From the NCBI GenBank assembly GCA_016845105.1, contig JAERTF010000091.1:1-47912 (forward strand): DNA of 47,912 nt, given 5' to 3'. The stretch is from Bacteroidota bacterium. Lineage in GTDB: Bacteria > Bacteroidota > Bacteroidia > Bacteroidales > F082. Under the pieces are notes generated by a model. It was not told the origin of the DNA, did not search any database, and was given only the letters and a program-made list of their open reading frames with translations. The translations under genes were made by a program, and so were the position numbers. Positions 1 to 47,912 of this stretch are shown here, in pieces (the first letter of the stretch is position 1; each line of letters starts with the position of its first letter).

Positions 1-72
1 TAGACTTGTTGTTGCTAGCATTACAGGAATATGACTAATTACGGATATACAGATTATTTATTATCAAAAGAT

Positions 73-80
73 TATCTTTG
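73..80 (+). promoter_or_regulatory. -7 box (TATCTTTG) of the lpxR-like gene
   Basis: TATCTTTG matches the Bacteroidota -7 consensus TAnnTTTG exactly. It ends four bases before the ATG at 85, so transcription would begin at or next to the start codon. I see no convincing -33 TTG at the usual 19-21 base spacing, which lowers confidence. An upstream in-frame ATG at 31 lies before this box and is therefore a less likely start. Confidence 0.45.
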
Positions 81-84
81 CAGA

Positions 85-1290
85 ATGCTTCGAGTATGCA
101 CATATCTGTTATTGTTTATTATTACGACAGTTTTAATGTCATGCTCACAAAATTCGGAAAACAAGAAAATAGAATCCAGTAGTAATCGAATAACAAGCAG
201 AGTTAATTATCAACAATCCTTAATCAACAATTACAATCAGTTAGAATCATTGGTTGATACTAATACTAAAACTGACTTTATTTACTCATCAAATATTTCT
301 AAGAATGTTGGTGAAATTGTAAACCTAAATATGGGAGAACTTGAACCTAGAAATGAGCACATTAAGATTAATGAGCCAAAGTTTCAAACTTCGAACTGTA
401 CCAAGGAACTAGAAATTAGTAAATCAACAAGGCTACTAAGAGTTGTATTTGACAATGATATTTTTAACAATACAGATTACTACTATACCAATGGTGTAAA
501 CATAGAACTAATTAATCCCATAGCTGAGCATTCACCACTATCACGAATATTACTGGGCTTAAAAAACACTGAACTTGATTTGTATGGATTTTCGATTATG
601 CAAAACATCTATACACCAACCAACCCCGATATTGAAGAAATATCTGTTGGTGACAGACCCTTTTCTGCGTTTTTAACCATTGGTCAATTCCGAGAAAGCT
701 ACAACCTTAACCGTAATCTATCTATAAAAAGTAGCTTAAACTTTGGAGTACTTGGTCCTGCATCCATGGGTGGAGTGGTACAATCATCTATTCATAATAT
801 TGAGCCGGTGGGCTGGAATAATCAAATCAAGAACAATGTCGTAATCGACTATTCAATTAATATTGAAAAAGGAATTATTAGTACTCCACATTATGAACTA
901 AATTTAACAGCAGGGGGTAATATTGGCACAATATTTAACAAAATTAATGGAGGATTTTATACCCGCATTGGTAACTTTACACCAGTTGTTAAGGGTAATT
1001 TCCTAAACTCAAATCAAAAAAATAATAAGTTACAGTTTTGGTTTTTCATAACTGGTAATACAAACTTTGTACTTTATGACGCCACATTACAAGGAGGGTT
1101 AACAGGCAATACTAATTCCTATACAATTAATAGTAATGACATTAGCAGAACTGTGATAAACCTTAGTGTTGGAGTTGCGGCTTATTACAGAAATGCAGGA
1201 ATGGAGATACAGAATTTTTACATATCACCTGAGTTTAAAAATGCATATGACTTTAGATGGGGTCGGATTAAACTAATATTTAAAATTTAA
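85..1290 (+). CDS. LpxR-family lipid A deacylase-like outer membrane protein (DUF2219), lipoprotein-like N-terminus
   Basis: The family removes the 3'-acyloxyacyl chain of lipid A in the outer membrane. Family hallmarks are visible: DNDIFNNTDYYYTNG (residues 123-137, with the conserved Asn-Asp pair and TNG), then a GPxSMGG stretch followed by SIHN with the conserved His (about 237) and GWNNQ (243-247). The rest is rich in alternating beta strands, as expected of a 12-stranded barrel. The start at 85 is chosen because it gives a clean signal sequence ending in LMSC (Cys20), a lipobox-like site, and because a -7 box ends just before it; an in-frame ATG at 31 is the alternative. Between Cys20 and the barrel lie about 95 polar, Asn/Ser-rich residues, longer than the leader of classical LpxR. 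The next gene starts 5 bases after the stop. Family assignment is fairly sure; activity is inferred. Confidence 0.82.
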   Translation: MLRVCTYLLLFIITTVLMSCSQNSENKKIESSSNRITSRVNYQQSLINNYNQLESLVDTNTKTDFIYSSNISKNVGEIVNLNMGELEPRNEHIKINEPKFQTSNCTKELEISKSTRLLRVVFDNDIFNNTDYYYTNGVNIELINPIAEHSPLSRILLGLKNTELDLYGFSIMQNIYTPTNPDIEEISVGDRPFSAFLTIGQFRESYNLNRNLSIKSSLNFGVLGPASMGGVVQSSIHNIEPVGWNNQIKNNVVIDYSINIEKGIISTPHYELNLTAGGNIGTIFNKINGGFYTRIGNFTPVVKGNFLNSNQKNNKLQFWFFITGNTNFVLYDATLQGGLTGNTNSYTINSNDISRTVINLSVGVAAYYRNAGMEIQNFYISPEFKNAYDFRWGRIKLIFKI

Positions 1291-1295
1291 AAAAC

Positions 1296-1601
1296 ATGTC
1301 AGAAGTACCTACTCCCGAAAATGGAAGAAGCAAAGAAATAGATAATGCAAAAATTGAGTTTCCGGTAACTTTCCAATTAAAAGCAGTTATGGATTCCTCT
1401 GTAACAGATGAAAATAATAAAGAAAATATTTCTGCTGTTTTAGAGAGTCTTGAAATTAAAAACAAATGCACAGGTTCGAAAAAAAGCAGTAAGGGCACAT
1501 ATGTGAGTTACAATTATCAGGTTACTCTAATTAGTAAACTACAGCTTGAAACTCTTTATGATAAGCTAAAGGGCGTACCCGGATTAAAGTTTGCAATATG
1601 A
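1296..1601 (+). CDS. DUF493 (YbeD-like) family protein
   Basis: A 101-residue cytosolic protein. The segment FPVTFQLKAV (residues 23-32) followed by SSKGTYVSYNYQVTLIS and LYDKLKGVPGLKFAI fits the YbeD/DUF493 pattern, a small ferredoxin-like regulatory fold with the SSKG-Y strand and a C-terminal xxPGxK strand. The molecular role of the family is not settled. An acidic and Ser-rich 20-residue N-terminus precedes the fold. It begins 5 bases after the lipid A deacylase gene and its TGA stop overlaps the ATG of crcB (ATGA), so it is probably translated in coupling with crcB. Confidence 0.72.
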   Translation: MSEVPTPENGRSKEIDNAKIEFPVTFQLKAVMDSSVTDENNKENISAVLESLEIKNKCTGSKKSSKGTYVSYNYQVTLISKLQLETLYDKLKGVPGLKFAI

Positions 1602-1972
1602 TTCAGAAAATACTTGCGGTTGCAGCAGGAGGGAGTATAGGAGCAGTATTGAGATATTTAATTTTTATATTAAATGATAAAACAAACACCAATACATTTC
1701 CATGGGCAACACTTGCTGTAAACCTAATTGGATCATTTTTAATAGGTTTACTTTGGGGAGTTTTTGATAAATTTTATGTGTCACCAGGTTTACGACTGTT
1801 CCTATTTGTAGGCATACTAGGTAGTTTTACAACATTCTCAGCTTTTGCATTCGATGTTTTCAGTTTAAGCAAAGATGGCAGTTTCAAATACCTAATTATT
1901 TACATCCTCACAACAAATATTATTGGAATATCGTTAGCATTTGTAGGTTATTACATCTCAAGATTTTTATAA
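1598..1972 (+). CDS. crcB: Fluoride channel/exporter CrcB (Fluc)
   Basis: A small inner-membrane protein that lets F- leave the cell as a dual-topology dimer. At 124 residues it has the usual length and four hydrophobic helices. Signature segments are GGSIGAVLRYL (10-20), NLIGSFLIGLLWG (42-54, with the pore Asn) and GSFTTFSAFAFD (75-86, the Phe-box and TTFS region around the central Na+ site). The ATG overlaps the stop of the DUF493 gene and its TAA overlaps the ATG of the next gene, so three genes are translationally coupled. There is no room for a fluoride riboswitch directly in front of crcB; fluoride control, if any, would have to act on the whole operon. Confidence 0.95.
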   Translation: MIQKILAVAAGGSIGAVLRYLIFILNDKTNTNTFPWATLAVNLIGSFLIGLLWGVFDKFYVSPGLRLFLFVGILGSFTTFSAFAFDVFSLSKDGSFKYLIIYILTTNIIGISLAFVGYYISRFL

Positions 1973-2541
1973 TGCATGCAATAGAACCATATTATAGCTG
2001 GCGAAATAACTATATAGCCGCCAACGATTCCGAATCGCCTTTCTTTAAAAGAGAATATAGCGAGTTTACCTTTACTAATTCCGTTTATGATCATTTAATC
2101 CATCCACAATGGGACGAATTTGGTTCACAAACACTTTTCATTAAAATACTAATGGTTAATTATGACCTCCATTATTGTGTTATTGAAATGATGGGCGAAT
2201 GGAATGACCTATTGTATAATGATATTATGTTTCTTTACAGAGATGTTATTGAAAGCTTACTCGAAAGTGGCATAAAATATTTCATCCTGATTGGTGAAAA
2301 CGTCCTTAATTTTCATGCCGATAGTAATGATTATTATGAGGAGTGGTTTAATAACATTGCTGATGGCTGGATTGTTGGTATAAACTTTAGAGATTTTGTA
2401 ATTAAAGAATTTGAAGAAGCCAATATTGATTATTACATTTCTTTCAGCGGTGAGTTCAATGAATTCGTATGGCGAAATCTATTACCCGATCAGCTATTCG
2501 AAAAGGTAAACTCCATAGTTACAAAACGTCTTGAAATTTAA
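1972..2541 (+). CDS. Uncharacterised soluble protein coupled to crcB
   Basis: I do not recognise this 189-residue protein. It is rich in aromatic residues (many Tyr, Trp and Phe) and acidic, with no signal peptide or membrane helix, so it is probably cytosolic. It alternates predicted strands and helices: a strand LFIKILMVN, a helix around residues 78-100 and the strand KYFILIGENVL (about 104-114), suggestive of a small alpha/beta fold. The ATG overlaps the TAA of crcB (TAATG), so its synthesis is tied to that of the fluoride channel. The coupling is the only functional hint; a role in fluoride or ion stress would be inference. Confidence 0.75.
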   Translation: MHAIEPYYSWRNNYIAANDSESPFFKREYSEFTFTNSVYDHLIHPQWDEFGSQTLFIKILMVNYDLHYCVIEMMGEWNDLLYNDIMFLYRDVIESLLESGIKYFILIGENVLNFHADSNDYYEEWFNNIADGWIVGINFRDFVIKEFEEANIDYYISFSGEFNEFVWRNLLPDQLFEKVNSIVTKRLEI

Positions 2542-2563
2542 TCAATTCCATTGTACTATTCAC

Positions 2564-2613
2564 CAAAGTCTAAAGACCAAAGACTAAATACTAAAGACCA
2601 CGAACCAATGACC
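2564..2613 (+). repeat. Degenerate AAAGACC/AAAGACT simple repeat in front of acyP
   Basis: About six imperfect copies of a 7-12 base unit (CAAAGTCT, AAAGACC, AAAGACT, AAATACT, AAAGACC, GAACC-ATGACC) run into the start codon of the acylphosphatase gene, whose ATG sits inside the last copy. The array is open in the acyP frame and would encode a Lys/Asp-rich leader if a TTG at 2551 were used, but the ATG at 2608 is the sensible start. It may act as an A-rich, unstructured ribosome-loading region or be a slippage-prone tract. Confidence 0.6.
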
Positions 2614-2880
2614 AAAAAAGCATCCACAATATCTGTATATGGAAAAGTACAAGGAGTTGGTTTTCGTTATCACACACACAAAAAAGCTCAAGAATTCAAT
2701 ATCGTTGGTTTTGTGAAAAACAAACCCGATGGTTCGGTATATATTGAAGCCCAAGGAGATGAAATTGACCTAGCAACGTTTATTGATTGGTGTAAAGTTG
2801 GACCTTCCTGGTCAAGAGTTATTAATACTAAAACACAAACAATTCCCCTTTTTAACACAATTGGTTTTCATATTAAATAG
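2608..2880 (+). CDS. acyP: Acylphosphatase
   Basis: Hydrolyses carboxyl-phosphate bonds such as acetyl phosphate or carbamoyl phosphate in the cytosol. The 90-residue length is standard. The catalytic signature GKVQGVGFRYHTHKKA (about residues 12-27) carries the phosphate-binding Arg, and FVKNKPDGSVYIEAQG (about 35-50) carries the catalytic Asn. The start at 2608 is chosen because it gives the family's usual short N-terminus; a TTG 57 bases upstream would add a low-complexity leader translated from a DNA repeat. It lies about 65 bases after the crcB-linked unknown gene, so it may be the last gene of that operon or separately transcribed. Confidence 0.93.
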   Translation: MTKKASTISVYGKVQGVGFRYHTHKKAQEFNIVGFVKNKPDGSVYIEAQGDEIDLATFIDWCKVGPSWSRVINTKTQTIPLFNTIGFHIK

Positions 2881-2978
2881 ACATATATTAGCGATTATAT
2901 TCTGTCACAATTGCCAAATCCATCAATCATTTTAATTAACTTTATTACCTTTACAGCCTTAATCTCTAAATTCAAAAT

Positions 2979-4352
2979 ATGGAAAAAGTAAAACAATTTA
3001 TCGAAGATAATAAAGACCGTTTTATGGAGGAATTATTCGAAGCAATACGCATTCCTTCAATATCATCTTTATCAGATCATAAGGATGATATGATTCGCAT
3101 GGCCGAATATTTCAAAAAAAGTTTATTGGATGCCGGTGTTGACAAAGCTGAGGTAATGCCCACAGCTGGCAACCCTGTTGTTTATGGTGAAAAAATTATT
3201 GATCCTTCACTACCAACAGTACTAGTTTATGCACATTATGATGTGATGCCTGTGGACCCAATCGACCTTTGGGACTCACCACCATTTGAACCAGAAATTC
3301 GTGATGGTAAAATATTTGCCCGCGGTGCTGATGACGATAAAGGTCAGGGATTTATGCACATAAAAGCCTTTGAAGCACTAGTGAAAAATGATAAACTTAC
3401 AACAAATGTTAAGTTTATGATTGAAGGAGAAGAAGAAATTGGTTCGGTGAGTCTTGGTGCATTTTGCGATGAGCATAAAAAAATGTTAGAAGCCGATATT
3501 ATTCTTGTTTCAGATACAGGAATGATTGCTGAAGATATTCCTTCAATTACAACCGGACTAAGAGGATTAGCCTATTGGCAAGTTGAAGTTACTGGTCCGA
3601 ATAGAGACTTACATTCAGGCTTATTTGGCGGTGGAGTTGCAAACCCAATTAATGTGTTGGCGAAAATGATAGCTTCCATGACCGACGATGAAGGCAAAGT
3701 AACAATGCCTGGTTTTTATGATGATGTGCTTGTAGCCACTGACAAAGAAAGAGAAATGCTAAACAAAGCTCCTTTCAGTGTGGAAGAGTATAAAGAAGCT
3801 ATTGATGTTGAAGAATTAGATGGAGAAGCCGGATATACTACCATAGAAAGAACTGGTATTCGTCCGTCATTTGATGTATGTGGTATTTGGGGTGGTTATA
3901 CCGGAGAAGGTGCAAAAACTGTTCTTCCTTCAAAAGCATATGCTAAAATCTCTACACGTTTAGTTCCCGATCAAAACAATGAGAAAATAGCAAAGATGTT
4001 TGAGGAATATTTTACAAGCATAGCTCCAAAATCTGTAAAAGTTGTTGTTGATTCACTCCATGGTGGACAGGCGTATGTTTGCCCAATCGATCTTCCTGCA
4101 TACAGAGCTGCTGAGCAAGCATTTGAAAAAGTATATGATAAAACTCCCGTGCCAATGAGAAGTGGTGGTAGTATACCTATAATATCAACATTTGAAGATA
4201 AGCTTGGAACAAAATCAGTTCTTATGGGATTTGGTCTCGAGTCTGATGCAATACACTCACCTAATGAAAATTACCCAGTAGGTAACTTCTATAACGGTAT
4301 CGAAACCATAACTTGGTTTTATCAATATTTTGCCGAAGAAATGAAAAAATAG
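2979..4352 (+). CDS. M20 family metallo-dipeptidase
   Basis: A cytosolic two-metal (usually Zn) exopeptidase of the M20/M28 clan that cleaves dipeptides. Length of 457 residues is normal. Metal ligands and catalytic residues are visible: VYAHYDVMPVDP (His86, catalytic Asp88), the bridging Asp in RGADDDKGQ (115-123), the catalytic base and ligand in IEGEEEIGS (148-156), and a last His in SDAIHSPNENYP near the C-terminus. The dimerisation/lid domain sits between (about 210-330), marked by GPNRDLHSGLFGG. No signal peptide, so it acts inside the cell on imported peptides. It is followed at once by a strong intrinsic terminator and so ends its transcript. The nearest relatives would be the carnosinase/PepV-like dipeptidases of Bacteroidota; exact substrate cannot be told. 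Confidence 0.93.
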   Translation: MEKVKQFIEDNKDRFMEELFEAIRIPSISSLSDHKDDMIRMAEYFKKSLLDAGVDKAEVMPTAGNPVVYGEKIIDPSLPTVLVYAHYDVMPVDPIDLWDSPPFEPEIRDGKIFARGADDDKGQGFMHIKAFEALVKNDKLTTNVKFMIEGEEEIGSVSLGAFCDEHKKMLEADIILVSDTGMIAEDIPSITTGLRGLAYWQVEVTGPNRDLHSGLFGGGVANPINVLAKMIASMTDDEGKVTMPGFYDDVLVATDKEREMLNKAPFSVEEYKEAIDVEELDGEAGYTTIERTGIRPSFDVCGIWGGYTGEGAKTVLPSKAYAKISTRLVPDQNNEKIAKMFEEYFTSIAPKSVKVVVDSLHGGQAYVCPIDLPAYRAAEQAFEKVYDKTPVPMRSGGSIPIISTFEDKLGTKSVLMGFGLESDAIHSPNENYPVGNFYNGIETITWFYQYFAEEMKK

Positions 4353-4381
4353 AAGAAGAATATATTCTTAAATAAATAGCT

Positions 4382-4425
4382 GCTCCTTGTACAATTTCTT
4401 AATGTACAAGGAGCATTTTTTGTTT
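4382..4425 (+). terminator. Rho-independent terminator after the M20 dipeptidase gene
   Basis: A perfect 12-base inverted repeat, GCTCCTTGTACA (4382-4393) and TGTACAAGGAGC (4403-4414), encloses a 9-base loop and is followed by A-TTTTTT-G-TTTT. It lies 30 bases after the stop codon and about 45 bases before the next gene, so it separates the dipeptidase from the T9SS protein gene. Confidence 0.9.
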
Positions 4426-4468
4426 TATAGATTTAGGTTATTTTTAGAAAAATTTTTACTACCAATAA

Positions 4469-7264
4469 ATGAAGTGGATATCATTACTAATATTTCTATC
4501 TATTATTTATACAAACTCAATAGCTCAGGTTAGTGCAGGACCAAATGATACCATTTGTGAAAACGAATCCACAGTTCTGCAAGGCTCAAGCCAAGGTAAT
4601 TACGAATACACATGGACATCCAGTCCTCCTGACCTAACAATTAGCAACCCAAATATCTTAACTCCAACAGTATCACCATCCGAACTCACAACCTATACAC
4701 TTACAGGAAAAGAGGTTACCGATGTAAATCTAATTTCCAATTATGACTTCCAACAAGGATACACTGGTTTTACTAGCGAATATGATTATTGCGATGTTGC
4801 AAATTGCCTCAATGCTGCACCTCCAACAGGTGGATTTGGGATTAACTCTAATCCATCTTTTTTGCACAATGGGTTTCCATCATGTGGCGACCACACAGGT
4901 GGTGGTAATATGATGGTTGCCAATGGTGATGAGTTTAATGATATTACCTTTTATGAAACAACCGTTTCAAATATATCACCAAATACCGATTATGAGTTTT
5001 CAATATGGCTAACTAGTATGGGAGCCTTTTTTACAGCCACTCTGCAATTTGAAATAAATGGCACTGTGATTGGCACAAAACAAGCATCCACAGTAACTTG
5101 TCAATGGAATGAATTTTCAGCGGTTTGGTCATCAGGTTCTGCAACATCAGCAGTTATTAAAATTATCAATATAACAACAGTACTCACAGGATGGGGAAAC
5201 GATTTCGCAATAGATGACATTGCACTCTTCGAGATTATAGAACACACCGATCAATGTGTAGTTAAGGTTAACCAAATTCCAACTTCTACATTTGACCTTC
5301 AGCCCTCTGTATGCATCAACGATACAACAATAATAACATATACCGGGAATGCCTCAGGAAGCGCTTATTACAATTGGGATTTTGGTACCGATATCTTATA
5401 CATCGAGGGTAGTAACGAAGGTCCATATAAAATCCTATGGAATAATCCAGGAACACAAACCATTAGCTTATGGGTTGAATCAGAATGCGTTTCTGCCACA
5501 ACAACTAAAGATATATCCATTATTGACAAACCTGATATTGAGCTTACTGCTGACAATACAAGCATCCCTTACGGCACTAGCACATCATTACATGGAGAGA
5601 TAATATCACCCAGTTTTGTTTCATTTCTTTGGGAACCTTTGGAGTACTTAGAGAATCCAATAGACCTTGAGCCTAAAACAACACCTTTGGTAGCACCTAC
5701 AACTTTTTATTTTCATGTTACTGATAACATAGAAGGATGCTCTAACACAGATTCAATATTAATTGATGTGATAGGTGGGCCGATATCTATTTTATCAACA
5801 ACAGCCTTCCCTGATACTATTTGTAATGGTGAAAGCTCAACAATTGCACTTACAGTTACGGGAGGATCGCAAGTATATTCTGCAAACTGGACTTCAGATC
5901 CGTCTGGATTTAGCCACACTGGTCCCGAATTATCATTACCTGTTTCTCCACTTGAAACAACAACATATTTAATTGATGTAAATGATGGATATGATACTCT
6001 TAGTTCATCAATTAACGTTGTAGTTATTAATGACACATACATAGTAAACCAACCCATTGATCAAACTTTAATCTCCGGAACCAGTGCATCATTTTCAATT
6101 GATTCTGAATTTGCAACCTTCTTTCAATGGCAAATTAGTTACGACAATGGTATTACGTGGGTTGACTTAAGTAATGGAAGTGAATATAGTGGAGTACTTT
6201 CTCAAAACCTAACAATTAATCCTGTAACAAATATTATGAATGGCAACATGTTTAGGTGTAATATTTCAGGAAACTGCAATAATATCATAAGTACCACAGC
6301 ATCACTAACTGTTTATGATTCACCAGATTTTATTTCAAATCTCAGTAATAATGAAATATGCGAAGGGGACAATGTGAGTTCATCTTGTATGGTAGGTAAC
6401 TTCGTACAAATAACCCAATTTGATTTCTCAATCGAATATGATAATAGCTTGTTGGAATTTACAGAACTAGTTGATATAACAACGGAATTAGTTGACGACA
6501 TTGTATATCAGGTTAGTGGCACAACCATAAACATCAGCTGGTTATCAACACAAGGTATTACCATAGGCGATGGTGAAATATTTAAGATATCATTTAAGGC
6601 TTTGGCTAATGGCACCTCAGACATATCATGGGATACACAAAATAATACAGTCATAAACCAAGTTGGTGTGGCGCCTGATTTAATATTAAGCAACGGGAGA
6701 ATAATAATTAATCCTCTCCCTACTCCTGTTGATTTAATTTCGTCAAGTACAGACACAGTGAATGTTGTAGATGAAATAAAAATAACACTAACAGCTGTGG
6801 GCGGGAGTGGTAACACATTGGTATGGGCATTGGATAATTGCAATGGTGATACAGTTGCAATAGGAAGCCCAATTGAAATTACAAGACCTATTACTACATC
6901 CAACTATTATGCCTACTGGGTTAACCAATGTGGAAAAAGCACCTGTTTAAGCACTAAAATAACCATACTATATGATTTCGAAGTTGGGTTTCCAAATGCA
7001 TTTACACCAAACTCAGATGGCAATAATGATGAGTTTAATGTAGTAAGTAATGCGACTCTTATCAATTTTAATTTGCAAATATTTAACAGAAATGGTTTGC
7101 TAATATTCGAAACCAACGATCAATATAATGGATGGGATGGAACATATAAAAACGATCGTTTATCAACCGGAACTTATGTTTGGAAAGTATCCTACAATGC
7201 AACCTTAACGGGATCAAATGTTGAGGTAGTAACTAAAACAGGTACTGTTACTTTAATAAATTAA
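4469..7264 (+). CDS. T9SS type B sorting domain protein with CBM-like, PKD/Ig-like and cohesin-like domains
   Basis: A 931-residue secreted protein. Residues 1-20 are a Sec signal peptide ending SIAQ. About 22-85 is an Ig-like repeat of the kind found in gliding-associated proteins (GPNDTICENESTVLQGS). Residues 88-256 form a jelly-roll-like module (NLISNYDFQQGYTGF to WGNDFAIDDIALFE) resembling carbohydrate-binding modules. Then come PKD/Ig-like repeats (about 280-620), and 628-748 resembles a cohesin fold (ITQFDFSIEYDNSLLEF and GDGEIFKISFKAL). Residues 840-931 (FPNAFTPNSDGNNDEF, NRNGLLIF, NGWDGTY, STGTYVWKVSY) are the gliding-motility-associated T9SS type B sorting domain. It should cross the outer membrane through T9SS and stay at or leave the cell surface. 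No catalytic domain is visible, so an adhesin or structural role is likely. It is isolated by the upstream terminator and is convergent with the next gene, only 10 bases away. Confidence 0.88.
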   Translation: MKWISLLIFLSIIYTNSIAQVSAGPNDTICENESTVLQGSSQGNYEYTWTSSPPDLTISNPNILTPTVSPSELTTYTLTGKEVTDVNLISNYDFQQGYTGFTSEYDYCDVANCLNAAPPTGGFGINSNPSFLHNGFPSCGDHTGGGNMMVANGDEFNDITFYETTVSNISPNTDYEFSIWLTSMGAFFTATLQFEINGTVIGTKQASTVTCQWNEFSAVWSSGSATSAVIKIINITTVLTGWGNDFAIDDIALFEIIEHTDQCVVKVNQIPTSTFDLQPSVCINDTTIITYTGNASGSAYYNWDFGTDILYIEGSNEGPYKILWNNPGTQTISLWVESECVSATTTKDISIIDKPDIELTADNTSIPYGTSTSLHGEIISPSFVSFLWEPLEYLENPIDLEPKTTPLVAPTTFYFHVTDNIEGCSNTDSILIDVIGGPISILSTTAFPDTICNGESSTIALTVTGGSQVYSANWTSDPSGFSHTGPELSLPVSPLETTTYLIDVNDGYDTLSSSINVVVINDTYIVNQPIDQTLISGTSASFSIDSEFATFFQWQISYDNGITWVDLSNGSEYSGVLSQNLTINPVTNIMNGNMFRCNISGNCNNIISTTASLTVYDSPDFISNLSNNEICEGDNVSSSCMVGNFVQITQFDFSIEYDNSLLEFTELVDITTELVDDIVYQVSGTTINISWLSTQGITIGDGEIFKISFKALANGTSDISWDTQNNTVINQVGVAPDLILSNGRIIINPLPTPVDLISSSTDTVNVVDEIKITLTAVGGSGNTLVWALDNCNGDTVAIGSPIEITRPITTSNYYAYWVNQCGKSTCLSTKITILYDFEVGFPNAFTPNSDGNNDEFNVVSNATLINFNLQIFNRNGLLIFETNDQYNGWDGTYKNDRLSTGTYVWKVSYNATLTGSNVEVVTKTGTVTLIN

Positions 7265-7274
7265 GATGAAAGTA

Positions 7275-8858
7275 CTAATCCTTCTTTGGAGGTTTTTTTG
7301 TACTGATCCTTTTGCGAGGAGGTTTTTTTGTCCCCGACTTTTTATCATCAGAATTGGTAAACCGTCTTAAGGATTCCATATGACGATCAAAGTCCTTACT
7401 CCTTTTGGTAATCTCCTCTCGTCGATTTCCTGATCGCGATTCTTCATTTCGTTTATAATGTCTTTTTCTAGTTTCCGGTTTATCATAATTGGAGTCCTGT
7501 ACAATTTCTTGCTCCTCATCATAATTCGACTTACGTTCATTTATTCGGTCTTCTTCAGAGCTTCTGATTCCGTCATCCCATTTTTTAAAACCTCGTTTTC
7601 GGTCATCGATATTTCGATCTTCAGAACCTCTATAATTTTCCTTTTTGGAGAATTCTTTTTTGCCTTCCTTGGAGAATCTCTCATCGGGATTATCACCGTA
7701 TCTTCTCGTACCTTCGTAAACTTCAAACTTTAGAAATCTGGTTTCAACAGGTCCATTGTACAGTGTAATCTTTTGAGAGGGGCGTAAACCAATAAACTTT
7801 GCCTGCTCAAAGTTTGGACAGATAACCCAGGCTTCGCAACCTGCAAAATTATTTTTAAGCACATTGCCAATACCTTTATATAGATCTCGTAACTCACCAC
7901 GTTCCTCCATGCGCATTCCATATGGTGGATTCATTATTAGTACTCCTCCATTTTCAGGTACTATACTATCAAAATAGGCTACCTTTACCTCTATATCCTT
8001 ATGTAATCCAGCAAATTTCAGGTTTCGCTTTGTAATACCTATTGCCTTTTCCGATCTGTCGGAAGCATAAATATTACATTCATGCTCAGTTAAATTATCA
8101 TCAGCATCAGTTTTAATTTGCTCCCAAAGCTCACTATTAAAACCTTCCCAATTCATAAAAGCGAACTCTTTTCGATAATATCCTGATGGAATATTCATTG
8201 CTAACATTGCAGCTTCCATTGGTATTGTTCCAGATCCACACATTGGATCAAAGAAATCACTATCACCCTTCCAACCTGCCAACTGTATCATCCCGGCAGC
8301 AAGTATTTCATTTATTGGAGCCTTGTCGGATCCAATTTTATAACCACGTTTATGCAATGATTCTCCAGAACTATCAAGGGAAATAGTACAAACATTATGA
8401 CTTATATGAACATCAATGTAAATATTAGGATTTTCAACATTTACCCATGGACGTTTCCCGGTGCTATCTCTAAACTGATCAACAATTGCATCCTTGGTTT
8501 TTAGGGCAGCATAATGCGAATGATCCATGTCAGAATGAAATAGATTAGCATCTACCGAAAAAGTTTGGTTTAGTTTAAAAACATCCATCCAATTTATCTT
8601 TTTCACTTTATCGTAAAGCTGATCCTCATTCTTCACCTTAAAAACACCAATGGGCTTAAGTATACGAATTGCCAATCTGGATAAGTAGTTAACCTTATAC
8701 AACAGGGCTTCATCACCACGAAAGGTACAGCCACGCTTGATGATTTCTACATTGTCAGCACCCAGTTGTTCAAGTTCGGCAGCTAATATTTCCTCCAGTC
8801 CTGCAAAGGTTTTAGCAGTTAAATCCATCCCGGGTTTAAATTCTTTAGTTGATTCCAT
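7275..8858 (-). CDS. THUMP-domain class I SAM-dependent RNA methyltransferase (RlmL-like) with charged C-terminal tail
   Basis: Probably a 23S rRNA guanine-N2 methyltransferase related to the N-terminal half of E. coli RlmL. Residues 10-160 hold the ferredoxin-like/THUMP RNA-binding region (TAKTFAGLEEILAAEL; DSSGESLHKRGY at about 162-173). The Rossmann methyltransferase follows, with SAM-binding DPMCGSGTIPMEAA (204-217) and the catalytic NPPYGMRM (310-317). The enzyme core ends near residue 385. About 140 further residues are almost only Arg, Lys, Glu, Asp, Ser and Asn, probably disordered and RNA-binding, ending in two KKPP motifs encoded by a 14-base direct repeat. The start follows a -7 box (8867-8874) by 8 bases. 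The gene is divergent from the MazG-like gene and convergent with the T9SS protein. The exact modified base is not deducible. Confidence 0.88.
   Translation of the reverse strand: MESTKEFKPGMDLTAKTFAGLEEILAAELEQLGADNVEIIKRGCTFRGDEALLYKVNYLSRLAIRILKPIGVFKVKNEDQLYDKVKKINWMDVFKLNQTFSVDANLFHSDMDHSHYAALKTKDAIVDQFRDSTGKRPWVNVENPNIYIDVHISHNVCTISLDSSGESLHKRGYKIGSDKAPINEILAAGMIQLAGWKGDSDFFDPMCGSGTIPMEAAMLAMNIPSGYYRKEFAFMNWEGFNSELWEQIKTDADDNLTEHECNIYASDRSEKAIGITKRNLKFAGLHKDIEVKVAYFDSIVPENGGVLIMNPPYGMRMEERGELRDLYKGIGNVLKNNFAGCEAWVICPNFEQAKFIGLRPSQKITLYNGPVETRFLKFEVYEGTRRYGDNPDERFSKEGKKEFSKKENYRGSEDRNIDDRKRGFKKWDDGIRSSEEDRINERKSNYDEEQEIVQDSNYDKPETRKRHYKRNEESRSGNRREEITKRSKDFDRHMESLRRFTNSDDKKSGTKKPPRKRISTKKPPKKD
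7288..7331 (-). repeat. 14-base direct repeat at the 3' end of the methyltransferase gene
   Basis: GGAGGTTTTTTTGT (as read on the + strand) occurs at 7288-7301 and again at 7318-7331, a 30-base period. It codes for the repeated Thr-Lys-Lys-Pro-Pro motif at the C-terminus of the methyltransferase. It looks like a small in-frame duplication within a disordered basic tail. Confidence 0.7.
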
Positions 8859-8866
8859 ATGGTTGG

Positions 8867-8895
8867 CAAAATTAATTATTTTAGCCTGTTTACAA
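8867..8895 (-). promoter_or_regulatory. Promoter of the THUMP methyltransferase gene (TTG-N18-TAATTTTG)
   Basis: On the minus strand TAATTTTG (8867-8874) fits TAnnTTTG, and a TTG at 8893-8895 lies 18 bases upstream, one short of the usual 19-21. The box ends 8 bases before the ATG, so the leader would be at most a few bases long. Confidence 0.55.
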
Positions 8896-8917
8896 GCATA
8901 CTATCAAATTTATCATA

Positions 8918-9244
8918 ATGACAATTCACGAAGCACAACAAAAAGTTGATCAATGGATTACCACAACCGGTGTTAGATATTTTAACGAACTTACAAATAT
9001 GGCTATATTATCGGAAGAGGTAGGAGAAGTTGCTAGAATTATCTCGCGAAAGTACGGAGAGCAATCAAATAAAGAATCTGATAGTAATCTAAATCTTGGA
9101 GATGAACTTGCCGATGTGCTATTTGTTTTACTATGCTTAGCTAATCAAACAGGTGTGGATTTAACCGATGCACTCAAAAAAAATCTGATTAAAAAGGAAG
9201 TCAGAGATAAGGATCGACATAAAAATAATTCTAAACTACAGTAA
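8918..9244 (+). CDS. MazG-like nucleotide pyrophosphohydrolase
   Basis: A 108-residue single-domain all-alpha NTP-pyrophosphohydrolase. The metal-binding signature is present as LSEEVGEVARIISRKYG (about 30-46, the EExxE motif) and GDELADVLFVLLCLANQTGVD (about 66-86, the ExxD motif). Such short MazG/RS21-C6-like proteins hydrolyse NTPs or modified dNTPs to monophosphate and pyrophosphate, usually for nucleotide pool cleaning. The C-terminus is basic (KKEVRDKDRHKNN). It is transcribed divergently from the RNA methyltransferase across 59 bases and convergent with the large repeat protein. No exact -7 box was seen before it. Substrate unknown. Confidence 0.88.
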   Translation: MTIHEAQQKVDQWITTTGVRYFNELTNMAILSEEVGEVARIISRKYGEQSNKESDSNLNLGDELADVLFVLLCLANQTGVDLTDALKKNLIKKEVRDKDRHKNNSKLQ

Positions 9245-9301
9245 GCATTGCTTTCAATATTAATTTCAGATATCAAATAACTACACCAACAGCTATCTCC
9301 A

Positions 9302-12300
9302 TTATTTTTCAATGACGATCATTTTTCTTATTTCACTTTGTGTCACATCTACGGTAAGTTTATATAAATAAACTCCTGGCTTTAGCCCAGTTGTATTATA
9401 GATGACGCTATTATTTCCTTTTGGTTTTCTCCCATTTTCAAGCATTGTGATTTCCAAGCCACGAATATCAAGAATACTAAGTTCAACCCAGGCATTTCTT
9501 GGCAAACTATAATCTATTGTAGTTATATTTGTTCCAATAACCGGATTAGGGTAATTTTGTTGAAGAATGAATTTATCATCAAAACCAAAATCATCGATAC
9601 CTGCTGGAATCTCAAAAGCATAGAGCTTTTTATCCTCACCTGCCACATACAATTCGTTCTGGCTAATTGTTAAATGTCCACCAACATTGTAGCTCCACTT
9701 TATCATGTGATCAGCAATATCAATGGCATATACCTCATTTTGAGCACTTACAAAAACTAAATCATCTGTAACCAAAGGAGGATAAGCAATATCACCGTCA
9801 ATATTAATACTCCATAATAGATCGCCTGTTCTTATATCTCTAGCTTCTAATTGATCTGCATTAGCACTATAAATCATTGAATTCGCAACTGCAGGGTTCA
9901 CAAAGTAACCAGTATGAGACCATAATACTTCATGGTTTACCATATCAATCGCTGATTGATCCCACTTAGCCGAAGCCATAATTATCTTATTAACGGTGTC
10001 TATTACCGGTGCTGTGTTCATTGCATGTCCTGACCACCCATTTGGCACATCATAATTAACCCAGGCTCTATTTCCATAAAGGGCATTAAATGCTGCAAAA
10101 TATCCAAAATCACTGTTCGAGTATGATGTATATGCATACAAAGTGTCATTATATAAAGCCGGAGTCCAGCCATCATCCTGTGGTAGATTTTGAAACCAAT
10201 ATTGTTTTCCAGAGAAAGCATCAAAACTATAAACACCACCATATTGCCCACCGTTTACATATACTCTTCCATTAATAATTGTAGGTGCAAAATGAGATTC
10301 CCATTGTGAACCATATGGAGATACCCAGCTCACATTGCCTGTTGTAATATCGAGGGCATGAATATAGCTATCACCTACACCATTGCATGTTTGAAAATAT
10401 ATATTTCCATATGCAAAAGAAGGAGGGTTAAGACTAAACAATTCTGAATATTGCCTACGCCATTTCTCCTCCCCTGTTTCCTTGTTTAAGACATACACTC
10501 CCTTGTCATTACCATGTCCGCCAGTTGTTACAACTACTTCATTATTGACAACACAAACAGGGTTAACGACCTCATTATCAAAATCTTTTGACCAAAGCAG
10601 TTTTAAGGGAACGCTGATATTATCCTTTGCAATACCGGTGTGCTGTGGATTATTTCCAAACATCGTCCAACACCCTTCTTCTTCGGTACTAATGGATATT
10701 GTGAGTTCAGACATCTCACCCCAGTTTCCAATGGCATCCTGAGCATGGAAAAACAAAATATGATCGCCATAGGATAACTCATCACACGCAATCTTCAAAT
10801 AAACTTCCTCAGTTGATTCGTCCAGTTGTCCATCAGATGATATCATTGCTTTTCCTGTTCCACTAGCACCTATATTATCAATAAAATACTCTGCAGCAAC
10901 AATCGGTGACATGGCAATATCAGAATTATCTGAAATGACTCCATTAATATATAAGCTGTTACCCTTCCATTTTACATATGAATCAGGGATAAGATTGGTA
11001 AAGGTGGGACCAATTAAATCCTCACCACTACCTGTTGTAAAACTCCACTCAAAATCATCAATTTGTGATCCTTCGCTAATTCCGTTAAAATTTCCATCAA
11101 GTCCATTACCAGCAGTATCACAAATCAATCCAGAGAGTAATATTCTTATTTCGTTGTTTGGTGGTAGATTATTATCAGGTATTATTGTTAATATATTATT
11201 TGTACCATATGAAATAGCCTTATCAAGATTATCACCACTTTGTGAAACAACACTAATTGTATTATCATTTAATGTTGGCCCACTGATTAACTCAGAGAAA
11301 GCAATATTAATCTTTATATTATTGCCAACATTTTGCATTTGCAGGGGAGAGTTTCTAACTACCTGAGGAGGAATGTTATCGATACATCTTGAACTAGATT
11401 CAAATTGAAAAACACCCCATCCTGTTGTATAGATAATTTCTTTATGTTGGTTGTTGTTTAGATCTGCTATCTTGATGTTGTTATATCTGCCAACTAATCC
11501 ACCTAGATAATTACTTTCCCAGATAAGACTATAATCTGCTACACTATAAACCTTTAATGACCATGACACACCGATAATTATTTCTTTACTTGTTGTCGAG
11601 TCAATATTATCAATTTCAATTGAATATATATTATCGTCGGGGATAGTAAATGCTTGAAACGATGAAAAATCCTCACAGTTTGTAATCGAAACTCTACCAT
11701 AAGTATCAACGGATATAATATCCATAATATCATTGTCATTGTGATCAAAAATATCAAAAGTCACAACGTTTCCTAGGTTATCACTTTCCCATTGAAGTGA
11801 GTGAGTGATTCCATCGTATATTTGAATATCCCCATTTAGTTTGTTAATTATAATTTCTTTGGCATCATCATCATCTAAATTTTCAATTATCACTTTTTCG
11901 ATCCTTCCTCCTGTATATTCACTTTTCCACTCTATTTCAAATGTTTCTCCATTAATAATGGTTATGTAACCTTGTATATCTACAACAACTATTTCTACAA
12001 TATTGTCATTATCAAGATCTATTAATTCAATATCCTGAGGTGTATACATTTCTTCACTTTGCCATAATTGATTATAGGTAAATCCATCGTAAACAAATAT
12101 ATTTTCCTCCATTCCGATCACGATTTCGCCTCGTACATTATCGTTTATATTACCAGCAGCAATACAATAAACTCTGCACCAATAGGCCGGCTCAAGGATA
12201 TTTTCAAGTTCATAATTAATTCCATTGTATGTAAATATTGCACCATATTTATATTCGCTTCGCGTTTTTGATGCAGCGCATAGTATGTCAAGAGTATCAT

Positions 12301-13453
12301 TATTATCTAAATCAAATATATCTGCAAAAAACCCTCCAACTATATCTTTACTTCTCCACTCCGTTTCATGGGTATCAAATCCTCCAACATAAAGATGATA
12401 GGAATCAGAAAAATCTTCGAATGAACCCCAAATAAATTCATCAACCCCATCATTATCAGCATCTCCTACACCAATACTTGTAATTTCATCATTTACATTG
12501 ATATTTTCCCAAAGCTTTTGTTGGGTAGTTGCATCATAGCATGCAATTGCAACACTAAAATTATTAACACCTATTACAATTTCATATAAACCATCCTGTT
12601 CAACATCATTCACAATCATATCTTCAATATCCCAATATCCGGTTTCTATTTGCCATTGTACAGTATGTAACACACCATCGATTGAACTAATAATACCAGT
12701 AGTTGCTTCTGCACAAATGATATCAGATATTTCGTCACCGTTTACATCTGCAATACCTACCCAATCGCCAAAATCATCTTCATATTGCCATTTTAGGGAA
12801 TAATCTTCTCCATCCAAAACATATCCTTTCGATAGTACAATTTCATTTGTTCCATCACCATCAATATCACCAACTGCAATATCCTTGCCTCCATATTGAT
12901 CCGTTTGAAAAATCGGCTGAAGTGTAATTGCGTCATAAATATGTAGATATTGTTGGCCATAATAATCTCTCACAATTATAAATTCATAATTCCCATCTCC
13001 GTCAGTATCTGTAATATAACTCTGTGAAGAACCAAGTGACGTGGTTGACTGAGAGTGGATTAACGACATGGTTTCTCCGCTATATACATCAACCTGGCCA
13101 TCGTTAGTTACAATGTATATTTCAATATCATTGTCGTTATCTAAATTTGCTTTTTGGATTGATTTGATTTTATTCCCGGCATAAATATCACTTGACCATT
13201 TTGTATGGTAGTCTCCATTTTTGTATGATAATAATGCAAAATAAGACTGGTTATTACCAGGTTCGCCACTATACAATACCTCTTGAAATCCATCACCATC
13301 AAAATCATCACACCAAATATTAGCCTGACCCAATGATGTTCCAAGTGACGTCTTACTCCATTTTTTTGTTAAATAATCAGATTGAGCATGTATTTGAAAT
13401 TGAAATCCGACAATGATTATAAGTGTATAAAACAGTATTTTGGTATTGTTCAT
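9302..13453 (-). CDS. Giant FG-GAP/VCBS and PQQ-repeat protein with T9SS type A sorting domain
   Basis: A 1383-residue secreted protein. The signal peptide ends IHAQ (about residue 24). Residues 40-690 carry many FG-GAP/VCBS-like repeats with Asp-rich Ca2+ loops of the form DxDxDGxxE (for example DDFDGDGFQE, DLDNDNIVE, DADNDGVDE), pointing to one or two beta-propellers. About 694-800 is an SbsA-like Ig domain (PPQVVRNSPLQMQN), followed by an Ig-like region that ends near 920. From about 926 (GCWTMFGNNPQHTG) to 1285 is a PQQ/BamB-like eight-bladed propeller with repeated W-x-x blade motifs. The last 90 residues (QNYPNP, ITTIDYSLP, GVYLYKLTVD) are the T9SS type A sorting domain, used for surface anchoring or release. 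The architecture suggests a Ca2+-stabilised binding scaffold with no visible enzyme. A -7 box lies 39 bases upstream of the ATG. Confidence 0.88.
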   Translation of the reverse strand: MNNTKILFYTLIIIVGFQFQIHAQSDYLTKKWSKTSLGTSLGQANIWCDDFDGDGFQEVLYSGEPGNNQSYFALLSYKNGDYHTKWSSDIYAGNKIKSIQKANLDNDNDIEIYIVTNDGQVDVYSGETMSLIHSQSTTSLGSSQSYITDTDGDGNYEFIIVRDYYGQQYLHIYDAITLQPIFQTDQYGGKDIAVGDIDGDGTNEIVLSKGYVLDGEDYSLKWQYEDDFGDWVGIADVNGDEISDIICAEATTGIISSIDGVLHTVQWQIETGYWDIEDMIVNDVEQDGLYEIVIGVNNFSVAIACYDATTQQKLWENINVNDEITSIGVGDADNDGVDEFIWGSFEDFSDSYHLYVGGFDTHETEWRSKDIVGGFFADIFDLDNNDTLDILCAASKTRSEYKYGAIFTYNGINYELENILEPAYWCRVYCIAAGNINDNVRGEIVIGMEENIFVYDGFTYNQLWQSEEMYTPQDIELIDLDNDNIVEIVVVDIQGYITIINGETFEIEWKSEYTGGRIEKVIIENLDDDDAKEIIINKLNGDIQIYDGITHSLQWESDNLGNVVTFDIFDHNDNDIMDIISVDTYGRVSITNCEDFSSFQAFTIPDDNIYSIEIDNIDSTTSKEIIIGVSWSLKVYSVADYSLIWESNYLGGLVGRYNNIKIADLNNNQHKEIIYTTGWGVFQFESSSRCIDNIPPQVVRNSPLQMQNVGNNIKINIAFSELISGPTLNDNTISVVSQSGDNLDKAISYGTNNILTIIPDNNLPPNNEIRILLSGLICDTAGNGLDGNFNGISEGSQIDDFEWSFTTGSGEDLIGPTFTNLIPDSYVKWKGNSLYINGVISDNSDIAMSPIVAAEYFIDNIGASGTGKAMISSDGQLDESTEEVYLKIACDELSYGDHILFFHAQDAIGNWGEMSELTISISTEEEGCWTMFGNNPQHTGIAKDNISVPLKLLWSKDFDNEVVNPVCVVNNEVVVTTGGHGNDKGVYVLNKETGEEKWRRQYSELFSLNPPSFAYGNIYFQTCNGVGDSYIHALDITTGNVSWVSPYGSQWESHFAPTIINGRVYVNGGQYGGVYSFDAFSGKQYWFQNLPQDDGWTPALYNDTLYAYTSYSNSDFGYFAAFNALYGNRAWVNYDVPNGWSGHAMNTAPVIDTVNKIIMASAKWDQSAIDMVNHEVLWSHTGYFVNPAVANSMIYSANADQLEARDIRTGDLLWSINIDGDIAYPPLVTDDLVFVSAQNEVYAIDIADHMIKWSYNVGGHLTISQNELYVAGEDKKLYAFEIPAGIDDFGFDDKFILQQNYPNPVIGTNITTIDYSLPRNAWVELSILDIRGLEITMLENGRKPKGNNSVIYNTTGLKPGVYLYKLTVDVTQSEIRKMIVIEK

Positions 13454-13492
13454 TTCACTAATATTTAGGTTGTATTAATAATTGAGATAATA

Positions 13493-13500
13493 CAAAGGTA
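13493..13500 (-). promoter_or_regulatory. -7 box (TACCTTTG) of the giant propeller protein gene
   Basis: Minus-strand TACCTTTG matches TAnnTTTG exactly, 39 bases before the ATG at 13453. No clear -33 TTG at the proper spacing. It shares a 206-base divergent intergenic region with the DUF5686 gene promoter. Confidence 0.5.
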
Positions 13501-13603
13501 CGAATCAAACTACTGAAATAGCTGGTTAAACAATTTTTATTTTAATAGTAGAATTTACATTAAAATAGTGTTTGAATATTTTGATAGTCAATACGAATCT
13601 ATG

Positions 13604-13633
13604 TTTAGATAAATCTCATTTTGTCTATTTTTG
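13604..13633 (+). promoter_or_regulatory. Promoter of the DUF5686 gene (TTTA-N18-TATTTTTG)
   Basis: TATTTTTG (13626-13633) is an exact -7 match, and TTTA at 13604-13607 is a one-mismatch -33 element 18 bases upstream. The box lies 26 bases before the ATG at 13660. It argues against a TTG start at 13621, which would lie upstream of the transcription start. Confidence 0.6.
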
Positions 13634-13659
13634 ATTTCTTAATTGAAGTGAATAACCCT

Positions 13660-16089
13660 ATGCCAATGATTTTTCGATTATTTGTATTTCTATTTATGTT
13701 TCCAGCAATTATATCTGCTCAGAATATTTCTATGCCCGGAATAGTAGTGGATAAGGAAAATAATGAACCTCTTGCCTTTGTTAATATTATTTCATCATCA
13801 GGATATGGATCAATAACTGATATTGATGGAAAGTTTGACATCACAATAAACCCTGATGATAGTTGTTTGACACTTTCATATATTGGATATGAAACAAAGA
13901 TATTCCATATAAACCTTCATGAGAAAGAGCAATTTATTCAATTGTCGCCAAAATCGTTTGAGTTGGAAGAGGTGACAATACTACCAGGGATTAATCCGGC
14001 ACATCGAATAATAAACAATGTAATTGCTAATCGAAATATAAACAACCCCAATAAATTAAAATCATTTTCATACATATCATATGATAAAATGGTTATTACA
14101 ATTAATGCTGATTCTATTTTAGATAAAGATGTTAGTAACCTTGACACAAACCAAATGCGAGTAAGGAAATTTATTGAATCAAAGGACTTATTCTTGTTGG
14201 AAACGGTTACTGAAAGGAAATATATATCTCCGGGATTAAATCAAGAAAATATTCTAGCAACAAAAGTATCAGGCTTAAATGATCCTGTTATGGCATTTAT
14301 GATTTCACAAATTCAATCTACTTCATTTTATGATGAAATAATCCAAATTGCTGGCAGCAACTATGTAAACCCTATCAGTAAAGGTTCTACCAATAATTAC
14401 TTTTTCCTTATTGAAGATACTATTTATTCCAATACCAACGACTCAATATATATTATTTCGTTCAAACCTAAAACCAACAAAAAATTCGATGGATTAACAG
14501 GATTCCTACACATAAATAATAACCGTTGGGCTATTCAAAATGTTAAAGCTGAGCCCCAAGACAACACTACGGGAATAAGCATAAAAATACAACAGTCTTA
14601 CGAATTCATTCAGGATCATTGGTTTCCTGTGCAGTTAAACACTGATATCATTTTCAGGATGGCATCTGCTTCAGATGGTAGCACTAATTATCCTCTAATT
14701 GGTAATGGTCGAAGCTATATTCGTGATATAAATCTTAATCCAGATTTAAAGAAAAAAGACTTTAGTTATCACGAAGTGGAAATCAACAAAGAAGCGACGA
14801 AAAGAAAAGGTGAATTTTGGAAAGAATACAGAGTAGATAGTTTAACCGCACGTGAACTGGAAACATATAGGTTTATTGATTCGATCGGCAAAGCCGAGAA
14901 TTTCGACAAGATGGCTTCAACCTTCCAAACCTTACTAACGGGTAAAATTCCATACAAGTTTATAAATATTGATATGGATAAGTTTATTCACTATAACAAT
15001 TATGAAGGCTTATATTTAGGTTTAGGATTACATACAAATCATAAAATATCCAGTACTTTTTCAGTTGGAGGATATTGGGGTTATGGATTTCGAGACGAGT
15101 CAGCCAAATTCGGAGGTGACTTGTCAATAAAAATTCATAAACCCTCAGAATCCACAATTAGAATTGATGCTTATGATAAAGTAACCCCCAGTGGTGATGT
15201 TGAATTTTTTGACGATAAAAATCAAATATGGCGACCCGAATATTTTTATAAGTTCTTTTACAAACAAATGAATAGAACCATTGGAGGAGAACTAAATTAC
15301 ACATTCAGAATTAGACCTTTACGTGATTTTAGTTGGGTGGTTGGAATAAGAACACAAGAAAAATACACTTACGATAGCTATTATTTTACTAGTACAGATG
15401 AGCCTTGGAATCCTGTAACAAACTTTAGCACAACCGATTTTATGTTAGGGTTTAAATTTTCATTTAGAGAAAAAATATTGCAAACAACAAAAGGACAGAT
15501 TTCGTTGGGTTCTAAATTTCCTGTGGTGTGGTTGAATTACACAAAAGGAGTTCAAGGAATACTGAATGGAGATTATTCTTTTAATAGATATGATTTAAAA
15601 ATTAGTTTTGATCATTTCTTCAAATATATTGGTGAGAGTAGTATTGTCATAAATGCAGGAATTATTGACGGGCAATTACCAATTTCAAACCTATATAGTG
15701 GTGTAGGCTCATATAATGAATTTACAGTTTATGCACCGGTTAGTTTTGGTACCATGGGGGCAAATGAGTTCTATTCCGACCAATATATATCATTGTTTTT
15801 ATCACATAATTTCAAGGACCTGCTTTTTAGTTTCAGAAACTATAAGCCTGAGCTAATGATAGTTACAAATGTTGGTTTTGGTTCATTAAAAAATCCAGGC
15901 GATCATCACAATTTAGATTTTAGCACACAAGAAAAAGGTTACTATGAATCAGGAATTATAATTAGAAAGCTTCTTAACTTACAAATTTATGAACTAGGGG
16001 CTGGTGTACTCTATAGATATGGGCCCTATGGTTTTGATAAACAATCAAAGAACTTTGCATATAAATTGAGCATTTACTATACTTTTTAA
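13660..16089 (+). CDS. DUF5686 / carboxypeptidase-regulatory-like domain outer membrane protein
   Basis: About 809 residues. The signal peptide (RLFVFLFMFPAIISAQ) is followed by a CarboxypepD-reg-like Ig domain (about 22-105: GIVVDKENNEPLAFVNI, SITDIDGKFDITI, LTLSYIGYET), the plug-type N-terminal domain also seen in SusC/TonB proteins. After it comes the long DUF5686 region, whose last 400 residues are typical outer-membrane beta strands ending in an aromatic residue (YTF). Unlike SusC it has no recognisable TonB-receptor plug. Function of the family is unknown; an outer-membrane barrel assembled by BAM is the likely form. The start at 13660 (or 13666, six bases later) was preferred because the promoter lies just upstream. 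Confidence 0.85.
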   Translation: MPMIFRLFVFLFMFPAIISAQNISMPGIVVDKENNEPLAFVNIISSSGYGSITDIDGKFDITINPDDSCLTLSYIGYETKIFHINLHEKEQFIQLSPKSFELEEVTILPGINPAHRIINNVIANRNINNPNKLKSFSYISYDKMVITINADSILDKDVSNLDTNQMRVRKFIESKDLFLLETVTERKYISPGLNQENILATKVSGLNDPVMAFMISQIQSTSFYDEIIQIAGSNYVNPISKGSTNNYFFLIEDTIYSNTNDSIYIISFKPKTNKKFDGLTGFLHINNNRWAIQNVKAEPQDNTTGISIKIQQSYEFIQDHWFPVQLNTDIIFRMASASDGSTNYPLIGNGRSYIRDINLNPDLKKKDFSYHEVEINKEATKRKGEFWKEYRVDSLTARELETYRFIDSIGKAENFDKMASTFQTLLTGKIPYKFINIDMDKFIHYNNYEGLYLGLGLHTNHKISSTFSVGGYWGYGFRDESAKFGGDLSIKIHKPSESTIRIDAYDKVTPSGDVEFFDDKNQIWRPEYFYKFFYKQMNRTIGGELNYTFRIRPLRDFSWVVGIRTQEKYTYDSYYFTSTDEPWNPVTNFSTTDFMLGFKFSFREKILQTTKGQISLGSKFPVVWLNYTKGVQGILNGDYSFNRYDLKISFDHFFKYIGESSIVINAGIIDGQLPISNLYSGVGSYNEFTVYAPVSFGTMGANEFYSDQYISLFLSHNFKDLLFSFRNYKPELMIVTNVGFGSLKNPGDHHNLDFSTQEKGYYESGIIIRKLLNLQIYELGAGVLYRYGPYGFDKQSKNFAYKLSIYYTF

Positions 16090-16102
16090 ACTATTGAATA
16101 AT

Positions 16103-16110
16103 TATTTTTG
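16103..16110 (+). promoter_or_regulatory. -7 box (TATTTTTG) ahead of the AI-2E permease gene
   Basis: An exact TAnnTTTG match just after the stop codon of the DUF5686 gene. It would give a leader of about 80 bases before the ATG at 16198. A T-rich stretch near 16083 could serve as a poor -33 element. Confidence 0.4.
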
Positions 16111-16197
16111 CAACCACTCGTTTAAACACTAAACAGTTTATATCCCATATCACAATTTTTTATAAATTTACAATGAAGTATATTTAAGCAAGATTAT

Positions 16198-17295
16198 ATG
16201 AAAGACAACCTTCTTCAATACATAAGACCAATTGTAGGGTTTGCAGTTATTGTATTTATGGCTTGGTACTTTATGGATGTTGTTGCTTATATTCTGGTTG
16301 CTACATTTTTATCAATGATGGGGGCTCCATTAATAAAGAAATTAGATAAAATTGAGATTCGCAGATGGAAAATACCTCATAACCTAAGTGTGATAATTAC
16401 TATTACTGTAATGATAATTGTATTTAGCTTGTTTATGGTATTAATTGTGCCATTAATAATAAGACAAGCAAATATCATTTCAAGCATAAATATTAATGAT
16501 ATTATTGCACATTATAAAGAACCAATGGATAATTTGGATGAATTTTTGGTTCAATACAATATTATTAATGCCGACGAAACCCTAGCCCTATACCTTCAAA
16601 GTCAGATCATTGACTTAATAAGCGTTGCTAAGTTCACAAACTTTTTTACCAATTTAGTAAGTACTACTGGTTCATTATTTATGGGTACATTTATTATCAT
16701 TTTCCTAACATATTATTTTCTGGTTGATGATAAACTTGCAAAAAACTTCATTCTTATTTTGTCTCCAGAGAAATATATCGAAGACCTTGATAAAGCATTA
16801 CATGACTCTAAATACCTGCTTGTAAGGTATTTTCATGGCATTCTGGTAGAGGTTATAATAATGATGACACTGGAAACAGTTGGGTTACTAATTATGGGAG
16901 TACCTAATGCACTCTTAATAGGATTTTTGGGGGGCTTAATGAATGTTATTCCTTATTTAGGACCAATAATTGGTATGTCGATTGGAGTTGTATTGGCAAT
17001 ATTATCTACCTTAAGTGCTGGCGATTACGACTACATTGTATTTACATTTTTTAGTGTTGTTGGTGTCTTTGGCGTTGCGAATATGATAGACAATTTCATA
17101 TTACAGCCACAAATTTACTCAAAGAGTGTAAAGGCTCACCCAGTTGAAGTATTCCTTGCAATTATTGTAGGTGGAAAAGTTGCTGGTATTGCTGGAATGA
17201 TTCTTGCAATACCAACTCTTACAATTATAAAAGTTATAGCTAGGCAATTTATGCAGCAAATGAAACTGGTTAAATATTTAACCAGTAGAATGTAA
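16198..17295 (+). CDS. AI-2E family transporter (PerM/TqsA-type permease)
   Basis: A 365-residue inner-membrane protein of the former UPF0118 family. About eight hydrophobic segments are visible: two at the N-terminus (15-45), one near 62-85, then after a hydrophilic loop (about 90-150) a block of four or five in the C-terminal half. Family features include IFLTYYFLVDD (about 163-173), LGGLMNVIPYLGPIIG (about 246-261, the conserved P-Y-x-G-P motif) and IVGGKVAGIAGMILAIP (about 325-341). Members export autoinducer-2 or act in Na+/H+ antiport; which applies here cannot be told. It is followed at 59 bases by the YtxH gene and may head a small envelope-gene group. Confidence 0.9.
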   Translation: MKDNLLQYIRPIVGFAVIVFMAWYFMDVVAYILVATFLSMMGAPLIKKLDKIEIRRWKIPHNLSVIITITVMIIVFSLFMVLIVPLIIRQANIISSININDIIAHYKEPMDNLDEFLVQYNIINADETLALYLQSQIIDLISVAKFTNFFTNLVSTTGSLFMGTFIIIFLTYYFLVDDKLAKNFILILSPEKYIEDLDKALHDSKYLLVRYFHGILVEVIIMMTLETVGLLIMGVPNALLIGFLGGLMNVIPYLGPIIGMSIGVVLAILSTLSAGDYDYIVFTFFSVVGVFGVANMIDNFILQPQIYSKSVKAHPVEVFLAIIVGGKVAGIAGMILAIPTLTIIKVIARQFMQQMKLVKYLTSRM

Positions 17296-17354
17296 CCTTT
17301 TTTTAAAAAATTAATATAATTAAATAAGCAATTAACCTTTTTAATTTTAAAATT

Positions 17355-17651
17355 ATGAGTGAAAAAAAATCAAGTTCATGCTTTTCGTTTTTAGCAGGAG
17401 CATTTATTGGAGCAGCAGCAGGAGCTGTAGCAGGTTTGCTTCTTGCACCTGAAACAGGTGAAGAAACAAGAAAAAAATTAGCAGATAAATCTAAAGACTT
17501 AGCTGATGATCTTTATGATAAGTTTGATGATTTTAAAGAATCAATGACTGACGTACTTGAAGATGTAAAACAGGGTACCGCTGAAACTCTTGAAACTGTT
17601 AAGAAAAGTACTTCTGCATTAATTGAAGAAGTAAAAGAAAAAGCTAAATAA
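17355..17651 (+). CDS. YtxH domain protein
   Basis: A 98-residue protein with the YtxH signature: a Gly/Ala-rich hydrophobic N-terminal helix (FLAGAFIGAAAGAVAGLLLAP, about 10-30) closed by the highly typical APETGEETRKKLADKSKDLADD, then an amphipathic, Lys/Glu/Asp-rich coiled coil to the end. It is probably membrane-tethered with the coil in the cytosol or periplasm. Relatives are general-stress proteins of Bacillus and common partners of YqjE/holin-III-like proteins; their biochemical role is unknown. The following gene starts 20 bases later, so the two are very probably cotranscribed. Confidence 0.9.
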   Translation: MSEKKSSSCFSFLAGAFIGAAAGAVAGLLLAPETGEETRKKLADKSKDLADDLYDKFDDFKESMTDVLEDVKQGTAETLETVKKSTSALIEEVKEKAK

Positions 17652-17671
17652 GTTTATTCAACTTATTTTTT

Positions 17672-18343
17672 ATGGAATATGAAAATTTAGGCACTCCTCT
17701 AAAAGAAACCTTAGAGGAATTTAAATCCTATGTTGAGAACCTCATAACTTACAATAAACTTGTATTTGTAAGAGGTGCTGGTGAATTATCATCATACTTA
17801 ATGTTGTTGGTAATTTTATTCGGACTTAGTGGTTTTGTGCTACTATTTTTCTCCTTTGCATTTGCTGGTTGGTTTGCCGAAATAACAAAACTTGGAATTG
17901 GAGCAGGACATCTAGTGATGGCCATTTTTTATGTAATCATTGGTTTAATAGTATACAGATTTCGTAAAAAGTTAATATTCAACCCTACTCGAAAATTATT
18001 TGGCAATATTCTTTTTGGGGATTTTGAATCATCGATTGATGCTGACACCTTTGAAACAGAAGATGCTCATAATGAGAATATTAAAGAGGTACACATAAAG
18101 TTACAGGAACAGAAGGATAATTTCAATGCAAAGTTACTGGAGCTTGAAAAAAATCTAACATTTGCAAATATAGCACAGCAAATAATTGGCAAAGCCTATA
18201 GTTCAATTGTATCTACATCAAATATTGCAAAATTTGCTTTTACACTTATTAGTAAGTTTAAATCGTTAACAGGAAGGAAGAAAAGAAAAAGTCTTAAAAA
18301 GAAGAGAAAACAAGAATTGAAAGAAAGAAACGACTCTGCCTAA
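17672..18343 (+). CDS. YqjE / phage-holin superfamily III-like membrane protein
   Basis: A 223-residue protein with an amphipathic N-terminal helix, two tight transmembrane helices (about 40-68 and 74-98, separated by EITKLGIGAGHLV) and then RKKLIFNP, which matches the YqjE/holin-III-like fold. Here it is a chromosomal envelope protein next to YtxH rather than a phage holin: no other phage gene is nearby. The C-terminal half is unusual: a coiled coil (about 130-180) and a very basic tail (RKKRKSLKKKRKQELKERN) that could bind nucleic acid or acidic lipids. Its stop codon overlaps the stop of frr on the other strand. Confidence 0.78.
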   Translation: MEYENLGTPLKETLEEFKSYVENLITYNKLVFVRGAGELSSYLMLLVILFGLSGFVLLFFSFAFAGWFAEITKLGIGAGHLVMAIFYVIIGLIVYRFRKKLIFNPTRKLFGNILFGDFESSIDADTFETEDAHNENIKEVHIKLQEQKDNFNAKLLELEKNLTFANIAQQIIGKAYSSIVSTSNIAKFAFTLISKFKSLTGRKKRKSLKKKRKQELKERNDSA

Positions 18344-18903
18344 ACCGTAAGAATATCTTTTTCCTTTTCATCAAAAAGCTTATCAACTTTTTCGGAATAC
18401 TTGTCGGTTAGCTTCTGAATTTCATCCATCAGTCTTTTTGATTCATCTTCAGGAAGACCATCTTTCTCCAGACTTTTTGCTTCATCATTACCATGACGCC
18501 TGGCGTTTCGAATACCAATTTTTGTATCTTCTGCAATAGCTTTAGCTTTTTTAACCAAATCAATACGTCTTTCTTCGGTTAGTGGAGGTACATTTATTCT
18601 AATAATATCACCTTCATTTTGCGGATTAAAACCTAGATTTGCATTAAGTATGGCCTTTTCAATTTCGTGAATTGTACTTCTATCAAATGGCTGAATAACA
18701 ATTTGTCTAGCATCTGGGGTATTTATATTTGAGGTTTGTTCAATTGGGGTTAACACACCATAAAATTCAACCCTAACCCCTGCTAACATAGCCGGCGTAG
18801 CCTTACCTGCTCGTACCTTTAAAAATTCTTTTTCCAGATGCTTTATCGCATCTTGCATGCTTTCTTTTACTTCTTCTAAACAAAAACTAGCTTCTTCTTC
18901 CAT
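18340..18903 (-). CDS. frr: Ribosome recycling factor
   Basis: Splits post-termination ribosomes together with EF-G in the cytosol. The 187-residue length is standard. Conserved segments are visible: FLKVRAGKATPAMLAGVRVEFYG (about 27-49, the usual vRtGRAsP region), TPIEQTSNINTPDARQIVIQPFDRS (about 52-76), GDIIRINVPPLTEERR (about 98-113) and IRNARRHGNDEAKSLEKDG (about 131-149). It follows pyrH with 120 bases between and has its own -7 box in that gap. The gene order pyrH-frr is conserved in most bacteria. Confidence 0.97.
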   Translation of the reverse strand: MEEEASFCLEEVKESMQDAIKHLEKEFLKVRAGKATPAMLAGVRVEFYGVLTPIEQTSNINTPDARQIVIQPFDRSTIHEIEKAILNANLGFNPQNEGDIIRINVPPLTEERRIDLVKKAKAIAEDTKIGIRNARRHGNDEAKSLEKDGLPEDESKRLMDEIQKLTDKYSEKVDKLFDEKEKDILTV

Positions 18904-18925
18904 TGTGTCTGATTTTTTATTACCA

Positions 18926-18933
18926 CAAATGTA
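18926..18933 (-). promoter_or_regulatory. -7 box (TACATTTG) of frr
   Basis: Minus-strand TACATTTG fits TAnnTTTG and lies 22 bases before the frr ATG, in the pyrH-frr gap. It would allow frr expression separate from the patatin-pyrH transcript. No good -33 element at 19-21 bases. Confidence 0.45.
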
Positions 18934-19023
18934 ATATATATCAACTATGATAATCCTGTTTTTTCTTCAAGAATTTCATGTTTTTATTCACATAGATATT
19001 AATACTACCCAAAATGAATTAGG

Positions 19024-19725
19024 TTATCTTACAATAGTACCAACATTTTCACCTTCTATTGCTCGTAATAGATTACCTTTTGTGTTCATATCGAACACTA
19101 AAATTGGTAGTTCATTTTCCTTACAAAGTGTAAATGCTGTCATATCCATTATTTTTAAATTTTTCTCATAAGCTTCATCAAATGAAATAGTTTCAAACTT
19201 TGTTGCCGATGGATCTTTTTCCGGATCTGCAGTGTAAACGCCATCAACACGAGTTCCTTTTAGCAATACTTCGGCATCAATCTCAACTCCTCGCAATGCT
19301 GATGCTGAATCTGTAGTAAAAAACGGGTTTCCTGTTCCACCAGATATAATTACAACATATCCATCTTCGAGGTACTGTTTTGCTTTTCTACCGCTTGTTG
19401 TTTCGGCAATGGGGTCAATAAAAACTCCCGAAAGAAGCTTAGCCTTTAATCCCTGCTTCTCAAACTCTGCCTGAAGTGCCATTGAGTTAATAACTGTAGC
19501 CAGCATCCCCATATAATCACCTTGCACTCTATCCATTCCTTTGGCAGCTCCTTGCAACCCTCGGTAGATATTGCCTCCGCCAATAACAATGGCAACTTGC
19601 ACACCTTTTTGTACAACTGCCTTAATGTCTTCACAATAACTTGTAAGTGTAGCTGGGTTAATACCATATTTTTGGCCACCCATTAAGGCCTCACCACTTA
19701 ATTTTAATAATACTCTTTTATACAT
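19024..19725 (-). CDS. pyrH: UMP kinase (uridylate kinase)
   Basis: Phosphorylates UMP to UDP with ATP in pyrimidine synthesis. The 233-residue hexameric amino-acid-kinase fold is complete: LLKLSGEALMG (about 6-16), IVIGGGNIYRG (46-56), the regulatory region KGMDRVQGDYMGMLATVINSMALQ (about 62-85), ISGGTGNPFFTTDSASALR (about 128-146, nucleotide site) and LKGTRVDGVYTADP (about 155-168). It starts 9 bases after the patatin gene on the same strand and is surely cotranscribed with it. The more usual rpsB-tsf-pyrH-frr arrangement is not seen here; the patatin gene takes the upstream position. Confidence 0.97.
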   Translation of the reverse strand: MYKRVLLKLSGEALMGGQKYGINPATLTSYCEDIKAVVQKGVQVAIVIGGGNIYRGLQGAAKGMDRVQGDYMGMLATVINSMALQAEFEKQGLKAKLLSGVFIDPIAETTSGRKAKQYLEDGYVVIISGGTGNPFFTTDSASALRGVEIDAEVLLKGTRVDGVYTADPEKDPSATKFETISFDEAYEKNLKIMDMTAFTLCKENELPILVFDMNTKGNLLRAIEGENVGTIVR

Positions 19726-19734
19726 ATTTCTATT

Positions 19735-21966
19735 TTAAAAACTAAAACCTATATTAACAAAAAATGACACTTCTGGATTAAGATTTGAGCCCATTACGGT
19801 AAACTCTATTGGGCCAATAAAACTATTATATGCTGTAGTTACTCCATAACCAAACATAGTATTAGCTGGATCAACAGCATCGTTCAAATCAGACTCGGTA
19901 GCTCCAAAATCAGATCTGAGTGTAACATATATCTTTTGATATACATTGTACTGCAACTTTAATCTGGCAATACCTGAATAAAGTCCAAGCTTTTGCATAA
20001 AATGAACTCCGGTAAAAGGCACAAAACTTTTAATATAATTAATTTCATTTAAACCACCCGAACCAAACCAGTGTTGTATTGGTGGTTCATCCTGTTTCAA
20101 AGTGCCACCAATAAAAATACCAGGCTTAAGTGTTAGTTTTGGAGACAGACTAATATTATGATTAATTTTTACATACATAACCAGAGAATTCGTAAACACA
20201 GTATCAACCCACCCATTTGATAGTGGTATAGCATAAAGTGCCTTAAATTCAGCATCAGTCCCAGAAGTTGCATAATAGGGCTTATTTCTTGTATCTGCTC
20301 TAAAATTAACAAATACATTTCCATAACTTTTATACTCTGCAAAGTCAGTATAATCTGGATTTATTGCAATATCTTGTTTCATTTTAAAATACTCATACTC
20401 AACCCCGGCTCTAAAACTATATAAGTTATGCAGGTTTGATGTTACAAATAAAGATCCTTTAAGATTGGAAGCAGTTAGCGTATTTATTTTGATATCTTTA
20501 TCGTATTCTTTGAATGTAAAATTATACATATCAACTTCAGCTCCAAATCCTGGTTTTGCACCATTCGAAATCATATATAGTGCCCTAAACCTTGGATTAG
20601 TGCCCATTGTGAGTTCGGTGAATAGCTTACTTCTGTCGCCAAAAATATTCCTAAAAATGCCATTAACGCGAATACTACCATGGTAATCAAAATCATAATG
20701 AATTGAAGCACTTATATAGCCTGGAGACGCCTCTTCAAGATCAAGAATCAGGTTAGCCCTGCCATCCTTTGTTGGTTCCAGACTATAAAAAACATATTTA
20801 AAAAATCTTGTGCCATATACACTGGTTATTACATATTCCAACTCATCTATTGATATTCTAGAATTCTTAAAATCGCCAAAATAATTATCAAGATAAATCA
20901 ATGACATCTTATCATTGCCTCTATATATAACATTTGCAATGTCCAAAGAATCCAGAGGCTTTGTATTATACTCTTTGATTGGCACAAATTCAATGGCATT
21001 CAACGAATCTGCAAGAGCCTTTAATTCATCATAATGAGCCCTTGCAACGCTTTCACCATATGAAATGATTGTATCATATTTAGCAAAATCCATCATTCCG
21101 GCGGGCACCTTAAACTTAATGTTTATATTAATTAAGCTATCAGCTATTGTATTTGCCTCTTCAGCATGGAAGAAAACTATTTGATTAATAATATCAGTAA
21201 GGGATTTTAACTCAGAAATTGTATCCTTTAATCCAGATTGCACATCTCCTCCAACAAGAAATTGAGCACCAATCTGTCTTAGTGGACCAGCAGGATAATT
21301 ATTAACAATTCCACCATCTACAAGGTACATACCGTTGTAATGAGTAGGAGAAAAATATCCTGGTATTGACATGCTTGACCTCACCGCCATAGGCAAATAA
21401 CCTGTTCTTAAAACTTCTGCATTGCCATTAAATAAATTAGTACCAACGCATAGAAAGGGTGTTTGCAACTTATTGAAATCCGTAATATTCCAGGCCGGGG
21501 AAAAATACCTGTTCAATAGTAGATTTATCTGTTGCCCTTTGTACATCGACCTCTTTAACCCAACTTTACGCTTACTAAAAGGTAGTGAAACAATTGAGTG
21601 CTCAAGAAACTCCTTCTCTTCATAAGCAACATATTTACGGGGAATCTCATCCTTAAGCAGAGCATTCCAATTCTGGCTCTCAATCATTTTCTGTATTTCC
21701 TCTGGACTATACCCAATGGCATATAATCCTCCCATAATGCTACCAATACTTGTTCCACCAATGTAATCAACATGAAGACCTACTTCTTGAAAAACCTTTA
21801 ACATTCCAATGTAAGCAAACCCTTTAGCTCCTCCGCCACTAAGTACTAACCCTAACTTGGGGCGCTTCTTTTTTATTGGTTGATTAGGTTCTGCAAAAAG
21901 CACAGAAGAAAAAAGGGGTATTAATATCAGAATAGCTATACCTGAAATAGTGTACTTTTTTAACAT
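19735..21966 (-). CDS. Patatin-like phospholipase with C-terminal surface-antigen (D15-type) barrel
   Basis: A 743-residue outer-membrane-linked lipase. The signal sequence is followed by a patatin domain (about 36-235): oxyanion loop LVLSGGGAKGFAYIG (40-54), nucleophile elbow GTSIGS (Ser73) and the catalytic Asp in LVDGGIVNNYP (Asp217). About 340-420 is a POTRA-like stretch, and from about 425 to the end a 16-strand Omp85/D15-type barrel ending in the outer-membrane signal NIGFSF. This is the PlpD-type layout, where the barrel displays or anchors a lipase at the outer membrane. It is the first gene of a patatin-pyrH(-frr) operon with a -7 box 27 bases before the ATG. Likely substrate is phospholipid; its physiological role is not known. 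Confidence 0.93.
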   Translation of the reverse strand: MLKKYTISGIAILILIPLFSSVLFAEPNQPIKKKRPKLGLVLSGGGAKGFAYIGMLKVFQEVGLHVDYIGGTSIGSIMGGLYAIGYSPEEIQKMIESQNWNALLKDEIPRKYVAYEEKEFLEHSIVSLPFSKRKVGLKRSMYKGQQINLLLNRYFSPAWNITDFNKLQTPFLCVGTNLFNGNAEVLRTGYLPMAVRSSMSIPGYFSPTHYNGMYLVDGGIVNNYPAGPLRQIGAQFLVGGDVQSGLKDTISELKSLTDIINQIVFFHAEEANTIADSLININIKFKVPAGMMDFAKYDTIISYGESVARAHYDELKALADSLNAIEFVPIKEYNTKPLDSLDIANVIYRGNDKMSLIYLDNYFGDFKNSRISIDELEYVITSVYGTRFFKYVFYSLEPTKDGRANLILDLEEASPGYISASIHYDFDYHGSIRVNGIFRNIFGDRSKLFTELTMGTNPRFRALYMISNGAKPGFGAEVDMYNFTFKEYDKDIKINTLTASNLKGSLFVTSNLHNLYSFRAGVEYEYFKMKQDIAINPDYTDFAEYKSYGNVFVNFRADTRNKPYYATSGTDAEFKALYAIPLSNGWVDTVFTNSLVMYVKINHNISLSPKLTLKPGIFIGGTLKQDEPPIQHWFGSGGLNEINYIKSFVPFTGVHFMQKLGLYSGIARLKLQYNVYQKIYVTLRSDFGATESDLNDAVDPANTMFGYGVTTAYNSFIGPIEFTVMGSNLNPEVSFFVNIGFSF

Positions 21967-21993
21967 AGGCGTTGATGTTGTGATTTAGCCCTA

Positions 21994-22001
21994 CAAATAT
22001 A
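21994..22001 (-). promoter_or_regulatory. -7 box (TATATTTG) of the patatin-pyrH operon
   Basis: Minus-strand TATATTTG fits TAnnTTTG, 27 bases upstream of the patatin start codon. The -33 position carries ATG (complement of 22021-22023) in place of TTG. It is the only promoter seen for pyrH. Confidence 0.5.
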
Positions 22002-22067
22002 AGACGAAAATGGAATAAAACATCCAGAGTATGTTAAGTCAGGGAAGGAATATTTTTTATGGAAATA

Positions 22068-22499
22068 TCAAAATTTTGGTTCAAATCCTTCGTAATCTAT
22101 TTCGAGTTTAGTAAATTCCGCAAAAAAATTATTGAACTCAGGATAGTTGTTGTTATTTGATGAAAAGGAGTAAGTAGTACCTCCTTTAAGGCCCAGAGTA
22201 TCTGACACCTCAATAATTATAGTTGATGTGTCATTTATGGCAGAAAAATAAACTCGATTATCTCCAAGCTTTCTAATTTTCCATACGGCATCATTTTCAA
22301 AGGTTACAAATGCAAATCTATCTCCAAATGTGCTTATATTAAACATTATTTGAAAAATATCTGGCGGATTTATTATTGAATCGGTGTAATAGTAAACCGG
22401 GTATTGAGGGCCTGGAGGAACATCGGGTTTACACCCAACACTTTGTAAAATAACTACTGAAACAAAAACTACAAATACTACAACTATTGACTTCTTCAT
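22068..22499 (-). CDS. Small predicted lipoprotein of unknown function
   Basis: A 143-residue protein with a basic N-terminus, a long Val-rich hydrophobic core and a lipobox-like SVGC (Cys23), so it is probably lipidated and attached to a membrane. The mature part is short and beta-rich, with segments such as FAFVTFENDAVWKIRKLGDNRVYFSAI and TSTIIIEVSDTLGLKGGTTYSF that suggest a small beta-sandwich. I recognise no family. It lies 44 bases downstream of secA on the same strand, so it may be read from the same transcript. Confidence 0.75.
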   Translation of the reverse strand: MKKSIVVVFVVFVSVVILQSVGCKPDVPPGPQYPVYYYTDSIINPPDIFQIMFNISTFGDRFAFVTFENDAVWKIRKLGDNRVYFSAINDTSTIIIEVSDTLGLKGGTTYSFSSNNNNYPEFNNFFAEFTKLEIDYEGFEPKF

Positions 22500-22543
22500 A
22501 TGTTCTAGTTTTCCACAATAATGATTACTAGCTAGCTAAGATA

Positions 22544-25500
22544 CTAATTTTTCCCATGACATTGCTTGTATTTTTTTCCACTTCCACACGGACAGGGATC
22601 ATTTCTGCCTACACGTTTTTCTACTTTAACGGGTTGTGGTTTTTGCCTCTCTTGAGTGTCACTATGAGCCTGTGAAAGCATATCACCTCGTTCTTCTTTC
22701 ATTTGTGAACGATCAAGACCACGAGGAACTTTTGCTTCACGTAATGCATCATTGCTTTTCATGTAAACATCACCCTTAATTAAATACGAACCAACATCTT
22801 TATTTATTTTTTGAATCATCTTTTTGAATAATTCAAAAGACTCAAATTTATATATAAGTAGTGGGTCTTTCTGTTCATAAGAAGCATTTTGAACTGATTG
22901 TTTTAGCTCATCCATTTCGCGCAGCTGTTCCTTCCACAAATCGTCAATGGTTGAAAGGGTTATACTTTTCTCAAATGCTATTGGTACTTCTGCACCTTCT
23001 GATTCAACCGACTTTTTAAGATTTGCAATTACTTGCATTTGCTTCTTTCCATCTGAAAATGGTATTGCAATATTTTCGTATTGACTTTGATTTTCATAAA
23101 CATCCTTAGTTACAGGTAGGGTATTTATGGCTAAACGGTTTCTCTTATCGAGATATTTAGAATAGACTTCACTTGTTAGTTTTTGAGTAAGTTCAGCACC
23201 ATCGATGGCAACAAATTCCTTTTCATCTACAGGAGATTCGATGGCAAGGCTTCTTAACACATCCATTTTAAAGCCTTCAAAATTATTCTCAGCTTGATTA
23301 TCAGTAGCAATCTGCTCACATAAATCATATATCATATTAGAAATATCAACAGAAAGTCTTTCACCGAATAAAGCATGATATCTTCTACGGTATATAACTT
23401 CGCGTTGAGAATTCATTACATCATCATATTCCAGCAAACGCTTACGTACACCAAAGTTATTTTCTTCAACTTTCTTTTGAGCTCTTTCGATTGATTTTGT
23501 AATCATTGAGTGTTGAATAACTTCACCTTCTTCAAGACCAAGTTTATCCATAATTCCTGCAATTCGACCCGAACCGAACATCCTCATAAGGTCATCTTCC
23601 AATGAAACAAAGAATTGCGAACTACCAGGATCCCCCTGACGACCTGCTCTACCACGTAGCTGACGGTCAACACGCCTTGAATCATGTCTTTCGGTACCAA
23701 TTATTGCTAATCCACCGGCCGGCACTACTCCTTCTCCTAACTTAATATCAGTACCACGACCCGCCATATTAGTAGCAATTGTTACCATACCAGGCTGCCC
23801 TGCCTCTTTTACTACCTGAGCCTCACGTTGATGCAATTTAGCATTAAGCACATTATGCTGAATACGCTTCCTGTTAAGCATTCTACTCAACAACTCTGAT
23901 GTTTCAACTGATGTTGTACCCACAAGAACTGGACGATTTTCACCAACAAGCCTTTCTATTTCGTCAATAACAGCATTGTATTTTTCACGTTTTGTTTTGT
24001 AAACGAGATCCTGTCTATCATCACGCAATATTGGTCTATTGGTAGGTATTACAACTACGTCAAGCTTATAAATATCCCATAACTCACCTGCTTCGGTTTC
24101 AGCAGTACCTGTCATCCCAGCAAGTTTTTTATACATTCTGAAATAATTCTGAAGAGTAATTGTTGCATAGGTTTGTGTAGCAGCTTCAACCTTTAGGTTT
24201 TCTTTAGCTTCTATGGCCTGATGTAGTCCATCTGAATAACGACGTCCTTCCATCACACGACCTGTTTGCTCATCAACAATTTTAATTTTATTCTCCATAA
24301 TTACATATTCCACATCTTTTTCAAATAATGTATATGCTTTTAGAAGCTGTGTAACAGTATGTATTCTTTCTGATTTTATTGAATAATCCTGGATCATTTT
24401 ATTTTTCTGCTCCAGCATTTTCTTTTCACTTAAATTCTGACTCTCTAATTCTGCAACAGTTGCTCCAATATCATGCATTACAAAAAAATCAGGATCATCA
24501 TATGATGTAGTAAGTAGATCAATCCCTTTTTCCGTTAGATCTACCGAATTATTCTTCTCATCATTTACAAAGAACAATTCATCATCAATAACATGCATAT
24601 TTTTTGCCTGCTCCTGAAGATAAAAACTTTCAGTTTTTTGCATTAGCTGTTTATTACCTTCTTCGCTCAATAGTTTTATTAATGCTTTGTTTTTAGGTAA
24701 ACCATGATATGCCCTTAATAGAGCATCACCAGCCTTTTTAACTTTTTCATTGTCATCTTTTTCCTTTAGCAGATTTTTAGCATCAACTAAAATTTTCGAC
24801 ACAAGTGCTTTTTGGGCATTGTAAAGCTTCTGAACATCAGCTTTCAACTCATCAAATTCATGTATATCACCCTTTGGTGTTGGTCCAGAAATTATTAAAG
24901 GGGTTCTGGCATCATCAATTAAAACGGAGTCAACCTCATCAACAATCACATAATTATGCTCACGCTGAACAAGCTCGTCTGGATTGCCTGTCATGTTGTC
25001 ACGTAAATAATCAAATCCAAATTCATTGTTTGTTCCAAATGTTATATCAGCTAAATATGCTTGTCTTCGCTCATGTGTATTTGGTTGATGATTATCAATA
25101 CAATCAACCCTAAGACCATGAAACATATATAACATTCCCATCCATTGGGAGTCACGTTTTGCCAAGTAATCATTTACAGTTACAAGATGAACACCTTTGC
25201 CAGGTAAAGCATTTAGATAAACTGGAAGTGTAGCAACCAGGGTTTTTCCTTCACCGGTAGCCATCTCTGCAATTTTACCTTGATGAAGTACTGTACCACC
25301 AATAAGCTGAACATCGTAATGAATCATATCCCACGTAATTGAGTTTCCCCCAGCAAGCCAAGTACTATTATAGTAAGCTTTATCACCTTTAACATTAACA
25401 CTTTCAATTGTGGCACTTAGCTCCCCATCAAACTCATTGGCTGTAACTTCAACTTCAGTATTTTCAGCAAATCGTCGTGCAGTTTCTTTCATTACAGAAA

Positions 25501-25834
25501 ATGCCTCTGGAAGTAATTGAGCTAGTATATCCTGAGTTTTATCATAGCTTTTTTTGGATAATTTATCGATAGTACTATAAATTTCCTCTTTTTTGTCAAC
25601 ATCCATTGTTGGATTATCAGCGATACTTTCCTTTAGCTTTGATATTTCATTTTCCTCTTCGCTAACAAACTCTGCAATCCGTTTCTTAAATTCAACGGTT
25701 TTTCCTCTTAGCTCATCATTAGAAAGCTTTTTAATATTCTCATAGGCATCCTTTACTTTTTCAACGAAAGGATTTATATCTTTTAGATCTTTCTTCGACT
25801 TATCGCCAAAAAGTTTCTTAAGTACATCTAACAT
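22544..25834 (-). CDS. secA: Preprotein translocase ATPase SecA
   Basis: The motor that pushes unfolded preproteins through SecYEG. Length is 1096 residues, longer than the about 900 of E. coli, owing to insertions typical of Bacteroidota. Visible: Walker [10 protein letters not shown] (191-199), the preprotein cross-linking region, Walker B-type [26 protein letters not shown]2 motifs ([48 protein letters not shown]), and the C-terminal SEC-C zinc site [13 protein letters not shown] (about 1081-1093), which binds SecB or ribosomes. The N-terminal helix [18 protein letters not shown] fits membrane/SecYEG binding. No exact TAnnTTTG box lies upstream; TAATTATTG with a TTTTGACA element is a weaker candidate. 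Confidence 0.98.
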
Positions 25835-26073
25835 AACTATTTCATTATTTAATATATTCTGACATCAATAATTATTCCAACTCGATTATTTTTGTCAAAA
25901 GCATTCGCGAAATTAATCTTAATTGTTGAAAATCCAACATTTGAAATACATCGGGGTTTTATTATTTCAAGAAAAATACTGTCTTAAAAGGACTACCTAT
26001 TTGAATGAAAATTGTTTTACGAATCCAGAAATACAAAATGAGTTTGGTGGTTAATTTCATGATAATCGGGATG

Positions 26074-26103
26074 TTGAAAAGTTGATAAATGTTCGTATTT
26101 TTG
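26074..26103 (+). promoter_or_regulatory. Promoter of lepA (TTG-N19-TATTTTTG)
   Basis: TATTTTTG (26096-26103) matches TAnnTTTG and a TTG at 26074-26076 lies exactly 19 bases upstream, giving the best-formed promoter of the window. The box ends 6 bases before the ATG at 26110, so the mRNA would be leaderless or nearly so. An in-frame ATG at 26089 lies inside the promoter and can be excluded as start. Confidence 0.7.
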
Positions 26104-26109
26104 CCAGCT

Positions 26110-27900
26110 ATGAAAGAAATAAGAAATTTCTGCATAATTGCCCACATTGATCATGGCAAAAGCACTTTGGCAGATAGATTATTGGAATATACCGATACTG
26201 TTTCACAACGTGATGCACAGGCTCAGGTTCTTGATGATATGGATATTGAGCGAGAGCGTGGAATAACCATTAAAAGCCATGCCATTCAAATGGATTATAT
26301 GCATGAAAATGAAAAATATGTACTCAACTTAATCGATACACCAGGGCATGTTGATTTCTCTTATGAGGTATCAAGGTCAATAGCTGCTTGCGAAGGAGCT
26401 TTACTCATAGTTGATGCCACTCAAGGAATTCAAGCTCAGACAATATCAAACCTTTATTTAGCAATTGAAAATGATCTGGAAATAATACCTGTATTAAATA
26501 AGATGGATTTGGACAATGCCATGCCTGATGAAGTAAAAGATCAGATTGTGGATATGATTGGTTGTGATTATGAAGATATACTTGAGGCTAGTGGTAAAAC
26601 AGGCTATGGAGTTGATAAGATATTAGATGCAATTATCCATAAAGTACCATGTCCAACCGGAGATCCTGAGGCACCACTTCAAGCATTAATTTTTGATTCT
26701 GTTTTCAATTCCTTTAGAGGTATTATAGCATATTTCAGAATTTTTAATGGAGAAATTAGCAAAGGAGATAAAGTAAAGTTTGTAAATACTGAAAAAGAAT
26801 ATGAAGCCAATGAAATTGGTGTATTAAGGTTGAAACAGGAGTCGCGTCAAACTCTTAAAACGGGTGATGTTGGTTACATTATTTCCGGTATAAAAACCTC
26901 CAAAGAGGTAAAGGTAGGAGACACAATTACACATTTGGCACGCCCATGCGGCAATATTATCGAAGGTTTTGAAGATGTTAAACCAATGGTTTTTGCAGGG
27001 CTATACCCTACTGACCCTGAAGAATATGAAGAGCTTAGAGCTTCGATAGAGAAATTGCAGCTTAATGATGCTTCTTTAACATTTGAACCCGAGTCATCAA
27101 TGGCACTTGGATTTGGATTTAGATGTGGGTTTCTTGGACTATTACATATGGAAATAATTCAAGAACGATTAGATCGGGAGTTTAACATGAATGTTATAAC
27201 TACCATGCCAAACGTTTCATATAGGGTTATAACTAATAAAGACGAATCAATTGAGGTTCATAATCCTTCTGGCCTACCTGAGCAAAAATACATTGATCAC
27301 ATTGAGGAACCATTTATTAAGGCTCAAATCATAACAAGTTCAGATTATATTGGTCCAATCATTAAGCTTTGTCTTGATAAAAGAGGTGAACTAAAAAATC
27401 AAGTATATTTAACCACAAGTCGTGTTGAACTTACTGTTGATATGCCTTTGGGCGAGATTGTTTTTGACTTTTACGATAAGCTAAAAAGTATCTCAAAAGG
27501 TTATGCATCATTCGATTATCATATTACTGAATATCGTCCTGCAAAACTTATTAAACTTGATATTCTTCTTAATGGGGAGCCTGTTGATGCATTATCTTCC
27601 TTAAATCATATCGATAATGCTTACGATTTGGGTCGGCGAATTTGTGTAAAACTAAAAGACCTAATTCCACGTCAACAGTTCGATATAGCTATTCAGGCAG
27701 CAATAGGTGCAAAAATTATTGCTCGTGAAACCATAAAAGCTGTACGTAAAGATGTAACCGCAAAGTGCTATGGAGGCGACATTACCCGAAAACGTAAACT
27801 ACTTGAGAAACAAAAGAAAGGTAAGAAACGAATGCGTAGTGTAGGAAATGTTGAAGTACCCCAACAAGCATTTTTAGTTGTACTAAAGCTCAATGATTAG
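26110..27900 (+). CDS. lepA: Translation elongation factor 4 (LepA/EF4)
   Basis: A ribosome-bound GTPase that acts during initiation or back-translocation. 596 residues, the normal length. G1 is [13 protein letters not shown] (about 10-22), G2/switch I lies in [11 protein letters not shown]3 is [12 protein letters not shown]4 is NKMD. LepA-specific features follow: [28 protein letters not shown], and the C-terminal CTD with [18 protein letters not shown] and [24 protein letters not shown]. The start at 26110 gives the canonical [19 protein letters not shown]-terminus and sits directly behind a well-formed promoter. It is divergent from secA across about 275 bases that hold no other gene. Confidence 0.97.
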
Positions 27901-27980
27901 CGACAATAGTTATGTAGTGCAAATAACTGATCATCATCTAATTTTACTATTTTATTAATTTCGCTGTAACTTTCTGTATT

Positions 27981-28004
27981 CATATAACGTCATATGGTTA
28001 TATG
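27981..28004. promoter_or_regulatory. Inverted repeat upstream of the ECF sigma gene
   Basis: CATATAAC (27981-27988) and GTTATATG (27997-28004) form a perfect 8-base inverted repeat with an 8-base centre that itself contains CATATG. It ends 20 bases before the ATG of the sigma factor gene. It could be an operator, an RNA hairpin in the leader, or an overlapping autoregulated promoter. There is no U-run, so it is not a normal terminator. TAACTTTC at 27967-27974, one mismatch from TAnnTTTG, lies just upstream. Confidence 0.45.
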
Positions 28005-28024
28005 AGTAAAATTTACTAGTAATA

Positions 28025-28510
28025 ATGACCATAGGCGAGTATAATAGTTGTGTCGACAACTTTTCGGATGGGGTATATAGATTTATATTGAAAAATCTGC
28101 GAGATACTGATGTGTCGCATGATATCGTTCAGGACTCATTTATGAAATTATGGATTAAGCGCAAGAGTATAGATGCAGCAAAAGGAAAATCCTATTTATT
28201 TACTACCGCTTATCATACTCTAATTGATTATATACGAAAAAACAGTAGAAATACATCAACAGAAAGCATTGATAATTATGCAGGTACAGTTCATAATGAG
28301 TATTCTGATTTAAAAGAAGTTCTTAATTCAGCCATCGAAAAATTACCGGAAATTCAGCGTTCGGTAATTATGTTGCGCGACTATGAAGGTTACTCATATG
28401 AAGAGATCGGTGAAATAACAAATTTAAATGAATCACAGGTAAAAGTTTATATTTATAGGGCAAGGGTTTTTTTAAAGAAATTTATTGTTAGTCCAGAGTT
28501 GGTTATTTAA
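28025..28510 (+). CDS. ECF-type RNA polymerase sigma factor
   Basis: A 161-residue sigma factor with only regions 2 and 4. Region 2 spans about 8-78 (VYRFILKNLRDTDVSHDIVQDSFMKLW, then SYLFTTAYHTLIDYIRKN), region 4 about 100-155 (LPEIQRSVIMLRDYEGYSYEEIGEITNLNESQVKVYIYRARVFLKK, the helix-turn-helix). It should redirect RNA polymerase to a small set of promoters in answer to an envelope or other signal. The next gene begins 3 bases after the stop and encodes a single-pass membrane protein, so this is a sigma/anti-sigma pair. A near-palindrome lies in front of the gene. The regulon is unknown; no TonB receptor or SusCD gene is adjacent, unlike classical sigma/anti-sigma sets of the phylum. Confidence 0.92.
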   Translation: MTIGEYNSCVDNFSDGVYRFILKNLRDTDVSHDIVQDSFMKLWIKRKSIDAAKGKSYLFTTAYHTLIDYIRKNSRNTSTESIDNYAGTVHNEYSDLKEVLNSAIEKLPEIQRSVIMLRDYEGYSYEEIGEITNLNESQVKVYIYRARVFLKKFIVSPELVI

Positions 28511-28513
28511 GAT

Positions 28514-29614
28514 ATGCAAAATAAAATTGACATAAATAAATCAAATTACGAATCATTCGTAATAGACTACCTTGACGGCAAATTAAATGCCATCGAATTA
28601 GCTTGTTTTATTGCATTTTTAGAAAACAACCCGGATATTAAATCAGAATTAGATGACCTTGAAAATGTTACTCTTGATCCTGAGAAGATAGTTTACAAAC
28701 CTAAGGGTGAAATAAAAAAAAAGGAGCTTATCTCAACTGATGGAATCAATGAAAATAATTATGAAGATTGTTTTATCGGACATTATGAAAAAGAATTAAC
28801 TTATTCCCAAAATAATTCACTCAAGTTATTTCTAAAGAATAATCCAGAACTGAATGATGAGTTTGAACTACATAAGAAAATCAAACTAGTTCCTGATTAT
28901 AAGGTAGTATTTCCAAATAAAGATAGCTTAAAACGAAAAAGTAGAGTTTTACCTTATTGGTTTTCATCAGCTGCAGCGGTTGTTATAATACTAACATCAT
29001 TTTGGTTCTTCACAAAAAATAGTGGGGTCAGTACTCATAATAATTTTGTTTCAATACAACCCATTGAATCTAATGTCAACAACATCCAGTCGCTGGCAAT
29101 AAGTAATATCAACATGAAACTTACTGACAGACATATTAATAGTAATGATTTGTATGATATTTCAACATCAAATATTGAAGTTGAAGTTTTGAAAATGTCA
29201 ATTATATCAAGAAAAAGCAGTCAGTTACAACTAGCAACCGAATTATCTGAATACGCTCGTACCATACCTCATAAAACAAAACTTTTTGATAACAACACTA
29301 ATAGCACTAATATAGAGCAGTCTGTTATCGCTAAAAAAGAAAAGAAGAAGAGATTATTTGCTGCCATTTTTAAAAAGCAATTGAATAAAATAGGCTCGAG
29401 TATAAAAGTAAACAGGGAAAAGAAAAATACTACATCTCCTGATCCAACATATGTTAAAGTACTTGACAGAGGCATATTAGTTTTCAATACTATTACAGGT
29501 AGTGAAACATATACCTCGAAAATATACAACTTCAATGGTGAACTAACTAGTTATCAAATTGAAGGAAAAGAGGTGTATTTAAGAAAAGGCTCATCTACTA
29601 ACTCAGCTAATTAA
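28514..29614 (+). CDS. Probable anti-sigma factor with duplicated N-terminal domain and one transmembrane helix
   Basis: A 366-residue protein coded 3 bases downstream of the ECF sigma factor. Two homologous segments lie before the membrane: residues 11-60 and 82-135 share NYExxxIxxYxxxL, FLxNNPxxxxE and L-x-P spacing. They look like two copies of a small helical sigma-binding domain, without the His/Cys zinc site of ZAS anti-sigma factors. One transmembrane helix (about 146-166, YWFSSAAAVVIILTSFWFF) follows. The 200 residues after it, presumably periplasmic, have no known domain and contain a basic stretch (KKEKKKRLFAAIFKKQLNK). The assignment as anti-sigma factor rests on context and layout, not on clear homology. 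Confidence 0.75.
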   Translation: MQNKIDINKSNYESFVIDYLDGKLNAIELACFIAFLENNPDIKSELDDLENVTLDPEKIVYKPKGEIKKKELISTDGINENNYEDCFIGHYEKELTYSQNNSLKLFLKNNPELNDEFELHKKIKLVPDYKVVFPNKDSLKRKSRVLPYWFSSAAAVVIILTSFWFFTKNSGVSTHNNFVSIQPIESNVNNIQSLAISNINMKLTDRHINSNDLYDISTSNIEVEVLKMSIISRKSSQLQLATELSEYARTIPHKTKLFDNNTNSTNIEQSVIAKKEKKKRLFAAIFKKQLNKIGSSIKVNREKKNTTSPDPTYVKVLDRGILVFNTITGSETYTSKIYNFNGELTSYQIEGKEVYLRKGSSTNSAN

Positions 29615-29677
29615 CCTTTTCCAAGTAGATGTAAGTTTTCTTACTAGTAGATAGTATACTGCTGCCATTAGGATAAT

Positions 29678-30028
29678 TTATTCAAATTCCTTTGGAACTC
29701 CACAAATCATTACAAATTGGTTTACATCCGATCCATTACGGTATTGGTGTTTTTCGTTTGGAAGAACTAGGACAAAATCACCTTTCTTTATTCTAAGCTG
29801 TTCACCTTCTTCATTAACCAAAAATCCATCACCTTCAATAACATAATTCATGTGCTCATAATTATGTTGATGATATGGAGTATTTCCTCCAGGCTCCATT
29901 GTAAATACTCGATACGAATAAACTGGTGCCCCATCATTTTTTGATAATGGTACTTGTTTGGATGCGCCAACAGCACCAGCCATATTAACTTTGTTTTTAG
30001 GTATATCGTTTAAAGAAATAATTTTCAT
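29678..30028 (-). CDS. Cupin domain protein
   Basis: A 116-residue single-domain cupin. Motif 1 is PYHQHNYEHMNYVIEGDG (about 52-69, giving the metal-binding His-x-His...Glu/His set) and motif 2 is LPNEKHQYRN (about 89-98, His). No signal peptide, so it is cytosolic. Small cupins of this kind are dioxygenases, isomerases or sensor-like proteins; nothing here fixes the reaction. It starts 17 bases after the GldN-like lipoprotein gene and is probably cotranscribed with it. Confidence 0.88.
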   Translation of the reverse strand: MKIISLNDIPKNKVNMAGAVGASKQVPLSKNDGAPVYSYRVFTMEPGGNTPYHQHNYEHMNYVIEGDGFLVNEEGEQLRIKKGDFVLVLPNEKHQYRNGSDVNQFVMICGVPKEFE

Positions 30029-30045
30029 TTTTTAGTTTTTTTAGT

Positions 30046-30597
30046 TTATAGATTAGTTTTTTTTAGCTCCTTAAGAAATTCTTCATCAGAATATATCCAG
30101 AATAAAGGTTGCCATCGTTCGATTCCATTAAAATCCAGTCTCCTGGCAATGGGGGCAATTCCCATAATTTTCTTTTCAATTTGTAAATTTTCAGGATTTA
30201 TACTCCATTCTTCCAGAAACCTTAACCTAAGTATATCCTCGTTGAGAATGTTATATACAAATATTGTATCGTATTCATTATAGGGAGGATTTTCCTCCAT
30301 CATAGTTACAACAATTGTATCAGCAAAAATATTAGCAACTTCAAGTCTATCAATTGGATTATTAAAATAATCCCATGCCTGATATTTGCCCGATTTAGCC
30401 CCGTCAACTATTAATTCTACCAATTTTTCACGTTGAGGTCCCACAATATTTTGAATCCACCAGTCATATTCCGGATCTGGACTCTTTATATTTACATCAT
30501 ACTGGATTCTATTGGTAATAATCTCATTTTCTTTCTGTTGACAACCAAAAAACGAAATAGTAAACGCAAAAAGTAATGTAAAATACAGATGCTTCAT
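30046..30597 (-). CDS. GldN/PorN-like predicted lipoprotein
   Basis: A 183-residue protein whose signal sequence ends SFFGC (Cys19), so it is probably a lipoprotein. The start at 30597 is an ATG; the upstream TTG at 30618 belongs to the -7 box. The mature part resembles the T9SS ring component GldN/PorN in its pattern: REKLVELIVDGAKSGKYQAWD (about 63-83), a central strand-rich piece, then LEEWSINPENLQIEKKIMGIAP (about 127-148) and WQPLFWIYSDEE (about 161-172), close to the WFFD...IIGIAP...PLFWIYYPE signature of GldN. True GldN is longer and lies behind gldKLM; here it stands alone beside a cupin, so it is a paralogue or distant relative. Function inferred only from that likeness. Confidence 0.55.
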   Translation of the reverse strand: MKHLYFTLLFAFTISFFGCQQKENEIITNRIQYDVNIKSPDPEYDWWIQNIVGPQREKLVELIVDGAKSGKYQAWDYFNNPIDRLEVANIFADTIVVTMMEENPPYNEYDTIFVYNILNEDILRLRFLEEWSINPENLQIEKKIMGIAPIARRLDFNGIERWQPLFWIYSDEEFLKELKKTNL

Positions 30598-30615
30598 AAC
30601 AATACTAGTTTTATT

Positions 30616-30623
30616 CAAAAATA
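30616..30623 (-). promoter_or_regulatory. -7 box (TATTTTTG) of the GldN-like/cupin operon
   Basis: Minus-strand TATTTTTG, an exact match, lies 18 bases before the ATG at 30597. Its last three bases are the TTG that would otherwise be taken as a start codon. Confidence 0.55.
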
Positions 30624-30662
30624 AAAAAATAACTACTTTTATACTCCAGTTTGAACGTGAAA

Positions 30663-32465
30663 ATGAAAAATTTGTTACTTCTATTTACCCTTTGCGTGCT
30701 TTCTACCAGTTTGGTAGCTCAGGTTATTCCTGATGAAAGAGTAGTAAATTGGTCATTGGTGAATCAAAACATGAGTTTTATTCAACCTACTCTACAAATA
30801 AATGTTATGGATTTTGGAGCTGTTGGTGATGGAGTTACAAACGATCAGCCTGCAATTATAAGTGCCATTTCAAGTCTAAACGGGCGATTGGGTTATGTAT
30901 ATTTCCCAGCAGGTGAATATTTAGTAGAGGATCCAATATCAATTCCTGACAGTTGCATACTAAAAGGTAGTGGCTCGAACGAAGTAACCCTGCTATTAGA
31001 TATGGGAATTAATTCGGTTAATTGCATTTCCATTTCGAGATCACAATCAACTGATTTTGTAACAATCTCAGGAGATTTAAGTAAAGGTAGCAATACAATT
31101 ACTATTGACAATACTGCTAATTTCGAGGTTGGAGACCATATTGAAATAAGACAAAAAAATGGAGACTGGGACATCGTTCCAATTTCATGGGCTGATTATT
31201 CCGTTGGTCAAATAACAAGAATTGTTGGCATCGAGGCAAACAACTTAATAATTGAGAGTGGCCTTCGAATGGATTATGATCAGGATCTTATTCCTGAAGT
31301 CAGACCAATTCAACCTATATCAAATGCTGGCATTCAATGCATTAAACTAGCACGAATTAATACTCCTGTAGATGGTGCCGGGTCCAACATCTACTTTAGC
31401 ATGGCAGCTAATTGTTTTATTCGTGGTGTTGAAAGTGATTATAGTGTTAGTGCCCACATTAGTGTAAACAGCAGTTTAAATATACTAGTAGATGGATGTT
31501 ATTTTCATGATGCGTTTGCATATGATGGCGTTGGAATGAGAGGGTATGGGGTTGCATTAAGTCACCATACAAGTGAGTGCTTAATAACAAATAATATATT
31601 CAGAAAACTGCGACATGCTATGATGATTAAAACAGGGTCGAACGGAAATATTTTCTCTTATAATTACTCTATTGAACCTCATCGGTCGGAACCAATTCCT
31701 GATGCTTCTGGTGATATTTCTTTTCACGGACACTATGCATTTTCAAATTTGTGGGAGGGTAATATTGTCCAAAATATAATAATAGATCATTATTGGGGAC
31801 CTTCAGGGCCATATAACACACTATTCAGAAATCATGCCGAACTTTATGGCATAATAATGACGACCAACGACTTGCTTGAAACAAGCACTCAAAATTTTGT
31901 TGGTAATGAAGTAACAGATACTCAATTTTTACATGGTATGTATACACTTACTGGTGAGGATCAATTTGAATACAGTAACAATGTAAAAGGAGATATTATT
32001 CCAATCGGTACTTCTATTCTCAACGACTCAAGTTACTATTTAAAGGATAAACCTACTTTCTGGGGACTCTTTACGCCATGGCCCTCTGTAGGTTACCCAA
32101 ACCAATTGGGAACAGGAACCATTCCTGCCAAACTAAGGTACCAATCAGGTAGTGATTTTACAATTTGCCCTGATAGTATTATTACACATTTTGACAATCA
32201 TCTGTCAATTGCTAGTTCGCAAATAGTTGTATGGCCTAACCCCGCCAATAATTTTTTAAAGATCGACCCTCCGGAAAATTGCTTGGAACTTTTCAATATA
32301 AAAATCACAAACTTGTTGGGAAATGTTGTCTACAAATATAGTAATGGCATTGGAGGAAACAAGACAATTACAATCCCTGTTGGAAATTTAAAATCTGGCA
32401 TATATGTATTGACCTATGTTACCAAATCAAAAGTATTCTCAAAAAAGATTGTAATATCACATTAA
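30663..32465 (+). CDS. Secreted pectate-lyase-superfamily (right-handed beta-helix) protein with T9SS type A sorting domain
   Basis: About 600 residues. The signal peptide ends SLVAQ (about residue 20). The segment INVMDFGAVGDGVTNDQPAIISAI (about 46-69) followed by GYVYFPAGEYLV and SILKGSG-type strands is the start of the pectate lyase 3/GH28-like beta-helix domain, which runs to about 450. The last 75 residues (VVWPNPANNF, LKSGIYVLTY, FSKKIVISH) are a T9SS type A sorting domain. The protein should be exported through T9SS. A polysaccharide lyase or hydrolase acting on acidic glycans is possible, but I cannot name catalytic residues or the substrate. The start at 30663 is the ATG giving a clean signal peptide. 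The downstream PLP enzyme gene starts 3 bases after the stop. Confidence 0.87.
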   Translation: MKNLLLLFTLCVLSTSLVAQVIPDERVVNWSLVNQNMSFIQPTLQINVMDFGAVGDGVTNDQPAIISAISSLNGRLGYVYFPAGEYLVEDPISIPDSCILKGSGSNEVTLLLDMGINSVNCISISRSQSTDFVTISGDLSKGSNTITIDNTANFEVGDHIEIRQKNGDWDIVPISWADYSVGQITRIVGIEANNLIIESGLRMDYDQDLIPEVRPIQPISNAGIQCIKLARINTPVDGAGSNIYFSMAANCFIRGVESDYSVSAHISVNSSLNILVDGCYFHDAFAYDGVGMRGYGVALSHHTSECLITNNIFRKLRHAMMIKTGSNGNIFSYNYSIEPHRSEPIPDASGDISFHGHYAFSNLWEGNIVQNIIIDHYWGPSGPYNTLFRNHAELYGIIMTTNDLLETSTQNFVGNEVTDTQFLHGMYTLTGEDQFEYSNNVKGDIIPIGTSILNDSSYYLKDKPTFWGLFTPWPSVGYPNQLGTGTIPAKLRYQSGSDFTICPDSIITHFDNHLSIASSQIVVWPNPANNFLKIDPPENCLELFNIKITNLLGNVVYKYSNGIGGNKTITIPVGNLKSGIYVLTYVTKSKVFSKKIVISH

Positions 32466-32468
32466 ATC

Positions 32469-33533
32469 ATGCAGATTACAAAACCTACTCTAGTAATTGA
32501 TAAGCAAAAGGTGCAAGCAAATATTAACCGGATGCTGAAAAAAACAGAAAACACAAGTGTAGTATTCCGGCCACATTTCAAAACTCATCAACTGGCCGAA
32601 ATTGGCGAACTATATAAAAAATCTGGTGTAGTTAGTATTACTGTTTCATCGGTATCCATGGCAAAATATTTTGCAAATCAAGGGTGGACAGATATTACTA
32701 TTGCATTCCCTCTAAATATCCTTGAGTTGGATGAAATTAATAGGATTGCTAAGGATATCAGGATAAACTTATTGGTTGAATCCACTATTACTACATCAAA
32801 ACTCTTGGATAGAATATCATACCCAGTCGGAATATTTATTAAAATAGACACTGGATATAATAGAACAGGACTAGAAATTAATGATGCTGAAATTGATAGA
32901 ATAATAGTACTAATTAAAGGTAATAAAAACTGTTCATTCAAAGGATTTTTATCTCATGCAGGTCACACATATAGTATCAGGGGAAAAAATGACATCTTGC
33001 AAATCATGGAATTCAGCAAAATAACTCTCAATGAACTAAAACAAAAATATATTTCTGACTTTCCAGATATTATAGTTTCATATGGTGATACACCTTCATG
33101 TAGCATGGCAGATGGATTTGATGGATTTGATGAAATTCGTCCCGGTAATTTTGTTTATTATGATATTATGCAGTATCACATTGGCTCATGTACACTTGAT
33201 GATATTGCTGTGGTTGTGGCATGCCCGGTGGTGGCAACGCATAGTTCGAGAAACGAAATTATAATTTATGGCGGTGGTGTTCACCTTTCCAAAGAGTTTA
33301 TTTCAGCGGATAATAATTTTAAACTTTTTGGATATGTTGTAAAAATGACAAAAACTGGATGGAGTGAGCCAATTCCAGGCACTTATGTATCATCACTATC
33401 ACAAGAACATGGAATTATTAAAACAACCGACAGTGGTTTAAAGACAATTAACCCCGGAGATGTAATTGGAATAATACCAATACATTCATGTTTAGCAGCC
33501 AACTTGCTTAAAGATAGTTTTCAGATAATATAA
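32469..33533 (+). CDS. PLP-dependent D-serine dehydratase / D-threonine aldolase family enzyme
   Basis: A 354-residue cytosolic fold type III (alanine-racemase-like) enzyme. The PLP Schiff-base Lys is in FRPHFKTHQ (Lys38). The barrel continues with KIDTGYNRTGLE and FLSHAGHTY, and SYGDTPS carries the usual PLP-phosphate loop. Near the end IPIHSCLAAN shows the His339-x-Cys341 metal site of the DSD1/D-threonine aldolase group, in which a Zn or Mn ion helps C-O or C-C cleavage of D-beta-hydroxy amino acids. D-serine deamination to pyruvate or D-threonine cleavage to glycine are the likely reactions; the sequence does not decide between them. It starts 3 bases after the pectate-lyase-like gene, an odd operon partner. 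Confidence 0.88.
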   Translation: MQITKPTLVIDKQKVQANINRMLKKTENTSVVFRPHFKTHQLAEIGELYKKSGVVSITVSSVSMAKYFANQGWTDITIAFPLNILELDEINRIAKDIRINLLVESTITTSKLLDRISYPVGIFIKIDTGYNRTGLEINDAEIDRIIVLIKGNKNCSFKGFLSHAGHTYSIRGKNDILQIMEFSKITLNELKQKYISDFPDIIVSYGDTPSCSMADGFDGFDEIRPGNFVYYDIMQYHIGSCTLDDIAVVVACPVVATHSSRNEIIIYGGGVHLSKEFISADNNFKLFGYVVKMTKTGWSEPIPGTYVSSLSQEHGIIKTTDSGLKTINPGDVIGIIPIHSCLAANLLKDSFQII

Positions 33534-33540
33534 TATAGAT

Positions 33541-35013
33541 CTAATTAATAATCAATTTCCTAGTTCCTCGATTAGTATCTGTTTCAAGAACGATAAAATA
33601 TATTCCAGATGTTTGCACACCCCTCCTATTCCATTCATACGAATGGGTTCCACCTAATAGTTCACCTGTTTTAACTAAATCAACCATTATGCCAGCAGAA
33701 TTATAAATTTTCAGGCTTACATTTGATGATTCGCGAAGTGTAAAGGTAATTCTGGTGATATCTTTTGTTGGATTTGGAGCAGCTATTATATCCAAACTTT
33801 GGCTTGCATTATCTTCTTCAATACCACTCAAACACTCATGTGCCATTGAATATTTAATTTGCCAATGATTATTTACAAACTCTTCCCAGGTATTGATAAA
33901 ATAGAAGTTACACCCAACAACCTGTCCACTATGGATTCTCGGTTTACGAACTGTATTAATACTATTCGACACATTCTGGTATTCATCCAATGAAGCATAA
34001 ACACCAAAATAAAACGGAGAAGTATAAATATCTGAAGTATCAACTGAGTTATAAACAATACTGAAAATTCCAGCATCAAGATACCTACTGCCTTTTACAG
34101 GAATAAATCCTGAATAAAATCGGGGATTGAATGGATTATCATTGCTGAATTCTGATATAAATATTTGAGCATCTTCAAGGTCGTATGTTATTGTTTGCCA
34201 AACTGTATCATTGTAATAATCCCAAGTTAATATTGACAAAGGGCCAATACCATTACAAAACGAAAGATTCGAGCATTGTGATCCAGTAAATAAAGTTAAG
34301 GGTTCAAGCCAACCTGTTTCCTCATCATAGCTACGTAACATAATTGAAGCGCTGTTGTTCTCTTCTTTTACCCATGCCACAACCGGAAAACCATAGCCCC
34401 ACCCCCAATCAAATCCTGGTTGCTCAATACTGGGAAATGAACAGCCACCAGAATCAATTGTAACAGGATCACTAAATGTATATAACTCTCTATCAAGTTT
34501 TACATGCATAATCTTCTCCTCTTCCATCCATACAATTCGTCCATTATTGTTACAAATTAGATTTGTTTGTTCGTTACCGGATTGCGTGAGGATGTTTTCT
34601 TCATTTAGCCCGTTATTGCTATATACTCGATAATAAATTTTATTAATCCCTGTTCTATCAGACTCATAAAATGCATAAAATGAAGTATCAGTATTCCCAT
34701 TATTAAACTTTATATCTATGAACTGCAGATTAGTAATATGAACCTCGGGTTCTGATAAAAAAACCTCGGGAGCATTGTTAGTATAAAATTCTTTAAAGTA
34801 AATTGATGTTGAAAGATCATCCTCTGACTTCTCCCAAAAAGCGTAGTAGGTGTTTTCAATGAAGCTCAGATAGTGAATTTGTGGATTAATATTATCTGAA
34901 GAAGAATCCGTTAATGAAAGTGGAGTACTCCAATAATCCCATCTCTGACTATAAGTGTGGTTTACTAGTAAGAAAACAAATAATGGGACAAGCAATATTT
35001 CAAGTTTTTTCAT
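33541..35013 (-). CDS. T9SS type A sorting domain protein, otherwise uncharacterised
   Basis: A 490-residue secreted protein. The signal peptide ends HTYSQ (about residue 23). The middle (25-395) is beta-rich with repeated W/Y-containing strands (YYAFWEKSEDD, SFYAFYESDRTG, PVVAWVKEENN) like a beta-propeller of the sialidase/BNR kind, though no Asp-box is clear. The C-terminal 85 residues (IAAPNPTKDITRITFTLRES, LKIYNSAGIMV, GIYFIVLETD) are a T9SS type A sorting domain. Exported through T9SS. No catalytic motif seen. Its stop lies 7 bases from the convergent PLP-enzyme gene. Confidence 0.83.
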   Translation of the reverse strand: MKKLEILLVPLFVFLLVNHTYSQRWDYWSTPLSLTDSSSDNINPQIHYLSFIENTYYAFWEKSEDDLSTSIYFKEFYTNNAPEVFLSEPEVHITNLQFIDIKFNNGNTDTSFYAFYESDRTGINKIYYRVYSNNGLNEENILTQSGNEQTNLICNNNGRIVWMEEEKIMHVKLDRELYTFSDPVTIDSGGCSFPSIEQPGFDWGWGYGFPVVAWVKEENNSASIMLRSYDEETGWLEPLTLFTGSQCSNLSFCNGIGPLSILTWDYYNDTVWQTITYDLEDAQIFISEFSNDNPFNPRFYSGFIPVKGSRYLDAGIFSIVYNSVDTSDIYTSPFYFGVYASLDEYQNVSNSINTVRKPRIHSGQVVGCNFYFINTWEEFVNNHWQIKYSMAHECLSGIEEDNASQSLDIIAAPNPTKDITRITFTLRESSNVSLKIYNSAGIMVDLVKTGELLGGTHSYEWNRRGVQTSGIYFIVLETDTNRGTRKLIIN

Positions 35014-35055
35014 TTTTCGAGTTTAAGGTTGTAGTTCAATTATTAGCAAGACAAA

Positions 35056-35063
35056 ACAAAGTT
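35056..35063 (-). promoter_or_regulatory. -7 box (TAACTTTG) of the 490-residue T9SS protein gene
   Basis: Minus-strand TAACTTTG, an exact TAnnTTTG match, 42 bases before the ATG at 35013. No clear -33 element. The remaining intergenic DNA up to 35252 holds no gene that I can support. Confidence 0.4.
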
Positions 35064-35252
35064 ATTAAAAGTTGCCACAATAAATCCCTATCGAAACTGC
35101 TAAATTTGATTTGTACCTTGAGGTAGAAAGTGAAATTAGTTATCTATCCGAATTAAACATTTTTATTGGTGAACTTACTTGAAAATAATCCAAAATATGG
35201 GGTAAAATATCTTGGTCTAAGTTGGATAATAATTATGTCATCAAATAGTGTT

Positions 35253-38231
35253 TTAATGCTTAGGTTTTAATACCATTCCTAAGTTTTTCTTTCCATCAAT
35301 TTTTATAGTTAGATTCTCATTGAATCTAACATGACGTACAAATTCATTTTCGAATATTGCTGGTTGCTTATCCAAAAAGTCGATATCATATAAACCTTCT
35401 CCTATAAAGGGGTTAATTGTAAAATACCCAACACGAAAAGAGGTAAGGTTTTGAAAAAAATGAGTTCCCTGACTCGGATCTATACGATAGTTTTCAAGGC
35501 CCGATTCTACAATAACCCTTGCAGCAGATATTTGTGACCAGTTTACAGGAATACCAAGCCAGGGATCACTTGAACCCCACCTACCGGGACCAACCAGTAT
35601 ATAATTAATATCCTCTTCGATAAATATCTTGTTTAAGGCATCAATATAATCAACAATTTCACTTGTTTTTGATGCATCAAATGATTGTGGTCTAACATAT
35701 ACAATGTCATAAATATTATCAATAATTCCGTTACCTAGTGCTGATTGTGACACTATCACAGCATCAGAATTATCTAGTTCATCTTCATCAATTACGACAC
35801 TCTCATCCTTTGATGCCACAGGCCTTATTTGCAACAACTTAAAGGATACCTTTTCTCCTTTCGGAATATTTAAATCCAATGCAAATTCAATTTCAACCGG
35901 ATTTCCCATTTCCTCCTCCCCAAGTTTTAGTACCCTATCGATGATTTCAGCCAATGGTAATGTATTGTGCTTAAGAATATTTGAGAACGTTATCAGTTTT
36001 TTACCCTTATAATTATACCCATCCCGTATAACATTATCATGCATAATAAATGTTGATGCAATGCCACGGATTGAGTTATCTTTTTCTGCCTCTTTAATTC
36101 GAAGTTTTAGCAAACTAGCTCCATCATTTGGTTTAATAATATAGTCATGGCTGCTTAAATCCAAGGCAAAGAAGTGTTTCTGGGTTTCCTGGAGGGCCAT
36201 TTCAGGATTAGAAGTTTGGAGAACATTTTTTGGGTAACGTGGACAAAACCTTAATGATTGACCTCCATCAACAACATATTTACCCAATCCCATTGCTAAG
36301 CTAACGGTTCCATCTTCAGGTATGGCAGGTTCCAGAGGATAATAATCAATGGATCTGCCAACTCCCGATATTGTTGGATAATAACGATCACCATATGTAC
36401 TACCTACAACCTCCTGAATAACAATTGCCATTTTTTCCTCATCAATAACATTTGATGTTGCTTGCATATAAGCTTTACTATCAGCATAATACGCTGATGC
36501 ATAAACTGCCTTAATTGCATTTCGCATCATATTAAACATAACCTCATGATCACCTTCCCGAAACGGAAGCATATAAGTATTATAAATACCAGCAAAGGGC
36601 TGATAATGTGAATCTTCAAGCAAACTAGATGATCGAATCGCCAGGGGGGTTTCAATTGAACTTGCTATTTTATAAATATCATCGTTGGCATGCTCAGGAA
36701 AATCGGCTTTTAAAAAACGTTCCAATATTTCCTCATCACTAAGCTCATCCGATAAAGCAATTGAGTGGAGCTTATTTTGATCCATAAACTCATCAAAAAT
36801 ATCTGTACCTATCACTACAGTTTTGGGAATTGAAATTTCGACATTATTAAAATAAGTATATAGGTTATTTCGCTTAATCAACGAATCTAAGAATGCCAAA
36901 CCCCTTGCTTTACCCCCAATTGATCCCTGGCCAATTCGAGTAATACTAAAATACTTATCAAAAGTATTTCGATTAAATGATGATATCACTCCTCTGGCCT
37001 TTGAAATCCTAAACTGTGATATTGCATTGTAAATAAATGACCTAACTTCGTTAATATCTTCAAAATCATCACTCTTGAAATAGCGAAACAACTCTGCCAA
37101 GGGGAATAATGCCCTAGCTCTTAACCATTTGGAGAAATGATTCCTTTGAATATGATAACGCAGTGAATTTGATGGCAGCGAAAAAATTTTGTCTTGTAAA
37201 TCCTTAAGATCGGCTGCTCTGGCAACAGTTATACCCATTATTGGATCTTTAAAAATAAAATCACCAAATGCAAAATATTCCTTAATGAATTCCCTAAGAT
37301 TAAATGTTAGTGTTTTTGAATTTTTGTCAAGAAAACCAACCCTGAGTTCTTTGGCCTTTTTAAAGTTTTTTTGTTCGGATGATTGTAACAATAGTGGAGT
37401 GTAAGGATTATCACGTTTGATAATTGCACACAGATCAATTCCTGCATTCTTGTCTATTACTCCATTTCTGGGATATGAAATATCTGAAATTAGGCCGAGG
37501 AGGTTTTTTTTGTATTTCATGTAAAACCCATATGCATCTTCATAATTTGTGGCAAGTAGTATCTTAGGTCTACCTCTCATCCTCATCATTCTTTGATGCT
37601 CATTAAGTCCCTCATTAACAAATGATTCTGATTGTTTAAAAATGATTTTATACATTATTGGAAGATAACTGGAATAGAACCTAATATTATCTTCCACTAG
37701 TATGATTGTTTGAACCCCTACTTCCTCAACATCATTATCCACATTCATTTTATCCTCAATAAGCTTGATAATAGCAAGAAGGATATCAGCATTTCCTAGC
37801 CAACTAAATATATAATCTATCGACCTTAATTCTATTTTCTCTATCTTTAAACTAACTTCCCTTGAAAAAGGAGTTAGCATAACTATAGGAATATCAGGGT
37901 ATTCATTCTTAATATGGTCAGTAAACTCAAAGGTTGTTTCCTTTTCAGCACTAAGCATTGATATTACTAAATCAATTTTTTCACTTTCCAAAATCGTCAA
38001 AGCCTCCTCTTCATTTGTTGCTTTTAAAAATTGTGGTGGGTATCGAAGATTTAGGGATGTATATTCATGAAATATCTGCTCATCAATTCTACCATCCTCT
38101 TCAAGCATAAAAGCATCATAAACACTCGAAACAAGCAAAACCTGATAGATCCGCTTTTTCATTAGGTTAATGAATGGCGTTTCATTGAAATAAAAATTCT
38201 GACTTAATACATCTGCTTTAGAAGAAAACAT
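35253..38231 (-). CDS. PEP/pyruvate-binding ATP-grasp protein with two receiver-like N-terminal domains
   Basis: 992 residues from an ATG at 38231; the TTG upstream is rejected. Residues about 27-160 look like a degenerate receiver: the phosphoacceptor position in IDLVISML is not Asp. Residues about 174-325 form a second receiver with an insertion that keeps the key residues: acidic pair Glu180-Asp181, Asp250 (LISDIS), Ser284/285 and Lys303. A linker of about 110 residues follows, then the PPDK/PEP-synthase-type ATP-grasp (about 430-810: IGGKARG, LAIRSSSLLED at 531-541, MAIVIQEVVG, EIEFAL, LLQIRP). The C-terminal module contains GPGRWGSSDPW (881-891) and QGTHFF (921-926). No phosphohistidine swivel domain or PEP-barrel is present, so it should not be called PEP synthase. 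Its neighbour is a histidine kinase, a plausible phosphodonor. Reaction unknown. Confidence 0.82.
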   Translation of the reverse strand: MFSSKADVLSQNFYFNETPFINLMKKRIYQVLLVSSVYDAFMLEEDGRIDEQIFHEYTSLNLRYPPQFLKATNEEEALTILESEKIDLVISMLSAEKETTFEFTDHIKNEYPDIPIVMLTPFSREVSLKIEKIELRSIDYIFSWLGNADILLAIIKLIEDKMNVDNDVEEVGVQTIILVEDNIRFYSSYLPIMYKIIFKQSESFVNEGLNEHQRMMRMRGRPKILLATNYEDAYGFYMKYKKNLLGLISDISYPRNGVIDKNAGIDLCAIIKRDNPYTPLLLQSSEQKNFKKAKELRVGFLDKNSKTLTFNLREFIKEYFAFGDFIFKDPIMGITVARAADLKDLQDKIFSLPSNSLRYHIQRNHFSKWLRARALFPLAELFRYFKSDDFEDINEVRSFIYNAISQFRISKARGVISSFNRNTFDKYFSITRIGQGSIGGKARGLAFLDSLIKRNNLYTYFNNVEISIPKTVVIGTDIFDEFMDQNKLHSIALSDELSDEEILERFLKADFPEHANDDIYKIASSIETPLAIRSSSLLEDSHYQPFAGIYNTYMLPFREGDHEVMFNMMRNAIKAVYASAYYADSKAYMQATSNVIDEEKMAIVIQEVVGSTYGDRYYPTISGVGRSIDYYPLEPAIPEDGTVSLAMGLGKYVVDGGQSLRFCPRYPKNVLQTSNPEMALQETQKHFFALDLSSHDYIIKPNDGASLLKLRIKEAEKDNSIRGIASTFIMHDNVIRDGYNYKGKKLITFSNILKHNTLPLAEIIDRVLKLGEEEMGNPVEIEFALDLNIPKGEKVSFKLLQIRPVASKDESVVIDEDELDNSDAVIVSQSALGNGIIDNIYDIVYVRPQSFDASKTSEIVDYIDALNKIFIEEDINYILVGPGRWGSSDPWLGIPVNWSQISAARVIVESGLENYRIDPSQGTHFFQNLTSFRVGYFTINPFIGEGLYDIDFLDKQPAIFENEFVRHVRFNENLTIKIDGKKNLGMVLKPKH

Positions 38232-38274
38232 TATATAGCTAATTTGTTTTATATTAAACCTTATCAAGAATTAG

Positions 38275-38282
38275 CAAAAATA
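38275..38282 (-). promoter_or_regulatory. -7 box (TATTTTTG) of the receiver/ATP-grasp gene
   Basis: Minus-strand TATTTTTG, exact match, in the 112-base gap between the histidine kinase gene and the ATP-grasp gene, 43 bases before the ATG at 38231. It would let this gene be expressed independently of the kinase. Confidence 0.45.
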
Positions 38283-38343
38283 ACTTTGATTTATCACTAT
38301 TTAAGCTTGTGGAAATATAAATTAGGAAATAATCATGTATATA

Positions 38344-41190
38344 TTATGAATGAACGCTTATGGGTAGTAAGATGCTAAAATCTGTACCCTCTCCTATTTC
38401 ACTTTCAATGGATATACTACCTTTATTATTTTTTACAAATTCATTTACAATAACCAATCCAAACCCTGTCCCCTTTTCATTGTCAGTTCCTCTTTTCCTT
38501 TCTTTACTTGCCTTTCCTGATAATACATTATTTATTTGCTCCCAAGTCATGCCTACTCCAGTGTCAGATATACGAATTTCAGCCATCTTATTGATTTTAG
38601 TTATGCTGATTTTAATTACACTTTTCTTATGCGAAAATTTAATCGCATTTGATACTATATTACGAATTACAATATCTATTTGATTTTTATCGGCCAATAC
38701 ATTAATTGGCTCATCAGCTACAATTATAAGATCAATTAACTTTCTTTGCGCTTGATCTGACAATAGTTCAACAACTAGACTGATTACGTCATTTAATAAT
38801 ATGTTTTCAAAATTTGGTTTAAGACTATTCTGCTGAATTCTAGCCCAAGAAAGCAAGTTTTCGATTAGTGAATATGTAGAATCAAGTGATGGTTTAAGTG
38901 AAGTTATAAGTGTAACTATTTCTTCATGTGACAATTCATCAACCTGCCCCACTATTAAATCAACAATGGACTTATTTGTTCCAATTGGACCAATTAAATC
39001 ATGTGCAATTATGGAAAAAATTTTCTCTTTTGCTGCATTCGATTCTCTTAATTCTCTTTGTGATTTTCTTAGTTTACGCTGACTTTTTACCCTACCACTA
39101 ATATCATGCAATACACCCATTATACCTATTGGTTCACTATTGGTATCATATACTAATTCAGCTGTAAATGAGCAATGAATTATTCCCCCATCCTTTTTTT
39201 TGAATTTAGTATCATGATCATTAATAGACTCATTATTCTCAATACGAGCTGCAATTTTTTTCCAATCGTGGATAAAATGATAATATTCTTTCGAACTCAC
39301 ACCAATAACTTCTTCACGAGTATAACCTGTAATCTTGTATATAGATGGGCTTACATCAGTTATAACACCTTTGGTATCTAATTGAAAATAAACATCGGGA
39401 AATGCTGCAAATAACTGGCGAAATTTTAATTCGCTTTTTCTAATTATTTCCTCATTTCTTTTTCTTTGAGTAATATCCCAAAAGTTAACAACTATTCCAT
39501 TTATTAGTTTATCATCAAGTAGATTCTGTCCATATGCATAAACCGAAATCCACTCACCATAAGCATTTTGCATCCTAAAATCAATATTGCGAGGTTTTCC
39601 GTCAATTATCAAATTATTAAACTCATGTTTAACATGCTCTATATCTTGAGGATGGATAAATTCAAATGCACTTTTATTAATTCTACTCAATATTTCTCTT
39701 CCTATCCTTCTTTCATAACTAGGGCTAATATATTTTGTCAATCCATCCTTACCTACTACAAAAATAAAGTCCTCGGACCTATCCAAAAGTTTCTCATAAT
39801 ATTCATTTTGCTTTCGCGCTAACCTTCTGGATCGACGCATGACAACATTATAAAATATCATCGAGAGTATAATTATAGATATCACAAGAATTATAATATA
39901 CAAGAGGGTTCGTATTTGGGAATCGCTCGTATGTTTCCTTCGAAGTGTATTTAATTCGTTATTCTTTTTTTTATCGATGTATTTAGCTGAAATTTCTTGA
40001 ATTTGTTGAATTTTATTCTTTGAAAGAATACTGTCATGAATACTGTGATATTTCTCAAAATAATAATATGCATCTTTGTAATTTTCTGCAGCAAAGTAAA
40101 TCTTATTCAATAGTTTGTAACAATTTAACAATTGCTCATTTGAACCTTTTTGCATGGCAACCTCAAGTGCTTCCAAGGTAAAATTTAATGCCTTATCAAT
40201 ATTGCCAACTCTTAGGTAATGTTCTCCTAAATTTGATAATGCCAAGGATACAACCTGGGAGTTAATGGGCCGGCCTACATCTAAAGATTTCTGATAAAAG
40301 CTCAAAGCCAATACCGTATCATTTAAATCTTTATATGTATCACCAATATTATTAAGACTAATTGCTATCCCATCTTCATCTTGTAAATCGCGATCAATTT
40401 CCAATGACCGGTTAAAATAACCTAGTGCTTTTTGAAAGTTCTTTTGAGAACTATATATATCACCAATATTATTTAAACAAACTGAAACCCCTTCTTTATC
40501 ATCTAAGGTTTCACAAATCTCGAGTGCTCTACTAGTATAATTAAAGGCATCAATAAAATTGTTTTCACTTGAAAACACAATACCTAAATTTATTAATGCC
40601 GAACTAATACCACTACTGTCTCCCATCAACTCAAATTGGGTTAATGCCTTTATTGTTGATGATGTTGATTCATCATAAATTCCCATCTCCTCGTAACACG
40701 AGCCAAGTAGCAGATTAAATTGAGCAGAACTAACTTTATCATTTATTGAATCAGAAATTAATAAACCTAATTTTAGATACTTAATAGCATCAGTATTTCT
40801 GTACATTTCTGCATAACAACTACTTATATATTCATATGTTTCAATTAGATCAATGGTTTCATTATTTCGCAAATAGATATCTAAGGATGAATTAAAAAAA
40901 TACAAAGCTGTATCATAAGACGATATATTGTAATAGATTACTCCTTTTGTAAAATCAACTTCGGCAGTACAATTATTACAGTTCAGTTCCTTGGAAACAG
41001 AATCTGCTGTTGAAACTAATCTCAAACTTTCATTGTAATCAGGAAAACATACAATTGCAGAATCGCATAATTTAAATACTTCTATGGAATCCTGATCTTG
41101 TGCCTTAACATTTAATATGTTTATTTCAAACACTAGGATCCAAAATACAATTGATATAAACAAATTGATATATCTAAACGAAAATAACAT
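38344..41190 (-). CDS. TPR-containing sensor histidine kinase with two PAS domains
   Basis: 948 residues from the ATG at 41190. An N-terminal signal/anchor helix (about 5-30) leads to a periplasmic array of TPR repeats (about 60-400; for example LNNIGDIYSSQKNFQKALGYFNRSLEI). A transmembrane helix (about 426-449) follows, then PAS1 (about 465-577), PAS2 (about 588-700), a HisKA-type dimerisation helix with FSIIAHDLIGPIG (phospho-acceptor His730) and a HATPase with N-box RNIVSNAIKFS, G1 DTGVGM and G2 GTGFGLVIVNEF. It has no receiver of its own, and no ordinary response regulator is coded nearby. The only receiver-like domains within reach are in the downstream ATP-grasp protein. The TPRs may sense a peptide or protein in the periplasm. 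A -7 box lies 29 bases upstream. Confidence 0.93.
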   Translation of the reverse strand: MLFSFRYINLFISIVFWILVFEINILNVKAQDQDSIEVFKLCDSAIVCFPDYNESLRLVSTADSVSKELNCNNCTAEVDFTKGVIYYNISSYDTALYFFNSSLDIYLRNNETIDLIETYEYISSCYAEMYRNTDAIKYLKLGLLISDSINDKVSSAQFNLLLGSCYEEMGIYDESTSSTIKALTQFELMGDSSGISSALINLGIVFSSENNFIDAFNYTSRALEICETLDDKEGVSVCLNNIGDIYSSQKNFQKALGYFNRSLEIDRDLQDEDGIAISLNNIGDTYKDLNDTVLALSFYQKSLDVGRPINSQVVSLALSNLGEHYLRVGNIDKALNFTLEALEVAMQKGSNEQLLNCYKLLNKIYFAAENYKDAYYYFEKYHSIHDSILSKNKIQQIQEISAKYIDKKKNNELNTLRRKHTSDSQIRTLLYIIILVISIIILSMIFYNVVMRRSRRLARKQNEYYEKLLDRSEDFIFVVGKDGLTKYISPSYERRIGREILSRINKSAFEFIHPQDIEHVKHEFNNLIIDGKPRNIDFRMQNAYGEWISVYAYGQNLLDDKLINGIVVNFWDITQRKRNEEIIRKSELKFRQLFAAFPDVYFQLDTKGVITDVSPSIYKITGYTREEVIGVSSKEYYHFIHDWKKIAARIENNESINDHDTKFKKKDGGIIHCSFTAELVYDTNSEPIGIMGVLHDISGRVKSQRKLRKSQRELRESNAAKEKIFSIIAHDLIGPIGTNKSIVDLIVGQVDELSHEEIVTLITSLKPSLDSTYSLIENLLSWARIQQNSLKPNFENILLNDVISLVVELLSDQAQRKLIDLIIVADEPINVLADKNQIDIVIRNIVSNAIKFSHKKSVIKISITKINKMAEIRISDTGVGMTWEQINNVLSGKASKERKRGTDNEKGTGFGLVIVNEFVKNNKGSISIESEIGEGTDFSILLPISVHS

Positions 41191-41219
41191 CAACAAAACT
41201 TAATATGGTATTTAAAGTA

Positions 41220-41227
41220 CAAATCTA
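41220..41227 (-). promoter_or_regulatory. -7 box (TAGATTTG) of the TPR-PAS histidine kinase gene
   Basis: Minus-strand TAGATTTG, exact TAnnTTTG match, 29 bases before the ATG at 41190. A TTG at 41244-41246 (complement) lies 16 bases upstream, shorter than the usual spacing. Confidence 0.45.
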
Positions 41228-41297
41228 TTAAAATTATGCTATTCAAGAAAGATAAAATGAATCAAAATACTTATAGTTAAGCTATTTAGAATACTCC

Positions 41298-44030
41298 TTA
41301 AACATCACATATATGACCTATTGCAAATTCTCTTTCGGCATTCATATAAACATCAAAAGATTTATTTTCGCTCTTAAGATTTATTACTTTTATTACTTTT
41401 TCTAAGTCTCTCATCTCGGGTAATAAACTCACAAGTGAATTATTTGAACTATTGAAAAATTCACTTTTAAAAATTGTATTCTGACCATCTGGATAAAGAG
41501 GAAGGTATTTAATATCAGCTTCAACAAGATCTTGAAAAAAATGTGTACCAAATGAAAGATCCGGAACATAATCACCACTCTGTTTGGCTATCTCAATTAA
41601 CATAGAGGTATTGTTAATTTCAGAATATGTTATGCTAACCCCCAATTTTATATCTCCCCTACTTCCCCATCTACCGGGACCCATTAAAATAAACTTTGTG
41701 TCAGAAAGTAAATCGTTAAGTTTACCAATCGCAATACCCACATTTAAAAGTGATTGCTGATTAGGTAATTTGGCATACTCATTTGGGTCAACATAAATAA
41801 TATGAGTTATCCCGGTGATCGTACCATTTGAAATAAATTTATTGGCCGAAAATACTATCGAATCAGGATCAATATTCTCAGGGATTTTTGCGGGTTCGAT
41901 ATGCGACCCATAACTTTGTGAACGACATTGAAGCAAATAAAAATCTTTACCATTATGAGCAAACTCAATATCAACAGGTCCATCGTATGTATTTTGTAGT
42001 ATTTCTAATGTCGCTTTTATTTCCTTCAAAAAAGAAGTCCTTTTAACTAGTCCTTCGAAATTGACAACAAAATTACTTTTCGAGAAATTAATTCCAAACG
42101 GTCGTGCAGGTTGAATATGGTTCTCCTTTAGTACAGATACTACCCTACTCAATGCAGGATATTCTTTCCCATATCTTTTAAGAAGTGAATCTATTTCGAT
42201 TGTTTCAAAAGTACCCGATTCAAGATTTATTACATCTATAAATTTTGGCGAATACTTAACCAACTCATCAATGGTTACATTAACTCGTAACCCTGGTTTA
42301 CCGGGAGATAAAAGTATGGGGTAATCATTACTCAACCTATCAACAGCTCTTGTTCCTAATCCTGGCACTATACGAATAAGTCCGTCTTCAGGAAGTATAC
42401 GCGGCGACCACCTATATTCGTTTCTACTAAAAGCAACACCCGCAAAAGAAGGGAAAAAATATGGACCAACTTTTGTACCTACAACCTCCTGAATCATTAT
42501 GCCCATTTCTTCACGATAATCCAGTAAATTATTTTGAGCTCTGTAATTAATTGGATCGGGACCAAAAATGGAAGCATAAACTTCGGCAATTGCATCCATT
42601 AGTTCAAGTAACCGCTCTTCTTTTGTACCTTTATTGGCAATGAACAAACTTTTATATTTTCCAGCAAATACGGCTCCAACCCTATCTTCAAGCAAGCTTG
42701 AACTTCGAACAACAAGTGGAACATCGCCAAAATCCTCAAGTGCCATCAAAAGCCCCTTTACAATTTCAGGGGAAAAAGATGAATTTTTAAAGACTTGTAA
42801 TACATATGGATATTCTTGTCTAACTCTTCCTATTTCCTTATATTTTTGCTCTACAATTTCCTCCAGATTATTGTATGTCATAAAATTCAGTAATCCATCC
42901 GAGGTAACATACCATGTATTTGGAGTTTTAATCTTTTGAAAGAATGGATTGTCATTTTTTGAAGAGGATAATATCTGTTTAGCCAAAAATAACCCGGAAC
43001 TCTTACCACCTATTTGACCATGACTAACTGTAGGGTAAATAATATTATGAAGTAGATTACTAAAACTATCAACTTCAATAACTTTTTTAGCAATATTAAT
43101 GAAATCAGGCTGATCTGTCAATATCCTTCTAATAAGAGCTACTCTAATGCTTTTCTCACGCGACTCCGTCAGCTCCAGCATATTTGGAATTAAATGATGA
43201 TAGCGCTCAATAGCAGAACTAATTTTTGCCAAAGTAGAACCTGAGTTCTCCATCACTTCTGTTAAAAAATCTGACTTATCCTCTTTTGTCCATCTATGTA
43301 TTGAGTCAAGTATTTTCTTCTCATCAATGTGATTACTAGCAACTTCAAATATCTCATAAGAAAGCTCGATCATATCAACCCCGCTGTGTCTATCGAAGGG
43401 TTTATTGGTTTCTGAAAATAGTTTACCACCATCACTTTTTACCATCGGACTAAACCTCTCGAGTAATCCATCAGCTTCTGATATTCCTGACCAGCATAAA
43501 TAATTAACCATTTTCCGTGAAAGACGTACAAGAAGCTTAGGGTCGGTATGCTTGAGCATATCCAATACTGCCCACCAGTCTTCGCGTTGATCAGGCTTTT
43601 TTTGCTCCTCAAAAATTGATTTTAATTGTTGATGAAGTATCTGAAGACCAACTCTTTCAGCTATATTATCAATTAATCGTCGCTCTTCTTTTAAAAATGG
43701 GCCTTCGTCGGCCATTGGTCTTTCTTCTAAATAATACACCTGAATGTGCCCAACTATCTCATCTTGAGCAAGTATATCAGATTTAAGAACCCATTTTGAT
43801 TCAATGAAATTATCCGAATGATAATTATTCTTGAATCCACAGATCTTAACAACACAAATATCAGGAAATTGAAATCCAGTAGGTATTGATTTAATAATTC
43901 CTTTCCAAACTTCATCATTTATCGAGGTTGTTCTATTTAATAATTCTTGAATATCATAAAGGCAACTAAGCTCTTTTGCTCTTTCTTTAAGTTCAACAAT
44001 TATTTTATCCAACGGCTTATTATCACTCAT
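41298..44030 (-). CDS. PEP/pyruvate-binding ATP-grasp protein with kinase-type GAF-like sensor domain
   Basis: 910 residues. The first 135 match a sensor module known from histidine kinases: KELSCLYDIQEL (19-30), IIKSIPTGFQFPDICVVKI (about 45-63), GHIQVYYLEERP, then DEGPFLKEERRLIDNIAERVG (108-128). Next is a helical region (about 140-330) without a known domain, then the ATP-grasp core (about 338-705: QIGGKSSGLFLAK at 339-351, VVRSSSLLED at 440-449, MIQEVVG, DIEFAH, LLQCRSQ). The C-terminal module has GPGRWGSRG (784-792) and SFGTHFFQD (826-834). It lacks the phosphohistidine and PEP-barrel domains of PEP synthase and has no HATPase, so the sensor seems to drive the ATP-grasp domain instead of a kinase. 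It lies 6 bases behind the shorter paralogue, surely in one operon with it. Confidence 0.82.
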   Translation of the reverse strand: MSDNKPLDKIIVELKERAKELSCLYDIQELLNRTTSINDEVWKGIIKSIPTGFQFPDICVVKICGFKNNYHSDNFIESKWVLKSDILAQDEIVGHIQVYYLEERPMADEGPFLKEERRLIDNIAERVGLQILHQQLKSIFEEQKKPDQREDWWAVLDMLKHTDPKLLVRLSRKMVNYLCWSGISEADGLLERFSPMVKSDGGKLFSETNKPFDRHSGVDMIELSYEIFEVASNHIDEKKILDSIHRWTKEDKSDFLTEVMENSGSTLAKISSAIERYHHLIPNMLELTESREKSIRVALIRRILTDQPDFINIAKKVIEVDSFSNLLHNIIYPTVSHGQIGGKSSGLFLAKQILSSSKNDNPFFQKIKTPNTWYVTSDGLLNFMTYNNLEEIVEQKYKEIGRVRQEYPYVLQVFKNSSFSPEIVKGLLMALEDFGDVPLVVRSSSLLEDRVGAVFAGKYKSLFIANKGTKEERLLELMDAIAEVYASIFGPDPINYRAQNNLLDYREEMGIMIQEVVGTKVGPYFFPSFAGVAFSRNEYRWSPRILPEDGLIRIVPGLGTRAVDRLSNDYPILLSPGKPGLRVNVTIDELVKYSPKFIDVINLESGTFETIEIDSLLKRYGKEYPALSRVVSVLKENHIQPARPFGINFSKSNFVVNFEGLVKRTSFLKEIKATLEILQNTYDGPVDIEFAHNGKDFYLLQCRSQSYGSHIEPAKIPENIDPDSIVFSANKFISNGTITGITHIIYVDPNEYAKLPNQQSLLNVGIAIGKLNDLLSDTKFILMGPGRWGSRGDIKLGVSITYSEINNTSMLIEIAKQSGDYVPDLSFGTHFFQDLVEADIKYLPLYPDGQNTIFKSEFFNSSNNSLVSLLPEMRDLEKVIKVINLKSENKSFDVYMNAEREFAIGHICDV

Positions 44031-44036
44031 TAGTTA

Positions 44037-45767
44037 TTAAGATTTACTTATTAATCCACAACCACTTTTTCCATCTACCTTAACCTCAACTGGTAATTCA
44101 AGCTTAACATGTCGGATTAAATTAGTTTCAAAAATAGTTGCAAGTCCCGCTAACCAATCCCAATCAACTGGAAACTCTCCTGAATATGGAATCGAAAAGT
44201 ACTTAACTCCAAACCCGGTTACATTATGAAAAAAATGCGAGCCCTGACTCAATTCTGAATTCATTCCTTCAAGCGGTGCTTCAACAATAACTTTTGCACC
44301 AGATATTTGACCCCAATTAACTGGAATCCCGGCCCATGGATCAGAAGTACCCCATCGTCCAAATCCAATTAATAGATATGGTTTTCCTTCACTAACTAAC
44401 TTACGATTTACAATCTCTAATTCTCCAGCAATTTTATAAGTAATTGAAGCATCAAAGGCATTTGATTTTAAATATACGATATCTAATATATTCGAAGTAA
44501 CACCATTTCCAAGTACAAGAGGAGATGAACATAACAAAGAAGTATTTTTCAATTCTTCCTTCGAAACCTGTACATCTTCACTTGAAACAACCATAGGTCG
44601 AACTTGCAAAAAGCCTAACCTATGTGGTTTATCATTGTGAAATGTCATTGCAAATTCAATTTCGACAGGATCTCCGACTGACTCTTCACATACCTTTAGT
44701 ATTTCAGAAACAAAATCAACCAAGGGAATATCATGAAGTTTTAAGATTGGTGCAAAAGTTAATACTCTTGGGCCTGTTTTACCTACTCCTGTTATAATTC
44801 TGCCAGATCTTGAGTCTAAAGTTGATGCAACATATTTCAATGTTCTATCCTCATCGGCAACAGAAATATTTTGATTAGTTAAATACTCAGCTTCATTAAT
44901 TGGATCATAGGAAGGTGGACTACCCATATTAACTGACCAAAATGAGTTTTGAGTATTTTTCATCATATCTGATATTCCTCCAAATGGAGGTTCAGATCTA
45001 GGATATTTTGGAGAGAAAGACCATGATAAACCGCCATCTACAATTGTTTTACCCAATCCCAAGGCCAAACTAACTGTCCCATCTTCAGGGTCAGCATTTC
45101 CAAAAGCATAGTAATTATAAGAACGCCCAACACCTGATAATTCAGGATAATATCTTGTATCATGTCGTTGGCCTATTACCTCCTGAATTATAACAGCCAT
45201 CTTTTCATCTTCGGTGTTATGCTTGGTAGCTCTCATATAATCCTTTGCGGCTTTAAAATATGTAGAAGCATAAACAAACTTAATACCTTCAACTAACTTG
45301 TTGAATCTGGTAGTTGTGTCAGGTTGATTATTTGGAGTCATCTTTGTACCATAAATACCAGCAAATGGCTCATGTTGAGAATCTTCCAAAATACTTGATG
45401 AACGTATTGCCAATGGTATATTTACTTGTGATATAAGTGATCTCAGATCACCTAGTATCTCAAATGGTAAACTTGCCTGTTGGAATGCATGTGCAATTCT
45501 TTCATCCGACGTTTCAGAAAGAGCAATTTCGTAAAGATTATTCCTCTTCATAAATGCATCAAACACGTCCGAACGAATTACAGTCATTGAAGGAATATCA
45601 AGCATAATGCCCTTGAAGTCATTATAATTAATTTTATCCCTAAGTACATCATTTATATCAATGAGTCCAGTGGCTTTACCACCATAGGAACCTGTTCCAA
45701 TACATGTAATTCGTTTTTCAGAATTTAAAAAACTACTTCTATTAAATGCAACTATATTTTTTTTCAT
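44037..45767 (-). CDS. Stand-alone PEP/pyruvate-binding ATP-grasp protein (core only)
   Basis: 576 residues, the minimal form of the family in this window. The core begins almost at once: GTGSYGGKATGLIDI (25-39), LAIRSSSILEDSQHEPFAGIYG (119-140), MAVIIQEVIGQ (190-200), EDGTVSLALGLGKTIVDGG (228-246), PVEIEFAM (367-374) and GFLQVRP (385-391). The C-terminal module has FGRWGTSDPWAGIPVNWGQISGA (469-491) and SQGSHFFHN (507-515), nearly identical in pattern to the receiver-linked paralogue, so these two are the closest pair. No phosphohistidine domain. It follows glutamate dehydrogenase by 21 bases and precedes the sensor-bearing paralogue by 6, so the three genes form an operon. Biochemical role unknown. 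Confidence 0.82.
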   Translation of the reverse strand: MKKNIVAFNRSSFLNSEKRITCIGTGSYGGKATGLIDINDVLRDKINYNDFKGIMLDIPSMTVIRSDVFDAFMKRNNLYEIALSETSDERIAHAFQQASLPFEILGDLRSLISQVNIPLAIRSSSILEDSQHEPFAGIYGTKMTPNNQPDTTTRFNKLVEGIKFVYASTYFKAAKDYMRATKHNTEDEKMAVIIQEVIGQRHDTRYYPELSGVGRSYNYYAFGNADPEDGTVSLALGLGKTIVDGGLSWSFSPKYPRSEPPFGGISDMMKNTQNSFWSVNMGSPPSYDPINEAEYLTNQNISVADEDRTLKYVASTLDSRSGRIITGVGKTGPRVLTFAPILKLHDIPLVDFVSEILKVCEESVGDPVEIEFAMTFHNDKPHRLGFLQVRPMVVSSEDVQVSKEELKNTSLLCSSPLVLGNGVTSNILDIVYLKSNAFDASITYKIAGELEIVNRKLVSEGKPYLLIGFGRWGTSDPWAGIPVNWGQISGAKVIVEAPLEGMNSELSQGSHFFHNVTGFGVKYFSIPYSGEFPVDWDWLAGLATIFETNLIRHVKLELPVEVKVDGKSGCGLISKS

Positions 45768-45788
45768 AAAAATTTTACCTCATTATTA

Positions 45789-47075
45789 CTATACCCAACC
45801 TCTATCGTGACATGCATTGGCTACCCTATCTATGGAAATTACATATGCAGCATCTCTTAATTTTAATCCATTTTCTGTTGCAAAGTCACTTACCGCGATA
45901 TATGCTGATGTCATTTTTACGTCTAATTTACTCAACACTTCATCTTTCTCCCAGTAATAATTCATATTACTTTGAACCTGCTCAAAATAGCTACAAGTTA
46001 CACCACCAGCACTGGCTAGAAAATCGGGAATTAGAAATATATTTCTTTCTTCAATTATTTCAGATGCCTCCGGTGTGGTAGGACCATTTGCTCCTTCGGC
46101 TAAGATTTTTACTCTACTACTAATACCATCAACATTGTCAATGGTAATTTGATTTTCAATGGCAGCTGGAATAAGAATGTCGACATCTTGCTCCAGCCAT
46201 GCATTTCCATCAAGGATATCGTAACCAAGGTCAGCAGCCTTTTGTTTATCAATTCCTCCAAACGTATCTGTAATTGACCTAAGTTCATCAAGATCAATTC
46301 CTTCATCTTTTTTAAATGAATAGCTCTTTTGTTCGTTATAATCCCATGATGAAACACAAACTACTTTTCCTCCCATTTGAATATATAGTTCAAATGCATA
46401 TTGGGAAACTCTTCCAAAACCCTGTAAGCTTGCGATAGTATCTGCTGGGTTGATATCTAGCTCCTTAAGGGCCTCTCTAATTGTTATAACAACTCCATAT
46501 CCAGTAGCTTCTTCGCGCCCTAGAGAACCGCCCATTCCAACTGGTTTTCCTGTAAATGCTCCTGGTGATTTAACTCCTGAGATAACTTCATATTCATCAA
46601 GCATCCAAAGCATATGCTGCGCCTTAGTCATAATATCAGGTGCGGGAATATCAAGTTTAGGTCCAATACTAGCATAAGCTTGCCTAACCCACCCACGACA
46701 TAAACGTTCTTGTTCATCATCACTTAAGTTGTGGGGGTCGCATATAACTCCACCTTTTCCACCACCAAGGGGAAGATCAGCTACTGCTGTTTTCCAGGTC
46801 ATCCACATAGCCAAAGCCCTAACTGAATCAACGGTTTCTTGTGGGTGAAACCGTAATCCACCTTTTATTGGTCCCCGCGCATTATTGTGTTGAATCCTAT
46901 ATCCTTTAAAGATTTTGGTTGAGCCATCATCTAATTTAACAGGAATCAAGAAATGATGCTCATGTATTGGATTTCGGAGTAATTCCTGAGTGGCTTGATC
47001 GAGATCAAGCATTTCGGCAGCACGATCAAATTGTTTCTGTGCTACTTCAAATGGATTATACGAATTGCTTTTCAT
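45789..47075 (-). CDS. Glutamate dehydrogenase (Glu/Leu/Phe/Val dehydrogenase family)
   Basis: Interconverts glutamate and 2-oxoglutarate plus ammonium with NAD(P). 428 residues from the ATG at 47075, close to the 420-430 of the hexameric RocG/GudB type. Substrate and catalytic residues are visible in GPIKGGLRFHP (68-78), TWKTAVADLPLGGGKGGV (93-110, catalytic and substrate Lys) and IPAPDIMT (143-150, catalytic Asp). The dinucleotide Rossmann domain starts near 225 with LQGFGRVSQYA, and ASAGGVTCSYFEQVQ is the conserved closing motif. A GTG 18 bases upstream is a less likely start. It is the first gene of the set that continues into two PEP-binding proteins. The choice of cofactor cannot be read safely, and leucine dehydrogenase activity is less likely given the SYFE motif. 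Confidence 0.93.
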   Translation of the reverse strand: MKSNSYNPFEVAQKQFDRAAEMLDLDQATQELLRNPIHEHHFLIPVKLDDGSTKIFKGYRIQHNNARGPIKGGLRFHPQETVDSVRALAMWMTWKTAVADLPLGGGKGGVICDPHNLSDDEQERLCRGWVRQAYASIGPKLDIPAPDIMTKAQHMLWMLDEYEVISGVKSPGAFTGKPVGMGGSLGREEATGYGVVITIREALKELDINPADTIASLQGFGRVSQYAFELYIQMGGKVVCVSSWDYNEQKSYSFKKDEGIDLDELRSITDTFGGIDKQKAADLGYDILDGNAWLEQDVDILIPAAIENQITIDNVDGISSRVKILAEGANGPTTPEASEIIEERNIFLIPDFLASAGGVTCSYFEQVQSNMNYYWEKDEVLSKLDVKMTSAYIAVSDFATENGLKLRDAAYVISIDRVANACHDRGWV

Positions 47076-47102
47076 GTTCAGATAATATAACACACTGTTT
47101 TA

Positions 47103-47130
47103 CAAAAAATTAAGAGGCGCTCAGCCTTCT
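47103..47130 (-). terminator. Possible weak terminator between slyD and the glutamate dehydrogenase gene
   Basis: On the minus strand AGGC-tgagc-GCCT forms a short hairpin with a flanking A-T and a G-T pair, followed by CTTAATTTTTTG. The stem is short and partly mismatched, so this may only be an attenuating hairpin. Confidence 0.3.
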
Positions 47131-47195
47131 GAATTCATTATGTAAAACTATTAATTATCTGAATAGCAATGATTAAAAAGAGTAATTATTTTGCA

Positions 47196-47828
47196 CTATC
47201 CACAACCGCAATTACCATGGCCTTTACCACGTAATTCAGCTGGATTTCCACAACTTGGACAATCATCCTCATAAGCATGTTCGTGTTTTTCGGTTGAACA
47301 CGAGCTGGTATTTTCTTTATTACTGGAACACCCACATCCTGACCCACAACCACTTGATGGTGCCAAATCCTCCTCTGTTGCTATTCTAACATTGTGTATT
47401 TTCCCACTAACATACAATCCTGAACCAGCAAGTTTATGATTAAAATCCATCTTAACATTTTCGGGATTAATTTCTATTACTCGACCAGAAACAGCATTGC
47501 CATTATTGTCTAACATTGAGATTTCATTTCCTAAATAAAGTAAATCCTCCTTTAGCTTTCCATCGATTATAAAAGCAGATTTTGGCACTTCAACAAGTAG
47601 ATCATCACGGTATTCTCCAAAAGATTCAGAGGGGGTTAATGAAAATTCGAAATTATCATTCGCCTCTAATCCATCCATATGTGTCTCAAATCCAGGAATA
47701 AGGGTATTGTTTCCAAAGATCAGTAGGCGAGGGTTTTTATCATCCGCAAACTCAATCATTTCTCCATTACTATCATTAATAAGAATCTTATATGATACTT
47801 GTGCTGCTGTATTTACTGAAATTTTCAT
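47196..47828 (-). CDS. slyD: SlyD-like FKBP-type peptidyl-prolyl isomerase with Cys/His-rich metal-binding tail
   Basis: A 210-residue cytosolic foldase and chaperone. Residues 1-70 and 125-152 form the FKBP part (VSYKILINDSNGEMIE, NTLIPGFETHMDGLEANDNFEFSLTPSESFGEY; then FNHKLAGSGLYVSGKIHNVRIAT), with the insert-in-flap chaperone domain between (about 72-122). The last 52 residues hold about 12 Cys and several His in clusters (SGCGSGCGCSS, CPSCGNP, GHGNCGCG). Such a tail is used by SlyD for Ni, Zn or Cu binding and metal delivery; which metal cannot be told here. The CPSCG pair also resembles a zinc ribbon. A -7 box lies 42 bases upstream of the ATG. Confidence 0.88.
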   Translation of the reverse strand: MKISVNTAAQVSYKILINDSNGEMIEFADDKNPRLLIFGNNTLIPGFETHMDGLEANDNFEFSLTPSESFGEYRDDLLVEVPKSAFIIDGKLKEDLLYLGNEISMLDNNGNAVSGRVIEINPENVKMDFNHKLAGSGLYVSGKIHNVRIATEEDLAPSSGCGSGCGCSSNKENTSSCSTEKHEHAYEDDCPSCGNPAELRGKGHGNCGCG

Positions 47829-47870
47829 TATTTATATATTTTGTACTCTATAGTCATTAAATTATCGATG

Positions 47871-47878
47871 CAAAAATA
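47871..47878 (-). promoter_or_regulatory. -7 box (TATTTTTG) of slyD
   Basis: Minus-strand TATTTTTG, exact match to TAnnTTTG, 42 bases before the ATG at 47828. The -33 region is T/A-rich with no clear TTG before the window ends. Confidence 0.45.
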
Positions 47879-47912
47879 AACATTATCTTTTATTTAGAAT
47901 AATTTTAAATAA

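Follow-up and report, generated by a model that had tools for sequence, protein, structure and literature searches.

The stretch of DNA analysed here (the window, 47,912 nt in length) carries on one strand three open reading frames for proteins with a PPDK-type ATP-grasp domain, which we call P1 (1004 aa), P3 (910 aa) and P4 (576 aa), and the positions of these genes and of their neighbours are collected in Table 1. All three proteins match the Pfam family PF01326 (PPDK_N) far above its cut-off of 27 bits, and in each the ATP-grasp domain is followed by a C-terminal module of the form GRWG...G[ST]HFF. The three paralogues described in an earlier note on this DNA are thus real, and the motifs quoted there recur in conserved form, apart from minor variants such as FLQVR in P4. 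P1 begins with a pseudo-receiver followed by a receiver, P3 with a domain that histidine kinases also have, followed by a helical linker, and no sensor domain was found in P4. A fourth paralogue of 1133 aa is encoded elsewhere in the window's genome. The gene run is opened by gdh, a glutamate dehydrogenase gene located 21 bp ahead of the P4 gene, which also opens the conserved unit discussed below, and a gene for a TPR-PAS-PAS histidine kinase lies between P3 and P1. The earlier note had passed over this kinase, the receivers of P1, the N-terminal domain of P3, the fourth paralogue and gdh.

Table 1. Genes, domains and key residues of the ATP-grasp locus (window positions)
Feature	Position	Strand	Remark
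gdh, glutamate dehydrogenase	45789..47093	-	PF00208 219.1 bits, PF02812 174.4 bits
P4, 576-aa protein	44037..45767	-	ATP-grasp and GRWG/HFF module only; PF01326 122.5 bits
P4 ATP-grasp (PPDK_N) domain	44550..45686	-	
P4 GRWG motif, residues 470-473	44349..44360	-	
P4 His511 of GSHFF, candidate catalytic or phospho-acceptor residue	44235..44237	-	invariant, 64 rows of A3
P3, 910-aa protein	41298..44030	-	PF01326 181.8 bits
P3 ATP-grasp (PPDK_N) domain	41874..43016	-	
P3 His830 of GTHFF	41541..41543	-	invariant, 58 rows of A4
TPR-PAS-PAS histidine kinase	38344..41196	-	Pfam TPR, PAS, HATPase_c
P1, 1004-aa protein	35253..38267	-	PF01326 145.4 bits, PF00072 38.2 bits
P1 Asp262, phospho-acceptor Asp of second receiver	37482..37484	-	receiver assigned by motifs
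P1 ATP-grasp (PPDK_N) domain	35793..36923	-	
P1 His936 of GTHFF	35460..35462	-	invariant, A3

The label “PEP/pyruvate-binding” given to these proteins in the earlier note is a misnomer, because the shared domain is the AMP/ATP-binding domain of Pfam and the PEP-binding domain is the one that is missing. Neither the mobile domain (PF00391) nor the PEP-binding domain (PF02896) was found in P1, P3 or P4 in a Pfam scan at E up to 10, a setting at which HMMER's filters still drop most weak matches, and the same scan returned PF01326, PF00391 and PF02896 for the PPDK of the same genome. With the PEP-binding domain absent, the proteins cannot carry out the complete reaction of either PPDK or PEP synthase, which agrees with the proposal of a different reaction and gives no support to that of a PEP-binding regulator.

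The ATP-grasp residues themselves are kept: K31, R122, E371, Q388, and R390 of P4 are invariant in row set A3 (64 rows; 54 P4 and 8 P1 genes of the relatives' loci plus two window proteins), and K343, R442, E689, Q701, and R703 of P3 are invariant in A4 (58 rows; 57 P3 genes out of the 62 that were suitable, with the window P3 added). Because four of these residues, the Lys in GGK, the Arg in RSS, the Glu in IEF and the Gln in LQ, are invariant, catalysis rather than mere binding is to be expected, and the proteins probably act on another target as had been suggested; the receiver-bearing types (P1-type and C-type) have Lys in place of the Arg after LQx in 12 of their 53 rows. Non-catalytic sensors that bind ATP or AMP and regulate a bound glutamate dehydrogenase allosterically would retain a conserved ATP site and a gdh linkage alike, however the invariant active-site Gln and Glu, plus an invariant His in the second domain, point to chemistry, and we regard such sensors as rather improbable. 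This His lies in H511-F512-F513 of P4, which is invariant in A3, a set whose rows were not picked by motif, as are G470, R471, and G473 (W472 is kept in at least 90%). GTHFF is likewise invariant in A4, and so is GPGRWGS, the latter partly by selection since one of the two locus search patterns covered WGS[RK]GDIK. The conservation of the HFF His, to which the earlier note had drawn attention, is read here from A3 and A4, since the HFF or GRWG motif had served to choose A5 and the 53-row receiver-type set; the count of 53 of 53 for His936 is accordingly not independent.

The C-terminal module of P1, P3 and P4 has no credible Pfam match. Across 61 modules Pfam returned 10 families, none in more than two members (best E 0.03) and PF00391 in none, and a search of solved structures by module sequence gave nothing below E 0.07, its best matches, synaptobrevin-like and plasmepsin, looking like chance. 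Tentatively, the module can be read as a much-changed swivelling phosphohistidine domain, which would make these proteins derived relatives of PEP synthase; the His of HFF would then be the old phospho-His, and an acceptor would be phosphorylated by the classic swivelling mechanism, a reading compatible with the control of glutamate dehydrogenase proposed below. Foldseek aligned the AlphaFold model of P4 (pLDDT 89.9, pTM 0.89) over 584-696 columns with all 12 PEP synthase/PPDK entries (E up to 0.001), in which the swivelling domain comes after the ATP-grasp domain, compared to 382-424 columns with all 6 rifampin phosphotransferase/HpeI entries, and by eye the model's succession of helices and strands also suits a swivelling domain. 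The profile of the combined core matched that of PEP synthase (a template of only 4 sequences) at 99.1%, and its alignment, like that of P1 alone, extends ~20 residues beyond the ATP-grasp domain. However, the alignments of P4 alone and P3 alone end with that domain, the module alone found no match in the swivelling domain (0.1-0.7% probability), and a forced low-confidence alignment pairs GGRTCH of PEP synthase with GRWG and not with HFF. Comparison of the module with the PPDK-template profile is in itself weak, since even the full P4 alignment was poor (3.4%). The P3 model also aligned over only 401 columns with PEP synthase and 628-869 with PPDK, where the counts come without alignment ranges and the ATP-grasp domain of PPDK carries an insert that lengthens such alignments. 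The statement that the phosphotransfer domains are missing holds for PF00391 and PF02896 as Pfam models, whereas the module could still be an altered swivelling domain.

Relatives of the locus were studied as the best 80 of at least 495, nearly all of the named ones being metagenome assemblies with possibly erroneous phylum labels. Within this set gdh, P4 and P3 follow one another without interruption on the same strand in 45 of 80 loci, from 10 named phyla. In 54 of 80, from 11 named phyla, the gene immediately upstream of P4 or P3 is gdh, and in 58 of 80 P4 and P3 are direct neighbours, with a median gap of -4 bp; the P3-type protein is spread over 14 named phyla. Where at least 3.5 kb of upstream sequence was present (60 loci), window-type gdh was found in 56, and in 48 it immediately precedes P4 or P3. 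Gene order can last in related lineages, and loci from one phylum, such as those of P1 below, are not independent, but with the contiguous order in so many phyla among these 80 loci and a second paralogue beside another type of glutamate dehydrogenase, it seems highly improbable that the neighbourhood has no function and was kept by descent only. The conserved ATP-grasp/gdh neighbourhood suggests an undescribed on/off switching of glutamate dehydrogenase. No paper on such a system was among the matches listed for a PubMed Central subset; passages of PMC10364804 deal with SelO neighbourhoods, which are irrelevant here.

The explanation that we favour, and to which we give about an even chance, is that the proteins are signal-controlled ATP-grasp enzymes regulating the neighbouring glutamate dehydrogenase by covalent modification. 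The sensory part (the receiver in P1, the histidine-kinase-type domain in P3) would govern an active PPDK-type ATP-grasp domain, and phosphate from ATP would pass through the GRWG/HFF module, with the invariant His as its probable carrier, to a partner, most likely glutamate dehydrogenase, whose activity would thereby be set. The sensor-less P4 would serve as the catalytic partner of P3. Both the gdh - P4 - P3 linkage and the receiver and sensory domains argue for this explanation.

P1 matches PF00072 above the cut-off of 30.2 bits in two stretches, the better of which (81-154) corresponds to the first receiver and lacks the Asp; the residues common to the 53 P1- and C-type rows include no Asp at the equivalent place of this receiver. 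The second receiver has its phospho-acceptor Asp262 as Asp in 53/53 of these rows, window included, and an acidic pair formed by Glu192 (53/53) and Asp193 (52/53), while the C-type receiver scores under its Pfam cut-off. The adjacent TPR-PAS-PAS kinase may act on the P1 receiver as its partner; the cluster of this kinase (c12) comprises three loci, namely the window's and, out of 18 others compared, those of two genomes from the same genus. P1-type genes are themselves linked to a glutamate dehydrogenase, of an NADP type unlike the window's gdh, which lies beside them in 16 of 20 loci of the window's phylum and is their directly upstream same-strand neighbour in 15 (family names checked for L127, L199 and L181). 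These 20 loci were taken from the hit list, their neighbours not looked at beforehand, and are not independent, coming from 19 genomes of which one (G206) belongs to the window's class. The window's own genome holds only three such glutamate dehydrogenase genes over the cut-off, one being a contig-edge fragment. The NADP-type link also favours control of glutamate dehydrogenase; against it stand the distance of 7.5 kb between P1 and gdh in the window, and the presence of glutamate dehydrogenase in only 7 of 20 P1-/C-type loci of the window's own order (two loci each from several genomes, one from the window's own).

Relatives carry what may be a second arm of the system. Apart from four loci without a called P3 (L123, L146, L149, L165), P3 ends in a nucleotidyltransferase in 68 of 76 of the best 80 relatives (out of at least 495), and a metallophosphoesterase gene often adjoins it; the two are a possible add/remove pair for nucleotidylation. 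In the one relative checked, L092, the nucleotidyltransferase matches PF01909 at 31.6 bits (cut-off 21), and the residues G963, S964, D975, and D977 (GS...DxD) are kept in at least 90% of A4. When the C-terminal part of a full-length P3 relative is compared by fold, MNT-type structures come first (8xeh_E, E 0.03, probability 1.00). The phosphoesterase matches PF00149 at 40 bits (cut-off 21.5). The window P3 stops at 910 aa with no PF01909 match. Since neither nucleotidyltransferase nor phosphoesterase was found in the window, this arm cannot act there; both are also absent in several relatives, and the window's lineage would have retained the ATP-grasp arm. The phosphoesterase occurs in 0 of 6 complete loci with a P3 free of nucleotidyltransferase vs. 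31 of 48 loci with it (54 of 76 used, after removal of P3 genes that a contig end truncates or that have <1.2 kb downstream). This difference, like the domain matches and the six nucleotidyltransferase changes on a tree of 70 rows (window included; L132 and other cut P3 genes excluded), supports regulation of glutamate dehydrogenase. The absence of the arm from the window argues against it, as do the 17 of 48 nucleotidyltransferase-bearing loci that have no phosphoesterase in the locus and the co-loss, which falls short of significance once corrected on this tree (5 pairs, median p 0.125). PADLOC gave no match for P1, P3 or P4, and in one relative weak matches to nucleotidyltransferase and phosphoesterase models.

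Gene linkage alone would also fit a metabolic enzyme. ATP-grasp enzymes frequently activate carboxylates, and here ATP might serve, in some reaction not yet recognised, to activate the product or substrate of glutamate dehydrogenase (glutamate, 2-oxoglutarate), with the enzyme under regulation by the sensory domains. Such a role would suit an operon shared with the metabolic enzyme gdh, as well as four same-order loci that combine C-type and P1-type genes with glutamate dehydrogenase and 2-oxoacid:ferredoxin oxidoreductase genes (family names checked for L199 only). That said, we consider it unlikely, given the signalling-type domains on P1, P3 and the C-type proteins (the last with the sub-cut-off receiver), the nucleotidyltransferase fused to P3 in most relatives, and the paralogue found beside each of the different glutamate dehydrogenase types. 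Covalent regulation of glutamate dehydrogenase may even extend, in a more speculative form, to a control system in which each type of this enzyme has its own ATP-grasp partner that turns two-component or metabolite signals into reversible covalent modification, as a counterpart of GlnE/GlnD. Phosphate would then be transferred via GRWG/HFF and nucleotide via the MNT-like domain, with removal by the metallophosphoesterase.

Glutamate dehydrogenase sits where carbon and nitrogen metabolism meet, and its dedicated covalent control is little known in bacteria. If the regulation proposed here is true, a conserved partner family in many phyla, one type of it having receiver input and another a nucleotidyltransferase, would provide a testable mechanism for it, a response regulator would have an ATP-grasp enzyme as its output, and an explanation would be at hand for the many proteins whose annotation says no more than PEP synthase-like or PEP/pyruvate-binding. 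With gdh linkage, receiver input and the relatives' nucleotidyltransferase to draw on, this hypothesis is more specific than that of the earlier note, whose observation is partly confirmed and whose interpretation is partly supported.

Several known systems share single features with the locus. PEP synthase and PPDK have the ATP-grasp domain with the same conserved residues, as reflected in the core profile match, however the window proteins have neither a PEP-binding nor a recognisable swivelling domain, P1 and P3 have added sensor domains, and glutamate dehydrogenase is linked to them. The P4 model finds its closest structural counterpart in rifampin phosphotransferase (RPH; 5hv1, E 1.4e-13), but the whole-protein model of that enzyme, NF041857, reaches only 13-27.1 bits against a cut-off of 999, in the ATP-grasp part only, and P1, P3 and P4 have no recognisable His domain (PF00391 absent). 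From the domain order of RPH, its rifampin-binding domain is not expected in the window proteins. MNT antitoxins of HEPN-MNT systems resemble the C-terminal fold of a full-length P3 relative (8xeh_E, 8xeo_B, 7ae9_G; E 0.03-0.11), whereas P3 of L092 scores 20.9 bits with the MntA model NF047752 (cut-off 60) and has the domain in fused form. GlnE and GlnD are nucleotidyl regulators of nitrogen assimilation which control glutamine synthetase, and the likeness is in the idea of nucleotidyl transfer onto an ammonia-assimilating enzyme; the nucleotidyltransferase of the relatives is instead small, MNT-like and fused to an ATP-grasp sensor protein, the window protein is without it, and the target in the ATP-grasp system is putative. 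Finally, P1 shares with two-component response regulators a receiver with acidic pair and phospho-Asp, and differs from them in its extra pseudo-receiver ahead and in having as output an ATP-grasp enzyme in place of DNA binding.

The three proteins P4, P3 and P1, each with a C-terminal module (GRWG...G[ST]HFF) behind its ATP-grasp domain, are best explained as one family of ATP-grasp enzymes, controlled by signals and dedicated to glutamate dehydrogenase (gdh), and they would act on the dehydrogenase encoded next to them. The earlier note was right in placing three ATP-grasp genes in 35253-45767, but this span holds four minus-strand genes, a histidine kinase included. According to the gene coordinates, the gaps in the order gdh/P4/P3/histidine kinase/P1 are 21, 6, 101 and 76 bp, so that one transcript for the whole run is plausible. 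Each of P1, P3 and P4 matched PF01326 (AMP/ATP-binding domain of PPDK) and none matched the swivelling domain PF00391 or the PEP barrel PF02896 (Pfam, E up to 10), while the true PPDK of the same genome matched all three families at the same threshold; the core observation of the note, ATP-grasp proteins lacking both domains, therefore holds. Its label “PEP/pyruvate-binding” fails, since the absent PF02896 is Pfam's PEP-binding domain.

Genes from glutamate dehydrogenase to P1, and other features of the window
Feature	Position	Strand	Remark
Glutamate dehydrogenase	45789-47093	minus	precedes P4
P4, 576 aa	44037-45767	minus	PF01326 match
P3, 910 aa	41298-44030	minus	PF01326 match
TPR-PAS-PAS histidine kinase	38344-41196	minus	between P3 and P1
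P1, 1004 aa	35253-38267	minus	PF01326 match
T9SS-tailed pectate-lyase-like protein	30651-33533		ends 3 bp ahead of D-serine dehydratase/alanine racemase-fold protein; odd pair
Omp85 barrel fused with patatin phospholipase	19735-21966		
Outer-membrane protein, LpxR family	31-1290		163.7 bits

A scan with the P3 alignment over 84,980 species, one genome per species, gave at least 495 confirmed relatives, of which the best 80 loci were retained, with P3 called in 76. Among these best 80 of at least 495, P3-type loci come from 14 named phyla (e.g., Bacteroidota, Calditrichota, Ignavibacteriota, Acidobacteriota, Planctomycetota), where single phylum labels call for caution because nearly all loci are metagenome assemblies. 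Of the same 80, 45 carry gdh-P4-P3 as an uninterrupted same-strand run (10 named phyla), 54 have gdh immediately ahead of P4 or P3 (11 named phyla), and 58 have P4 and P3 as neighbours (median overlap 4 bp). In those of these loci with 3.5 kb or more of sequence ahead of P3, window-type gdh (>50% identity) was present in 56/60 and immediately upstream of P4 or P3 in 48/60.

A second link concerns a different, NADP-type glutamate dehydrogenase: of 20 P1-type loci from other parts of the phylum, 16 have it next to the P1-type gene, 15 of these immediately upstream on the same strand (L127: NF006929, 753 bits, cut-off 536). No glutamate dehydrogenase stands beside the P1-type gene in L172, L174, L177 and L185, and four of the 20 loci hold two such pairs each. 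In several P1-type loci P1 is followed by one more glutamate dehydrogenase, closest to the archaeal type (L181: NF040817, 556 bits, under the cut-off of 750), and in some a histidine kinase plus a NarL/GacA-type regulator lie in between. The window's own order gives a weaker link, with glutamate dehydrogenase in 7/20 loci, four of which carry P1-type and C-type genes (a further receiver-bearing paralogue type) alongside genes for 2-oxoacid:ferredoxin oxidoreductase (confirmed by family name in L199). In L199, L200, L201 and L203, tandem C-type/P1-type genes accompany NADP-type glutamate dehydrogenase and oxidoreductase subunits, genes that all centre on 2-oxoacids.

Most telling for function is that two paralogue types stand beside two glutamate dehydrogenase types, and from this gene linkage we infer the partner; the main rival is a metabolic role of the ATP-grasp proteins beside the dehydrogenase. 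The putative chemistry is read from conserved residues. K31, R122, E371, Q388 and R390 are invariant across the 64 rows of alignment A3 (P4 and P1), as are K343, R442, E689, Q701 and R703 across the 58 rows of A4 (P3); among 53 P1-/C-type rows 12 have Lys in place of the last Arg, and the other four residues are invariant. By position they match PPDK ATP-grasp residues that are important according to mutant work, and the PPDK mutant structures K22A and R337A are among the Foldseek entries for the P4 model. The HFF His, whose conservation across homologues was a concern of the earlier note, is invariant in A3 and A4 together with both Phe. Because these residues and HFF are invariant, active enzymes seem more likely than bare binding proteins.

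As for signal input, P1 has two receiver-like domains: the first, Pfam's best stretch (81-154), lacks the phospho-acceptor Asp, and the second was identified through its motifs (Asp262 53/53, Glu192 53/53, Asp193 52/53 in P1-/C-type rows). The N-terminal domain of P3 matched no Pfam family and was found again in proteins which, judged by eye, resemble sensor histidine kinases (4/4 regions fetched). No sensor domain was found in P4.

The genome holds six PF01326 proteins: P1, P3, P4, the true PPDK (L001), a separate PPDK-like protein of 1383 aa with a GGATSHAAV motif (L006, G000:C41:40550-41962), and a fourth paralogue of 1133 aa with GRWG and HFF (L004). The receiver-like part of the latter (L004/L197, contig C63) scores under the Pfam cut-off; next to the paralogue's gene is one that resembles a response regulator, judged by eye, and the contig's edge carries a fragment of a glutamate dehydrogenase gene.

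Full-length P3 measures ~1060 aa, with a nucleotidyltransferase at its C-terminus in 68/76 relatives by similarity (best 80 of at least 495); the one checked by Pfam, L092, matched PF01909 (31.6 bits, cut-off 21), GS...DxD is conserved in at least 90% of A4, and this part of the L092 model best matched mostly MNT-type proteins (E 0.03 or weaker). A metallophosphoesterase gene is present in many such loci (36/38 on the opposite strand) and matched PF00149 in L092. In the 54 of these 80 loci where P3 is uncut and followed by at least 1.2 kb of sequence, it occurs in 31/48 with the nucleotidyltransferase versus 0/6 without (Fisher p 0.004, not kinship-corrected). On the P3 tree the domain must have changed state six times, most simply by loss; across 5 independent pairs the phosphoesterase went the same direction in a mean of 4.2 and never the opposite (median p 0.125, not significant alone). 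Whole-genome searches found it in G004, G018, G021, G023, G057 and G173 (P3 of 1055-1063 aa) and none of this kind in the short-P3 genomes G000 (the window's own), G001, G003, G005, G007 and G050, five of which are one genus; some genomes are incomplete. On these counts the two probably work together and were both probably discarded by the window's lineage.

Among 61 C-terminal modules, any one Pfam family was matched by 2 at most (best E 0.03); sequence searches against solved structures gave no hit with E under 0.07, and the module alone, compared by profile, did not match the swivelling domain. The P4 AlphaFold model is good (pLDDT 89.9, pTM 0.89), its top structural match being rifampin phosphotransferase 5hv1 (E 1.4e-13). 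With this model, Foldseek alignments reached 382-424 columns in six entries of rifampin phosphotransferase and HpeI, against 584 in PEP synthase and 631-696 in 11 PPDK entries, a pattern that could reflect pairing of the module with the swivelling domain where this is directly next; these lengths are a mere hint, because the output has no alignment ranges and the PPDK ATP-grasp domain has an insertion. The full-length P3 model (L092; pLDDT 82.7, pTM 0.65) gave 401 columns on PEP synthase and 628-869 on PPDK. That the module is itself a swivelling domain is a separate question, compatible with the proteins being regulators of gdh. In profile alignments with PEP synthase, P4 alone and P3 alone stop at the end of the ATP-grasp domain; P1 alone extends beyond it, as does the combined core (99.1%, E 3.9e-19), by ~20 residues.
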